Shown here: piece by piece, positions 1-45,850 of the stretch | How positions within the stretch are numbered: position 1 is the first letter of the stretch | How the letters are laid out: each line of letters begins with the position of its first letter | From: a virus | Reading direction: 5' to 3' (one strand) | DNA: 45,850 bases | IMG/VR virus record: IMGVR_UViG_3300037070_001164 | Location: 1 to 45,850 of that record | Notes under the pieces: model-generated | The model's input: only the letters and a program-made list of their open reading frames with translations | The model's database searches: none | What the model was told of the DNA's origin: nothing | Translations under genes and position numbers: made by a program

Positions 1-51
1 GAAGAAGCGCACAGAGCCTCGATTCCCGAGGAAGGACCCGTCCGAAAAGTT

Positions 52-2193
52 TCACAATTCCACCGTGTACGACCCTGCATCCGGCACATCAACGTCCACT
101 CGCCTCGCATAGCCGCTGCCACCATAAATGATCTTGTACGTGGCGAGTCGGTATAGGTTGACTTCAACGAGGCCGTCGTCATCTGTCTCTTGCACTGGCG
201 GAACCGACAAGACTGGCGGCGTCTCTGCTGCTGCACCCCACGCCACAAACGTGATTTCTACAGGCTCATCGGCAAGGTCTGTCCCGTACTGATCGCGAAG
301 GTGAATTGTGACCGCACACAACGCCGGGTCTGCAGGAGGCGTCACTACTATTGCCGTCATCGAATAGGTCGCAGCTTCATCTCCATTAACCACCAGCGAC
401 GTGCCGGCATAGGAGTACCCAGCTTTCGTCACCGCTACTACATAGGTCGCATCATCCACATTGAACGTCGCTTCGCCGTCAACATCGGTCGTCGCTGTGT
501 AGGTGTTAACACCCTCTGTGAGTCGTACCGTGGCGTTCTGCAATGGGTCGGTGCCGTCGTCGATTGTTATAACCACAGTGCGAGCCCCTGAACCCGACCC
601 ACCACCGCTGATCTCATCGTCCAGATACTTGCCAAACGTTCCTGGTGTCGTGTGTCCTGACTGCGGCTCATCCCACACTGCATCGGCAATCCCCCCAGAT
701 GTGAGCACAGTTGTTGCATCGCTCACAAGGTCAACTGTGGTCGCACCGCCCGTGCTGTTGTTCGTGACCTCCACATGACTATCGTGCCGGAACGTCCCTC
801 CCGTGCATGACGAATCGATCGTCACTTTGGCGTATCCGTAGCATTGCACGGTCGTCCCTGCTGCAAGGTTCGAGACGGTGAAGTCTCCCCACCAATCGTG
901 CATTTCCAGGTCTGCACCGCCAGCACAATCAAACGTCAGCCCGCTGAGTTTCATCGTGTAACAACTCTGCAGGTAGACCGGATCGACCGAATTATCACCC
1001 ACAATTGTAAATGTTGAAGCACTATTCGTATTGCCAATGATGCACCGCGTCAGATAGCAATAATCAGTAGCGCGACAGCCCAGCGGAAAACGAATGTTGT
1101 CCCAAAATGTATTCGTGTCGAGATCAACTTGGGTTTGTCCTGCTCCAATATCTGGCGTGACTGTTCCATGAATAGATGCAAAACTGTAAATCCTGCTAGA
1201 CCCGCCGAACGATGCGGTTTGATTCATCGTCATACTACCGCCGTTCAGGTCCAGTTCAATTGTGTACGCACCACTCAACAACGTCAGGTCTGCCCGCGGA
1301 ACAAACTTGATTCGCTTCTTGCCCCGACTTGTTGCAATCGTATTTGCATTAGCCAACGTGTCGCTCGGATTGCCAATCGTCCCGTTGGTGCCAACTGTAG
1401 TCCCAGATGCTCCGTTTGTCGGGTCCAGATACACGCAGTCGTCAGGGTAGTCGGTGTTGAGTTTGATCGTGTCCACAATGCCGTCGATCACTACCACGTC
1501 AGCCGCAATGTCTCTTGCCGTCTGTGCTGATGCCGCTCCAGTTGGCCCGATCTTCACGGTCGTTGCGTCAATAAGTCCATTCGCGTCCACAACCGCCGTG
1601 CGGCCTGGAGTAGTTGGATTCAGCGTCCGTAACATTCCGAGCGTCACGCCTTCAGGCAGCAACACGTCATACGTCGTCGTCGCGTCTGGTGTCGTTTCCC
1701 AGTTTGGCGCAACCGTGAAAGCGCCTGTGATCGTGCTATAAGTGACGATCTTTCGAACCTGCAGCGCGCCAGCCGCTCCGCCAGTTCCGCCTGTGGTTTT
1801 GATGAAACAGCCGGTGACATCGTAAGCGAGCAACGTGCCGACCGTGCCACCGCCAGCAGATCCCGCTGAGAGTGTTCCTGTTCCGACGGATGCCAGAACG
1901 CGAGGATAGATCGGAATCAAAGTGGTCGTGCAGTTCGCTGACTTAGCGGCAATCCATAGGACGTTATTGTCAGTCTCCGCACTGGTCAGCGTGAGGTATC
2001 CGGCCCCGTTTGTTCCGCCTGTCGTGATCTCATTTGTGCAATCGGCAAACGTTGCTCCGCCATCGCTGCTGATTTCTGTATCTGGCGTTGTTGGGTCAGT
2101 AGGAACTCCAGCTGACGTTGCAAATGCCACCTCCAAAGTGAAGAGACACTTCTTGATGCAAAATGGCGCAATGTGTGTCAGGCTGTTTGCCAT
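52..2193 (-). CDS. Large tail-fibre/appendage-like protein with Ig-like C-terminal domains
   Basis: This 713-aa protein is rich in Thr, Gly, Ser and Ala and has long low-complexity beta-rich stretches, as in phage fibres. The middle (about residues 250-500) reads like a parallel beta-helix, with a YLDPTNG-type opening. Residues about 545-620 resemble a carboxypeptidase-regulatory/Ig-like fold (an ATVRLTEG then TDVDGEATF pattern), followed by a second similar domain to the C terminus. Its start overlaps the stop of the upstream beta-helix gene by 1 nt. It is probably a virion surface or receptor-contact protein. I do not recognise a specific family, so the role is inferred from composition and position. 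Confidence 0.6.
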   Translation of the reverse strand: MANSLTHIAPFCIKKCLFTLEVAFATSAGVPTDPTTPDTEISSDGGATFADCTNEITTGGTNGAGYLTLTSAETDNNVLWIAAKSANCTTTLIPIYPRVLASVGTGTLSAGSAGGGTVGTLLAYDVTGCFIKTTGGTGGAAGALQVRKIVTYSTITGAFTVAPNWETTPDATTTYDVLLPEGVTLGMLRTLNPTTPGRTAVVDANGLIDATTVKIGPTGAASAQTARDIAADVVVIDGIVDTIKLNTDYPDDCVYLDPTNGASGTTVGTNGTIGNPSDTLANANTIATSRGKKRIKFVPRADLTLLSGAYTIELDLNGGSMTMNQTASFGGSSRIYSFASIHGTVTPDIGAGQTQVDLDTNTFWDNIRFPLGCRATDYCYLTRCIIGNTNSASTFTIVGDNSVDPVYLQSCYTMKLSGLTFDCAGGADLEMHDWWGDFTVSNLAAGTTVQCYGYAKVTIDSSCTGGTFRHDSHVEVTNNSTGGATTVDLVSDATTVLTSGGIADAVWDEPQSGHTTPGTFGKYLDDEISGGGSGSGARTVVITIDDGTDPLQNATVRLTEGVNTYTATTDVDGEATFNVDDATYVVAVTKAGYSYAGTSLVVNGDEAATYSMTAIVVTPPADPALCAVTIHLRDQYGTDLADEPVEITFVAWGAAAETPPVLSVPPVQETDDDGLVEVNLYRLATYKIIYGGSGYARRVDVDVPDAGSYTVEL

Positions 2194-3326
2194 CAGAGTC
2201 TCCCTACCCCTTCAACGCCATGATATTGTGGCTGAATGCGACCGCCGCCACTACTCCCCGCCGGCGTACCTTCCGCCCCGATGTTCAACAAATAACTCAG
2301 GCCACTCCCAGCACCGGCCGCCGTGTTCCTCAATGAGTAGTCGTCCGTACTCTGGTCAGTGAAATCCGTCGCGTCTGTGTCGTCGCTGGTGATGTTCAAT
2401 TGATTCGTTCCGAGCCCCCAGTCACCATCGCCAGCGATAGCCCCGCCTGAATTGTCGCGGAATCGATTATTGATCAGCACTTTCGGACATGTCGATGTGT
2501 TGAAGTTGATTCCAGCTCCACCGTTTCCCGTGATGTGGTTTCCTGTGATTGTCTGAATTACTGTTGTAGCCGTGACAATTTCAATCCCGGCACCACTGCA
2601 ATTTGCAATCGTGTTGTGCTGAATGCTGTGAGCCGTCGTCGTCGATGTCGTCGCAATTCCGATACCTGATTCATAAATCGTATTGTGAGAAATCGGCTTA
2701 ATAGTTCCCTCTACGCTGATTCCTGTCCCGCCCGCATTCTTGACCCTGTTGTCAGTCGTCACTCCTGCCGACTGAATTCCTTTCGACCCCGCCACTCCAT
2801 TTGCCAGCGTGATATCGTTTCCTATTGCTTCAGCAGTTACTGAACTGAGCTGAAGCCCAACGGCTGATGCAGATGTGCTTGCGTTTTCAATAACACAATT
2901 CACCGCCAGAGAATCAGCACCGATTACAACCAGGCTGTTTGCCACTGATCCAGTTATTTTGAGCGACTCGATTATCAACTGCGTGCTACCACTGAGAATT
3001 AGACGGAACGTGGACGAAAGGGTGAGCGTTGGCATGTTCGACTGATCAAGAGCCCCGCCTGTTGTCCTGCCGCTGGTTGCGTCTCCAGGTGTCGTCTTGC
3101 ATCCGCGGATCTTATTTGGAGAAGTCGCACTTCCATCCGCAGTGAGCGTGATCGATGCTCCGGATGTATAGCCGCTGCTTTGATAGATGTTGTAAAGAAA
3201 TCCGCCACCAGGAGCGGTAGCGTTAAAGTCAGTCACAAATTCAGCAAGCGTGAAAGCATTAGCCAAACTTGTGCCGTCGTGCGTACCAGCCCCGGCTGTT
3301 GTTACGTGTCGTTCCGTCAAAGCCAT
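2193..3326 (-). CDS. Right-handed beta-helix protein, probable virion fibre
   Basis: This 377-aa protein has the repeating short-strand pattern of right-handed parallel beta-helices (pectate-lyase/NosD-like), with recurring NxI/ITGN turns over residues about 100-310, including HNTIANCSG and GNHITGNGG. Such repeats are common in phage tailspikes that bind or cleave surface polysaccharide. No catalytic residues can be assigned by eye, so binding rather than enzymatic activity is equally possible. Its stop overlaps the start of the 713-aa fibre-like protein, and the next gene upstream ends 3 nt before its start. The three genes probably form one translational unit. Confidence 0.65.
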   Translation of the reverse strand: MALTERHVTTAGAGTHDGTSLANAFTLAEFVTDFNATAPGGGFLYNIYQSSGYTSGASITLTADGSATSPNKIRGCKTTPGDATSGRTTGGALDQSNMPTLTLSSTFRLILSGSTQLIIESLKITGSVANSLVVIGADSLAVNCVIENASTSASAVGLQLSSVTAEAIGNDITLANGVAGSKGIQSAGVTTDNRVKNAGGTGISVEGTIKPISHNTIYESGIGIATTSTTTAHSIQHNTIANCSGAGIEIVTATTVIQTITGNHITGNGGAGINFNTSTCPKVLINNRFRDNSGGAIAGDGDWGLGTNQLNITSDDTDATDFTDQSTDDYSLRNTAAGAGSGLSYLLNIGAEGTPAGSSGGGRIQPQYHGVEGVGRL

Positions 3327-3329
3327 CGA

Positions 3330-3653
3330 TTAAAACTTCGGTTGAGAGTTTGTAACCCATCCATGTATCAACGCGCGACGATCGTCGGTAGCCAGACACG
3401 CCTGAACCTGCTCAACGACAAACTTCATTTCACCAACATTCACTTTCGTCCGTGGCGTCCGTCCGTCCGGTGGGGTGCTGTCCACAATGGCGTCAGAGTC
3501 ACCTGCTGCGATCACTTCTGCAACCTCTTCCCAGTTCTCGACAACATCGAGCATGAATTGCGTTGCTGTCCGATCCATCGTTTCAATCAGGTCCGCCATG
3601 ATGCGAGCCCGTCCGTTGCAGAACGCAACCGCCTGTGCGTTGGTAATTGCCAT
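3330..3653 (-). CDS. Small phage protein of unknown function
   Basis: This 107-aa protein starts MAITNAQAVAF at 3653, chosen because a GGAGG lies 9 nt upstream. An in-frame extension to 3743 would run through that leader and is less likely. The protein is mostly helical with no recognisable domain. It sits 3 nt upstream of the beta-helix gene. Position beside the fibre genes suggests a virion-associated or fibre-assembly role, but nothing in the sequence shows it. Confidence 0.55.
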   Translation of the reverse strand: MAITNAQAVAFCNGRARIMADLIETMDRTATQFMLDVVENWEEVAEVIAAGDSDAIVDSTPPDGRTPRTKVNVGEMKFVVEQVQACLATDDRRALIHGWVTNSQPKF

Positions 3654-3703
3654 CAGAATCATCCTCCCCCTTTCGAATCGCCCCGCGGCGGACCTGAAAT
3701 AGG

Positions 3704-3725
3704 ATCGCCTGGACGTCAAGGCGAT
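3704..3725. other. Intergenic stem-loop
   Basis: ATCGCCT and AGGCGAT form a perfect 7-bp stem around an 8-nt loop in the 90-nt gap between the 232-aa and 107-aa genes. No T-tract follows on either strand, so it is not a classical terminator. It may be an mRNA processing or stability element. Confidence 0.35.
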
Positions 3726-3743
3726 TGCCATAAACACCATCAC

Positions 3744-4442
3744 TTATTCAGGAATCACAGTGAACGGAAGCAACAAAGACCCAACCAGTTGTCCATGAGG
3801 CGTCACTTTCCCCGATACGGGTTTCACCACAGGACGCTGCGGCGTTTCATCCACCAGCACAATCTTAAACAGATAAAAGAACTCGCCACCAAGCTGGGCG
3901 AACCACTCTGCAGCCCCTTTCCACTTCTGCATTTCAGTTCCGATTCGTGTGGTGTTGTTATCCGCCCGGCGAAGTTCAGGCTGATAGAAATCCGTTCCGC
4001 CGTTGAAGTCGTAGCCCTTCGGCATTTCTCCTTCGGTAGCCGCCTGCACTTGGATTTGAGTGAAATCTGACAGCAACCCAGTGTGTTGATGAATGTGGAC
4101 GGTCGGCACTCCAGCGGCATCCAAAATCTGCTTCCCGCTATATGCGTCCTCTGGTCCAAGGCTATGCTCAGGCCCCCAGATCGCGTTATGAAGGACCAGC
4201 CAGGTGTGATTACCGCCTTCCTGTGGAATTGCTGGATTCCTAATCCTCGCAAACGACCGGCCTGGCCCCGGCAATTGTTCACCCTCCTGATCCAATTCGA
4301 CCGTCAGGTATGGATTTACCTTCGGTGCGGTAATGTCGTTTGCGAACGCCCGAACGTCGCGGCACAAATCAGGCATCGACGCGAGTAGTGCGGTCATCAG
4401 CTGGTAAAGAACGCCATGTGATTCTATGGATTTATGCTTCAT
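3744..4442 (-). CDS. Hypothetical phage protein, 232 aa
   Basis: No family is recognised. The protein starts MKHKSIESHGVLYQ, and its middle contains a HTWLVLHNAIWGPEHSLG segment and a polar central part. There is no signal peptide or membrane segment. The ATG overlaps the stop of nothing upstream but overlaps the end of the 96-aa gene in an ATGA arrangement at 4439-4442, which indicates translational coupling. It lies among putative fibre genes. It could be a baseplate or fibre accessory protein, but this is only inferred from location. Confidence 0.55.
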   Translation of the reverse strand: MKHKSIESHGVLYQLMTALLASMPDLCRDVRAFANDITAPKVNPYLTVELDQEGEQLPGPGRSFARIRNPAIPQEGGNHTWLVLHNAIWGPEHSLGPEDAYSGKQILDAAGVPTVHIHQHTGLLSDFTQIQVQAATEGEMPKGYDFNGGTDFYQPELRRADNNTTRIGTEMQKWKGAAEWFAQLGGEFFYLFKIVLVDETPQRPVVKPVSGKVTPHGQLVGSLLLPFTVIPE

Positions 4443-4729
4443 TCCAATCTCCGTGACTTGAATTTATCGAACAGCTCTGCCGCCGCCTTGACGTTCTTTT
4501 GTGCTTCCTGAATCTCGATTCGCATATCATTCAGCAACTGACCTGGAACAGGGTATGTAACCATCATGCCCTGACCCATCTGGCAAATCTGCAACGCCAT
4601 CAAATTCGCCATGTGAGCGGCCAAGTCAGAAGTCAGTACTGCGATCGCTGCGTCCACGTCCAGCGTGTGAGCTATGATCGCTGCTGCTGTAGTATCCACC
4701 GCTTGTTGTTCCGCCGTGCAATCCGGCAT
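4439..4729 (-). CDS. Small helical phage protein, 96 aa
   Basis: This Ala-rich, largely helical 96-aa protein starts MPDCTAEQQAV. An AGGA lies 7 nt before the ATG, which supports the start. The C-terminal third (IQEAQKNVKAAAELFDKFKSR) looks like an amphipathic coiled-coil helix. It overlaps the 3' part of the 146-aa membrane-protein gene by about 100 nt in another frame, which is unusually long. Either both are real or the upstream gene ends earlier in function. No family is recognised. Confidence 0.55.
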   Translation of the reverse strand: MPDCTAEQQAVDTTAAAIIAHTLDVDAAIAVLTSDLAAHMANLMALQICQMGQGMMVTYPVPGQLLNDMRIEIQEAQKNVKAAAELFDKFKSRRLE

Positions 4730-5066
4730 CTGAGTTTCCTTTGATGAAAATTGTGTTGCCTGCGGGAGTTTTGATCTCCCAGTCTATCTGCCCAGATTGC
4801 TCTGCCTCAGTGATCGGCATTGCCTGTGCATAAAAACCGTTTTGTGCTGCGATGTCTTTCAACTGCGAAACCCGTTCCAGCGCCAGCCATGCTGTGTTTG
4901 CCGGCGGAACCCAACTGGAAAACACCATATAAAGGGCGAGCGTGCTGAAAATCCGCCGATGCGTTTCGTTGATGTTCTTCCGCTCAACCACCCTGATGAT
5001 CCAGACTCCCACAGCCAGGCTCATCATTGCGATGCATACGCTGATGTGAAGGCTATAAGTGCCCAT
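4626..5066 (-). CDS. Small membrane protein, possible lysis-associated
   Basis: This 146-aa ORF has two hydrophobic stretches, at residues about 8-26 (ISVCIAMMSLAVGVWIIRVV) and 40-55, followed by a polar Gly/Ser/His-rich tail. It overlaps the end of the preceding membrane-protein gene by 43 nt and the start of the 96-aa gene by 104 nt. Two adjacent small membrane proteins beside lytic-type genes could be holin or spanin components. No motif proves this, and the low-complexity C terminus in the overlap region may not be functional. Confidence 0.45.
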   Translation of the reverse strand: MGTYSLHISVCIAMMSLAVGVWIIRVVERKNINETHRRIFSTLALYMVFSSWVPPANTAWLALERVSQLKDIAAQNGFYAQAMPITEAEQSGQIDWEIKTPAGNTIFIKGNSDAGLHGGTTSGGYYSSSDHSSHAGRGRSDRSTDF

Positions 5067-5314
5067 GTCAAAAATCCTATAGCTGGTCCTACAGGCGAAA
5101 GAGTCAGCTTCCAGGCTGTTGCCAACTGAATCGCCACATAACCCATCGCCAAAATGATCACCGCAAATGCGATCGCATAGACCAAAATGATTCCCCGGCC
5201 GCTGAGGTCGAGTTTCACATTGACGTGTTTTGTGCCGATCGTGATGCTGTTATCATCGTCCCTTTCATCAGCCGCATTATGTTTTTCAGCTTGCGGTGGC
5301 CGCTTGCGAATCAT
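5024..5314 (-). CDS. Small membrane protein, 96 aa
   Basis: The N-terminal 35 residues are charged and polar. They are followed by two transmembrane segments at about 42-63 (IILVYAIAFAVIILAMGYVAI) and 74-93. The size and topology fit a class II holin or other small phage membrane protein, but this class cannot be assigned by sequence alone. A weak GGAA precedes the start at 5314. It overlaps the next gene by 43 nt, as expected within a tightly packed operon. Confidence 0.55.
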   Translation of the reverse strand: MIRKRPPQAEKHNAADERDDDNSITIGTKHVNVKLDLSGRGIILVYAIAFAVIILAMGYVAIQLATAWKLTLSPVGPAIGFLTWALIAFTSAYASQ

Positions 5315-5386
5315 TGATTCGTTCCATCTTGAGTATCACCCCGTGACGAAGCACAGGCAGCGTCAGTATGCAAGGCGAAAACTGAT

Positions 5387-5464
5387 TGTCAGCCCCTGCC
5401 GCTACTCACGGCGATGCTTTGCGACCTCCAACCCATCAGGAACCAATCGAGCCATTGATGTACC
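5387..5464 (-). CDS. Possible 25-aa peptide
   Basis: A short frame beginning MVHQWLDWFL has an AGGAG about 7 nt before its ATG. It sits in the otherwise empty 180-nt gap between the secreted Cys-rich protein and the 96-aa membrane protein. It is amphipathic and Trp-rich. Its shortness makes this a weak call that rests only on the good ribosome binding site. Confidence 0.25.
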
Positions 5465-5493
5465 ATGTCAACTTCTCCTGCCAGTTTTGCGTA

Positions 5494-5910
5494 TCACCGC
5501 CTTCCGTTTCCGGCACTGCCGCCAGGCCGAACGTACAGCCCAGAGCCGTTGCTACCCGATCTGGCACGCACATACAGATCACCGTTGCTGTCTGCCGACC
5601 CGCCGCGAATCCACAGGGCGTCACCATTGCTGGCCGCCAACTTAGCCTGCAGCCTCAAACCTCGATCTGACCGAATCGATTCGTAGTCGCCGGCGTTTTT
5701 CGCGATGCGTCGAAGCGTCGAGCGGCTGACGTACATCACAGGCGGAGACGATCGCTCAGCAATCAGCACGACCGGCTGACTTGCGATGCAGCCGCAATTG
5801 CTTTCAGCGGTACATTTGCAATCCTTGCCGCAACTGCAGACGGCAGTATCAGCGAACGACCGAGAACACAGTGCCAAGATCACCATTACGACGAGAATCA
5901 AACACTTCAT
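5494..5910 (-). CDS. Secreted Cys-rich small protein
   Basis: The start MKCLILVVMVILALCSRSFA at 5910 was chosen because it gives a clean signal peptide (Lys, hydrophobic core, A-x-A-like end) and has AAGGA 8 nt upstream. The mature part opens with a Cys cluster (CSCGKDCKCTAESNCGC), which suggests metal binding or disulphides. It then becomes polar with Gly/Ser/Arg-rich repeats such as SNGDALWIRGGSADSNGDLYVR. The 138-aa product is predicted to be exported. It overlaps the end of the thioredoxin-methyltransferase gene by 62 nt. Its function is unknown. Confidence 0.6.
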   Translation of the reverse strand: MKCLILVVMVILALCSRSFADTAVCSCGKDCKCTAESNCGCIASQPVVLIAERSSPPVMYVSRSTLRRIAKNAGDYESIRSDRGLRLQAKLAASNGDALWIRGGSADSNGDLYVRARSGSNGSGLYVRPGGSAGNGRR

Positions 5911-6886
5911 CTTTCTGTTCCTTTCGATAAACCCAACACTGACCAATCAGCACTTGCTTTTCAAGCCCCGGAATTTCATGACCGGCACTAACCACCACTG
6001 GAATGTTCCTGAGTTTATCCGCAAGCTCACCAAGCAAGTCTGGGTACAAGTAGCAATACGCCGCATTGATTCCATGCCGCGTTGGATCAAACTCCAGAGC
6101 GTCACTGCAAGGCTTTCCATCCTGATCGGGATTGATTGTGATCAAGCCCGACAGACCAGCATCCGCAATGCTACGTCGTGATTCATCGGCTTTGACCGGG
6201 TCAATTTCTATGCCAATCACCCTGAAACCAGTTCCGTGCTTCCGGAGGCACTCCTGCACAGCAGCAATTGAGCATCTTGAGTCGCCGCAGCCTGGTTCCC
6301 AAAGAACCATGTTCGGATTTGGATTGAGCAACTGCAGGGCTTCGTCGATCACGTCGTCAGGAGTGGCTGCCTGAGGTCCGACTTCAATCTTGTTGATCAG
6401 TTGCCTCGACGACAGATACCGCCGCTGGGCAGCCCTGATCTCGGCACACATGCCGCACGATCGCATTGAACAGCCGCCGTAGGTTTCCAGATCGTATGAG
6501 CGTCCGCCGTAGTTGTAATAGCGGCCTGGCGTTCGCGACTTTTGCAAGACGCCTTCAGTCACAACAACCGGGCAACACTTGCCTACAACTTTTCCATCTT
6601 CTGAAACTCTCACCGTCTGCTGCGGCTCGCCAAATTCAAACGGTAGATGAGACGGGCGAAAACCGAACCGGCGTTCACATTCTTCAATCGTCAGGATGTT
6701 CGAATCAGGCCAGCCTTTCGCTTTGAATATCTTCTTTGCATTAGGGCATTTTGGGCACCACGATTCAGATACGAGAAACCACTGCCGTTGAGTTGGTTTC
6801 TCGGCATAGATCCCTGTTGGCTTGAAAATATCTTCTGCGGCCACCATTGGGCAAAAAATCAGGATTGCGAGCCAATATCTCAGCAT
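5849..6886 (-). CDS. Secreted thioredoxin-like domain fused to SAM-methyltransferase-like domain
   Basis: Residues 1-17 form a signal peptide (MLRYWLAILIFCPMVAA). Residues about 33-115 resemble a thioredoxin fold with a redox-type CPKC at 44-47. A Cys-rich linker (CSMRSCGMC, about 139-147) follows. Residues about 175-330 look like a class I methyltransferase Rossmann domain, with motif I EPGCGDS at 197-203 and an acidic GIEIDP at 225-230. A signal peptide ahead of a SAM-binding domain is odd, because SAM is cytoplasmic. The methyltransferase half may be degenerate, or the hydrophobic segment may be an anchor. It lies 3 nt downstream of the C1A protease gene. Confidence 0.6.
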   Translation of the reverse strand: MLRYWLAILIFCPMVAAEDIFKPTGIYAEKPTQRQWFLVSESWCPKCPNAKKIFKAKGWPDSNILTIEECERRFGFRPSHLPFEFGEPQQTVRVSEDGKVVGKCCPVVVTEGVLQKSRTPGRYYNYGGRSYDLETYGGCSMRSCGMCAEIRAAQRRYLSSRQLINKIEVGPQAATPDDVIDEALQLLNPNPNMVLWEPGCGDSRCSIAAVQECLRKHGTGFRVIGIEIDPVKADESRRSIADAGLSGLITINPDQDGKPCSDALEFDPTRHGINAAYCYLYPDLLGELADKLRNIPVVVSAGHEIPGLEKQVLIGQCWVYRKEQKDEVFDSRRNGDLGTVFSVVR

Positions 6887-6889
6887 TCT

Positions 6890-7693
6890 TCAACCCTCCA
6901 CTGTCGTTGATAGAGTCCAGAATCCATGTACGCTCATTGTCTGTGCGAAGTGATCCGCCGTCAGATACGATCGCCCATTTATGCCATAGCTGAGGCCCCA
7001 GGAATTGGGCATGTCGAACACTTCTTTGCCGCCGATCAGGCACAAATCATCACAACAGACAGCGTGATTCCCGCGACCACTATCAACTCCCGCAATTCCC
7101 TGTGAATTCAGCCGCTGAAAGTTGCTCCCGGCATGGATGGCGACGACACAAGGATCCTGCTTTGCGAGTGCCGTCCGGAGTGCTCGCAGTGTCAGCAATG
7201 GAGTCAGTCTGAACCCCTTGTGCTTCGCGGCCTCAGCGTCGGCAGTTGGTGGCATCTGGCGACGATAAATCAGATTTGCCGGAACCAATGACTGCGGGGG
7301 TGCGCCGTGCAATTCCGCCATTCGCAGACCATCGGAAAGATTCGATCCGTTGTCTTGATTGCCATTCATCCAGGCGTAAAGGTAACTGCCGGACAGTTTT
7401 ATCAGTCCGTCCCGGAACCCGCGACGATAGCGACCCCTGGAGATGACCTCTGAGGTTCCCCAGCCATTGCAGCTGCCGAATGACAACTGATTACAGATCC
7501 AGTCGTCACCAAACAACTTCCTGGCCGCGACACGATCTGGGTCTGTGATGGCTCGCCGAATGTCTTCGTCTTCCCATTCGTCCGCAACTTCAGCCGCTTC
7601 AACGATTGCTCGAAGCATTCCGGCATCTGGTTCAAGCGAACCGAGTCGCCGGACGTTGCCGTGGATGTCGGCGATTTCTTCGATCTCAGCCAC
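6890..7693 (-). CDS. Papain-like (C1A) cysteine protease
   Basis: This 267-aa protein has the papain-family catalytic signature in order: oxyanion Gln69 and nucleophile Cys75 in NQLSFGSCNGWG, His210 in GRGNHAVCC, and Asn230 in MPNSWG. There is no signal peptide on this polypeptide. C1A proteases are rare in phages in general. Likely roles are virion maturation or entry through a protein-rich envelope. Its ATG overlaps the stop of the secreted Pro-rich gene by 8 nt, so the two are probably translated together. The family call is strong and the biological role is inferred. Confidence 0.8.
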   Translation of the reverse strand: MAEIEEIADIHGNVRRLGSLEPDAGMLRAIVEAAEVADEWEDEDIRRAITDPDRVAARKLFGDDWICNQLSFGSCNGWGTSEVISRGRYRRGFRDGLIKLSGSYLYAWMNGNQDNGSNLSDGLRMAELHGAPPQSLVPANLIYRRQMPPTADAEAAKHKGFRLTPLLTLRALRTALAKQDPCVVAIHAGSNFQRLNSQGIAGVDSGRGNHAVCCDDLCLIGGKEVFDMPNSWGLSYGINGRSYLTADHFAQTMSVHGFWTLSTTVEG

Positions 7694-8468
7694 CTGTTAG
7701 CCTCCCGACAATTGACTTGAGATCTTGAAATGTGTTTGGCAAAGTTCCCTTGTGAATGGCTTTCCCTGTCACTTTGTCAGTGACCACAAGGCCAGGGACG
7801 ACTCCAGCCAGTTCTGCGATCGAGCTCAATGCTTCCGGTTCTGTCGAGATGATGTCGTAGAGCCTGTACTCGTGACCTGAGTCGAGCAGGCCATTCCATC
7901 CCACAAGAGCATTCAGCAAGATCGCCGTAGACGGTGAAACATTCGCCTTGTCGTACACCACCGAAAGCCTGACAGTCTCGGCTGTTGGCACTGGTTGCGG
8001 CTCTGGTTCGGGGTCTGGTTCAGGGTCCGGGTCCGGTGGTGGCCGCGGCCCAGTCACCGTCAACACAACAGGCAGCGGCCTTTCAGTCGCACCCTCTTCA
8101 AACGCCAGCACCGTCACCGTGCCCGACTTAATCGGCGTGATCGGGTAAACGTATCGACCCGAATACGACTTCCATTTTTTTACCGTCGGCTCTGCATCGT
8201 CCACGAATCGGCCTTGTATGTACTTTGCACCTTCTTCGCGGAATTCCTCGGACTCCAGAACTCCAGGCGGGAAAAAGTAAAGCCATGTCGGCTTGTCAGA
8301 CTGCAGCACATACGTCTGGTCTGATGCCATTTCCGTTGCGGTTACTTCGGTGTATTCCGTCTCCTGCACTGGTGATTCGATAGGGATGCGTCGAGTCGGG
8401 AAACGCACGTCTGACGCAACGTGCGATGGCAGGCAGAGAATAATGGCGACGAAGAGGATTCGCTTCAT
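7686..8468 (-). CDS. Secreted protein with Pro/Asp/Glu linker
   Basis: The start at 8468 gives the signal peptide MKRILFVAIILCLPSHVASD and has GGAGG 7 nt upstream. An earlier in-frame start would lack both. An N-terminal beta-rich domain (about 25-135) is followed by a DPDPEPDPEPEPQP linker, encoded by a visible short tandem DNA repeat near 8000-8035, and then a C-terminal alpha/beta domain of about 95 residues. Such linkers are frequent in planctomycete surface proteins. The protein may be a cell-envelope or virion-associated adhesin. The stop overlaps the C1A protease start, which suggests a shared function. Confidence 0.6.
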   Translation of the reverse strand: MKRILFVAIILCLPSHVASDVRFPTRRIPIESPVQETEYTEVTATEMASDQTYVLQSDKPTWLYFFPPGVLESEEFREEGAKYIQGRFVDDAEPTVKKWKSYSGRYVYPITPIKSGTVTVLAFEEGATERPLPVVLTVTGPRPPPDPDPEPDPEPEPQPVPTAETVRLSVVYDKANVSPSTAILLNALVGWNGLLDSGHEYRLYDIISTEPEALSSIAELAGVVPGLVVTDKVTGKAIHKGTLPNTFQDLKSIVGRLTGG

Positions 8469-8821
8469 TCGCCCACCTCCAGACACCCAGCAACCACAAC
8501 CGCATCATCCTCTTCCAGAATCTGCTCAATCACCGCATCGGCCAAAGCATTGGCCTGTTGCCGGTCGATGCGTTCCGTGGAATCGCGACGAATCCGATGA
8601 GCCATTCGACGCCGCAACTGTTCTGGATTTCGATCGTTCTTTTCCTTGACTGCTGACTTGATGCTTTCAGGGTCGGACTCGTCTTCATTCTGGAAGCAAC
8701 CAATCAGCAACGGCAGCAACGTTGTGATGATTGTGATGATCGTTACTGGATCGATTCCGACCTCGTCTGCGTCGACTCGATCAGCGGCGCGTGTGGCAAA
8801 TGCTTTGTGCAGTTCGGACAT
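8465..8821 (-). CDS. Small membrane protein with charged C-terminal tail
   Basis: This 118-aa protein has a single hydrophobic stretch, VTIITIITTLLPLLIGCF, at residues about 26-43. A charged, helical, Arg/Glu-rich tail follows. One N-proximal transmembrane helix plus a coiled-coil-like tail is compatible with a pinholin or spanin partner, but no diagnostic motif exists. Its stop overlaps the start of the secreted Pro-rich gene in an ATGA arrangement, which places it at the head of the 9.1-5.5 kb operon. Confidence 0.5.
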   Translation of the reverse strand: MSELHKAFATRAADRVDADEVGIDPVTIITIITTLLPLLIGCFQNEDESDPESIKSAVKEKNDRNPEQLRRRMAHRIRRDSTERIDRQQANALADAVIEQILEEDDAVVVAGCLEVGE

Positions 8822-9116
8822 TTAACAGCCTTTCGAAAAGTGAATTGACAATCAGTGGATAACCGCTCACGACGGCAGGAACGTTTTCAGGCAGCTGGTC
8901 TTTGTCAGCCCGCTCGACCGCCGCCGTGAGTGGATTTGACTCCCCGATGATGCGCGTCGAAGTGGTGGCACTTGACCAGTCACAGGAGAGGCGCGGGGAG
9001 CGTGTTGTATCGTTGAGAAGCCCGAACCAGAGGGTTGATTCGATGGCGACCACACCGCAAAGCAAAACGATGTTCGTGAGAAGCGTTCTCAGGGATGATT
9101 GCGGAACAACTGGCAC
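8781..9116 (-). CDS. Small membrane-anchored protein, GTG start
   Basis: This 111-aa ORF begins with GTG at 9116, with AAGG about 8 nt upstream. The hydrophobic segment LLTNIVLLCGVVAIESTLWFGLL (residues about 12-34) would anchor it, with the rest exposed. It overlaps the next gene by 41 nt. The pair of overlapping membrane proteins resembles the i-spanin/o-spanin layout, but no lipobox is seen. Confidence is moderate because the start is weak and the family is unknown. Confidence 0.45.
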   Translation of the reverse strand: MPVVPQSSLRTLLTNIVLLCGVVAIESTLWFGLLNDTTRSPRLSCDWSSATTSTRIIGESNPLTAAVERADKDQLPENVPAVVSGYPLIVNSLFERLLNVRTAQSICHTRR

Positions 9117-9289
9117 GTGCGGAGCCTTCTGCCGTTATTCGTAACGGCTGGCACTCGCTGGTCCAGTATTGTTCGACGCACCAAAGCGGGGTCTAGGATA
9201 ACAGAGAATCTGGCGTGGTCAAGACTGTTGGGTTTCGACCCTACTGCCAAAGCGTTTGCGTTGCTGCGAGCGGCACGTCAAATTGAAAC

Positions 9290-9366
9290 AGCCTGCGATC
9301 GTCCGGCTTTCATCGGTGGCGAGTGCTATGCCGATGGCTTCCGTGCTTTGGTGACGATCGCAGGCT
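9290..9366. other. Nested inverted repeat downstream of intI
   Basis: A perfect 14-bp inverted repeat (AGCCTGCGATCGTC at 9290-9303 and its complement at 9353-9366) encloses a second stem, CATCGG (9311-9316) with CCGATG (9331-9336). It lies just 3' of intI in a gene-free 257-nt gap. There is no T-run, so it could be a cruciform, a small structured RNA, a factor-dependent terminator, or a scar of earlier recombination. Confidence 0.5.
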
Positions 9367-9373
9367 TGTTCCT

Positions 9374-10363
9374 TCAGGCTGTTCGAGGAAGTCGATCGAG
9401 CGGACTTGTTTCGCTCGTGACGCCAGCGGCCTCGACGTGTGTATAGATCATCGTTTGCCGAAGATCGCCGTGACCCAGCAGCGTCTGCAGGCTGCGAATG
9501 TCCATCCCCGCGTTGAGGCAGTGAGTCGCGAAACTATGCCTGAGGCAATGCGGATGCACGTGCTTCAGAATCCCGGCTTTCCTTGCTGCAATGCCGAGCG
9601 ACCGTCCGAAATTGCTACTATCAATTCTCCAGCGGCCCCACCATTTTTCTTCTGGGTGTTGACTCCTGGCCTGACTACAGAACACCCAATACCACGCCAG
9701 GCTTCCAGCATGACTCGGTGCCATCTGCGCGCCTCGATAAGGCAACTCAACTCTGTTACATCCATCGGCCACGTCTTTTTCATGGAGCCGCCGCGTCCGG
9801 TCGATCTGATCTTTCAGCGGCTGCTCAGTCGTCCTTGGCAGTGGAACAACTCGATCCTTGCCGCCCTTCGCACCAAGAATCATGATTTGTCGATTGCCGA
9901 AATCCACGTCTTTCACTCGCAGACTGACAGCCTCGCCGATTCGCATTCCGCAGCCGTACAAGAGTTGAGCGATCAGTTTCGACTGCCCGTATAGGGAATC
10001 GAGAAGCAGTGAGACTTCCGGAACCGAAAGAAACACTGGCAGTTTCTTCGCCCGCTTGGCTCGCAAGGCATCGATGTCAACGAGGTCGATTTTGAGTACT
10101 TCGCGATACAGGAAGAGGATTGCCTGCAGTGCGTTGTTTTGGGTGCTTGGCGAGACGTTTCGTTTGACAGCAAGGTACTCCAGATAGGCTGTCAACGCTG
10201 GCTCACGAACGTCTCGCGGATCGACCCATTTTCCAGCCCGATTCTTGAGCCAAACGATGTACTTTTCACATTGGTCACGATAGGTGAGGCCGGTGTTTCG
10301 CGCCATGCCCTTACGACGGACTACTGCCTGAAGCTGGTCAAGCGTTTCTGATTTCAGTGCCAC
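9374..10363 (-). CDS. intI: Integron integrase IntI
   Basis: This is a tyrosine recombinase of 329 aa. The start is a GTG at 10363 preceded by GGAG at 6 nt. A longer open frame to 10594 would overlap cassette 1 and attI. Catalytic residues are Arg141 (GCGMRIGE), Lys169 (GGKD), His272 and Arg275 (HCLRHSF), His298 (LGHGD) and Tyr307 (MIYTH). Between Lys169 and the HxxR box, residues about 200-235 (VELPYRGAQMAPSHAG then WYWVF) match the extra domain that distinguishes integron integrases and contacts folded attC bottom strands. The C terminus ends SPLDRLP, as in IntI. Its transcription diverges from the attC array direction, which is the classical layout. Confidence 0.93.
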   Translation of the reverse strand: MALKSETLDQLQAVVRRKGMARNTGLTYRDQCEKYIVWLKNRAGKWVDPRDVREPALTAYLEYLAVKRNVSPSTQNNALQAILFLYREVLKIDLVDIDALRAKRAKKLPVFLSVPEVSLLLDSLYGQSKLIAQLLYGCGMRIGEAVSLRVKDVDFGNRQIMILGAKGGKDRVVPLPRTTEQPLKDQIDRTRRLHEKDVADGCNRVELPYRGAQMAPSHAGSLAWYWVFCSQARSQHPEEKWWGRWRIDSSNFGRSLGIAARKAGILKHVHPHCLRHSFATHCLNAGMDIRSLQTLLGHGDLRQTMIYTHVEAAGVTSETSPLDRLPRTA

Positions 10364-10458
10364 TGTAATCTCCAATCTGAGTGATTGAAGACTCCGTCCC
10401 GGAATTATCCTGCGCAGAAGATGCACGTGCGGTCGACCTGAAGCAAAGGTTAAAACTG

Positions 10459-10479
10459 CCGCGCAGGTTTTTTGCGCGG
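10459..10479. other. Hairpin in intI leader/attI region
   Basis: CCGCGCA and TGCGCGG form a perfect 7-bp stem around a GGTTTTT loop, about 100 nt upstream of the intI start. It may affect intI expression or be part of attI. No LexA-type box of the Escherichia coli kind is evident nearby. Confidence 0.4.
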
Positions 10480-10499
10480 GGATGGCGGATTTGCTGTCC

Positions 10500-10557
10500 G
10501 GTTCAGAACTCTGGGCTGTCTTTAACTGCGCTGGCGCAGAGTAAAAAGGCGTTATGC
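10500..10557 (+). other. Candidate attI site
   Basis: The candidate insertion core GTTATGC lies at 10551-10557, directly after AAAAAGGC, between the intI start (10363) and the first cassette gene. A CTGCGC/GCGCAG hairpin (10526-10539) lies just upstream. The position is exactly where attI must be, because cassette 1 begins here. attI sites share little sequence, so the call rests on position and on the GTT core rather than on homology. Confidence 0.5.
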
Positions 10558-10560
10558 GGA

Positions 10561-10887
10561 CTACTCCGCGATTCCCCGATGATGCCGCTTCCATTTTTCG
10601 CTTTGATGTTCCGCGAAGCTGCCGCCATCTTTCATCAATTGAAATTCCCTGAACGTCACGTCGATCTCATAACAGAATGGACTCCCCTTTACAGAGACAC
10701 ACCATTGGTACGCGACCGCTGATGGTCTTGCTGCGTTTCCCCATGTCCTTGTAGTCATCGTGAGTTCGCCGAATCCCAGGGCTTCACGAAGCCTTCCAAA
10801 CAGTTCGCCCGCAAGTCGATAAGCCGCATAACAATCGCCTCTGTTGACGGCTTGATTCTCGATGGTTGATGCTTCTTGATTTTCCAT
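10561..10887 (-). CDS. Cassette 1 gene, unknown function
   Basis: This 108-aa protein starts MENQEASTIENQ at 10887, where AAGGA precedes by 7 nt. The upstream in-frame ATG at 10902 lies inside attC1 and is less likely. The first about 20 residues and their leader closely resemble those of the cassette 7 gene (shared AVNRGDCY), while the rest differs. The C-terminal part is polar and beta-rich with no known domain. The gene is reversed relative to attC, and its TAG stop lies 4 nt from the attI core. Confidence 0.65.
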   Translation of the reverse strand: MENQEASTIENQAVNRGDCYAAYRLAGELFGRLREALGFGELTMTTRTWGNAARPSAVAYQWCVSVKGSPFCYEIDVTFREFQLMKDGGSFAEHQSEKWKRHHRGIAE

Positions 10888-10901
10888 GTGGTTTTCCTTC
10901 A

Positions 10902-10950
10902 TTGAAACTGGATTCGTTTTCGCCGCCGCAACAGACGCAAAGCGTTCCTG
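10902..10950 (+). repeat. attC1 (short variant)
   Basis: The site has left R box TTGAAAC, right core GTTCCTG and a conserved AAAGC before GTT. The inner arms (GTTTTCGCC and GACGCAAAGC) pair imperfectly. It is shorter (about 41 nt AAC-to-GTT) than the others and lacks the CATCC apical motif. It is nearly identical to attC7. It is supported mainly by its position at a cassette boundary. Confidence 0.65.
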
Positions 10951-10956
10951 GGACAG

Positions 10957-11394
10957 TTACCTTATTGATTCTTCAACGCTGTTTTCCGGATTTTCCGCCA
11001 GCCATGCGAGCAGGCTTCCAGTGAGCGACAGTATGGACTCGTGGAGTTTGTCATGATCGCTGTCTTTCCATCGATCAATGTCCGCTTGAATGCAGTTCCT
11101 GTCGCAATATGGATGCTCTGCGATGATGATCGGATTCTCATTTGCCCAGAGTTGTTTCACATGGCATCCGGCGCAGTAATACCACCAGCCATGATCCAGA
11201 TATTGCTGAACCGTGATTGGTCCCGGTGCGAACTGGTCAAACTCTGGAGATCGTTTGACTCTCAGGTCAACGAATTCACAACCGCAGAAATCGTGCGGGC
11301 GACGGCCACGAAGGTCTTTCCCTTTCGCAGCAAACAGGACTCTCATGAATCCTTCGTCGCATTCGCAAGATAGTTTGTATGCCTTCAGTGCCAT
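10957..11394 (-). CDS. Cassette 2 gene, Cys/His-rich unknown protein
   Basis: This 145-aa protein begins MALKAYKLSCECDEGFMRV, with GGAG 6 nt before the ATG at 11394. Several Cys and His residues (CECDEG, DFCGCEF, YYCAGCHVKQ, HPYCDRNC) suggest one or two zinc sites. There is no signal peptide. attC2 lies immediately upstream in the leader and attC1 follows the stop. No family is recognised. Small zinc-binding proteins are common among phage accessory genes and can bind nucleic acids, but that is only inference here. Confidence 0.7.
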   Translation of the reverse strand: MALKAYKLSCECDEGFMRVLFAAKGKDLRGRRPHDFCGCEFVDLRVKRSPEFDQFAPGPITVQQYLDHGWWYYCAGCHVKQLWANENPIIIAEHPYCDRNCIQADIDRWKDSDHDKLHESILSLTGSLLAWLAENPENSVEESIR

Positions 11395-11411
11395 GCGTTT
11401 CTCCTAAAGCC

Positions 11412-11474
11412 CAGGAACAAGTCAAACAAATGATAATCGCATCCTACGCTTACATTCGTTTTCCAGCGTTCATT
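11412..11474 (+). repeat. attC2
   Basis: The left part is GAAC-AAGTC and the right part is TCCAGC-GTT, giving the 5-nt and 6-nt unpaired spacers of attC sites. The inner arms AAACAAATG and CATTCGTTT pair and extend past one extra base on the left arm. The loop contains CATCC. AAC-to-GTT spans 55 nt. This stretch is identical to that of attC6. Confidence 0.9.
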
Positions 11475-11481
11475 TCAACAG

Positions 11482-11550
11482 CGGTGCCGGATGGATTCGA
11501 ACCACCAATAGGGGACGTCTCCCCCGTCTTGCCAATTAGACTACAGCACC
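11482..11550 (-). tRNA. tRNA-like gene with a 4-nt anticodon loop (cassette 3)
   Basis: It folds as acceptor GGTGCTG/CGGCACC (7 bp, one G-T), TA, D-arm GTCT-AATTGGCA-AGAC with canonical GG, one G, anticodon-position stem GGGGA/TCCCC with only GACG in the loop, TATT variable region, and T-arm GGTGG-TTCGAAT-CCATC with a perfect T-loop. The discriminator is G and no CCA is encoded. Total length is 69 nt, about 3 short of normal, with all the deficit in the anticodon loop. The alternative 4-bp stem with loop GAGACGT lacks U33. It therefore should not decode normally. It sits 8 nt from the attC2 core, inside an integron cassette. Confidence 0.75.
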
Positions 11551-11847
11551 GATTGACCGGCCCTTGTGGATCGCTGTGATCAATGCTGCAGTTCTCCTTT
11601 CGGTTTCCCTGCAACTCCCACTCCCCACTCAGGTTACTCCGCCCGGTCTCCGGAGGCTCTTTAAATGCTCGGTCTCTCCCGGCTGTCACCCCATAACGAA
11701 CAGGCCAGTTTGCACCACCCTGTCGTCTCGTTGCGTGCTCGGGTATTCCTCTGAGGTTGAGCGTTCCCAAGTCCGGCGCAACTCCGGTTCTGCAGTTCAT
11801 GGCCATTTATTGCAGACGTCCCTACTGAGCGACTTTTGCGAGTCGGT
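11551..11847. other. 297-nt gap in cassette 3, no gene assigned
   Basis: No convincing ORF starts here, and no second tRNA or attC was found. The minus strand has pairing potential, for example TTGCAG with CTGCAG around 11586-11612 enclosing a CCGAAAGG tetraloop-like hairpin, and CTCCG/CGGAG near 11637-11655. It may be a leader or a non-coding RNA linked to the tRNA-like gene. I see nothing else. Confidence 0.3.
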
Positions 11848-12069
11848 CTAGGCCAGGGAAGCTTCCGTTGATTTCACAGTCGCTGCTTTTCCATCGCAGC
11901 ATATTTCCACAATTCCGTCCCGCTCAAGTTCTTTCGCCCATTCAACCTCAAGGCCTCTGAGCCATCTGCCTTGCTGTCCAGCGTGCCGTATCACTCTCAG
12001 CAGTGCGTCTTTGTTTTTCTGTGGAGCCGGAGACGAGTCCGATCTCCAAACATGATTGTGCTCGCCCAT
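11848..12069 (-). CDS. Cassette 3 gene, small unknown protein
   Basis: This 73-aa protein begins MGEHNHVWRSDSSPAPQKNKD, with GGAG 5 nt before the ATG. The middle (ALLRVIRHAGQQGRWLRGLEVEWAKELERDG) could form a small helical winged-helix-like fold, and the end is beta (GIVEICCDGKAATVKSTEA). It shares the cassette with the tRNA-like gene downstream. attC3 lies directly upstream. A DNA- or RNA-binding function is possible but unproven. Confidence 0.6.
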   Translation of the reverse strand: MGEHNHVWRSDSSPAPQKNKDALLRVIRHAGQQGRWLRGLEVEWAKELERDGIVEICCDGKAATVKSTEASLA

Positions 12070-12083
12070 ATAAACTCCAAGGA

Positions 12084-12148
12084 AATGAACAAGTCACCCA
12101 AATGATAATCGCATCCATGGCGCTTACATTTGTCTTCCAGCGTTCAAC
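12084..12148 (+). repeat. attC3
   Basis: The site is GAAC-AAGTC on the left and TTCCAGC-GTTCAAC on the right. The inner arms CAAATGATAATCG and CGCTTACATTTG pair with one extra left-arm base. The terminal loop holds GCATCCATGG. Compared with attC2 the arms carry a compensatory change that keeps the stem intact. Confidence 0.9.
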
Positions 12149-12563
12149 TCCAACTCCGATGAACCTCTTCGATTGACTCAAACCCATCGTACTCGCTGAC
12201 TTCCCACTGCACGTCGTCTGGAATTTCCACGACATGAAGTTTTGCGAATTGGCCACTCGCTTTTTGTCCAAGTTCCTCAACGACAGCCACAAGATCCGGA
12301 TCATTCCGCCCGATGTTTCTGTCATAGAGTATTTGCTTTCCTTGCGCCTCGTTGTATGCGCGTCTCTCTTCCAGCGTCATCTCGTGCCAGTTCTCACATT
12401 CTTTGACACGCTCATCCGGGGGCACAGTCCAATACGTCGTGATCCCCAGAGGCCCATCGTCTCTGGCTGGATATAGCGTAATGCCCTTCCGCTTCGCGTA
12501 GGCCATATAGGCTTCCTCAGATAATCCAAATCCACCGTAGCACTTACTGATTACGATCTTCAT
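12144..12563 (-). CDS. Cassette 4 gene, conserved phage-type hypothetical
   Basis: This 139-aa protein starts MKIVISKCYGGFGLSEEAYMAYAKRKG at 12563. AGGA lies 6 nt upstream, and the in-frame extension runs through attC4. The N-terminal KxxxxKCYGGFGLSxxA pattern is one I know from hypothetical proteins of many phages and bacteria, with no assigned function. Its TGA stop uses bases of the attC3 core, so the ORF ends exactly at the cassette boundary. Confidence 0.75.
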   Translation of the reverse strand: MKIVISKCYGGFGLSEEAYMAYAKRKGITLYPARDDGPLGITTYWTVPPDERVKECENWHEMTLEERRAYNEAQGKQILYDRNIGRNDPDLVAVVEELGQKASGQFAKLHVVEIPDDVQWEVSEYDGFESIEEVHRSWS

Positions 12564-12583
12564 TGCACGTCCTAGAAAATTGA

Positions 12584-12640
12584 GTTGAACAAGTCGCACA
12601 CCCGAAAACATCCTGTTTCAGGTGTCCTCCAGCGTTGTGA
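12584..12640 (+). repeat. attC4
   Basis: The site is GTTGAAC-AAGTC on the left and TCCAGC-GTT on the right. The inner arms ACACCCGAAAAC and GTTTCAGGTGT form an almost perfect stem of about 11 bp, with ATCCT in the loop. Its 49-nt AAC-to-GTT body is identical to that of attC11, although the neighbouring genes differ. Confidence 0.9.
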
Positions 12641-12925
12641 CTACTTAGATTCCTGCCCTTCGCCGCTGAGAGTTGAGGCAATTTTTTCAACAGCACCCCA
12701 GTCACGATTGGTCCGCTCTATTGCCAGGCGATGTCGTTCAATGGACATCTCATGATCAACCTGCACGGTCTTTGAAGTTGCGAGTTGTTGCTCAGCGGTT
12801 TCGGTGGCTTTTCGCCAGCCCTCTGATGCCACTTCCAGAAACTTTGCATGGGCTTCCGTTTGCTTCCGAACATTTTCAGCAATGCTTTCTGCCGCCGTCA
12901 CGATTCTCTGCATCATTTCTTCCAT
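12641..12925 (-). CDS. Cassette 5 gene, coiled-coil protein
   Basis: This 94-aa protein is almost entirely helical with heptad-like spacing (RIVTAAESIAENVRKQTEAHAKFLEVASEGW), so it probably forms a coiled coil. AGGAG lies 7 nt before the ATG at 12925. There is no Cys and no membrane segment. The function is unknown, and an assembly or antitoxin-like role cannot be distinguished. The ORF is read toward intI with attC5 in its leader. Confidence 0.65.
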   Translation of the reverse strand: MEEMMQRIVTAAESIAENVRKQTEAHAKFLEVASEGWRKATETAEQQLATSKTVQVDHEMSIERHRLAIERTNRDWGAVEKIASTLSGEGQESK

Positions 12926-12943
12926 TCCACTTCTCCTAAAAAG

Positions 12944-13005
12944 TCACAACAAGTCACACAGACGACAAACGTCCATGTATTGCATCTGCTGTTCCAGCGT
13001 TCTGT
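12944..13005 (+). repeat. attC5
   Basis: The site is TCACAAC-AAGTC on the left and TTCCAGC-GTTCTGT on the right. The arms CAGACG and CATCTG pair, then CAA/TTG follows beyond a one-base bulge on the left arm. The loop contains GTCCATG, so the minus strand shows ATGGA. The outer spacers match the other sites. Confidence 0.85.
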
Positions 13006-13016
13006 GCGTCGACGTC

Positions 13017-13640
13017 CTAGAATAAAACACCCTGCCTGAGCCGTTCCGCTGCAAGCTCGCAATATTGTTCGTTTACTTCGATCCCTACAGCAGTTCGGCC
13101 TTCCAGTTTTGCTGCCACCAGCGTCGTTCCAGATCCCATGAATGGGTCGAGAATCGTCGCCGCGTCCTTTGCCCATCCCAAGCACCACTGCATCAAGCCC
13201 AGCGGCTTCTCTGTCGGGTGTCCGCAATTGTGCTTCCCGACAGGCAGGTCAATTGCCTTGCATGGAATGTCAATGTTTGTCCAGGCGAGTTCCGCGCCCG
13301 CCATCGTTGGCACAGCGTTGATTTTTCTCCAGACAAGCCAGCCTCGCGCTGGTGGCAGTTGAAAATAGTTGCCGCCCCAAACAATTGCAGTGTCAGCACA
13401 ATCAACCATCTGCCCCATCACATATTCTTTCGGGGCTGAATCCCACGCTCGAAAATCCGCGTACTTGTCTGCTGCGCCCCACGTTCCGCCCTGCATCCTG
13501 TCCCCGATCCCATAGGGCGGATCAGTCAGCAGCAAGCCGAACCGCTCCAGGAACGGAAGCACCTTGCGGCAATCCGCGTTGTAAATCGTGCAGTGCGCGT
13601 CCTGATAGAACGGGGCAATAGTTGTCAAAGTCGCTTCCAT
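13017..13640 (-). CDS. Cassette 6 gene, N4/N6 DNA methyltransferase
   Basis: This 207-aa beta-class amino-methyltransferase transfers methyl from SAM to adenine N6 or cytosine N4. The catalytic DPPY is at 40-43, a HPTEKP element at 141-146, and the SAM-binding DPFMGSGTT at 165-173 near the C terminus, which is the order of the beta class. The ATG at 13640 follows a GAGG at 12 nt, and a TTG at 13658 is an alternative. No restriction endonuclease is adjacent, so it is an orphan enzyme and likely protects phage DNA from restriction or alters regulation. It is a full-length single-gene cassette. Confidence 0.88.
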   Translation of the reverse strand: MEATLTTIAPFYQDAHCTIYNADCRKVLPFLERFGLLLTDPPYGIGDRMQGGTWGAADKYADFRAWDSAPKEYVMGQMVDCADTAIVWGGNYFQLPPARGWLVWRKINAVPTMAGAELAWTNIDIPCKAIDLPVGKHNCGHPTEKPLGLMQWCLGWAKDAATILDPFMGSGTTLVAAKLEGRTAVGIEVNEQYCELAAERLRQGVLF

Positions 13641-13675
13641 CAGTTCAGAATTCCTCAATCACAAAATCGCAGGGC

Positions 13676-13738
13676 ACAGAACAAGTCAAACAAATGATAA
13701 TCGCATCCTACGCTTACATTCGTTTTCCAGCGTTATGA
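13676..13738 (+). repeat. attC6
   Basis: From AACAAGTC to CCAGCGTT it is identical to attC2, including both stem arms and the CATCC loop. Only the outer flanks differ (ACAGAAC on the left, GTTATGA on the right). The TAA stop of the cassette 7 gene lies within the right core. Confidence 0.9.
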
Positions 13739-14059
13739 CGACTTCCTGTGACGATCAAAACATCGCTGCACTTCTTGCACAGCCTCTGGCCAATTACTAA
13801 GTTCCTGAAGCACTTGCTGCGGAGTGATTTCTTCCACCTGACAAAGCATCGAGCCGTTTTCGAGATCAAAGACAGTCCACTTGGGTGCATCAAATGTGTT
13901 GTGATCTCCATGAACAAAAAGCCCTCTGGCTTCTTTCGTCATGACCCAGATGCCATGCCGCAATTCGCCCTTGTCGCGTCGTCGAAAGCAGCGCACGTCA
14001 TAACAATCGCCTCTGTTGACGGCTGGCTTTTCGGTGGTTGATGATTCGTGATTGTCCAT
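13733..14059 (-). CDS. Cassette 7 gene, unknown function
   Basis: This 108-aa protein starts MDNHESSTTEKPAVNRGDCYDV, with AAGGA 7 nt before the ATG. Residues 1 to about 20 and their leader, including the attC, match the cassette 1 gene, and the remainder is unrelated. The body (WVMTKEARGLFVHGDHNTFDAPKW) looks like a small beta barrel. The TAA stop is formed by the attC6 core bases GTTA, a typical tight cassette boundary. Confidence 0.65.
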   Translation of the reverse strand: MDNHESSTTEKPAVNRGDCYDVRCFRRRDKGELRHGIWVMTKEARGLFVHGDHNTFDAPKWTVFDLENGSMLCQVEEITPQQVLQELSNWPEAVQEVQRCFDRHRKSS

Positions 14060-14073
14060 GTGTTTTTCCTTCG

Positions 14074-14121
14074 TTGAAACTGATTGGTTTTCGTCGCCGC
14101 AACAGACGCAAAGCGTTCTGA
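14074..14121 (+). repeat. attC7 (short variant)
   Basis: The left box is TTGAAAC and the right core is GTTCTGA. The inner arms TTTTCGTC and GACGCAAA form an 8-nt stem with one mismatch, with loop GCCGCAACA. AAC-to-GTT is 40 nt. It is nearly identical to attC1 and clearly a different subclass from the other 14 sites. Confidence 0.65.
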
Positions 14122-14122
14122 C

Positions 14123-14320
14123 TCACTCACCTGCACTCTTTGGCCTGCCTCTTTGCGGCACATCCACGTCGATGCTGTAGTGCTCAGCCAGGATCGACAG
14201 GATCACCGCTTGCACAGTCTGTTTTTGCTTCTTCGCGTCCTTGAGCAGCTTCAGCCCGAGTTGCTCAGGCAGCCGTAAGTTGACCTGCGGGTTGCCTGCT
14301 TTTTTTTCGTCGTCAGTCAT
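14123..14320 (-). CDS. Cassette 8 gene C, small ribbon-helix-helix-like protein
   Basis: This 65-aa protein starts at 14320 (MTDDEKKAGNPQ), with GGAG 7 nt upstream. The core QVNLRLPEQLGLKLLKDAKKQKQTVQAVILSILAEHY fits an Arc/CopG-type strand-helix-helix. Such proteins are DNA-binding repressors and are often antitoxins. Its start overlaps the stop of the middle gene by 8 nt. A 10-bp inverted repeat upstream of the operon (14927-14972) is a candidate operator. The antitoxin role is inferred from operon layout. Confidence 0.6.
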   Translation of the reverse strand: MTDDEKKAGNPQVNLRLPEQLGLKLLKDAKKQKQTVQAVILSILAEHYSIDVDVPQRGRPKSAGE

Positions 14321-14498
14321 TGTCAGGCTCCTTGAGCTCGACGACCACAATTAGACTGGCGTCCTCACTCTGTATTCTCGCCGCCTCGGACGCATCATAG
14401 ATCCACCGCGCGTCCTCAATTGGGTCGGCGTATTTGTACGCCACCGCTCCGATCGGGACCGCCACTGCAACGCCGTTGATAACAATCGATTGGCTCAT
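14313..14498 (-). CDS. Cassette 8 gene B, small unknown protein
   Basis: This 61-aa protein starts MSQSIVINGVAVAVPIGAV at 14498, with GGGA 7 nt upstream. The N-terminal half is beta-rich and the C-terminal half acidic and mixed (ARIQSEDASLIVVVELKEP). It lies 23 nt after the first gene of the cassette and overlaps the third. No family is recognised. Confidence 0.5.
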   Translation of the reverse strand: MSQSIVINGVAVAVPIGAVAYKYADPIEDARWIYDASEAARIQSEDASLIVVVELKEPDND

Positions 14499-14521
14499 TC
14501 TGATTTCCCAAATTTGGCATA

Positions 14522-14866
14522 TCAATTAACACTTACCGCGGCGGCGAATGCCTCTGCGGTCAACACTCGGATGCAATCGTGTGACTGACCCCGCTCGTCG
14601 CAGTCAACGTACCGGACTGCCGTGTATCCTTCAGCAATCCTTGCAGCGATGTCGCTATTGCGATCACATGGCCACTCCTGATTGTCGATTGCCGATCGCA
14701 GCTCGTCGGCCGCCATCTCGACCACAAGTACAGTCAGCTTGCTGCTGTCGATCGTGACTGCAGTCACATGACTACCGTATGCACTAGCGACGGATTCCGA
14801 CGACGTGAAGCAAATGGCTGGGAAAAATCCAAACTCAGCATTTCGCGATCCGTGGTACATGTTCAT
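14522..14866 (-). CDS. Cassette 8 gene A, ADP-ribosyltransferase-like protein, possible toxin
   Basis: This 114-aa protein opens MNMYHGSRNAEFGFFPAICFTSSESVASAYG. A Y-H-G-S start followed by a hydrophobic FTSS and then an Ala-x-x-x-AYG helix is the arrangement at the NAD-binding end of small ART-fold proteins. No clear catalytic Glu can be assigned, so the call is tentative. AAGGGG lies 7 nt before the ATG at 14866. As the first gene of a three-gene cassette ending in a ribbon-helix-helix protein, a toxin role is plausible. Confidence 0.45.
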   Translation of the reverse strand: MNMYHGSRNAEFGFFPAICFTSSESVASAYGSHVTAVTIDSSKLTVLVVEMAADELRSAIDNQEWPCDRNSDIAARIAEGYTAVRYVDCDERGQSHDCIRVLTAEAFAAAVSVN

Positions 14867-14926
14867 TTTCCGTCCCCTTCATCCACCCGAGCCACCCGAG
14901 CCACACCTTGTTGCTCGCGATGTTGT

Positions 14927-14972
14927 AATGGTATCATTATCGACTCACTCTGCAATCCTAATTGATACCATT
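14927..14972. promoter_or_regulatory. Candidate operator of the cassette 8 operon
   Basis: AATGGTATCA (14927-14936) is repeated exactly in inverted orientation at 14963-14972, with half-sites 36 bp apart start to start. It lies 60-105 nt upstream of the first ORF in the only sizeable untranslated leader of the array. On the minus strand a GATAAT-like -10 sits between the arms. The symmetry and location suggest binding of the ribbon-helix-helix protein encoded in the same cassette. Confidence 0.45.
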
Positions 14973-15016
14973 TTGTTTGAATTGTCGAAACTGCCCGAAA
15001 ACTCAGGGAAAATGAG

Positions 15017-15076
15017 TCAGAACAAGTCACACAAGATGACAGACATCCTGTCAGCATTTGTGTTCCAGCGTTCATC
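15017..15076 (+). repeat. attC8
   Basis: The site is GAAC-AAGTC on the left and TTCCAGC-GTTCATC on the right. The upper stem GAC/GTC closes an ATCCT loop, and lower pairs ACAA/TTGT lie next to the spacers. It marks the distal end of the three-gene cassette 8. Confidence 0.88.
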
Positions 15077-15082
15077 GCTCAC

Positions 15083-15340
15083 CTAGCAGCGGATCAGAAT
15101 ATCACCACCCGGCCACGGTCCCGCTGGTGATTCATCATCTTCATCGTGAATCTTTTGTAGTTCTGCCTGGTGTTTCGGCGTGCCCTGCTTGGGGTCCAGG
15201 TCATGCTTAAACACCAATGCGAGATGCCGCTCAATCATGGCTGTCTGTTGATACGTGAGCGCCAGATTCGCTGGGCCGCCAGATTGATGAGTGATCTCAA
15301 AGTAGCCTTGTAGCCAATAACAGAATTCTGATGCTTTCAT
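15083..15340 (-). CDS. Cassette 9 gene, conserved phage hypothetical
   Basis: This 85-aa protein begins MKASEFCYWLQGYFEITHQSG, with GGAG 7 nt upstream of the ATG. The EFCYWLQGYFE opening and the later MIERHLALVFKHDLDP segment follow a pattern I know from a widespread small phage protein of unknown function. Its presence in a cassette suggests the array draws on phage genes. Confidence 0.75.
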   Translation of the reverse strand: MKASEFCYWLQGYFEITHQSGGPANLALTYQQTAMIERHLALVFKHDLDPKQGTPKHQAELQKIHDEDDESPAGPWPGGDILIRC

Positions 15341-15360
15341 GTCTCACTCCAAATTGTTGC

Positions 15361-15416
15361 GATGAACAAGTCAAACATCGGAGGCATCCGTCCCCCGACG
15401 TTTTCCAGCGTTCAAA
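15361..15416 (+). repeat. attC9
   Basis: The site is GATGAAC-AAGTC on the left and TTCCAGC-GTTCAAA on the right. The arms AACATCGGAGG and CCCCCGACGTT pair over 11 bp with two wobbles, closing a loop with GCATCCGT. It is a compact 48-nt site from AAC to GTT. Confidence 0.9.
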
Positions 15417-15417
15417 C

Positions 15418-15648
15418 TTACTCACCAGCAACCGAAGTCGGTACAAAAAACTCAGGGGCCACCTTCCATGCGTCCCTGTCGTATCCGGCAGCCACGGCCC
15501 GACGAATAAAGCATGTTGGGCATAACATCGGATCAGTTGCATTCTCGTTTCTCACTATCGCGTTCCAAAGTTCGTTCGGAGTGAACCAACACACATTCTT
15601 CGCTCCACACTCCGAACAGAACTCTTCTGGATGTCCAGATTCTGTCAC
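15418..15648 (-). CDS. Cassette 10 gene, small zinc-ribbon protein
   Basis: This 76-aa protein starts with GTG at 15648 (AAGGGG at 6 nt upstream). Two CxxC pairs, CSECGAKN and LCPTCF, frame a segment FTPNELWNAI, which gives a zinc-ribbon-like layout. Similar small proteins with a NELWN element occur in phages without known function. The TAA stop lies 6 nt from the attC9 core. Confidence 0.7.
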   Translation of the reverse strand: MTESGHPEEFCSECGAKNVCWFTPNELWNAIVRNENATDPMLCPTCFIRRAVAAGYDRDAWKVAPEFFVPTSVAGE

Positions 15649-15664
15649 GATGCACCCCTTTCAG

Positions 15665-15723
15665 TTTGAACAAGTCAAACAACCGACAGCATCCTTGCAT
15701 GCAGTCGTTTTCCAGCGTTCAAA
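15665..15723 (+). repeat. attC10
   Basis: The site is TTTGAAC-AAGTC on the left and TTCCAGC-GTTCAAA on the right. The arms AACCGAC and GTCGTT pair with one extra base on the left, then GCA/TGC closes a loop containing GCATCCTT. Confidence 0.88.
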
Positions 15724-15732
15724 CTACAGATA

Positions 15733-15915
15733 CTAAACCGCTGCGTCGGACGCTTCCGAACCGACTAACGCTAATGCCAACGATCCAACCGGGTGGCCAG
15801 CCACGCCGACAACGTGCCTGATGTGTGTCGCCAGTTCTTCGCATTGCTCGCGAGCATCGGGCGGCAGTTCTTCGATGATCTTCTTGATTTCAATCGTGAC
15901 CTGTGACTCTCTCAT
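15733..15915 (-). CDS. Cassette 11 gene B, small helical protein
   Basis: This 60-aa protein starts MRESQVTIEIKKIIEELPPDAREQ at 15915, with AGGAG 5 nt upstream. The ATG overlaps the stop of the partner gene (ATGA), which indicates coupled translation. It is helical with a Gly/Ala-rich end (GSLALALVGSEAS). No domain is recognised. Confidence 0.55.
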   Translation of the reverse strand: MRESQVTIEIKKIIEELPPDAREQCEELATHIRHVVGVAGHPVGSLALALVGSEASDAAV

Positions 15916-16166
15916 GGTTTCTCCTTTGTCCATTCGAACGAATCGCACCCAGGAAGATGCCGGATGAGGTCCATATCGGACTCATCGTCTTCTTCGATCT
16001 CATACATTCCTTCCGCCGTGGCCGTATGGGAGATTCCGCAGCTTTCGACGAACACAAGTGGAAATCCATTTGGGTCGTGAGGATTCAGGCCAACGACATA
16101 CATGCGGTCTCCGCAACTGGTTTCCCAGAATTCACCGGGCTGCGGTTTCTTTGATTCTTCAACCAC
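15912..16166 (-). CDS. Cassette 11 gene A, small unknown protein
   Basis: This 84-aa protein starts with GTG at 16166, with AGGAG 6 nt upstream. It reads as a small beta-rich domain (GEFWETSCGDRMYVVGLNPHDPNGFPLVFVESCG) with an acidic C terminus. It resembles short phage proteins whose beta barrel begins GDVWE/GEFWE, with unknown function. It forms a two-gene cassette with the overlapping 60-aa gene. Confidence 0.6.
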   Translation of the reverse strand: MVEESKKPQPGEFWETSCGDRMYVVGLNPHDPNGFPLVFVESCGISHTATAEGMYEIEEDDESDMDLIRHLPGCDSFEWTKEKP

Positions 16167-16183
16167 GCTTATCTCCTAAAGAG

Positions 16184-16240
16184 TTTGAACAAGTCGCACA
16201 CCCGAAAACATCCTGTTTCAGGTGTCCTCCAGCGTTCTCA
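16184..16240 (+). repeat. attC11
   Basis: It is identical to attC4 from AACAAGTC through CCAGCGTT, including the arms and ATCCT loop. The flanks are TTTGAAC on the left and GTTCTCA on the right. The cassette content on either side differs from that at attC4. Confidence 0.9.
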
Positions 16241-16250
16241 GGACAGATGC

Positions 16251-16475
16251 CTATTTCTTCTCGGTCGCGGTTTCTCGTTTGTCCGCCGCTGCGGGAAACG
16301 CCGCATACAGTCCGTCAGCAGCGAACTCAATCATGATCTCTCCGTCTCGCAGTCCTTTCTTCACGACTGCCTTTGACGTTGACCACTCCAGCAGATCCTT
16401 TTCGCGCAGCTTTCGATTGCACAGCAGAAGCCGTGCGGCATTCAGAATTTGACGCTCAATTGGTAACAGTGCCAC
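16251..16475 (-). CDS. Cassette 12 gene B, small unknown protein
   Basis: This 74-aa protein starts with GTG at 16475 (VALLPIERQILNAARLLL), chosen because GGAGG lies 6 nt upstream. It is basic and helical at the N terminus, with a winged-helix-like organisation (REKDLLEWSTSKAVVKKGLRDGEIMIEF). Its 5' end overlaps the zinc-ribbon gene by 20 nt. DNA binding is possible but unproven. Confidence 0.55.
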   Translation of the reverse strand: MALLPIERQILNAARLLLCNRKLREKDLLEWSTSKAVVKKGLRDGEIMIEFAADGLYAAFPAAADKRETATEKK

Positions 16476-16683
16476 TCTTCGCCTCCTCATCAAGTTTTCT
16501 CATATTCGCCATCAACTCGCTCGTGTACTTCGAGTTATGCTCGCAGTTCGTTGACCCGCACTCGGGGCAGCAGATGTCGTGATACACCGACATGGCAGCA
16601 CGCCAGTTGTCGATCGTTCCTCGATATCCGCACGATCTGCATTCCTCAACGTGTTCCGGTTTTTCAGTCGACTCTTCGCTCAT
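16456..16683 (-). CDS. Cassette 12 gene A, zinc-ribbon protein
   Basis: This 75-aa protein has CRSCGYRG and CCPECGST pairs with spacing typical of a zinc ribbon, then NCEH and a helical tail. GGAGG lies 4 nt before the ATG at 16683. Together with the overlapping 74-aa gene it makes a two-gene cassette. Nucleic-acid binding is the usual role of such ribbons, and the target is unknown. Confidence 0.65.
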   Translation of the reverse strand: MSEESTEKPEHVEECRSCGYRGTIDNWRAAMSVYHDICCPECGSTNCEHNSKYTSELMANMRKLDEEAKSGTVTN

Positions 16684-16699
16684 GATTCCTCCAAAGTCC

Positions 16700-16764
16700 T
16701 GAGAACAATTGCATCATCCGATAATCGCATCCATCCGATTACAGATGGATGCAAGGCGTTGCTG
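16700..16764 (+). repeat. attC12 (divergent)
   Basis: The site is GAGAAC-AA on the left and GGC-GTTGCTG on the right. The arms TTGCATC and GATGCAA pair perfectly next to the short spacers, and the upper arms CGATAATCG and CGATTACAG also pair. The loop contains GCATCCATCC. The spacer sequences differ from the AAGTC/TCCAGC type. Confidence 0.8.
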
Positions 16765-16807
16765 CGGACGTCGGCCCCTTCTGTTCCTACAGAAGTGGCA
16801 CGGACAC

Positions 16808-17047
16808 TCAACCTGTACGCAATGCTGCTTCCAGGAATTCCGCCGCCTTACTCCAGTTGTGAGCCCTCGCCCATTCTATGGTTGCCCCAGAGTTGGGCGA
16901 TCTGTTCCATGCGATGACGGCGTCTGCCGTTCGTTTCTTGATGAGATCAAGTGCGGAACGAAGCGCCGTGTCCTCTCCGTCCGCAGCAACGCCTCGGTCA
17001 AGTTCGAGCGATTGTTTTTTAGCCTGCCCTGATTCAACTTCGCTCAT
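16808..17047 (-). CDS. Cassette 13 gene, small unknown protein
   Basis: This 79-aa protein starts MSEVESGQAKKQSLELDRG at 17047, with GGAG 6 nt upstream. The C-terminal half, ADAVIAWNRSPNSGATIEWARAHNWSKAAEFLEAAL, resembles the Lar-type fragment of phage proteins in which an AWN motif is followed by a short helix. That similarity is weak. It is followed by about 45 nt of untranslated sequence before attC12. Confidence 0.55.
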   Translation of the reverse strand: MSEVESGQAKKQSLELDRGVAADGEDTALRSALDLIKKRTADAVIAWNRSPNSGATIEWARAHNWSKAAEFLEAALRTG

Positions 17048-17083
17048 GATCTTCTCCGCTTCCACAAGTTACTCTTCGACGCC

Positions 17084-17155
17084 GCTCAACAATTCGCTCG
17101 ACTGAAAGCCATTGGCATCCGTGCCAATCGCCTTCAGTTGACCGAGGCGTTCACA
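17084..17155 (+). repeat. attC13
   Basis: The left box GCTCAAC fits the RYYYAAC consensus exactly and is followed by AATTCGC. The right part is CGAGGC-GTTCACA. The arms TCGACTGAAAGCC-ATTGGC and GCCAAT-CGCCTTCAGTTGA pair over about 18 bp, closing an ATCCGT loop. This is one of the clearest attC folds in the array. Confidence 0.88.
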
Positions 17156-17297
17156 GGACAACGATTCCCTCATCCGTTCCTCGCATCATCACGAGTTCAT
17201 CATAGGCGTCGATTTTTTCGTGATCGTCCGCTGGTATCTTTCCGACATCGCGAGTTTTCCCAAACCGGGCTTCGATGCTGTCGCACAATTTATGCAC
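17151..17297 (-). CDS. Cassette 14 gene B, 48-aa protein
   Basis: This short frame runs from a GTG at 17297, with GAGG about 8 nt upstream, to a TGA that uses bases of the attC13 core. The product begins MHKLCDSIEARFGKTRDVGK and is charged and probably helical. Being bounded exactly by the cassette edge, as other cassette ORFs are, supports it despite its size. Its function is unknown. Confidence 0.5.
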   Translation of the reverse strand: MHKLCDSIEARFGKTRDVGKIPADDHEKIDAYDELVMMRGTDEGIVVL

Positions 17298-17315
17298 TCG
17301 CCCAGCCTCGCACTC

Positions 17316-17546
17316 CTATTTGATTTCATCGTTGAGGTTCGCCAGTTCGGGGAACCATCGCCTCAGCCAAGGTTCGCACTCTTTTTGGACTCGCGTAAGC
17401 TGATGTGTCATCAGGTTGCCGCTCACCAGCCAGTTCTGCAGTTCATAGACCTGCCCGATTCCGTTGTCTCCTTGTTTCTTTGGGCGAACCAGCATCCATC
17501 CCGTCATCACTGTCAGGACTGCAAGAGTCGAAAAAGTCTTCTTCAC
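17316..17546 (-). CDS. Cassette 14 gene A, small membrane-anchored or secreted protein
   Basis: The GTG at 17546 follows GGAG at 6 nt and gives a 76-aa product beginning VKKTFSTLAVLTVMTGWMLV. This is a short signal-anchor with two Lys then a hydrophobic stretch. The remainder is a polar, Trp-containing helix-rich domain (YELQNWLVSGNLMTHQLTRVQKE). It is probably periplasmic with one membrane anchor. It sits 18 nt upstream of the 48-aa gene in the same cassette. Confidence 0.55.
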   Translation of the reverse strand: MKKTFSTLAVLTVMTGWMLVRPKKQGDNGIGQVYELQNWLVSGNLMTHQLTRVQKECEPWLRRWFPELANLNDEIK

Positions 17547-17567
17547 TACACTCTCCAAATAAGGCCA

Positions 17568-17626
17568 TGTGAACAAGCAGATGCACTGACAGCATCCGTG
17601 GCTGCAGAACATCTGCAGCGTTACAC
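17568..17626 (+). repeat. attC14
   Basis: The site is TGTGAAC on the left and GTTACAC on the right. The outer arms GCAGATG and CATCTGC pair perfectly, and the upper arms CTGACAGC and GCTGCAG pair with a one-base bulge. The loop is ATCCGTG. The TAA stop of the cassette 15 gene lies inside the right core GTTA. Confidence 0.85.
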
Positions 17627-17905
17627 AGACTCAGGTGTGTATCCCTGAGCCTCACGAATCAGTTTCGGGTTAGGTTGTCGCAGCACGCGGCATTTGATTT
17701 CGTCGGACTTCGCGAATCCAAAGTGGTTCAGCATGACTTCGTCCATTCGATCGCCGCTGAGATCCAATCCATCCATGACCCAGAATTCGTCGACTTCGAT
17801 TTCCACGACCCATCGAAATTTCCGGCAGGGTTTTCCTTCGTCCGTGAAATTTGTCGCATTCTCTTTTCGCGGAGTTGTTGTGCGAGTGTATGTCTGGCTG
17901 GTCAT
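17621..17905 (-). CDS. Cassette 15 gene, small unknown protein
   Basis: This 94-aa protein starts MTSQTYTRTTTPRKENATNF at 17905, with GAGGG 5 nt upstream. The N terminus is Thr-rich and polar. A beta-rich middle follows (KFRWVVEIEVDEFWVMDGLDLSGDRMDEVML), then a short C-terminal tail. It may be a small single-domain binding protein, but no family is recognised. The stop overlaps the attC14 core. Confidence 0.6.
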   Translation of the reverse strand: MTSQTYTRTTTPRKENATNFTDEGKPCRKFRWVVEIEVDEFWVMDGLDLSGDRMDEVMLNHFGFAKSDEIKCRVLRQPNPKLIREAQGYTPESV

Positions 17906-17920
17906 GGTTGCCCTCTTGCT

Positions 17921-17987
17921 GTGTAACAATAACTTCATCCGATGAATGGCATCCGTGACCATCACGGACGCAAGTTAAGCGTTCGTC
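17921..17987 (+). repeat. attC15
   Basis: The site is GTGTAAC-AAT on the left and AAGC-GTTCGTC on the right. The arms AACTT and AAGTT pair, then CATCCG with CGGACG (wobble) and ATGGC with GACCAT and a bulge. The loop is ATCCGTGA. It is longer than the AAGTC-type sites. Confidence 0.8.
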
Positions 17988-17991
17988 GTAT

Positions 17992-18990
17992 TCAGATAGC
18001 CACGACTTGTGGCAACCCATCGTGCGTTCTTCCGTCCAGAAGTCGCCCTGCGTTTTTCTTTCCCACGCGTGTTTCGGTTTCGTCGAATTCGCCCCACTGT
18101 TTGAAGTGGAATGCGATTCCCGCCATCAGGCATTGATCCCGAAGTGAACGGAACCACTCTGGCTTGCATGGTCTCGCGTTCGGCCCACTTTCACCGCCCG
18201 TGATGACCCAATCAATTCCACCTTCCCCGAGATGGTTGTAAACCAACCCGCCGTGGTGTCCCTGCAGCTTCACAGGACCGACAAGCGGTTCCGCTGAGAC
18301 GAACGTCGTTCCGACAATCCCGTTCCGCTTCGCGGCGTGCAAATGCGGGAGCCGCTTATCAGTCCACTCCTGATTCTCGATCGACGTTCCCAGCCATACG
18401 TTGTCGCGCCTCCGAATTAGTCGCCCAGGCTTCCCGAATATCGCCGCAGCCAGTTTTCCATTATGGCCGTCGTCCTCCGTTGGCCACATCTTCTCGACAT
18501 TCTCTGGCCGCTTCGTCAGCAGCAGCCAGTCCAGTTGTGGTGTTGCGTCGATCAGTTTGAATAATTCGTGCCGCAAGTCATGCAGCGTGATCGGACTCCA
18601 CCCTTGCGGATCTCGCTGAAGCGAGTCAGCGTCCGTCGAAACCCAGAACTCAGGAGTGTTTTCGCTGTCAAGGTACGGGCGACAAATAACATCGCCACTC
18701 GCATCGAGTATATGACCTGCCCACGCCTCAAACACATCTGCCAACGACGCGCAGAAGACGCGAGGGCGCGTTCCGTTTTTGATCGCGTCCCTGTTCCACC
18801 GGATCGGCTTATTCCAGTTTTCCACTGAGGTCTTGACCCGTGTCCCACTCGCGCCCCAGGCCACCTTGCCGTACCGATGATCCATGTCCCGCTCTGCATA
18901 GCAGTTGGCGCATGCAGGACTCACTTTCACGCAACCCATCCAAGGATTGAACGTGTGATCGGTCCACTCAATTTTGCTGTTCTCTGCCAT
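17992..18990 (-). CDS. Cassette 16 gene, phage Gp37/Gp68-family (DUF5131) protein
   Basis: This 332-aa protein starts MAENSKIEWTDHTFNPWMGC at 18990, with GAGGGG 6 nt upstream. The opening IEWTDxTFNPWxGCxKVSxxCxNCYAE is the hallmark of the Gp37/Gp68 family found in many phages and mobile elements, and its three Cys could hold a cofactor in a radical-SAM-like way. Later landmarks are DWLLLTKRPENV, WLGTSIENQEW and a GGESGPNARP element. The biochemical role is not established. It is by far the largest cassette gene and appears complete. Confidence 0.85.
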   Translation of the reverse strand: MAENSKIEWTDHTFNPWMGCVKVSPACANCYAERDMDHRYGKVAWGASGTRVKTSVENWNKPIRWNRDAIKNGTRPRVFCASLADVFEAWAGHILDASGDVICRPYLDSENTPEFWVSTDADSLQRDPQGWSPITLHDLRHELFKLIDATPQLDWLLLTKRPENVEKMWPTEDDGHNGKLAAAIFGKPGRLIRRRDNVWLGTSIENQEWTDKRLPHLHAAKRNGIVGTTFVSAEPLVGPVKLQGHHGGLVYNHLGEGGIDWVITGGESGPNARPCKPEWFRSLRDQCLMAGIAFHFKQWGEFDETETRVGKKNAGRLLDGRTHDGLPQVVAI

Positions 18991-19013
18991 AGACATCCCC
19001 TCAATCGCAAAAC

Positions 19014-19068
19014 GACGAACAAGTCACCCAGCCGAGACATCCTGTCCGGCAGTCTTCCAGCGTTCAAA
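19014..19068 (+). repeat. attC16 (distal end of array)
   Basis: The site is GACGAAC-AAGTC on the left and TTCCAGC-GTTCAAA on the right. The arms GCCGAGAC and GTCCGGC pair with one extra left-arm base, closing an ATCCT loop. Its right core overlaps the TGA stop of the next gene (19064), so the array ends exactly at a phage gene. Confidence 0.88.
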
Positions 19069-19396
19069 ACATCCCGGCCAAATCACTCAACCACGACATT
19101 CCATTAAACTGATCAGGCGTGTATCGCAGGACTCGCCAGCCAAGCGAAGTTGCTCTGTTATACTTTTTCATGTCTTCGATAAACCCATCACCTCTTGTAT
19201 GTCGTCCCTTCTTCCACACACCACCCTCAACTTCGATTGCAATCTTCGCGCCGATGCATGCATAGTCGAATCGCCACTGTCGCACGGAATCAAATCGATG
19301 TTCGGCAGTCCATACTTTGCCGGTTTGGCGGTCCAGAATCTGGACGGCGATTGGTTCTGATTTTACTTGCTTTGTTTTTGATGCTTTCCGTTTCAT
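19064..19396 (-). CDS. Vsr/DUF559-like endonuclease
   Basis: This 110-aa protein has a restriction-endonuclease-like core: FDYACIGAKIAIEVEGGVW supplies the Asp and the Glu-x-Glu-Gly of the D-ExK-type site, then KGRHTRGDGFIEDMKKYNRATSLGWRVLRYTPDQF. This pattern is common in small phage nucleases related to Vsr/DUF559. It probably acts in recombination, packaging or degradation of foreign DNA. The ATG overlaps the stop of the upstream 69-aa gene (ATGA), so it belongs to the phage operon, while its own stop overlaps attC16. Confidence 0.75.
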   Translation of the reverse strand: MKRKASKTKQVKSEPIAVQILDRQTGKVWTAEHRFDSVRQWRFDYACIGAKIAIEVEGGVWKKGRHTRGDGFIEDMKKYNRATSLGWRVLRYTPDQFNGMSWLSDLAGMF

Positions 19397-19602
19397 CGCT
19401 CCTGCTCATTCCATCCTGGCCGCTTCATTCGTTCAAGTTTCACTAGACCGTATCCATGCGGATTATCTGTCGTCGGCTCACCTGGTCCGTAGAGTTCCTG
19501 CAATGTCGGGTCGGTTGTTCGCTTTTCCATTGCGGCAAGTGCTCCAGCGCGGCAGGCTTCGCGGTGTTTGGTTGTGAGTTTGCGTTTGCGGCCTGTTTTC
19601 AT
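19393..19602 (-). CDS. Small basic protein, unknown
   Basis: This 69-aa protein is strongly basic at the N terminus (MKTGRKRKLTTKHREACRAGAL) with an acidic, Pro-rich middle. The KLT-KHREA-RAGALAAM segment looks like a short helix that could bind DNA. It overlaps both neighbours by 4 nt in ATGA arrangements, which firmly places it in the replication-recombination operon. No family is recognised. Confidence 0.55.
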   Translation of the reverse strand: MKTGRKRKLTTKHREACRAGALAAMEKRTTDPTLQELYGPGEPTTDNPHGYGLVKLERMKRPGWNEQER

Positions 19603-20024
19603 TGATTCAATCCTAGCCGCTTCAGGTCTTTCAGTTGCCCGATTTTCAATATCTGCCCAGCCTCTTCACTTCCGTCAGCAGCTGCAATTCTCAGTTGCGT
19701 TATTGTCAATCTGGTAGGGTCGCCGTATGGACTGTACGACTCTTTGAACATAATCCGCCGGCACTCCTCGGCGATAGTCCCGAACTGAACGAAGTCTTTC
19801 GAGGAATGCTTCACCTGTTCAATCGCCAGAATGGAGTACCGCAATCCGTAATTCGTCAGCAGGCTTTTCGCCCATGCCAGTTTCGTTTCCGCTTCAAGAT
19901 TCAACGTCGGCTTAAACACGGCCAGTTCGGCCAGTTTGGCCGTCAAGAAGAGCAGCGACTTCTTCCAGGCTTCGTCGCTCTCGATCGACGCGACTATCAG
20001 CTCCTGAGTTTTTAGATTTCCCAT
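19599..20024 (-). CDS. Phage replication-module protein, unknown
   Basis: This 141-aa helical protein begins MGNLKTQELIVASIESDEAWKKSL, with GGAGG 9 nt before the ATG. It lies directly after the replication-protein gene and overlaps it by 113 nt in another frame. Its position parallels helicase-loader genes (lambda P-like) that follow initiator genes, but it is shorter than those. The loader role is an inference from gene order only. Confidence 0.5.
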   Translation of the reverse strand: MGNLKTQELIVASIESDEAWKKSLLFLTAKLAELAVFKPTLNLEAETKLAWAKSLLTNYGLRYSILAIEQVKHSSKDFVQFGTIAEECRRIMFKESYSPYGDPTRLTITQLRIAAADGSEEAGQILKIGQLKDLKRLGLNQ

Positions 20025-20790
20025 TACGGGACGCCTCCTCTACCGGCCGCTTCTTGATGTTCACCCAATTCCCTGACTTCGAATACTGCACAGCGTCAAT
20101 GAACACCTCTGACCCCATCTTGTAAGCCTCAGCCCAGAACGCCCCTTCGGCCTCAGAGTTTCGTTCTGGCACCTTGTCAGCCCGTCCGCTTTGCTCCAAG
20201 TGCCGGAACCACGATCCAGCCGCCTCCCAGCATTCCGGAGTGTTCACCGAATTCGGCACCACAACTTCGTCGCCCGGTATATATCCATTACTCTCTTCTC
20301 TACTCTTCTCTACTCTGGTAACTTTTTTGTCACCGCGTTCCGGTGACATTTCGGTGACATCCTTTTTCTTGCCACGCTTCTTTCCCTGATTTTTTGCGTT
20401 CCGCGCTCGGGTTTTAGCGGTCTCACCGTTATGTCTTCCGAAATTCGGTAACTCAATTCCGCCATCTCTAAAGCGTAGCCACGAGACAGAGGACAGCGAG
20501 TCAGCGAATCCCAGCGCTCCAACGATGGCGTCGATAGTCGCCGAGTTGTCACCGCGTTCCGGTGACATTTTCACAAAGGCAGATCCATCAGGGCGAACGT
20601 CCGCGTCAGAAATGTTTGCGTCAGCCCATTCCCAGAATCTCATCAAACGACATGCCACTACTTCGCGAGATGTTTTCAGGTCCGAAGCCATTCGCGCAAC
20701 TTCAAGTTTCTCCACAAGACCGACCGTCCATTTGATCCAGTCGCCAGCCATGTCACACAAACTCCCCAACAGCAGCAGCTTGACATCCAT
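19912..20790 (-). CDS. Phage replication initiator-like protein (lambda O style) with internal ori
   Basis: This 292-aa protein starts MDVKLLLLGSLCDMAGDWIKWTV at 20790. The N-terminal about 110 residues (KTSREVVACRLMRFWEWADANI then PDGSAFV) match the winged-helix DNA-binding domain common in phage replication proteins. A basic low-complexity linker (about 125-170) follows, with two copies of the peptide MSPERGD, and then a C-terminal helicase-contact-like region. The DNA encoding each MSPERGD is the same palindromic repeat, so the gene appears to contain its own origin, as lambda O does. Confidence 0.7.
   Translation of the reverse strand: MDVKLLLLGSLCDMAGDWIKWTVGLVEKLEVARMASDLKTSREVVACRLMRFWEWADANISDADVRPDGSAFVKMSPERGDNSATIDAIVGALGFADSLSSVSWLRFRDGGIELPNFGRHNGETAKTRARNAKNQGKKRGKKKDVTEMSPERGDKKVTRVEKSREESNGYIPGDEVVVPNSVNTPECWEAAGSWFRHLEQSGRADKVPERNSEAEGAFWAEAYKMGSEVFIDAVQYSKSGNWVNIKKRPVEEASRNGKSKNSGADSRVDRERRSLEEVAALLDGQTGRTGRV
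20329..20358. repeat. Iteron-like palindrome copy 1 (candidate ori)
   Basis: GTCACCG, a CGTTC spacer and CGGTGAC form a perfect palindrome, with an additional CGGTGAC half-site 4 nt further on at 20352-20358. It lies inside the replication gene beside a pyrimidine-rich tract (20291-20317). An identical copy lies at 20548. Confidence 0.6.
20548..20566. repeat. Iteron-like palindrome copy 2 (candidate ori)
   Basis: This is the same GTCACCG-CGTTC-CGGTGAC palindrome as at 20329, followed by the same ATTT. Both copies are read in the same frame of the replication protein, encoding MSPERGD. Two exact copies 219 bp apart within a replication gene suggest initiator-binding sites. Confidence 0.6.
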
Positions 20791-21256
20791 TAGCCCGCCG
20801 CTGCTCCATTGTTGCGTTATACATCGCAACCGATTCCTGCCAGGCTTCTTCCGATATGTATGGCAACATACTGCTGAGCATCATTGGATTGACGTCGGCC
20901 TTGTCAGCGCACAAGAGAAGATCCTCGGTTTCAATTACTTCCTCACAAGGCACAACATCTAGGAGCAAGTCGACCACAGTCAGCCGCAACAGTTTCTGAA
21001 TGGCCACCGCGACATCGACCCGAAAGAATTCGCGGGAATGGCTTTCCCGCTGATCCGCCAGATCGTCGTGAATGTCCGCTTCAAGGGTGTCGACATCTGG
21101 CGAATACACGGCATACTCGACATGAAACGGCATTAAAACGCCTGACGTGTAAAGTTCCTTTGCCCTGTTAATTGGCGACCTGGTTGTCTTGCCGATCTTC
21201 ACAAGGCCTGGCATCGACTTATTCGACAGCACATAAATGAAACCCTCTGACGCCAT
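20753..21256 (-). CDS. T5orf172 (GIY-YIG-related) domain protein
   Basis: This 167-aa protein starts MASEGFIYVLSNKSMPGLVKIGKTTRSP at 21256, with GGAG 7 nt upstream. The GFIYVLSN-PGLVKIGKTT opening, followed by RAKELYTS and the SREFFRVD segment, is typical of T5orf172 domains, which are related to GIY-YIG nucleases. The C-terminal about 80 residues are unassigned. A terminator-like hairpin lies directly upstream, so expression may be attenuated or start separately. Its end overlaps the replication gene by 38 nt. Confidence 0.8.
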   Translation of the reverse strand: MASEGFIYVLSNKSMPGLVKIGKTTRSPINRAKELYTSGVLMPFHVEYAVYSPDVDTLEADIHDDLADQRESHSREFFRVDVAVAIQKLLRLTVVDLLLDVVPCEEVIETEDLLLCADKADVNPMMLSSMLPYISEEAWQESVAMYNATMEQRRANGCQAAAVGEFV

Positions 21257-21271
21257 GTTAAAACTCCAAAG

Positions 21272-21308
21272 AAAAACCCGCTCACAACTGCGCAAAGCTG
21301 TGAACGGG
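21272..21308 (-). terminator. Intrinsic terminator or attenuator before the T5orf172 gene
   Basis: On the minus strand CCCGTTCACA pairs with TGTGAGCGGG (10 bp, one mismatch) around a 12-nt loop and is followed at once by TTTTT. It ends just 15 nt before the T5orf172 start, so it would either separate two transcripts or act as an antitermination-controlled attenuator. Confidence 0.65.
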
Positions 21309-21314
21309 CCTGAA

Positions 21315-21328
21315 TCGGGTTGCCCCGA
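21315..21328 (-). other. Hairpin with GCAA tetraloop
   Basis: On the minus strand TCGGG-GCAA-CCCGA forms a 5-bp stem closed by a GNRA tetraloop, just upstream of the terminator-like hairpin. The tandem hairpins in an otherwise empty 180-nt leader suggest a structured regulatory RNA or an antiterminator binding region. Confidence 0.45.
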
Positions 21329-21439
21329 AAACGTCAATTTCAGTCGTTTGCGCACGACCGGCCCGTATTCTAATTCATCCACATTTTCAGTGTGAAAATA
21401 ACTCCGAATCTAATCACGATTTGACGGAATAATAATGCC

Positions 21440-21733
21440 TCAAAACATCTCCAACTGCTTCGGCCATGAACTCTCCACCGCTTCCACCACCGCACGTCCT
21501 TCCAGCACCGCGAAAAATTCCTCAAACGTCCAGTCCGGCAGCCCCCAGAGAAGCACAAGACCGCAATCCAGCGTCAAATATCCCTCTTGCAAAACCCCTT
21601 CGAGTATTCCCTGAATGAATACAGATTGATGCGGCTTGTGATCTTTGTCCTGTCCGTAGATTCGCGTTTCGTTTGGATGCTCGCACGTCCAGCCGTGAGT
21701 GGCGAGAATTGCGAGGCGGTCAGTGTGTGTCAT
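21440..21733 (-). CDS. Small hypothetical protein, 97 aa
   Basis: The protein begins MTHTDRLAILATHGWTCEHPNETRIYG and looks like a small mixed alpha/beta domain, with a GILEGVLQEGYLTLDCGLVLLWGLPDW core. No motif or family is recognised. It is followed downstream by the tandem-hairpin region and precedes the terminator, so it is the last gene of the 25-21.4 kb early operon. Confidence 0.5.
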   Translation of the reverse strand: MTHTDRLAILATHGWTCEHPNETRIYGQDKDHKPHQSVFIQGILEGVLQEGYLTLDCGLVLLWGLPDWTFEEFFAVLEGRAVVEAVESSWPKQLEMF

Positions 21734-21776
21734 ACCGTTTCAGACTCCTACATTCGAACCGCACCCACAGCATCTA

Positions 21777-21998
21777 TCACTCAACCGTGTCTTCCATTGG
21801 ATTCAAACACAACGCACAAATCAGCGTCACAGGCTTTGTGTGGATTACCTCGTTCACGCGCATCGCGATATTGACGCCGCCCGAGTCCTGCAGAATCAGG
21901 ACGTGCCCATCAGCTGGCTGCATATGCAACTCGACACCATCGTTGGTGTTCCATTTGCCCTTAGATTTCCACCGAATGTTGCATTGTTGTTTTGTCAT
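21777..21998 (-). CDS. Small hypothetical protein, 73 aa
   Basis: This beta-rich 73-aa protein, with MTKQQCNIRWKSKGKWNTNDG at its start, contains PADGHVLILQDSGGVNIAMRVNEV and a CALC pair near the end. Its ATG overlaps the stop of the RecT-like gene (ATGA), so it is translationally coupled to it. It may be a recombination accessory protein, but the sequence gives no direct evidence. Confidence 0.5.
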   Translation of the reverse strand: MTKQQCNIRWKSKGKWNTNDGVELHMQPADGHVLILQDSGGVNIAMRVNEVIHTKPVTLICALCLNPMEDTVE

Positions 21999-23116
21999 TG
22001 TGCGGCACCAATCTGCTCAACTCTGAACTGTGCATATCGAACCATCTCGTCATAGAGTCGCTGGCTGATCTGTTGTTTCTCAGGTCCAATTGCCGCCTTT
22101 GCTTCATCCAGAATCGTTTCCATGTTGGCCGCCGAATCCGCCTTGCCGAGCATGCGCGCCATGCGAATCACGATATGCGGGTTTTCCTCAGTGTGCTTCA
22201 CCTTAATGGCTTCAGTTTTCCAGATTTGATTCCATGAGACTTGCGTTTCGCGGCCTTGCTGTGGAGGTTCTTTTGGCTTGTCTTCTGGCGTCGTAGTGGA
22301 TGACTGTTCGATTTGTTTTTGTGGCTGCGGGACAGGTTCCAGGAGTTTCGCAGGAGGCATCTGCAGTCCATCCGGTCCCGCTTTAGAAAGCGCACAGCAT
22401 TTCAAAAACAAATCACGCCACATTCGTGCTTTCACCTTGCCCTTGATCTGATCAACGACATCGTCAGGGAAATCGGCAATCGTCGCCACCTGAACGCGAC
22501 TGTCGAGCGTGTCTGTTTTTGTGGCCTGCACTTCCACAAATCGACCCCAAACGTAGCAACTAGCCTGCGCTGAGACCGTAGCTGTGATCTTTGTTTTTTC
22601 CTTTGGAGGGCTGTCCTTATAGCCCTTCGTCATGTACTTCCGCTCTTCAAACTCATCCGGCTTAATCGTTCCGATTGGACAGTATGGCTCAGTCACGCCA
22701 GGCAATCGCTCCAGTTGAGAAATCCAGCCTTCCTGCGTGATGTAGAGTTGATCCTGAATAATGTTGATTTCGTTTCCGGTCAGGCGGAGTCCACTCACAG
22801 CAGCTTCAGACGCAATCGTCGCCAGCAATTTATTGTCGTACTGGCTTTTCGAATCCTTATGATCGCAGTCCGTGCGGAATCCCATCGGTGAACCGCGCAG
22901 AAACACGATCGTCTGCATGATCAACTCGTCGCCAAGAATCATTTCCTGCAAGGCTTTCATTCCCATCGCAATCGCGAACGTCTCCGCGACACTGTCTCCA
23001 GCATCACGGGCAGCCGTAACCATTTCTGAGTACTGTTTGCCAGCTGTCAGGAAGCCGCGAAACGCAACAGCCATTGGAGAACTATTTGCCTTGATGATCA
23101 GTTCACATTCAGCCAC
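21995..23116 (-). CDS. RecT-like single-strand annealing protein (candidate)
   Basis: This 373-aa protein has a RecT-type order: early helical KALQEMILGDELIMQTIVF, then AAVSGLRLTGNEINIIQDQLYITQEGWISQLERLPGV, which resembles the RecT segment where gains of G-L-x-G and a G-Y/W-x-x-L signature occur. Next come RMWRDLFLKCCALSK and a Pro/Gln-rich linker (about 255-290), followed by a C-terminal extension. RecT proteins anneal single-stranded DNA for phage recombination. It sits beside CsrA and the replication genes. The family call is moderate because divergent annealing proteins look alike only in profile searches. Confidence 0.55.
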   Translation of the reverse strand: MAECELIIKANSSPMAVAFRGFLTAGKQYSEMVTAARDAGDSVAETFAIAMGMKALQEMILGDELIMQTIVFLRGSPMGFRTDCDHKDSKSQYDNKLLATIASEAAVSGLRLTGNEINIIQDQLYITQEGWISQLERLPGVTEPYCPIGTIKPDEFEERKYMTKGYKDSPPKEKTKITATVSAQASCYVWGRFVEVQATKTDTLDSRVQVATIADFPDDVVDQIKGKVKARMWRDLFLKCCALSKAGPDGLQMPPAKLLEPVPQPQKQIEQSSTTTPEDKPKEPPQQGRETQVSWNQIWKTEAIKVKHTEENPHIVIRMARMLGKADSAANMETILDEAKAAIGPEKQQISQRLYDEMVRYAQFRVEQIGAAQ

Positions 23117-23345
23117 CGTACACCTCTTTCGCTACGTTCAAAATCTGTTCAATGTCACTCAACGCCAACGGCTTTGAGTTGTCTGTCAATGCATCAAATG
23201 CTACTTCCTTGGCGCTTTCCTCACGTTCCTTTCTCACCCTACGAATCATCTCGTCCCACCCTCGCTGCATCCCTTCTCCGTCGTCAGTAGCAGACACTCT
23301 GCCGCGAGTGTTAATCCATTGCTGAGTAATCTGATTTCTGCTCAT
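23109..23345 (-). CDS. Small helical protein, 78 aa
   Basis: The protein begins MSRNQITQQWINTRGRVSATDDGEGM and is mostly charged helix (WDEMIRRVRKEREESAKEVAFDAL), with an amphipathic C terminus. It overlaps its neighbours by 8 and 4 nt, which firmly places it in the operon upstream of the RecT-like gene. No domain is recognised. Confidence 0.5.
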   Translation of the reverse strand: MSRNQITQQWINTRGRVSATDDGEGMQRGWDEMIRRVRKEREESAKEVAFDALTDNSKPLALSDIEQILNVAKEVYGG

Positions 23346-23581
23346 ATGTATTCACCGTCCGGATGGTCATGGTCGTACTCACCAACCGCTGCTGGATCAG
23401 GTTTCCGCACCCACGTCTGCCGCCCGAAATTAAACCACAGCAGGCGAACTTTCCAGACGTTCGTTCCGAGAATTTGGCACGTCTCTGAGGATGCAGCGAA
23501 AGCCTTGCCTCCTGCTGGCCAGTACAATCCGATGGCGAAACCGTGCCATAGCGGGATGGCGTTGCTGTGGTAGTTAATCAT
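23342..23581 (-). CDS. Small Trp-rich protein, unknown
   Basis: The start at 23581 (MINYHSNAIPLWHGFAIGLYW) is one option and an ATG at 23593 is another. Both lie inside the 3' end of csrA. The 79-aa product is aromatic-rich, with IGLYWPAGG and VWKVRLLWFNFGRQTW segments, probably a small beta sheet. It overlaps the next gene by 4 nt. Its function is unknown. Confidence 0.5.
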   Translation of the reverse strand: MINYHSNAIPLWHGFAIGLYWPAGGKAFAASSETCQILGTNVWKVRLLWFNFGRQTWVRKPDPAAVGEYDHDHPDGEYI

Positions 23582-23756
23582 GATTCCGCTCATCTGTTTT
23601 TGGTTGTGTCCCCACTAATTCTTCCCTGACGATTATCGTTCCCTTTGGAGCTTCAATTCCGATCCTGACAGAGTTCGGCCCGATGCGAACCAGCACAACG
23701 CGAATGTCGTCGCCGATTAGGATTGCTTCCGACGTTTTACGCCCCACGACCAACAT
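23574..23756 (-). CDS. csrA: CsrA/RsmA-family RNA-binding regulator
   Basis: This 60-aa protein (MLVVGRKTSEAILIGDDIRV) follows CsrA along its whole length. The VRIGIEAPKG core is present and the key RNA-contacting Arg lies at position 44 in IIVREEL, as in known CsrA. CsrA dimers bind GGA in hairpin loops and at ribosome binding sites to block or alter translation. It lies at the head of a run of small early genes. A phage-encoded copy could reprogramme host mRNAs and, as I propose, the integron cassette leaders, which show GGA hairpins. Confidence 0.88.
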   Translation of the reverse strand: MLVVGRKTSEAILIGDDIRVVLVRIGPNSVRIGIEAPKGTIIVREELVGTQPKTDERNHD

Positions 23757-23838
23757 GATTCGACTCCCTTCAAGTTGAGTTATTCAATGCGGCCGCCTCA
23801 TGCATTTAATGCCCGGTCAGGGGCAACCGCGATTGACT

Positions 23839-23916
23839 TCAAAACTTCCGCTTGCCAGTCAGACCGATCCAGGACAGGACAATCCCGCCGATGAATACCG
23901 TGGCGACGAGTGCCAT
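23839..23916 (-). CDS. 25-aa membrane peptide, translationally coupled
   Basis: The frame ATG (23916) to TGA encodes MALVATVFIGGIVLSWIGLTGKRKF, a single hydrophobic helix with a basic end. Its start overlaps the stop of the upstream winged-helix gene as TAATG, and an AAGGTG lies 6 nt before the ATG. Both features argue for real expression. Small membrane peptides of this kind can be phage regulators or superinfection factors. The role here is unknown. Confidence 0.5.
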   Translation of the reverse strand: MALVATVFIGGIVLSWIGLTGKRKF

Positions 23917-24251
23917 TACTTCACCTTTCGATACAGCTGCACCGTGCGGCCAGTCGTTTCGTCCTTTATCCTTCCGCACACTTCAATGAGTCCCAGGCGG
24001 ACAAGTTCGTGCATCCGTCTCCGATACGTTTCGGCCTCATGTTTCGGGTTGCAGTCAGCCGACTCTGCGCCGACTTCTCTTGCTGTCCACGATATGAAAC
24101 AGTCGTTCATTACCGACATCATTGTTGCGTGACAGTCGCCGAGTTCCGCTTCGGTTTGGGCTGCTGAGAGTTGCGACGTTGCTGGATCGGTTCGGCGGGC
24201 GAGTTTTGGTGCAATGGGATTGTCGAAGAGGGAGCGGGCGATTGTTTTCAT
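23916..24251 (-). CDS. Winged-helix-like phage regulator
   Basis: The start at 24251 (MKTIARSLFDNPIAPKLARRTDPATSQLSAAQ) was chosen over the longer frame because it begins the conserved part. The ARRTDPATSxxAA element is one I know from small phage DNA-binding proteins. The C-terminal half (SWTAREVGAESADCN then YRRRMHELVRLGLIEVCG and TGRTVQLYRK) is a winged helix with a recognition helix and beta wing. The length is 111 aa. It probably binds DNA in early regulation or replication. Confidence 0.65.
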   Translation of the reverse strand: MKTIARSLFDNPIAPKLARRTDPATSQLSAAQTEAELGDCHATMMSVMNDCFISWTAREVGAESADCNPKHEAETYRRRMHELVRLGLIEVCGRIKDETTGRTVQLYRKVK

Positions 24252-24493
24252 GATGTCGCTGCCTCCAGTTCCGCGCACGCCTCGCAAAATGTCAACCCGT
24301 CCGGAACGCACACAACCGGCTTGCTGCAAACTCGACAGGGAGAAATGTCCATGCCGCTGCGCGCGATGGCTTCGTGCAGTTGTGCGAGGTGTTCAAAGTC
24401 AGTTGCTGTGATTACGACGATTGGTTCTGACGGGAACAACATTCCGTCGCTGGTTATGTAGCCGGTGGCTGGGATGGCTTTGCAGGGGGTCAT
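24248..24493 (-). CDS. Small zinc-finger protein
   Basis: This 81-aa protein starts MTPCKAIPATGYITSDGMLF at 24493, with AGGAG 7 nt upstream. Two pairs, CRVC and FCEAC, near the C terminus form a zinc-binding module, after a helical VITATDFEHLAQLHEAI segment. Its stop overlaps the start of the winged-helix gene by 4 nt. A nucleic-acid or protein contact role is likely but undefined. Confidence 0.6.
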   Translation of the reverse strand: MTPCKAIPATGYITSDGMLFPSEPIVVITATDFEHLAQLHEAIARSGMDISPCRVCSKPVVCVPDGLTFCEACAELEAATS

Positions 24494-24966
24494 GGTGTGG
24501 CTCCTGATTGGCAACAGGATCGAACAGCTTTTGCGCGTCCGACGTGAACGTGACGGCCGCACAATTCGTCAGCGGATGGAAGCCCCTTGTGCTTACAGCG
24601 AATCTCGCAGGCTTCGCAGACAAGTTGGTGTTCGCCGGGTTCGGAAAGCAGTTCGACCCCGTGAGCGAATCCACCGCAGTGATACGAGATTGTGTGTCGA
24701 AGTCTGATTCGATCATTCCAAGTGTCGCGATGCATTCCGATTGAGGCAACGCGATGAATCAGGACGCCGCGTGGATTGAAGGCGAACGGCAGCAGATGTG
24801 TGAATCGGACACCTGGGAGAACCGATTCGTGGAACGTCTTCACAGGAACGACGTTGCGAGAAAGAATTTCTGAAGTTCCGCCCCGCCCGGAATTGTGCTT
24901 TGTTCCCTGGTCGATAGAGGTGCCAGGCGCTTCTTCAGAAATTGATTTCGATGTGTGCGCAAGCAT
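24490..24966 (-). CDS. Hypothetical zinc-binding protein, 158 aa
   Basis: The start at 24966 (MLAHTSKSISEEAPGTSIDQG) has GGAGG 6 nt upstream. An open frame continues to 25077 with a signal-like start but lacks support. The C-terminal part has CEACEIRCKHKG and LCGRHVH, a four-Cys/His metal site. The middle contains CGGFAHGVELL. It overlaps the zinc-finger gene by 4 nt. The function is unknown. Confidence 0.5.
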   Translation of the reverse strand: MLAHTSKSISEEAPGTSIDQGTKHNSGRGGTSEILSRNVVPVKTFHESVLPGVRFTHLLPFAFNPRGVLIHRVASIGMHRDTWNDRIRLRHTISYHCGGFAHGVELLSEPGEHQLVCEACEIRCKHKGLPSADELCGRHVHVGRAKAVRSCCQSGATP

Positions 24967-25067
24967 ACGCCACCTCCGTGCTGCGCTCCATCGCACAGCA
25001 CTCCGTTTGCGTCCGCCTGATTCATCAATCAGGGTTCCGGCAGTGCAGCCGGTGGACAAGGTCAGTA

Positions 25068-25107
25068 TCAAAAACAAACACCGTTGAGCTTTCTACGACT
25101 CAACGGT
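25068..25107 (-). terminator. Intrinsic terminator after the repressor gene
   Basis: On the minus strand ACCGTTGAG and CTCAACGGT form a perfect 9-bp stem around a 10-nt loop. It is followed by a T-rich GTTTGTTTTTG. It lies 31 nt beyond the repressor stop, so the repressor may be transcribed as its own short unit. Confidence 0.7.
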
Positions 25108-25137
25108 GCGGCAGATTATCGTTCCATCAATTGAACG

Positions 25138-25365
25138 TCAAGTGACATTTGAAAGATTTTTAGAAAAGCCAGGCATGATCAATTCATGTGGCTTTATTCG
25201 CAGTGCTTTTGCAATCTTTTCCACTGCCGCAAGATTTGGTGAATGATGGCCGTGAACCAGCCTGCTGAGGTAGCTACGCCTCATCTCGCAACGATCTGCG
25301 AGCACCTGAAGAGTAATCCCCTCGTGATTGACAATGGCAACAATGTTTTTTCTGAACGCATTCAT
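25138..25365 (-). CDS. CI/Cro-like helix-turn-helix repressor
   Basis: This 75-aa XRE-family protein (MNAFRKNIVAIVNHEGITLQ) has a canonical helix-turn-helix: GITLQVLADRCEMRRSYLSRLVHGHHSPNLAAVEKIAKALRIKPHEL. There is no dimerisation or protease domain, so it resembles a Cro or short repressor. There is no Shine-Dalgarno, and a good promoter places the transcript start at about the ATG. The gene is flanked by that promoter and a terminator, so it appears to be a separate regulatory unit that controls early genes. Confidence 0.82.
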   Translation of the reverse strand: MNAFRKNIVAIVNHEGITLQVLADRCEMRRSYLSRLVHGHHSPNLAAVEKIAKALRIKPHELIMPGFSKNLSNVT

Positions 25366-25372
25366 GGGTCAC

Positions 25373-25401
25373 AGTATTGCATACGGCTTGAATTGTGTCA
25401 A
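25373..25401 (-). promoter_or_regulatory. Sigma70-type promoter of the repressor, leaderless transcript predicted
   Basis: The minus-strand -35 is TTGACA (25396-25401), a 17-bp spacer follows, and the -10 is AATACT (25373-25378). The expected start of transcription is at about 25366, directly at the ATG (25365). This matches the leaderless arrangement of the lambda cI maintenance transcript. No ribosome binding site is present upstream of the ATG. Confidence 0.65.
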
Positions 25402-25489
25402 TGTTCTGAAAACAAAACGCACAGCCGCCTCGATCCGGACGCCCAGCGACTGATTACCGGCACTGCGGAGAGGCTGGCTGCTGGATGAA

Positions 25490-25537
25490 ACGCAGCGAGC
25501 TTCCGGCGTAACTCGGAAGCCCTGGCATTTGCTGCGT
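25490..25537. other. Nested hairpin between membrane-protein and repressor genes
   Basis: The outer stem ACGCAGC/GCTGCGT (25490-25496 and 25531-25537) encloses an inner GCTTCCG/CGGAAGC (25499-25505 and 25514-25520). It lies in the 187-nt gap after the late operon. It may stop late transcription, although no strong T-tract follows. Confidence 0.45.
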
Positions 25538-25552
25538 GCAACCATGACGGAT

Positions 25553-25810
25553 TCATTTTGTTTCGCTGTCCGCTTTCTCTGCCGCTTCTCGTTCCTCCCT
25601 GAGTCGTTTCTTCTCCGTCTCTTTCCGCACGTCCTCATCGATCAGCCGCTGATTTTCCGTCGCTCTGCGGTTTTGCTCTGCACTGTGCCAGGTGATTCCG
25701 ACTTTCGAACCGATATTTGTCAGCCCGTCACATGGTCCCGCCATGATTAGCGCGACTGCAGCGGCAATGATGAGAAGGATCGAACAGCCAGTAAATGCAA
25801 CGTTTTTCAT
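25553..25810 (-). CDS. Small membrane-anchored coiled-coil protein
   Basis: This 85-aa protein has an N-terminal hydrophobic segment, FTGCSILLIIAAAVALIMAG (residues about 6-25). A charged coiled coil follows (RRATENQRLIDEDVRKETEKKRLREEREAAEKAD). The layout resembles Rz-type i-spanins, in which an inner-membrane anchor carries a periplasmic coiled coil. The last gene of the late operon is a usual place for lysis factors. No Rz1-like lipoprotein partner is seen, so the role is uncertain. Confidence 0.5.
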   Translation of the reverse strand: MKNVAFTGCSILLIIAAAVALIMAGPCDGLTNIGSKVGITWHSAEQNRRATENQRLIDEDVRKETEKKRLREEREAAEKADSETK

Positions 25811-25902
25811 TTTGGCGAATCCTACAGGGAGGGGCGGGATGCACGCACTGAAGGATGGTAACGCAGCGACCCTGGGAATGGATCACGGAATTTCCAGGAT
25901 TG

Positions 25903-26397
25903 CTATTTCTTCGCCCCAACCGCCTGCGAGTCTCTGCCGTTCCTGTCGCTGCTCGTGATCACGTTTTCCAATCCGGAGCTTGCCATACACTCCGCCAATT
26001 GATCCGTAGTCAGGTTGCCATAATGCTCTCCACGATGCAATGTCGGACCTCCGTCGATCGCTGAATGTTTCGGCCTGCCTGGTCCGGCACACGTGATGAT
26101 GAGTTTGCCGCCAGATGTCAGCCACGATGCCGCGGCCCTAATCAACTCCTGCCAGTTTGCCGCGTGTTCCAGGACTTCGATTATCAAAACAATATCCACA
26201 CGTTCTGCTGGAATGAAGTGTGCTGCGTCAATCACGATGTCAACGCATTGACCGGGATACAGATCGAGCCCGGTGTATGTGGCGTTTTGGAAGTGTGGTC
26301 TGCAAGTGCCGTTGATGTTTCTAGCGCCGATCTCAATCACCTTGATTGCTTCGTCCGTCGCGTATCGGCCGACGAAATTGAACGCCTCTGTGTGCAT
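25903..26397 (-). CDS. SAM-dependent methyltransferase (class I)
   Basis: This 164-aa protein has a compact Rossmann methyltransferase fold: motif I VIEIGARNING, acidic YTGLDLYPG, a VDIVIDAAHF step, post-I IVLIIEVLEHAANW and the SGGKLIITC strand. It is close to the Methyltransf_11 style, in which EVLEH marks the end of strand 4. Lying 27 nt downstream of a double glycosyltransferase, it may methylate a sugar or decorate a virion or surface glycan. The substrate is unknown. Confidence 0.7.
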   Translation of the reverse strand: MHTEAFNFVGRYATDEAIKVIEIGARNINGTCRPHFQNATYTGLDLYPGQCVDIVIDAAHFIPAERVDIVLIIEVLEHAANWQELIRAAASWLTSGGKLIITCAGPGRPKHSAIDGGPTLHRGEHYGNLTTDQLAECMASSGLENVITSSDRNGRDSQAVGAKK

Positions 26398-26424
26398 TGC
26401 AATTCCATTCTGTCTGATAGAAAG

Positions 26425-28473
26425 TCATTCCCGTTTCAGCCATTCAATAGCGGCAGCCTGCAATTCACCTCGATTGATTCCGAGCGCCTTGAATGTGGTC
26501 ATGTGGTCATGATCCGCGTATGCCTGCCCTGTGATGACGTGTTGCCATCCACGTTTTGCAAGTTCTCGGCTCCACCAATCGTCAACGCCTAGTCCAGATT
26601 CCATTTCAGTATCGATCGGTAGTTGATCAATGACGCCCAGCGCTTCCCGATTCAGCAGACAGCAGAACCACGGCAGTACAGGTGACGTCCGGCTGGTGCC
26701 TTCGCGCTGCAGCCTGGCGTTTAGCGGGTTTTTTACCGAGCAGCGACCCTGATCATTCGTGACCGGGCAGACTGAGGATATGTGATCGCCAGACAACTCG
26801 GCCAGCATCGCCGCGAGGCATCCGGGTTGCATTCGGCAATCGTTGTTGAGCAGCAGAACGTGACGACCTTGCCGCCGATCAATTCCCTGCTGAACCGCTT
26901 TCGTAAATCCAGCGTTGTGCTGATTCCAAATCACACTGTGATCAGTGCCTTTGAGTGCAGCCCTGATCTCCTGAACCGTCTCGCAACACGATCCGTTATC
27001 AACATAGCAGATATGCACAGGAACAGTTTGAGCCTTGACCGCTGCGATGCAGGACAGCGTCAACTCAACATTTTCGTGAGCGGGAATCACCACATGCACG
27101 GGCTCCTGGACATAGCCATAGACTTCCATCATTGATTGACAGGTGGCGTTGTTCCCCACGTACCTGTGAGATTTTCTGTAGCCAATATTTGGGCCGTTTC
27201 CAATTGAGCTGTTCCCTGCGACTGGCTCGAAATGATCGACAATCGAATGTGTGAAATACAGAGCGTGCCGCCCCTCTGCGGCAAGGGCATTACCTGTTGC
27301 CAGATCAAGCACACGCCGATTATGCCCGCTTGTCCTGGCCTTGCCCCCTTGCCAGTCGTGCATGAATTTCGACGTCACCAGAAACTCAGCAGTTGCTCGC
27401 GGCATGATCCATGCGACAGCCCCGATAATTCCCGGCTTTGGTGTGCGGCATAAACCGGGCTGATCTCGCGGGTAGTCAAAGCCTGACGAACACCACAGGC
27501 TGAGTAACGCAGCACCCTTTGGCCAGACGATTGACTCCAGAAACTCTTTCGATCCTGGTGGGAAGAAAGCGTCATCCTGAGCGTACAGAATCATTTCAGC
27601 GTCTGGGTTGCTCGCGAGCGTGTCGGCCAGCGTCTGCATGAAATTCTGATGAGCGCCGAACAATCCGCCTGGCCCGAGCGACTTGAATATTGACGGGGCA
27701 ATTGTTTCTGGCCGCTGAATCCACGGAACGTCAATATTCTTCAGCAGTCCGGGCTCCGCGAAACAGACCGGATTCCAGCCAGCCGCCTGACAACTCTGGA
27801 TGGACCGTTGCCATGATTCCGCCTTGCGAGGCGCGATCGTGAAACATGCGGCCCACTTCAATTCCCTTCGTGGGCCAAACGTCACCGGAGTTACTGGATA
27901 CTTCCTTTTCCTGTGGTGTCCCGGAATCGCTGACCGGCGAATCGTGTTGATCCGTGCCTTTGTGTCCGCTTCCTTTTTCTCCGCCGTGTCGATGGCCTTG
28001 TTCACGTTCTGCCGAATCCGAATCCGTGCCGCTGCGTCCTCCAGAACGCCACCGAACAGAGCATGAATCCATTTGTGTTGCGCTGCCATCCATTCGCGGG
28101 CACGAGGCAGGATCTCTTCTACGATTTCGTCAATGTGCTCACGGCACCCGGCGACTTTCCAGGAATCCATCTTCGCCGCCGTGTCCTTGCACTCCTGACA
28201 GGGCGGAACTTTCGCAGCCCTGTAAATCGCGAGCAGCTCTGTGCCTGGCCCGGCTGGTGGTGGCGACTTGCAACAGCCTGCTTTCCGTGGCCTCGGTTCG
28301 ACGTGCCGCAGAACGCCCGGCTTCGTCGTGTGGATCACTCGCACGACTGGCGGCACGTCCGGCAGAGATTCGAGCGGAGCCATGCCGTATTTCACCCGGT
28401 AGGCATTCACGGCCGACAATGGCAGCGATGCTTCACCGTCGCAGATTTGCTGTACTCTGCTGTTCATTTTCAT
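26425..28473 (-). CDS. Double-domain glycosyltransferase
   Basis: This 682-aa protein has a Cys-rich N-terminal region (about 80-135, including AGCCKSPP and PPCQECK). A first glycosyltransferase-like domain follows at about 210-450 (WAACFTIAPRKAESW, AEMILYAQDDAFFP). The C-terminal GT2 domain runs from about 459 to the end (VHVVIPAHENVELTLSC, a CYVDNGSC site, LLLNNDCRM with the DxD-like NND, and WWSRELAKRGW). It probably adds sugars to a structural protein or to host surface polymer. The ATG overlaps the stop of the Cys-rich structural gene (ATGA). Confidence 0.8.
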   Translation of the reverse strand: MKMNSRVQQICDGEASLPLSAVNAYRVKYGMAPLESLPDVPPVVRVIHTTKPGVLRHVEPRPRKAGCCKSPPPAGPGTELLAIYRAAKVPPCQECKDTAAKMDSWKVAGCREHIDEIVEEILPRAREWMAAQHKWIHALFGGVLEDAAARIRIRQNVNKAIDTAEKKEADTKARINTIRRSAIPGHHRKRKYPVTPVTFGPRRELKWAACFTIAPRKAESWQRSIQSCQAAGWNPVCFAEPGLLKNIDVPWIQRPETIAPSIFKSLGPGGLFGAHQNFMQTLADTLASNPDAEMILYAQDDAFFPPGSKEFLESIVWPKGAALLSLWCSSGFDYPRDQPGLCRTPKPGIIGAVAWIMPRATAEFLVTSKFMHDWQGGKARTSGHNRRVLDLATGNALAAEGRHALYFTHSIVDHFEPVAGNSSIGNGPNIGYRKSHRYVGNNATCQSMMEVYGYVQEPVHVVIPAHENVELTLSCIAAVKAQTVPVHICYVDNGSCCETVQEIRAALKGTDHSVIWNQHNAGFTKAVQQGIDRRQGRHVLLLNNDCRMQPGCLAAMLAELSGDHISSVCPVTNDQGRCSVKNPLNARLQREGTSRTSPVLPWFCCLLNREALGVIDQLPIDTEMESGLGVDDWWSRELAKRGWQHVITGQAYADHDHMTTFKALGINRGELQAAAIEWLKRE

Positions 28474-30257
28474 AACGTGATGTGTCCATGAAACGCCGCT
28501 TCATCGCAACAGCCATCAAGACCGTCAGCACAGGCCGAGTCTGTTTCGAATTCCACGTCCCAAATATCGTAGGCACCGCACGGAATTGTGAAGCTGAATG
28601 AATGCTGGCAAGGCGTCGTTCCCGGCCGTTCAACTCGGAACGTGCCCTGACCGTCGCAGCCGATATCGATTGAAACCCAGTAGTTTCTCGGGACGGTTGG
28701 CGTTGGATTGCAATCGTGACAGGAGATCATTCCATGCCCGACCCATCGCCATTCGCCGGCCGCTTCGTTCCCGACAAACACCAGTGACAGCGTGATGTTG
28801 ATGCACTCGAAACACAGGTTGTACGGATCGCAGCCGAGCATCGGAGCCCACTCAGTGGGACATACTTCGCAGTTCAGTTGACGGGGCACATCTTCGCAGA
28901 ATTCCAGGCACGTCCCGCCTTGTCCGCAGTCGTCTGCACATTGCTGACAGTACCCATACAGGTAATTCGTCACGCCAGCGTACAGCATGTCTGTGAGATC
29001 CTGCGTCACGGAAAACACCAACCGCGACCCGCAGTCATTTCGAACCGGGACAGGTTCAGCAAACCCGGTTATTGTCACCTGACAATCGTCGTTTTCGTCA
29101 GCGCTCAACCCAACGCTGAAATAGTCGTCACCCCATCGCCAGTTTTCAGCGTCCCAGGCGAGTGACATTTCCACCAGCTCGCCATCGAGAACACCGACAA
29201 CGCAAAGAGTTGAGCAGACGCACCGGCAGTTTCCGCAGACGTATCGCCAGCATGAGCAGCGATTGCATGAGACGCGAATGAAGTCGCCAGCGTAGTTCGT
29301 AGCTTCCAGTGCCATTCCCAGGGCGCAGAGGTTGTCACCGATCTGCAGCAAGTCGCCGGTGAAATCGCTGACCCCGATGGCATCCAGCGAAATGTAGCAA
29401 ACGCCCTCAACCTCAACGGGACTGATGTATTGCTCGTAGCCGTCAACGATGGCCTCCCATCGCAGCGTGTATTCGTTCCAGATGAAGTCAATTTGAGACT
29501 GTGCGGAAAGGTCGTAATTGTTCCCGCGACGGACGCAGAGAACTGAGCAGAACTGAGAACACGTCCCACACGCCAAGCTGAAGAAGTCTTCCGCAGGAAC
29601 GCCGTACCCGTCGATGTCCATCCAGCGATTGACGAAGGGCAGTTTCGTGAGCGTGAATTCTTCGAACGTGATTGTCCCGACGCACTCGATCAGATTGCCC
29701 GCATGATCACTGCGAATTAGGGTGATGCCCACAATCGACCAGACTGGAGGAGCCTGACAGTGAATGTCTCCGCTGTGATCAATCGCCACCTCTTCGAGAA
29801 TGGAAATGTCCGGGGCTGACAGTCTCCACTGGCAATCCGCATACCCATAGAGGGCATCGCCATAGACAACGATCTCTGCACTGATTGTGACAGTGCCAAC
29901 GCCCTCTGCCGTGAATTCGTAGAATGATCCGTTTGTTCGCGTTTCCTGAACCATCTTCCATGTACGGACTTCACAAACCGCGGTCGGGGTGTCTGGCGTG
30001 AATGTGGCACAGATCGCTTTCGGGACGCACTTGCAACAGCCATGCTGGCCAGGCGGATCGGTACATATGTTGACGAAGTTATGCCAACATGGATCACAGC
30101 AAAACGAATGATCGATGGCCCGCGGCTGATACGGATCGCAAAGGAACTCCTGCCCTCGGCTTCGTGGCGGCCCAAAGCACCAGTCAGTGCCGCGAGTGTA
30201 TCTTACTGTGGGCTCTGGAAGCGTTCGCAGTGATTGGCCGAACAGATCGATTGCCAT
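28470..30257 (-). CDS. Very Cys-rich phage structural-type protein
   Basis: The start at 30257 (MAIDLFGQSLRTLPEPTVRY) overlaps the stop of the upstream gene by 1 nt. In 595 residues I count about 49 Cys, many as CxxC groups (CWRYVCGNCRCVC, CQQCADDCGQGGTC), spread over the whole length. This suggests disulphide or metal cross-linked beta modules. It lies between tail genes and a glycosyltransferase, so it may be a virion surface or baseplate protein. No known family is recognised, and Cys-rich virion proteins of this size are unusual. Confidence 0.6.
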   Translation of the reverse strand: MAIDLFGQSLRTLPEPTVRYTRGTDWCFGPPRSRGQEFLCDPYQPRAIDHSFCCDPCWHNFVNICTDPPGQHGCCKCVPKAICATFTPDTPTAVCEVRTWKMVQETRTNGSFYEFTAEGVGTVTISAEIVVYGDALYGYADCQWRLSAPDISILEEVAIDHSGDIHCQAPPVWSIVGITLIRSDHAGNLIECVGTITFEEFTLTKLPFVNRWMDIDGYGVPAEDFFSLACGTCSQFCSVLCVRRGNNYDLSAQSQIDFIWNEYTLRWEAIVDGYEQYISPVEVEGVCYISLDAIGVSDFTGDLLQIGDNLCALGMALEATNYAGDFIRVSCNRCSCWRYVCGNCRCVCSTLCVVGVLDGELVEMSLAWDAENWRWGDDYFSVGLSADENDDCQVTITGFAEPVPVRNDCGSRLVFSVTQDLTDMLYAGVTNYLYGYCQQCADDCGQGGTCLEFCEDVPRQLNCEVCPTEWAPMLGCDPYNLCFECINITLSLVFVGNEAAGEWRWVGHGMISCHDCNPTPTVPRNYWVSIDIGCDGQGTFRVERPGTTPCQHSFSFTIPCGAYDIWDVEFETDSACADGLDGCCDEAAFHGHITL

Positions 30258-31063
30258 CAGTACACCACCGCCTCCGATTCGGTGCAGTTCATCCGGATCA
30301 CTTCGTAGCGGCACGGACCCGGATCGACCGGCAGGGCGTATCGTTCAGCGGCTGAAACTTTCATTTTTATTGCGTAGCCAGTCATCAGCATCAGTAGTTC
30401 CAGGGGCACGCCAAAATGATCCGCCCCCTCAGTGCGGTCCCAGACTTCAACGACGTCGCCTTCCTGAACGCCCGAGCCGCATTGGGCTGAGATAACGATC
30501 GCTCGCACGGCAACGCACCAGCTGCCGATGCCGGGAGCGATTTCGAACGGCTGGAACACGATTGTGCTGCCGGCTCCGCCACCGCTGAAACGTCCGATTA
30601 GTCCGTTATCTGCCGCGTCGTGCGGACCAAAGACTGTGAACGGCCCACCACCCTCTTCGACCGTCCATTCATCGACCATCGGCTGATAGTCCGCGGTTCC
30701 AACTGGATACGGCGGGTCCCCCAGCATCACAACCACGCCGAAGCGATACGCCCAGCCACACTCGCCGGCAGCAATTGCGAATTGTGAGTTAAAAAGATAT
30801 TCGCCATCCGTGTCGGTCGGCTTGCTGATCGTCACGACCGTTCGGCCTCCAACAACATCAGTCCCAGTTATCTGCATACATCCATAAGCCGGGCAAGTCT
30901 CTTCCGCCGTGTTCTTCACGAACACGCGATGCGGCGAAACCTCGTCAATCGGCCTGCGCTGCGGATAGTTCTTCGACACCGCCGGCGACAACTGCGAGCG
31001 GGACAAATAATCCTGCCACAGCAGCCGTGCTTGTTCAGGTGTGAATACGCCGATTTCACTCAT
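30257..31063 (-). CDS. Tail/baseplate-region protein, unknown
   Basis: This 268-aa protein begins MSEIGVFTPEQARLLWQDYL. It contains a beta-rich middle (GCMQITGTDVVGGRTVVTISKPTDTDGEYLFNS) and several GGG turns. It lies between a tail-type gene and the Cys-rich protein, with which it shares a 1-nt stop/start overlap. There is no signal peptide. A distal-tail or baseplate role is inferred from gene order. Confidence 0.5.
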   Translation of the reverse strand: MSEIGVFTPEQARLLWQDYLSRSQLSPAVSKNYPQRRPIDEVSPHRVFVKNTAEETCPAYGCMQITGTDVVGGRTVVTISKPTDTDGEYLFNSQFAIAAGECGWAYRFGVVVMLGDPPYPVGTADYQPMVDEWTVEEGGGPFTVFGPHDAADNGLIGRFSGGGAGSTIVFQPFEIAPGIGSWCVAVRAIVISAQCGSGVQEGDVVEVWDRTEGADHFGVPLELLMLMTGYAIKMKVSAAERYALPVDPGPCRYEVIRMNCTESEAVVY

Positions 31064-31446
31064 TACGGGGCGACGATCTTAAACATGGTGACGCGCACGG
31101 GCGTGGAAGCTGTGTCTGAGTCCAGGTAAGTTGTTGCCAGCGTTGTGGCCCTGGGGAGAATTGCCACTTCTCCCGGCGGAATGTCAATCAGCCCAACAAA
31201 CGATGCAGCGACGTCATGACCCACTGAAACGATAGCCGTGGCGTGAAGATTCTCGATTCGCACCAGCGCATCGTCCGTGACGTCGCCAAGTGCGATCAGT
31301 TCGTGAGACGTCCCAACAAGCTGCGTGTTATCGCTCAGAATGTCGCTGGTCGTTTCGACTGTGACGGTCCTGTTCGGGATGAGTCGCGACAAACTGCCAT
31401 CGTCCAGCCATTCGACTTTGGTTGTAACCTTGACGGAATTTGTCAT
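31063..31446 (-). CDS. Small virion-region protein, 127 aa
   Basis: This beta-rich 127-aa protein, with MTNSVKVTTKVEWLDDGSLS at its start, includes VRIENLHATAIVSVGHD and a PPGEVAILPR segment. Both resemble short beta-sandwich phage proteins that coat or cap virion structures. It shares a 1-nt overlap with both neighbours. No family is recognised. Confidence 0.5.
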   Translation of the reverse strand: MTNSVKVTTKVEWLDDGSLSRLIPNRTVTVETTSDILSDNTQLVGTSHELIALGDVTDDALVRIENLHATAIVSVGHDVAASFVGLIDIPPGEVAILPRATTLATTYLDSDTASTPVRVTMFKIVAP

Positions 31447-32291
31447 CAGATAAGCCCCAATCCTGAGTATGCGAGTGATCCATAAACCTGCGTATGGAAG
31501 AAGTGTGCGGCGTTCGGGTCCGGCTCGCGTGTTCCGTCTATTTTGAGCAACACCGGACGCGTCACCTCTTGTCCTTTGTCATCAACGGCGCGCTGAATGA
31601 ACCCATCAACATTCTCATAGAGCCCTTCATGTCGCCATCGCTTGTACCATGCTTCCGCGTCGGTGGTGTTGGCGTATGGTTCGCGGAACTGGATCCGCGC
31701 CGTCACGTCCCATTGCTCTTGAGGGGCTCCGTATTTGAAACGGTTCTTTGCGGCATACGCAACAAGCCGAGCGGTTCCGGGCGGCCATCCCAGATAAATG
31801 TCTGAATTTGTCGCGCGGCGATACATGCGAATTGCTGCAGTGTTGACCGTCAGGAACTTCCGCCGAATCACTACCACCTGATCAGCAACGTCCATCGAAA
31901 GTCCGTCGACTTGTTCGCCGTTTACAGTAACAATCGCTGCGCCGTCGATATCGCGGTCAATTTGTTCAGTCGTTGTCGTGTCGGTCCATTCAACCTCCAC
32001 GCTGTCTGGATCTGGGGACTCTCCTTCGTAAGCAACGACAACAATCCAGAAGATTGGCCCGAGGGGCGTCGGTGTTTTTGATGTAACGAACGCAGCCAGA
32101 CCGCTGGCGTGCTGCTCTCCCATTGCTGGAAGTCCTGTTGCGTTCCAAATGGTCGTGATGTCGTCGCCGGCCTGGGCGAGAACCTGATATCCTTCCGTGA
32201 TGCTGTATTTCTGGTCGAGTGCATCAGCCTTTTCAGACGTGACTGCACCGCCAGTTTTTGACCACATCTTTGTGACATCGATCACGCTCAT
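31446..32291 (-). CDS. Tail-region protein, unknown (281 aa)
   Basis: The protein begins MSVIDVTKMWSKTGGAVTSEKA. The pattern of a short helical opening and then a beta-rich domain (WTDTTTTEQIDRDIDGAAIVTVNGEQVDG) with aromatic RFKYGAPQEQWDVTARIQF recalls tail proteins found after the tape measure. It overlaps the tape measure gene by 4 nt (ATGA). The exact position as distal tail or hub is inferred from order. Confidence 0.5.
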   Translation of the reverse strand: MSVIDVTKMWSKTGGAVTSEKADALDQKYSITEGYQVLAQAGDDITTIWNATGLPAMGEQHASGLAAFVTSKTPTPLGPIFWIVVVAYEGESPDPDSVEVEWTDTTTTEQIDRDIDGAAIVTVNGEQVDGLSMDVADQVVVIRRKFLTVNTAAIRMYRRATNSDIYLGWPPGTARLVAYAAKNRFKYGAPQEQWDVTARIQFREPYANTTDAEAWYKRWRHEGLYENVDGFIQRAVDDKGQEVTRPVLLKIDGTREPDPNAAHFFHTQVYGSLAYSGLGLI

Positions 32292-33823
32292 GTCACCGCC
32301 TCGAATTGGACGGTATTCGACGTGTTCTCAGCAACGAAGCCGAGCTTTTCGTCAGCACCTGCCGTTGCCGTGGCAATGAGCGTATTTGATTCCTGAATCT
32401 TCTGCAGAGCAATCGCCGCCTGTTGCATCCACTCCCCTTGACGGTCCACAGTGCCGCGAGTCAGCAACCGACTTTCCGATGCCGTCAACAGCGCATCACT
32501 GCTGCTGGGTTTCGTGCCGAGTTGTTTGCCCTGATTGGCCTCATCCGCTTTCTTCTGTTTGAGTTTCTCCAGGGCAGCTTCCTCGGCTGCGAATTGTCGC
32601 GCCGTTGTCTCGTCGATACCCTTGTTAATCAACTCCTGAACTTTGGCGGCTTCTTTGCCCTGCTCCAGTTCGATCCGCTGCAGTTCGAGCCGTTCGCGTT
32701 CGGAGGCTTTGATATCCTCTACCCGCTGAATTTCTCGCTGCGCATCCTCTTGCAGTTTTGCCGCGGCTCTGTCGCGATCCTCTTGTTCCTTCTGGCGTGC
32801 CCGTTCCGCGTCTTGCTGGAGCTTCTCGGCGGCTCGTGCCTGTTCCTCCTGGGCCTGCTGCTGGACCCGCTGGAGTTCCTTTTCCGCGTCCATCTTGGCT
32901 TTGATGGCGTCTCGTTCTTCCAGAAGCCGCTCAGCCTCACCGCGATCTTCTGCTGTTGTGTTACGCGACGCGTCGAGCTTGATTTGTTCCTCGCGCGTGG
33001 CCTTCAGATATTCCACTTCAAGCCGCAGGTTTTCCAGGTAATCTTCCGACTTGTCTTTGGCTTCATTGGCCGCACGGATTGCTGCGTTTTCCTGTTCACG
33101 AACTGACACCAACTTGGCGACTTCATCACGCTGCGCTTTCAGGACGGCTAGTTTTTCTTTGTCGGCGTCGAGTTGCTCCTGAGCCATCACCGCCATAGCT
33201 TTGCGTTCGCCGGTGATTTGCCATGCTTCGGCCCATTCCTCGACTTCGCGCTTGCTTTTTTCGACGTTTGCACTTGCTGTTGAAATGTCGCGGTTGAGGT
33301 CATCGAACAGTTTTTGGTGTGCCGCCCGTTTTTCTTCAGGATCACGAATCAGTTCGATGTCTTCCTTGCGGTTTGCGAAGGCATTGGCAAAGGTCTTTTG
33401 TAACTGTTTGTCCAGGTCAGCCGCGGCCTCTTTGGCGTTCTTCATCTCCCGTTCAAACTTCTCGGTTTGGAAGATAACGTCGCCGAGCGCCTTGCCGATT
33501 GCCGCGCCAATGGATGCAGCCAGAGCGACTAGCCCGAGCTTGAATGCCATTGCGCCCGCGCCGCCTTTTTGAGCCATCTCTGCAAAGTCGCCGACGCGAT
33601 CTGTTGCGGTCGCAAGATGGTTGGCAAAACTGGCAATCTCATTGTTGCCAGTCATCGCTGCAAGTGTGCCGACAAATCGCGAAGTAGTTTCAGCCCGATT
33701 GCCCATTCGCTGAAACGCATTGCCAGCCTTCGCGCCTGCCTTCTCGGCGTTCGTCGCCACGTCGGCAAGTTTGCGGCTCGCCTGGTCGTCGGCCTTAATC
33801 AGTATTTCTACTGCTTCGCTCAT
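32288..33823 (-). CDS. Tape measure protein (short)
   Basis: The start at 33823 (MSEAVEILIKADDQASRKLADV) begins the conserved part, because the longer open frame runs into the upstream gene. The N terminus resembles tail tape measure proteins. A Gly/Ala-rich hydrophobic segment at about 100-130 (KLGLVALAASIGAAIGKALGDVIF) is followed by a long Glu/Gln/Lys/Arg coiled coil (about 140-430). At 511 aa the tail length set by it would be short. The gene is preceded by tail assembly chaperones, as usual for siphoviruses. Confidence 0.75.
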   Translation of the reverse strand: MSEAVEILIKADDQASRKLADVATNAEKAGAKAGNAFQRMGNRAETTSRFVGTLAAMTGNNEIASFANHLATATDRVGDFAEMAQKGGAGAMAFKLGLVALAASIGAAIGKALGDVIFQTEKFEREMKNAKEAAADLDKQLQKTFANAFANRKEDIELIRDPEEKRAAHQKLFDDLNRDISTASANVEKSKREVEEWAEAWQITGERKAMAVMAQEQLDADKEKLAVLKAQRDEVAKLVSVREQENAAIRAANEAKDKSEDYLENLRLEVEYLKATREEQIKLDASRNTTAEDRGEAERLLEERDAIKAKMDAEKELQRVQQQAQEEQARAAEKLQQDAERARQKEQEDRDRAAAKLQEDAQREIQRVEDIKASERERLELQRIELEQGKEAAKVQELINKGIDETTARQFAAEEAALEKLKQKKADEANQGKQLGTKPSSSDALLTASESRLLTRGTVDRQGEWMQQAAIALQKIQESNTLIATATAGADEKLGFVAENTSNTVQFEAVT

Positions 33824-34121
33824 TCCTGACTTTGCCTTCTTCGCTCTCGAAGAACCGAACCGCCTCGATAAAACTGGCCGACTGATCCAGCACTCCACCT
33901 GAGATTGGAGGCAGCCCCTTGCCGAACAAATCAACCATGTCGATGGATGTGATCACCTTCTGACAGAACTCATTCGGACAACCATCGATTTGAAACAACC
34001 CACCATTGCATTCCTTGCAGCCTTCGTCCTGTCCGTCGCACACCGGACATTCGATTTCGATTCTGTCGGCTTCAGTGCTCAGGCTTTGACATTTCCCCTT
34101 TGTGCATAACCTGCACAGCAA
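33795..34121 (-). CDS. Tail assembly chaperone, frameshift extension (T domain)
   Basis: This region reads on from the upstream chaperone after a -1 slip at a run of nine A (minus strand, 34153-34161). The shifted frame is open without stops through RVAALIRGGLLCRLCTKGKC into this ORF, which lacks a ribosome binding site and starts only with TTG. The extension has a DnaJ-like four-Cys module (CPVCDGQDEGCKECNGG) and a helical end. This matches the lambda G/GT scheme between tail tube and tape measure. The stretch 34121-34160 should be added to the coding range of the fusion. Confidence 0.7.
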   Translation of the reverse strand: MLCRLCTKGKCQSLSTEADRIEIECPVCDGQDEGCKECNGGLFQIDGCPNEFCQKVITSIDMVDLFGKGLPPISGGVLDQSASFIEAVRFFESEEGKVRNERSSRNTD

Positions 34122-34132
34122 GCCGCCGCGAA

Positions 34133-34501
34133 TCAGGGCTGCGACTCTGTACTTTTTTTTTCGTCTGGTGTGATGTGCTGGTTGAACAAAACGCCCCGAA
34201 GCAATTCGCGAGCCTCATTGAATGTCAGAACGTCACGTAACGCCTCGCTGCTGAATTCGATTCCGTTCATGTTTTTCCAGCCGACGACGACACCGCCGAG
34301 CACTTCAATCGTCTGGTCAAAAAGTTCCTTCTGTGTGATGTCCGGATTGTCGTGATACAGATTCAGGACATCGCCGACCCGTTGTTGACCTCGCATTGAC
34401 TGCGACTTGGCGAAGAACGTCGGCTGAGACTCTTTCGGCTTGTCCGCGTCTGAGTCCAGAACGATCGGGTATTTTTGGCCAGGCTCAAGAAACAAGGGCA
34501 C
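34133..34501 (-). CDS. Tail assembly chaperone (G-like)
   Basis: This 122-aa protein starts MPLFLEPGQKYPIVLDSDAD. It has a helical core (LNLYHDNPDITQKELFDQTIEVLGGVVVGWKNM) typical of chaperones encoded between tube and tape measure genes. Its final codons run over an A9 slippery tract, which permits a -1 frameshift into the following ORF to make a GT-type fusion. The unshifted product ends ESQP just after the tract. It should assist tape measure and tube assembly and is absent from the mature virion. Confidence 0.7.
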   Translation of the reverse strand: MPLFLEPGQKYPIVLDSDADKPKESQPTFFAKSQSMRGQQRVGDVLNLYHDNPDITQKELFDQTIEVLGGVVVGWKNMNGIEFSSEALRDVLTFNEARELLRGVLFNQHITPDEKKSTESQP

Positions 34502-34512
34502 AGACTATCCTC

Positions 34513-34695
34513 TCAGTCAATTTCTCGTGAACACTCATCACACGCCGACACATGCACATTTTTCGGGGCCACAAAGGCAATCACCCTCAAAAGCAATCCA
34601 ACAAGCATGATGCGAAAGCGCCATGCACGCAGGCCACGAATATGGACCGTCAGATTGATTTCTCCAACTTCATTTATCTTGACATTCGTATCCAT
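34513..34695 (-). CDS. Small membrane-type phage protein, 60 aa
   Basis: The start at 34695 (MDTNVKINEVGEINLTVHIRGL) has GAGG 5 nt upstream. The central basic-hydrophobic segment (RFRIMLVGLLLRVIAFVA) would form a membrane helix, and a short tail carries a CDEC pair. Similar short Arg-hydrophobic proteins occur in many siphophages between tail genes, with no known function. Confidence 0.55.
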   Translation of the reverse strand: MDTNVKINEVGEINLTVHIRGLRAWRFRIMLVGLLLRVIAFVAPKNVHVSACDECSREID

Positions 34696-34702
34696 AGGAG
34701 CC

Positions 34703-35641
34703 TCAGTCAAAAGTGATCGTGAGTTCTGTATCAACTGCGCTTCCAGTCGTCGCCAGCCATGTCACGTCGTCCGTCAGCATGTTGTTCCGATTGCCCTGCT
34801 GTTTGTTTTCCAGCTGAGCTTTCGGGGCTGCGAATACGATTGATGAACCTGACGCGCCGATCGTGACAGACAAGGCGTACGGCAGACTGCTCAGCCAGTG
34901 CGCGTCACGGTCCTGAGTGGCGACCAGATACGATTCAGGATCTGCAGTGATGACGGGGGCGCGATCTGTGACCAGTGCCGAGACGTAGCCGGTCCTGTCT
35001 GTCGCGTGAACATTCTCTCGCATGATGACCTGATTGCCTGCGTCGATTTCAATTTTCGACGTTATGAGCGCAACGGAATTCCATGTTGCGGCACCAACTG
35101 CAAAACGCATCGGCAGCGTGGTGGGATACGTCGGGGCAATGATAGCCGTGTCAGTTTCGTTCGTTGCATATTTGCCGGTGAAAGTGAACTCGATATACCC
35201 CACCTTGCCGGTATTCAAAACGACTTTGAACGTGCCCATCGCTCCGGACAACATCGCCCGTTTTCCGTCCTTGTAGTGGCCGATGGTGATTGTTTTGACG
35301 TTGCTGCCTGGCCCTTCTGTGGTCGGGGAAAAGATGAACGGGGCAGAACCTCCATTGACAACCCAGCCGCACGCCGGAAGCAGCACGCTCGCCCAGGCAG
35401 GCAGGGCTGATCCGTCATAGGACAGCTCGTGCTTCAGTTTGCACGTTCCCATCATCCCCTCTGGAATGCTGGGGAGCCAGTTGAATCCACCTTGTCCCTC
35501 GCGCCGAGTCATGCCGACAGACGGCTGAATCTCAAAGTCCAACGCGTTGTAAACACCTTCCGCAGTCGTCAGCGATTCGGCGGTTCCGACCGTTCCTTCA
35601 ACCTTGGCGGCAAAGACAGATTTTCGTCGAAGTAGTGGCAT
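34703..35641 (-). CDS. Major tail tube-like protein
   Basis: This 312-aa protein starts MPLLRRKSVFAAKVEGTVGTAESLTTAEG, a usual opening for tail tube proteins (FAAKVE..G..E.LT). The remainder is beta-rich with repeated sandwich strands, a GTFKVVLNTGKVGYIEFTFTGKY stretch and an end VDTELTITFD. It is placed between tail completion genes and the tail chaperone, which is the standard position. Multiple copies would form the tail tube. Confidence 0.75.
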   Translation of the reverse strand: MPLLRRKSVFAAKVEGTVGTAESLTTAEGVYNALDFEIQPSVGMTRREGQGGFNWLPSIPEGMMGTCKLKHELSYDGSALPAWASVLLPACGWVVNGGSAPFIFSPTTEGPGSNVKTITIGHYKDGKRAMLSGAMGTFKVVLNTGKVGYIEFTFTGKYATNETDTAIIAPTYPTTLPMRFAVGAATWNSVALITSKIEIDAGNQVIMRENVHATDRTGYVSALVTDRAPVITADPESYLVATQDRDAHWLSSLPYALSVTIGASGSSIVFAAPKAQLENKQQGNRNNMLTDDVTWLATTGSAVDTELTITFD

Positions 35642-35650
35642 TGTGTTTTC

Positions 35651-36235
35651 CTAAGTTTTCACGAGCCCGTTCGCTCGCAATACGTTGAGATTGATTCGAC
35701 GTTCCATCTGCTTGTGCAGCTCGTCAGTGACCGCCGCGGCTCGTGGCGCGGCCAGATTGTTTTTCACGAATGCGCCGTATGCCGACACGCCTTTGATTTG
35801 GACGATTGGCAAGCGGCCTTTTCCGACTCGCTTGAAGGCGTTGCCCTTCCAACTGGTCTTCATCACTCCCGGCTTTGGTCCCTGAAATGCGCCATCGACT
35901 CGGCTCCGGCCGCCAGTCTTTGAGATTTTGTAAGTGACGCCTCGTTTGTCTTGCCGTGCTCCGAAGTGCCTCAATCCGAGCCGTGGAGTTTTCTTCAATG
36001 TGACCACTGCCGAAAGATTCGTTGCCGTCGCGTTTGCTCGGACGCTCAGCGGCTTTTCCGATTCATCCTTTTTCATCGCGACGACAGCCCGAATGTCGCG
36101 GCCCATTTCCAGTTTGGTTTTCTTCGCGACCTGATTGATTGCTCCGGCCAGTTCCTTCGTCAGTGACTTGCTCGCACTGATGCACGCCCCTGTGAGCCTT
36201 CTGAGTTGTGCCTTATTGATTTCGATGGCGAGCAC
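35651..36235 (-). CDS. Minor tail protein Z-like (tail completion)
   Basis: This 194-aa protein starts MLAIEINKAQLRRLTGACISASKSLTKELAGA. It shows the helical N terminus and basic central loop (TLKKTPRLGLRHFGARQDKRGVTYKISKTGGRSR) of the prophage minor tail protein Z family, ending with a helix around LHKQMERRINLNV. It probably completes the tail top for joining to the head. It lies just upstream of the tail tube gene. Confidence 0.7.
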   Translation of the reverse strand: MLAIEINKAQLRRLTGACISASKSLTKELAGAINQVAKKTKLEMGRDIRAVVAMKKDESEKPLSVRANATATNLSAVVTLKKTPRLGLRHFGARQDKRGVTYKISKTGGRSRVDGAFQGPKPGVMKTSWKGNAFKRVGKGRLPIVQIKGVSAYGAFVKNNLAAPRAAAVTDELHKQMERRINLNVLRANGLVKT

Positions 36236-36237
36236 GG

Positions 36238-36735
36238 CTAAGCCCTCACCGTGTACGGATCGCCTTCTGAAATTCGGTATGTGACGACAATCGGCACTGC
36301 CAATCCCTCATATCCGCCGTCCGATGTTGCCACTTGTGCCTGGAGGAACTCAGCGTTGATTGCATTACCGTCAAACTGGTGCCATGTCGCATTGGTGCGA
36401 ATCGCTCCGTGAATCGCCGCTTCTGCAACCTCCTCGTACAACTCGATCGACGTGTCGTCCTTTTCGCTCGGGGCGATATGGATCCGCACAAGAAACGTCT
36501 GCTGGTAGCAGATCGCCGGTGGATTACCGGGACAGTCCAATTCTGGAACACGTTCTGCATCACCCTTCGTCAAAACAATCAATCCGTGTTCCGGCGTGTA
36601 TGTGGCCAATCGTGTCGGCCGAACGACGTTGCGGAACACAAAGGCGTCATTCGGCTCTGTGATCAGTGTCTCAAGTCGCGACAGAATCTCGTCTGATATT
36701 CTGGATACGACTGGCCGCTCTGTGATCACCGGCAT
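36238..36735 (-). CDS. Tail terminator-like protein
   Basis: This 165-aa protein starts MPVITERPVVSRISDEILSRLETL. It contains the alpha/beta layout of gpU-like tail terminators (QTFLVRIHIAPSEKDDTSIELYEEVAEAAIHGAI, then VPIVVTYRIS). It overlaps the upstream gene by 10 nt and precedes the Z-like gene by 2 nt. The terminator role is inferred from size, fold pattern and the head-to-tail gene order. Confidence 0.6.
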   Translation of the reverse strand: MPVITERPVVSRISDEILSRLETLITEPNDAFVFRNVVRPTRLATYTPEHGLIVLTKGDAERVPELDCPGNPPAICYQQTFLVRIHIAPSEKDDTSIELYEEVAEAAIHGAIRTNATWHQFDGNAINAEFLQAQVATSDGGYEGLAVPIVVTYRISEGDPYTVRA

Positions 36736-37088
36736 ATCAGCACCAGCATCCCTTCGTCATGCTCCACGAGATATTGAATAGACCGTTTCTCTGCGGTATC
36801 TCCGATCCGAGCCGCCAGTTCAATTTTGTCACCTCCTGTATCCAATTCCGAACTGCTGATTCCTGTTGTCGAATCGTTTGCGACCCGAACTTCAAACTCC
36901 GTCAGAATCTGCTCGTCGGGATTGAATACAGCCACTTGCCTGCGTTCCACAATCGCCAGTATGGACCGTGGCTCGCGAACAGCGTCTGTGTGAAACCGAT
37001 GCGGATAATATGTGACTGTTTCAGCGTGGTGATCGCTGTTGAGAAACACATTAGCCGCATCGGTTACGATTCGTTCCGCCAGTGTCAT
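36726..37088 (-). CDS. Head-tail joining region protein, 120 aa
   Basis: This 120-aa protein starts MTLAERIVTDAANVFLNSDHHAETV. The middle has AIVERRQVAVFNPDEQILTEFEVRVAND, as in small stopper proteins which fill the head-tail junction with a beta barrel. Its stop overlaps the start of the terminator-like gene by 10 nt. No family assignment is possible by eye alone. Confidence 0.5.
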   Translation of the reverse strand: MTLAERIVTDAANVFLNSDHHAETVTYYPHRFHTDAVREPRSILAIVERRQVAVFNPDEQILTEFEVRVANDSTTGISSSELDTGGDKIELAARIGDTAEKRSIQYLVEHDEGMLVLICR

Positions 37089-37098
37089 TGCCTATCCT

Positions 37099-37743
37099 CT
37101 AGACAATCGGCAAGTACGCTTCGTGCCACGATACTCCGATCAACGCAGTGCCTACCGCAGTGCCGACAACTGCGTTCAAGCCGAGCGTTGCGCCCGGCCT
37201 GACTTGAATGCCGCCGTCTACTTCGGCGTACACGCCGTGCCCGATAGACGCAGCCGCCGAGGTTCCCGAACAGCCAACCGCTGCCCATTTGTTAGCAATC
37301 ATCGTCGTGACTGCCACCGCTCGCTTGGCCAGCCCGCCGTAAGTTTTACCGACAGGGCTGTTGATCAACTGTGCTGTGTCGTCAGTCAATGCCGCTGCAA
37401 TAGCAACCTGATAAATCAGCGTTGCTCCGGCCGCGGCAGCCTGCGATGTCAACGCGAAATACCAAATCGCATCAATCACCAACGTCATTCCAGGGTTTGG
37501 ATTGCCGTTGTAAAGTGCCAGCTCCGCTCGCGTCGTCGGCATCGCCGCAACAGGCGCAAACGCTGAGCCGGTTGCGATCTGGCACGTCCATGAGTTGCCC
37601 AATCGCGTGTACTCTGCCTTTGATGGCAAAGCGTTTGCGACCAGTACCTCACCACGCGGATTGATGCCGATCTGGCTTGTCGCGCCATCATTGTAATCCG
37701 GAACGCTTGCGCGCCGAACTAAGCCAAAAATTGGATCGCTCAT
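37099..37743 (-). CDS. Virion-region protein, unknown (214 aa)
   Basis: The start at 37743 (MSDPIFGLVRRASVPDYNDGAT) is favoured over the longer frame because the neighbour ends at 37746. The protein is Ala/Gly/Thr-rich and beta-like, with a VANALPSKAEYTRLGNSW element. This composition is frequent in head fibres or decoration proteins. It lies between capsid and joining genes. The role is inferred. Confidence 0.55.
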   Translation of the reverse strand: MSDPIFGLVRRASVPDYNDGATSQIGINPRGEVLVANALPSKAEYTRLGNSWTCQIATGSAFAPVAAMPTTRAELALYNGNPNPGMTLVIDAIWYFALTSQAAAAGATLIYQVAIAAALTDDTAQLINSPVGKTYGGLAKRAVAVTTMIANKWAAVGCSGTSAAASIGHGVYAEVDGGIQVRPGATLGLNAVVGTAVGTALIGVSWHEAYLPIV

Positions 37744-37745
37744 AA

Positions 37746-38456
37746 TTATCGAACTCCCCACACTCGAACGTAGTCAATCTCGAAAGCGTCCACGTTGGTA
37801 TCGCTTGTTTTCTGAAGCTGGAAAAACGGCTGAAGTCCAGCAGCGTAGGCTGACATCTTCATCGTCGTCGCTGCGCCAACTCTGACCAATGGGCCTGTAG
37901 CCAGTGATGCGTAATATTTCACATCGTTAAGGTTTGAGAAGTCGATCTTGAACTTGCACCATGTTGTGTCAACCATTGAAAAGCCGGTTGCCACGTCGTC
38001 ATTGGTATTTGTGGCATCGTCGTTTTCAATGACGACCGGAAGCGTTGCGCCCGTTGATGCCAGGCGGAAGATCGAAGCAATTGCAATCGAATCAATTGCG
38101 TCGTTCCTGTCTCCTGTCAGTCCCCACGCCACCGTGGTTGTCGTGTCCTTTGCCCCACCTGCACCAGCGACAAATCGACATCCGGCTTCGTACCCGCGTA
38201 CCTTGTTGATGTCGAATGCCAACTTGTCACCGAACGACAAGCAGACGTTCTGAGCCTCTCCCTGCGAGTCGAATTCTAGGCGGGCAACACCTGGTCTGAA
38301 CGATCCGGCCGTTTCGCCGTGATCGACTCGCGTGTACAACGGAGTGCCAGAGGACGACGTGTCTGTGATCACCCACGGATCAAGCCCAACAGTCGTGATT
38401 GTGCCACCTCCGATAAAGTCATCTTCGAAGCACCAGAAGTCCTGAATACCAGCCAT
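37746..38456 (-). CDS. Virion-region protein, candidate capsid decoration (236 aa)
   Basis: The start at 38456 (MAGIQDFWCFEDDFIGGG) has AGGGA 7 nt upstream. The DDFIGG opening and the beta-sandwich-type body (SMVDTTWCKFKIDFSNLNDVKYYA, FEIDYVRVWGVR) resemble jelly-roll or concanavalin-like phage proteins found just after the major capsid gene. Decoration of the capsid is likely, though binding of a surface glycan is possible. A GC-rich hairpin separates it from the capsid gene. Confidence 0.6.
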   Translation of the reverse strand: MAGIQDFWCFEDDFIGGGTITTVGLDPWVITDTSSSGTPLYTRVDHGETAGSFRPGVARLEFDSQGEAQNVCLSFGDKLAFDINKVRGYEAGCRFVAGAGGAKDTTTTVAWGLTGDRNDAIDSIAIASIFRLASTGATLPVVIENDDATNTNDDVATGFSMVDTTWCKFKIDFSNLNDVKYYASLATGPLVRVGAATTMKMSAYAAGLQPFFQLQKTSDTNVDAFEIDYVRVWGVR

Positions 38457-38522
38457 GTTCTTTTCCCTATTTCTGAAACAACGATCTTCGCATTCCGCTA
38501 CGTTGTGGAGTGCTTCCAAAGG

Positions 38523-38547
38523 CCGGCGGACCTAGGCGGCCCGCCGG
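38523..38547. other. GC-rich stem-loop between capsid and next gene
   Basis: CCGGCGG (38523-38529) and CCGCCGG (38541-38547) form a perfect 7-bp stem around an 11-nt loop, 20 nt after the capsid stop. No T-tract follows on the minus strand. It may limit read-through or protect the capsid mRNA 3' end. Confidence 0.45.
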
Positions 38548-38566
38548 ATATCATGCCACTGAAACA

Positions 38567-40783
38567 CTAAGCCCCAGCGTGCTTGTAAAGTCCGCGATAA
38601 TCGATTGCCGCAACGCCAAACGTCTGCCGAACCTTGTACTTGTAAAGATCCTTGTCAAAGTCCCATTCGTTCTCAAGAACTGGCGATTGCTCGCCTTCGA
38701 GGAACGTGATTTCGACCGTATCGACCTGGCTGTGATTGGCGGCAAAGTAAAACGCTGTCGAGCTATTTGCGTCGAGCAATGGCTCGACCACAACTCTCAA
38801 TGGTCGCTCTCCGTTCGGGCCGTAGATGTTTTTGATGTTACTGTTACCGACAGCACTTCCACCCGCTGCTGGATCCGACATCGACGCAACGAGAACCATT
38901 GCCGTTGCTGACAACACAGCAGGGACGATCAAGAACGCTGGTTGAATATTGAGAGTCACGTCTGATGTGATCCCCAGCCCCTTCTTGGTCATCATCGACA
39001 GAAACGCCGCATTGAGCGTCACAACGGTTGGAGCTGCCGAGCCTGTTGCGAGGTTCGCGTGACCACCAGCTGTTGTCTGTGCTGTCGCGTTGAACAGGGC
39101 TCCCGTGTCGGCCATTGCGGCATTTGCAGTCAGCACGCCGTAGACGGCCTGATTTTGCAAGCGGCGACACGCCGCCCCTTGCATTGCAGGGATGCGACTG
39201 ATGGCATCGAGGTCATCGTTGACAATGGTTTCCCATGTGATGGTAAACATATTGCCGTATTTGTTGATCTTGTAAGTTTCCCTCGCGTCACTCATCGGAG
39301 ATTCGGGATAATCTGTTCCCTCTGGAACCATTTGCGGAACGCCCATTTCGCTGAATCGAATACGATTCAGCGCCTTAAAGTCAGCAGTAGTTCCGGCATT
39401 TCGTGCCCACAGTTCCCAGGTGTATGGTGCCTCTTCATACCCTGCCAGCAGCGTTTTGTTGGCGGCGTCCAGAAGCAACTCAGGAAATGATCCGGTCGAG
39501 TGATAGGCATCGCGCTGGACACGGAAACGATTCATTGTTCCAGGGTGGCCCATCGCTACAAGCGCAACGTCTTTGGAAGCCATGCGGCGAACATCGCAAC
39601 CCATCTTCTCCGCGTACAACTCAGCCATGCGGCTCAGTTTCATGTTGAGAAAATCTTCGTGCCCTGGGGCTGGATTCGGAACAGCAACACCACGAAGGCT
39701 TGCCGTTCTGAATGATCGCATGATCAACCCATCGCGTGCGGCAGCGAATGTCTTATCATCTGCTGATGCGGTCATTGTGACACGATCGGTCGTCTGCCCG
39801 ACTGGCTTTGTGGCCATGCGAGCCAAAACCTTTTCACGCGCTGAGTTCAGGTCTGTGCCGGCGTCACACAGTTCATCAGCGTACGATCGCTCGATCTTGT
39901 GTGCCGTGCAAAGTGACTGGATTTCCTTGCGTCGTTTGGCGTCCGCCTGCAGAGCTCGGCTGATAGCCGCCTCAACGTCTTTTTCTTCAACTGGGTTCGC
40001 GTCAGTGGCCATTTGCTCAACTTTCTTTTCTTCTTCAGGAGGTGTGACTTCATCCATTTTTTCAACCGGCTTTTCAGTCGGCTTATCCGGTTTTGGAGGT
40101 TCGGCCGCAGGAGCCCCACCAATCTTTCCGACGACCCACGCCAGAATCTGATTTGGGTCGGTCATGCCTTCGGGGAGTCCCATTTCTGTGAGAGATCCCA
40201 GTAGAGCCTCATCCATTCGTGTCACCTTTCGATTGAGGTCTGTATAGGACCTGCGGACAGTAGAGAGCTCGTCCGCGCCAGTGGCACAGATCGATGCGTT
40301 ATGCGGCTGCCATCGCGTGTGAATAATGGCCGGGCCGTCTATGGTTGCGCCTCTGGATGTCGTGAACGTCTTCCCGTGCGGAATGAACAGAGACTCCAGT
40401 GGTACAGCTGTGATTGAAAAATCTGTTATGTGCCCATCGTTCATCCGCTGGCAAACCAGTTGTGCTTCAGGGTCGCTCGCAAAGACTGGCTGGCCGTGGA
40501 GCTCACCATTCACGACCTGCAGCCCGCGAATACTTCCGAGGATGTTTCGCACCGTGGAATCGTCGTGCGAATCCACGATTGGCATCTGCTGCTGATTCGT
40601 GCGAAGAACCACGCCTTCCATCAGCAGCACTTCATTGATCACATATCCCCGGTCTTCGTCATATCGCCGAACTGGTGACTCGGTCGCCACAACAACGTCC
40701 GTAACACCGTTCGTGAGTCCAACTGACCGAAGAATCAGCGGTTTGTTTTTCAGTGGAGGCAGTTTGCCTTTCTTACGCGGCAT
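38567..40783 (-). CDS. Prohead protease-scaffold-major capsid fusion
   Basis: The start at 40783 (MPRKKGKLPPLKNKPLILRSVG) has GGAGG 9 nt upstream. Residues about 15-170 form an HK97-type prohead protease: His73 in DSHDDSTVRNILGSI and Ser123 in ITDFSITAVP are the expected catalytic pair. An acidic Pro/Glu/Lys linker (about 225-290) is scaffold-like. Residues from about 370 to 738 form a major capsid domain (ETYKINKYGNMFTITWETIVNDD, RLQNQAVYGVLTAN, WDFDKDLYKYKVRQTFG). Encoding protease, scaffold and capsid as one 738-aa chain requires self-cleavage for assembly. The stop precedes a GC-rich hairpin. Confidence 0.82.
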   Translation of the reverse strand: MPRKKGKLPPLKNKPLILRSVGLTNGVTDVVVATESPVRRYDEDRGYVINEVLLMEGVVLRTNQQQMPIVDSHDDSTVRNILGSIRGLQVVNGELHGQPVFASDPEAQLVCQRMNDGHITDFSITAVPLESLFIPHGKTFTTSRGATIDGPAIIHTRWQPHNASICATGADELSTVRRSYTDLNRKVTRMDEALLGSLTEMGLPEGMTDPNQILAWVVGKIGGAPAAEPPKPDKPTEKPVEKMDEVTPPEEEKKVEQMATDANPVEEKDVEAAISRALQADAKRRKEIQSLCTAHKIERSYADELCDAGTDLNSAREKVLARMATKPVGQTTDRVTMTASADDKTFAAARDGLIMRSFRTASLRGVAVPNPAPGHEDFLNMKLSRMAELYAEKMGCDVRRMASKDVALVAMGHPGTMNRFRVQRDAYHSTGSFPELLLDAANKTLLAGYEEAPYTWELWARNAGTTADFKALNRIRFSEMGVPQMVPEGTDYPESPMSDARETYKINKYGNMFTITWETIVNDDLDAISRIPAMQGAACRRLQNQAVYGVLTANAAMADTGALFNATAQTTAGGHANLATGSAAPTVVTLNAAFLSMMTKKGLGITSDVTLNIQPAFLIVPAVLSATAMVLVASMSDPAAGGSAVGNSNIKNIYGPNGERPLRVVVEPLLDANSSTAFYFAANHSQVDTVEITFLEGEQSPVLENEWDFDKDLYKYKVRQTFGVAAIDYRGLYKHAGA

Positions 40784-42605
40784 TGGTTGCTGCCTCCGTT
40801 TCCGGCACTTCATTCAAATCCGTGTCAACTGTTCCATCTTGAGCGTCGCTGATCAGCGCACTTGCGGTTGCCTCAGTCAGTCCGAGCGTCTGAAGAAATA
40901 CGCGAGCCTTTGTTTCGCTTGCCGTACCCGCGATGAGTTCCGCCAGAATGTCCTCAATCGCCTTGCGGTTTCTACCCCACTGCAGGCGGGACATCTCCGA
41001 CATTTCGCCCGCTGGTTGATTCGCTGTAGCATCTCCACCAGGAACCACAGACGATGCCGCCATCTGCTGCGCTTCGGCACGCGAGTTCTCGATGTTAGCC
41101 ATGTCGACCGTCACGAGCCCGAGCTGCCGTTTCAGTTTTTCCTCTTTGGCTCGCTGGTAAAACACGTTCCGCCAGTTCTTCCCGCGCTGCCCGAGTTCGT
41201 CTTGATACGTGCTCTGAAACGATGTCAGGGCCTGATCTGATGCGGTTTGCTCGCTCTGCGGGTCAACCCATTCCCATGCTGGCGTCTGCCACTCAACAGC
41301 GGTTGCAACTCTGCGATCGTCAAGGATTTCCGTCATTGACGCGAAGCCATCAACGCCGGCTGTCGCTGCCTGATCGTTGAATCGATCCCAGATCGGATCG
41401 CACATATGGCCGACGATATACTTTTGCCATCGGCGAAATCGGCGACGGTCTTCCAACTGACTTGAGCGACTGCTGCCGTAATTTGTTTTACTGTAGTCGC
41501 GAGCCACTATTTCGTATGACAACCCCGTGCCCACAGAGATTCCCCGCAGCATTAAGTTGATCCACGGCTCTGATGCGGAGTTTGGCCGGCCGGGATTGAT
41601 GGATTCGACTGACTCGCCTGGCTGCAACCTCACCACCATTGCTGGTTCGAGATATTCAAACTGGTTGCCGTTGGCGTCCTCTGTCTCACAATCCGTCGAC
41701 GGCATGATTCCTGTGCCTGTGCGTCCGGTGGTTGTGATGGCAACCCCAAAGCATGACGCGACGGCGGACGCCTGAATCTCGTTGTCGACATAAACGCCAA
41801 GGTCTCGCAGCCAGGACATGACCGGCGCGAACCACGACACCCCGCGAGTTTGCCCGATGCGATCCACTCGATACAGATGCCGAATGTTCTTTGCCTCGAT
41901 TCGAACCGGCGCGGTGTTGCCGCTGACATATGGCCCGTTCGGATGCTCCGGATAAATCCAATATGCAATCGGCTTACCGAGTTCATCGAGCTCAACGCCG
42001 CGAACGATTTTATTGCCGCCAGCGTTACGAACCTTGTATGTGTCTTTTTCCGTTGCGAGCCGATCCGCTTCGATCAGTTCCAGGGCGAACGGAACAGGGC
42101 GATATATCCCGCGATACTTCTTTTCTGGCGTGTTTACCAGATGAATCAGGACTTCTCCCGCTTCGACGATCTCGCGCTGAGCCAGCTGCTGAATCTCAGT
42201 GAACGTCAGCCGCCCATTGACGTCGCAGACTTCGCACCACTCTTGCCACACTTTATCGCGACGCTCATTGACGTCTTCAATGTCGGTTCCTTCTGGCGTC
42301 TCAAACTGAGATTGTGCCGTGATGCCGCATCCGATGACGGACGAAACAATCGTGTCGACAACACCCCAGGCATAGGCGTTGTCGCGGACCAGCGCACGAG
42401 ACCAGGCCCGCAAAGCGTCCGCCCCGAATGGTCCGAGTAACTCACTGTCAGCCGCCTGATTACGTGGTTTCTTGCTGTTCGTCAGGCGATTTGCTTCTGC
42501 CCCGGCATACATCCGCTGCAGCGTGTTACGCTGATGCGTGCGACGGACAGCCGCCCCAGGAGAGAAGATGCCAACCAGTCGATCCAGTGTTGATCCGAGA
42601 TTCAT
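40773..42605 (-). CDS. Portal protein (lambda gpB-like)
   Basis: This 610-aa protein has the lambda-type portal signature: early RTHQRNTLQRMYAGAEANRLT then ADALRAWSRALVRDNAYAWGVVDTIVSSVIGCGI, followed by the wing and clip regions (REIVEAGEVLIHLV, LELIEADRLAT, IRHLYRVDRIGQTRGVSWFAPVM), and a helical C terminus with Ala-rich tail. The portal forms the dodecameric DNA gate. Its end overlaps the protease-capsid start by 11 nt, and its start overlaps the stop of the gpW-like gene by 4 nt. Confidence 0.88.
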   Translation of the reverse strand: MNLGSTLDRLVGIFSPGAAVRRTHQRNTLQRMYAGAEANRLTNSKKPRNQAADSELLGPFGADALRAWSRALVRDNAYAWGVVDTIVSSVIGCGITAQSQFETPEGTDIEDVNERRDKVWQEWCEVCDVNGRLTFTEIQQLAQREIVEAGEVLIHLVNTPEKKYRGIYRPVPFALELIEADRLATEKDTYKVRNAGGNKIVRGVELDELGKPIAYWIYPEHPNGPYVSGNTAPVRIEAKNIRHLYRVDRIGQTRGVSWFAPVMSWLRDLGVYVDNEIQASAVASCFGVAITTTGRTGTGIMPSTDCETEDANGNQFEYLEPAMVVRLQPGESVESINPGRPNSASEPWINLMLRGISVGTGLSYEIVARDYSKTNYGSSRSSQLEDRRRFRRWQKYIVGHMCDPIWDRFNDQAATAGVDGFASMTEILDDRRVATAVEWQTPAWEWVDPQSEQTASDQALTSFQSTYQDELGQRGKNWRNVFYQRAKEEKLKRQLGLVTVDMANIENSRAEAQQMAASSVVPGGDATANQPAGEMSEMSRLQWGRNRKAIEDILAELIAGTASETKARVFLQTLGLTEATASALISDAQDGTVDTDLNEVPETEAATNAA

Positions 42606-42817
42606 CGACTGGTCCTTTGCAATTTAGCCAGTCGAAATATGCCACCGCCGGATTCGCGATCCGCTTCAGCCTGAAGGATCCGCCGCTGCTCGAACAATGC
42701 TTTCAGGTCAAGCGTTGTGACAGTGCGCGATCCAATCGAGTAAGACGAGACGCCGCCTGTCAGCAGTGCTTCAATTGCAGCGTCAATTTGTGCGAGCAGG
42801 CTCGATGGTGTTGCCAT
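42602..42817 (-). CDS. gpW-like head-tail joining protein
   Basis: This 71-aa protein starts MATPSSLLAQIDAAIEALLTGG. It then has a short beta hairpin SSYSIGSRTVTTLDLKALFEQRRILQAEADRESGG, which follows the helix-hairpin-helix design of lambda gpW. Such proteins join the portal to the tail connector. Its position between terminase and portal genes agrees. The ATGA overlap with portal implies coupled translation. Confidence 0.75.
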   Translation of the reverse strand: MATPSSLLAQIDAAIEALLTGGVSSYSIGSRTVTTLDLKALFEQRRILQAEADRESGGGIFRLAKLQRTSR

Positions 42818-42874
42818 GCCTGCAGTGTTGCGGCATTGATCGCGGCGACGTAAGAGCAGGAGGGCGGGTTTATA

Positions 42875-43138
42875 CTATGGCGTGGTATTGGAAGTCAGCG
42901 GCGAATCACCACCCAATCCCATTGCGTTCAGAAATGCCATGTTGACTCGCTCGGCACATTCGCGGCCGATCCTGGCAAACGACTCTCGCGACCGCTCTGC
43001 ACAAGTCTTGCATTCAAACGACTGCCAATTGCCGCTTTCGTCTCGGGTCATCCCGAGGAATCCACCCTTGCCGAGATCAAAGATGTTGTCGCCTTTGTAG
43101 TGTGCGCCGCATTCAGGGCATGGATCCGTTGGATGCAT
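42875..43138 (-). CDS. Zinc-ribbon protein in packaging module
   Basis: The start at 43138 (MHPTDPCPECGAHYKGDNIF) overlaps the stop of the upstream gene as TGATG. Two CxxC groups, CPECG and CKTC, frame a beta segment, so the 87-aa protein should bind zinc. A C-terminal helix follows (RECAERVNMAFLNAM). It sits between terminase and gpW-like genes. A DNA-packaging role is possible but not shown. Confidence 0.55.
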   Translation of the reverse strand: MHPTDPCPECGAHYKGDNIFDLGKGGFLGMTRDESGNWQSFECKTCAERSRESFARIGRECAERVNMAFLNAMGLGGDSPLTSNTTP

Positions 43139-43419
43139 CACTCGATTTCCTTCCACGTCCCACCACAAAAACCGCACTTGCAGTATCGCGTCCTGCCTTG
43201 TGTACTATACACGCGAGAACACGACCTACCATTGATTTTCTCGTCCAAGTCGCGCAACCGCTGACACGCGCTGCACGCTCGCGGGACAAAGGACGTAACT
43301 CGCGGCTTCGGCTCATCGTTTGCGGAGACTAGCAACCCATCCGCCTGGTCGTTTCTTTGGCACTCCGTGGCGCTGACCTGCTGGTTTTCCTGCCGGTGGT
43401 TTCTGTGCGGCTTGTTCAT
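43138..43419 (-). CDS. Small zinc-binding protein in packaging module
   Basis: The start at 43419 (MNKPHRNHRQENQQVSATECQ) lies within the 3' end of the terminase gene. The C-terminal half has CSACQRL, then SCSRVYSTQGRTRYCKCGFCGGTWKE, a two-site zinc finger with basic loops. This pattern appears in small phage proteins beside terminases. It may bind DNA or the terminase. The stop overlaps the next ATG (TGATG). Confidence 0.6.
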   Translation of the reverse strand: MNKPHRNHRQENQQVSATECQRNDQADGLLVSANDEPKPRVTSFVPRACSACQRLRDLDEKINGRSCSRVYSTQGRTRYCKCGFCGGTWKEIE

Positions 43420-45547
43420 TCGAGTCCTTTTGTCGTGGAGTAACTGTCGGTCCATCCGGATTGCCTTTAGTCTCGGAAAGCAAATAGACACCGCGAGCAC
43501 TTGCCGCGGCTGATGCCATGTACGTTGCGTCCAGCCAGTGATTGTTTTCACTGACGGGATGCCAGTACGTTTTCAACCCCTTGCCTTCCTTGAACTCACT
43601 GACTAACTCTTCTGCCACAACGTGCTGTGCAAAGGATGTGTGCTTTCGGTCGCCTGGCTGAGTGAACAGAGACAACGCCCCACGTCTCAGGAAGTTCTGG
43701 TCGTCAAATGTTGGCGTCAAAAACCGTTCATGCACAAATTGTTTCCAATAGTCCGTATCGAGTTCGTAGAGCCAAAGGTGCTGTGCTTCCTGATAGGCAG
43801 CGTGTAAATGACTCCCCGGCTTGATCTTGTCTGTTTCGGTCGTCTTGTCGCGATATGCCCCGAGGCCCTTTGAAACAAAGAACGGGGCACCGTGTACCGA
43901 CCGCACAAATTCATAGGCGGCATCTGTGAATGTGCCAGAGTCAACAAATACCGCGTCAACATTTCGCCGCGCGCCAGCCGCATCCACATATTGCTTGGCC
44001 AGCAGTTCGTCCCGCCAGTTGAGCAGTGTTTTGTAAATCTGTGGCTCGCTTGATTCATTATCCATCGCCCTGTCAGTGCCAGTAACTTCGGCGCGTCCAT
44101 AGTCAACAACGCACCCGCCGGCCCCTTTCCACCACGCGATCACAACCCAGTGACAGAGATACTTTCCGAGGTCAATTGCCGCCGTGACGCACGAAGCGTT
44201 TGCTGGTAACTGCATCCGGTCCATCCCGCTCAGGCGACCCGCCACCATCTGCCACGTCAGCCCGTTGCCTTGTGGTCCAACGTCTTCAGGCGGATCGTTA
44301 TCAATCTCAGTGGCAACAGTCTTTTCGCCCCAGTCGGCCACTTTGTTGTAATACGACTGGATGGCTGACAACTCCAATGGCTCGCCATCCTCGTGCAAGT
44401 CCCCGTCGAATGATGATCGATTGCTGATTTCGCAATCCCGCTCGATCTCCTGCTGATTGTCTCGCCAGTATCGAAACGCCTCTCGTGCATCCGGGTCGCT
44501 TTCGTGCCGCTCGATTCGCATCCGCAGGTATTCCTGCACCAGGTCCATGCGATCTGGCGGCTTGATCATCTTTCGGTATCTCTTGCCTTTCCAGTTTGGT
44601 TTTTTCTTTGGGTCAGTGAACTTGAACGCCACACATTTGCGATTCTGAATTGTGCAGAGAAACACTCTCGCGACTCGCTTCGCTGATGCCGCCAGCCCTG
44701 CAATATCCTGCTCAATTATCTGTTCGTTTTTTTCAATCAATGGATCTGAGGCTGCAGCTTCTCGGTCTTCAATGTCGTCAATGATTGCGATGTCCGGGCG
44801 GATGTCCCGAAAGTTCGTGCCGCGAATACCACCGTCGATTCCAACCGACCCGAGCACCTGGCCGCCAGCTGCCGATTCAAGGAACTCCGGCCAGTCGTCT
44901 GGGAGTTGATGCCGGCCGATTCGCGGATAGATAAGATGGTCCGCCGCCAGTTCCAAGTTTGAAAACTCTCCAGCTACCGTTTGCATTCGAGCCCGAGACG
45001 ACCAGCCGCCAACCGCCCGAAACGGCAAGCAGATTTCCGGGAAGTCGTCGAGTAGCAATTGTGACTGTTGCATCTTTTCGCGAACGAACCGCAGTTCACC
45101 TTCACTCTTCCGCTGATTCTTTCCGATCACAATTGGAAATGATGCCAGCCCTTTGAGCGTCAGAAACAACGCCGTGTAAATTGCGAGTTTGGTTTTCCCC
45201 TCTCCGCGTGTTCCGGCAATTGCCTGATCCCCGCCATACAATGCGGCTCGGACGATGCTCTCGTGCATGTCGCGCCGGTCGGTGGTGAACGGTTCAAAAA
45301 ACACCTCTGGGAAATACGTCGTCAGAAATAACTCACCATTCTGCATTGCGTCGAAACGGCGGTTCGGTTCCTTTGGCGATGGGATCTTCAGGTCCCGCTC
45401 TGACGCCCTGGCTTTAGCCTTCCGATCCCGATCCTTCCCTCTCTCGTCCTGAATCAGCAGTTGTTGCGTTTCCGGATGCGAGTTGAGCAAGTGTTCCAGG
45501 CGGGATGTGCTTAATGAGTTCAAGTAATCTAAGACGTCTTGCGTCAT
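43313..45547 (-). CDS. terL: Terminase large subunit
   Basis: This 744-aa DNA-packaging motor has Walker A GTRGEGKT at 112-119 and Walker B with catalytic acid AIIDDIED at 254-261. A C-terminal nuclease-like domain starts with TAAIDLGKYLCHWVVIAWW at about 440 (first Asp). VFVDSGTF and the later NNHWLDATYMAS helix complete it. The start (MTQDVLDYLNSLSTSR) overlaps the small-subunit candidate by about 134 nt. The last 100 residues are basic and Pro/Gly-rich. The gene is followed by two zinc-binding proteins. It is full length, though larger than most terminases. Confidence 0.88.
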   Translation of the reverse strand: MTQDVLDYLNSLSTSRLEHLLNSHPETQQLLIQDERGKDRDRKAKARASERDLKIPSPKEPNRRFDAMQNGELFLTTYFPEVFFEPFTTDRRDMHESIVRAALYGGDQAIAGTRGEGKTKLAIYTALFLTLKGLASFPIVIGKNQRKSEGELRFVREKMQQSQLLLDDFPEICLPFRAVGGWSSRARMQTVAGEFSNLELAADHLIYPRIGRHQLPDDWPEFLESAAGGQVLGSVGIDGGIRGTNFRDIRPDIAIIDDIEDREAAASDPLIEKNEQIIEQDIAGLAASAKRVARVFLCTIQNRKCVAFKFTDPKKKPNWKGKRYRKMIKPPDRMDLVQEYLRMRIERHESDPDAREAFRYWRDNQQEIERDCEISNRSSFDGDLHEDGEPLELSAIQSYYNKVADWGEKTVATEIDNDPPEDVGPQGNGLTWQMVAGRLSGMDRMQLPANASCVTAAIDLGKYLCHWVVIAWWKGAGGCVVDYGRAEVTGTDRAMDNESSEPQIYKTLLNWRDELLAKQYVDAAGARRNVDAVFVDSGTFTDAAYEFVRSVHGAPFFVSKGLGAYRDKTTETDKIKPGSHLHAAYQEAQHLWLYELDTDYWKQFVHERFLTPTFDDQNFLRRGALSLFTQPGDRKHTSFAQHVVAEELVSEFKEGKGLKTYWHPVSENNHWLDATYMASAAASARGVYLLSETKGNPDGPTVTPRQKDSNEQAAQKPPAGKPAGQRHGVPKKRPGGWVASLRKR

Positions 45548-45770
45548 CTACTGCCTGCTTTTTGATTGCCACTTCTTCGCGCTTCAGGTCGGCCACATCT
45601 GCGCGAATCAGCGCCTCGAATGCTTTGACCTTCATTTGATCGTCGCCAACTTCGATCACTCGAAACATGGCGTCGATTGCGTCTTGTCTCTTTTGGCCGC
45701 GTCCTGTTAGCCACCCGTGCGTCAGGGCTCGTCCAACCAGCTTCACGTCCGCGAGCGAGTTAAGCTCCAT
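45414..45770 (-). CDS. Terminase small subunit-like protein
   Basis: This 118-aa protein starts MELNSLADVKLVGRALTHGWLTGRGQK, with GAGGGG 5 nt before the ATG at 45770. The N-terminal helical segment can serve as a DNA-binding module, and the following helices (EVGDDQMKVKAFEALIRADVADLKREEVA) could oligomerise. Its position directly before the large subunit is standard for a small terminase, but sequence similarity to known ones is not evident. The long overlap with the large subunit in another frame is unusual. Confidence 0.6.
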   Translation of the reverse strand: MELNSLADVKLVGRALTHGWLTGRGQKRQDAIDAMFRVIEVGDDQMKVKAFEALIRADVADLKREEVAIKKQAVDDARRLRLLELIKHIPPGTLAQLASGNATTADSGREREGSGSEG

Positions 45771-45850
45771 TGCGGCCCCTCACCCCAAACACAGCGATTG
45801 GACGGACAGACTTTCAGTAAAGGATTCGGGGCTTTCCTGACCGCACAGAG

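Follow-up and report, generated by a model that had tools for sequence, protein, structure and literature searches.

A tRNA-like element with a four-nucleotide anticodon loop carried by a cassette of a phage integron

The viral record IMGVR_UViG_3300037070_001164 (45,850 nt, analyzed over its whole length and called the window below) carries, between two attC sites of a phage-borne integron, a tRNA-like element that folds into a cloverleaf but has a 4-nt loop at the end of its anticodon arm. We favor, at roughly an even chance, the interpretation that this element is a tRNA-Gln that lost its decoding capacity recently and travels as cargo of an integron cassette.

ARAGORN called one tRNA in the whole window, labeled 'tRNA-???', at 11481-11550 on the minus strand. 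The Rfam tRNA model (RF00005) spans 11482-11550 on the same strand end to end, with a score of 49.1 bits (E = 8.9e-10) against a gathering cut-off of 29 bits. This match requires sensitive filters; a whole-window scan with default filters misses the element, and since the sensitive match covers its full length, we attribute the empty result to filter loss. Over 18.3 Mb of sequence obtained by dinucleotide shuffling of the window, ARAGORN made three tRNA calls, or ~0.0075 per window. Upon RNA folding, the MFE and the centroid structure were both the cloverleaf (60% of the ensemble; -29.5 kcal/mol, z = -3.0). The near-perfect acceptor, D and T arms, the GG of the D loop and the TTCGAAT T loop described in the initial annotation are therefore confirmed by the Rfam score and the MFE structure. 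The acceptor stem (GGTGCTG/CGGCACC, with one T-G pair) is followed by T8 and A9; the D stem (GTCT/AGAC) encloses a GG-containing D loop, AATTGGCA, with G26 next; the variable loop is TATT or ATT; the T stem (GGTGG/CCATC, with one G-T pair) carries a T loop with TTC; and the discriminator is G73. CCA is not encoded at the 3' end, where CTG comes next.

ARAGORN, Rfam and folding also agree with the earlier description of the anticodon arm: a GC-rich, 5-bp stem (GGGGA/TCCCC) is closed by the 4-nt loop GACG, and U33, a 7-nt loop and an anticodon are all absent. Relative to a normal 5-7-5 arm, 3 nt are missing; an optional G26-T44 pairing (G-U) gives a stem of 6 bp. A tmRNA was considered and rejected, given the contiguous acceptor halves, the presence of a D stem and no tmRNA call by ARAGORN. 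The coordinates of the element and of the surrounding features are collected in Table 1.

Table 1. Positions of the tRNA-like element, its cassette, the integron and the phage marker genes in the window
Feature	Position	Strand	Remarks
tRNA-like element	11482..11550	minus	4-nt anticodon loop GACG, tRNA-Gln-like D arm; ARAGORN, Rfam, folding, BLAST
Short anticodon arm GGGGGA(GACG)TCCCC	11511..11525	minus	contains the palindrome GACGTC; sixth pair uses T44
Content between attC1 and attC2	11474..12085	minus	73-aa ORF, ~300 nt non-coding, tRNA-like element
Non-coding stretch between 73-aa ORF and tRNA-like element	11551..11848	minus	
73-aa cassette ORF	11849..12069	minus	start 17 nt from attC2
attC1	11414..11473	minus (= attC bottom strand)	fold, covariance model
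attC2	12086..12147	minus	fold, covariance model
Strong attC	12586-12639	minus	covariance model
Strong attC	12946-13004	minus	covariance model
Strong attC	13678-13737	minus	covariance model
Strong attC	15019-15075	minus	covariance model
Strong attC	15363-15415	minus	covariance model
Strong attC	15667-15722	minus	covariance model
Strong attC	16186-16239	minus	covariance model
Strong attC	17570-17625	minus	covariance model
Strong attC	19016-19067	minus	covariance model
Weaker attC	16702-16763	minus	covariance model
Weaker attC	17086-17154	minus	covariance model
Weaker attC	17923-17986	minus	covariance model
Integron integrase IntI (tyrosine recombinase)	9374..10594	minus	TIGR02249, 320 bits
N6_N4 DNA methylase cassette gene	13017..13658	minus	
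DUF5131 / phrog_2045 gene	17992-18996		far array end, between attC 17923-17986 and 19016-19067
ClpP-capsid fusion	38567-40813	minus	phage marker gene
Portal	40773-42605	minus	phage marker gene
Terminase	43313-45547	minus	phage marker gene

A terminase, a portal and a ClpP-capsid fusion identify the window as a phage. Its region 9374-19067 is a phage-borne integron, composed of an integron integrase, about 14 attC sites of the same type, and phage accessory genes as cassettes. The score of the integrase exceeds the cut-off (265 bits) of TIGR02249, a curated integron-integrase model, and the protein is 40% identical to IntI1. The attC-like repeats extend from 11414 to 19067 at intervals of 250-1300 bp; in their fold, the outer boxes are AAC/GTT, the spacer is unpaired and the inner stem varies. 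In their consensus, nine of 15 pairs covary with both sides changed; the R' box in most copies is GTTC, not the strict GTTRRRY. A covariance model returned 11 strong and three weaker sites, all in a single orientation; the 11 strong sites were used to build the model and match it by construction, and the three weaker sites are new. On the minus strand the bulges are in the 3' arm, and we judged the orientation of the sites from these bulges and from their likeness to known attC sequences. The cassette in which the initial annotation had placed the element is, with IntI nearby and attC1 and attC2 on its flanks, a phage integron gene cassette.

Two further features of the array were noted. The cassette ORFs with a coding signal (10957-18996) are on the minus strand, start ~20 nt from an attC and are oriented like intI, and the positions of the bulges suggest that the attC top strand is the plus strand; relative to attC, the ORFs may thus run opposite to those of classical cassettes. 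In addition, 10827-10947, near intI, and 13999-14118 are duplicates, 89-95% identical and both ending in GCGTTC; the duplicated stretch is a possible candidate for attI or for a duplicated recombination site.

Within its cassette, the tRNA-like element lies behind the 73-aa ORF, for which no family match was found, and the non-coding stretch. Several other cassettes stop within ~15 nt past their own ORF, hence the segment that includes the element is an unusual extra. A 118-aa ORF that crosses the element (11450-11806) is probably spurious, with a G+C content of 0.56 at all three codon positions and no homologue. We also noted that an upstream sequence, TAGGGACGTCT (11814-11824), is the complement of the anticodon arm AGACGTCCCCTA (11511-11525) except for one bulge; this complementarity is marginal, being found in 44 of 2000 shuffles and in six of 602 real windows.

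Sequence comparisons indicate that the element probably derives from tRNA-Gln. When viral contigs were scanned for its D arm and T arm with any length between them, all five normal-loop tRNAs with the same D arm that ARAGORN could name were tRNA-Gln (L192, L195, L197, L199 and L200). The top BLAST matches against all fetched loci were likewise tRNA-Gln, at 75-77% identity, and G73 is compatible with Gln. The element and tRNA-Gln (RF00005) have in common the cloverleaf, the D and T arms, G73 and the D-arm sequence; by contrast, the element has a 4-nt anticodon loop and neither U33 nor an anticodon. No direct parent gene was found among the loci compared, hence the Gln origin is probable rather than proven. 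The same scan retrieved Gln-like copies with a different short arm, CCAGC(gttta)GCTGG (L193, L194, L196 and L198), and L325 is another Gln-type short-arm copy.

The element occurs once in its own genome and is unique so far across phage and plasmid records and the best 80 of 384 viral integron-integrase loci. The initial annotation had proposed a search for homologues in phages; neither the element nor the whole cassette content matched any phage or plasmid record, so no homologue with a 4-nt or a 7-nt loop was found. The 384 viral contigs encoding integron-integrase relatives came from a profile search based on an alignment, whereas a single-protein search of viral contigs returned nothing; in the best 80 of these 384 loci, ARAGORN called four ordinary tRNAs and no short-loop tRNA-like element. 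The attC model of the window had no match in 48 other integron-integrase loci; it is probably overly specific to the window array. An attC pattern gave two matches in bacterial genomes and 65 in viral contigs, every one of them single, which is about the chance expectation by our own estimate of the specificity of the pattern, so these matches point to neither the host nor relatives.

Viral contigs commonly hold tRNA genes with a damaged anticodon arm but intact acceptor and T arms. A pattern scan for a D arm and a T arm with a shortened middle gave at least 120 matches in viral contigs, with good acceptor and T stems in 83 of the 120 among the matches listed. Among these short-middle matches, many sequences unrelated to one another close a perfect 5-bp stem by a loop of 4 nt (for example, L021, L045, L048, L075, L083, L100 and L111). 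A complete listing from a scan with a stricter D arm was mixed, with loops of 4 nt in some copies, irregular arms in many and scarcely any arm in others. As the D and T arms were preset, these scans are uninformative on whether damage falls on the anticodon arm more often than on the other arms; moreover, a short loop alone is no proof of function, since decay of this arm is common in phage tRNA genes. We noted that in L203, L206, L214, L222 and L226 the acceptor, D and T arms are perfect and ~11 nt replace the anticodon arm. ARAGORN labels short-loop tRNA-likes undetermined, or misses them.

One short-loop family, family A (AGTCAGG...TCCT(aaca)AGGA...; L008, L024, L026, L032, L039, L054, L315 and L320 are among its members), was found in 25 viral contigs, mostly of tRNA-bearing phages, as seven variants that are always 68 nt long. 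The scan admitted arms of all lengths between far below and above the normal one, and no version with a normal loop was found. In the alignment of the family, 95.7% of cells are paired, whereas shuffling gives 93.0% (0 of 500) and sliding no more than 59%; three D- and T-stem pairs have changed on both sides, and the short arm TCCT(AACA)AGGA is invariant. The cloverleaf of family A looks to have been preserved by selection, for which an alignment of few and related rows provides moderate evidence. Like the element in the window, family A has intact acceptor, D and T arms and a short anticodon arm with a 4-nt loop. Nevertheless, the two are unrelated in sequence: family A has a 4-bp stem and tRNA-Trp as its nearest annotated relative, and it is found in tRNA-rich phages outside cassettes, whereas the window copy is cassette cargo. 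The suggestion that short-loop tRNA-likes can be retained in phages is strengthened as a general idea, in that family A provides moderate evidence that phages can maintain a cloverleaf that lacks its decoding loop; retention of the window copy, for which no homologue was found, does not follow from that of family A.

The reading as a decoding-dead tRNA-Gln is based on the full-length tRNA score and fold, the Gln D-arm signature and the Gln best matches, and it is in keeping with how common damaged anticodon arms are among tRNA genes of viral contigs. Also in its favor are the single copy of the element, the lack of a homologue in phage or plasmid records, the absence of any tRNA-like from the best 80 other viral integron loci, and a position past the cassette's own gene, at which most other cassettes stop. 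Given that no homologue was found in any collection searched, a recent single inactivation is the simplest reading. A recent loss of three loop bases would have disabled a tRNA-Gln gene; its tRNA function would be gone, and its arms would be intact as the loss is young. The element would be co-transcribed leftward with the 73-aa cassette gene, and because its elbow and acceptor are intact, we infer that RNase P can cut it and that the host can add CCA. The product would be a stable RNA unable to read a codon, and IntI would move the element along with the cassette. Several points count against this reading, however. None of the ~20 base pairs or of the conserved D- and T-loop bases has been lost, the change is concentrated at the decoding site, and few neutral substitutions would spare all pairs. 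Furthermore, the Gln loop CTTTGAC and GACG differ by several bases and not by one simple deletion, and at least one other short-loop family looks to be preserved by selection.

Tentatively, the element might instead be a retained anticodon-less RNA, processed, CCA-tailed and acting via its elbow and acceptor, a possibility to which we give real if lesser weight. Such an RNA might occupy or titrate RNase P, the CCA enzyme, elbow modification enzymes, Gln/Glu charging, GatCAB or acceptor-end toxins, or it might serve the processing or stability of the cassette transcript as a module at its 3' end. The intact elbow, the closed GC-rich arm, the 5-bp-stem/4-nt-loop cloverleaves in many unrelated viral contigs and the other Gln-type short-arm copies are in its favor, as is family A with its covarying stems and no normal loop across all contigs and variants. 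However, family A is unrelated in sequence to the window copy, the latter has no homologue, hence no selection is demonstrable, and no promoter- or terminator-like site was found near the element (the promoter scan covered the sigma-70 consensus only). More doubtful still is the wider proposal that cloverleaf RNAs without an anticodon, their short anticodon arm closed, form a class that phages maintain for work done by the elbow and acceptor end instead of decoding, and that one of them has here been made into a cassette that IntI can exchange between phages and bacteria. We found no evidence for the decoy role put forward in the initial annotation, and its anticodon-nuclease version is the least likely. 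Phage tRNAs with anticodon-loop mutations evade tRNA-cutting defenses (van den Berg et al., 2023; PMC10264068), and functional tRNAs with mutated loops allow phage escape from such nucleases (PMC10264068; PMC11455837). The element is likewise a phage-carried tRNA with an altered anticodon loop, but the published mechanism requires tRNAs that still decode, and the element has neither a 7-nt loop nor an anticodon. Because the loop bound and cut by anticodon nucleases of the PrrC, VapC, colicin E5/D or PARIS AriB type is the very part that is missing, we give a decoy for them hardly any credence.

With a tyrosine integrase gene 0.9 kb away, and with many phages integrating in tRNA genes and carrying the 3' half or the whole tRNA (PMC10865867), the element could also be an attP remnant copied from a host tRNA gene. 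The tRNA gene near a tyrosine integrase does resemble the arrangement in tRNA-dependent lysogeny (PMC10865867), except that a functional tRNA and a phage Int that uses a tRNA attB are found there, and a dead tRNA and IntI in the window. An attP origin is quite improbable: the nearby integrase is IntI, which acts on attI and attC, and the element sits between two attC sites; in addition, the whole tRNA is present, including a 5' half not required in an attP core, and there is no integrase besides IntI among the ORFs scanned. Lastly, the element is known from the assembly of a single metagenomic contig and its arm is GC-rich, as might be expected if the short loop were an error of assembly or sequencing and the gene an ordinary tRNA-Gln. 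We rate such an error as very improbable: errors rarely make a perfect stem of 5-6 bp with a loop that is not the Gln loop minus three bases, and similar short arms are present in independent contigs.

Phage integrons have been described only recently. Qi et al., 2023 (PMC9892861) reported phage-borne integrons and attC clusters, including methylase cassettes, and the window resembles these in its integron integrase, its attC array and its cassettes with a DNA methylase gene. It differs in that one of its cassettes holds a tRNA-like element, the word tRNA being absent from that paper, and in the sequences of its integrase and attC sites, which have no close match among the published examples (33-40% identity for the integrase). 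Our search of the open-access literature found no report of tRNA cassettes or of short-loop phage tRNAs, which is weak evidence. If the tRNA-like cassette works, integrons would spread structured RNAs besides protein genes, and the recurring short-loop tRNA-likes together with the covarying family A make a role for anticodon-less tRNAs in phages directly testable.

Virus Rctr41k (KX853513.1; 4680-10099) encodes an integrase that is 40% identical to the IntI of the window, followed by attC-like repeats (TAACAAAGCGTGCACTGGAC ... TAACGCAAACCGTTRG) every 270-670 bp; annotated merely as integrase-like, this locus is probably another phage integron, judging from the repeats. Seven other integron-integrase contigs (L236, L238, L257, L269, L287, L290 and L299) share the portal or the ClpP-capsid fusion of the window, and this sharing among the contigs L231-L310 suggests a phage group that often carries integrons.
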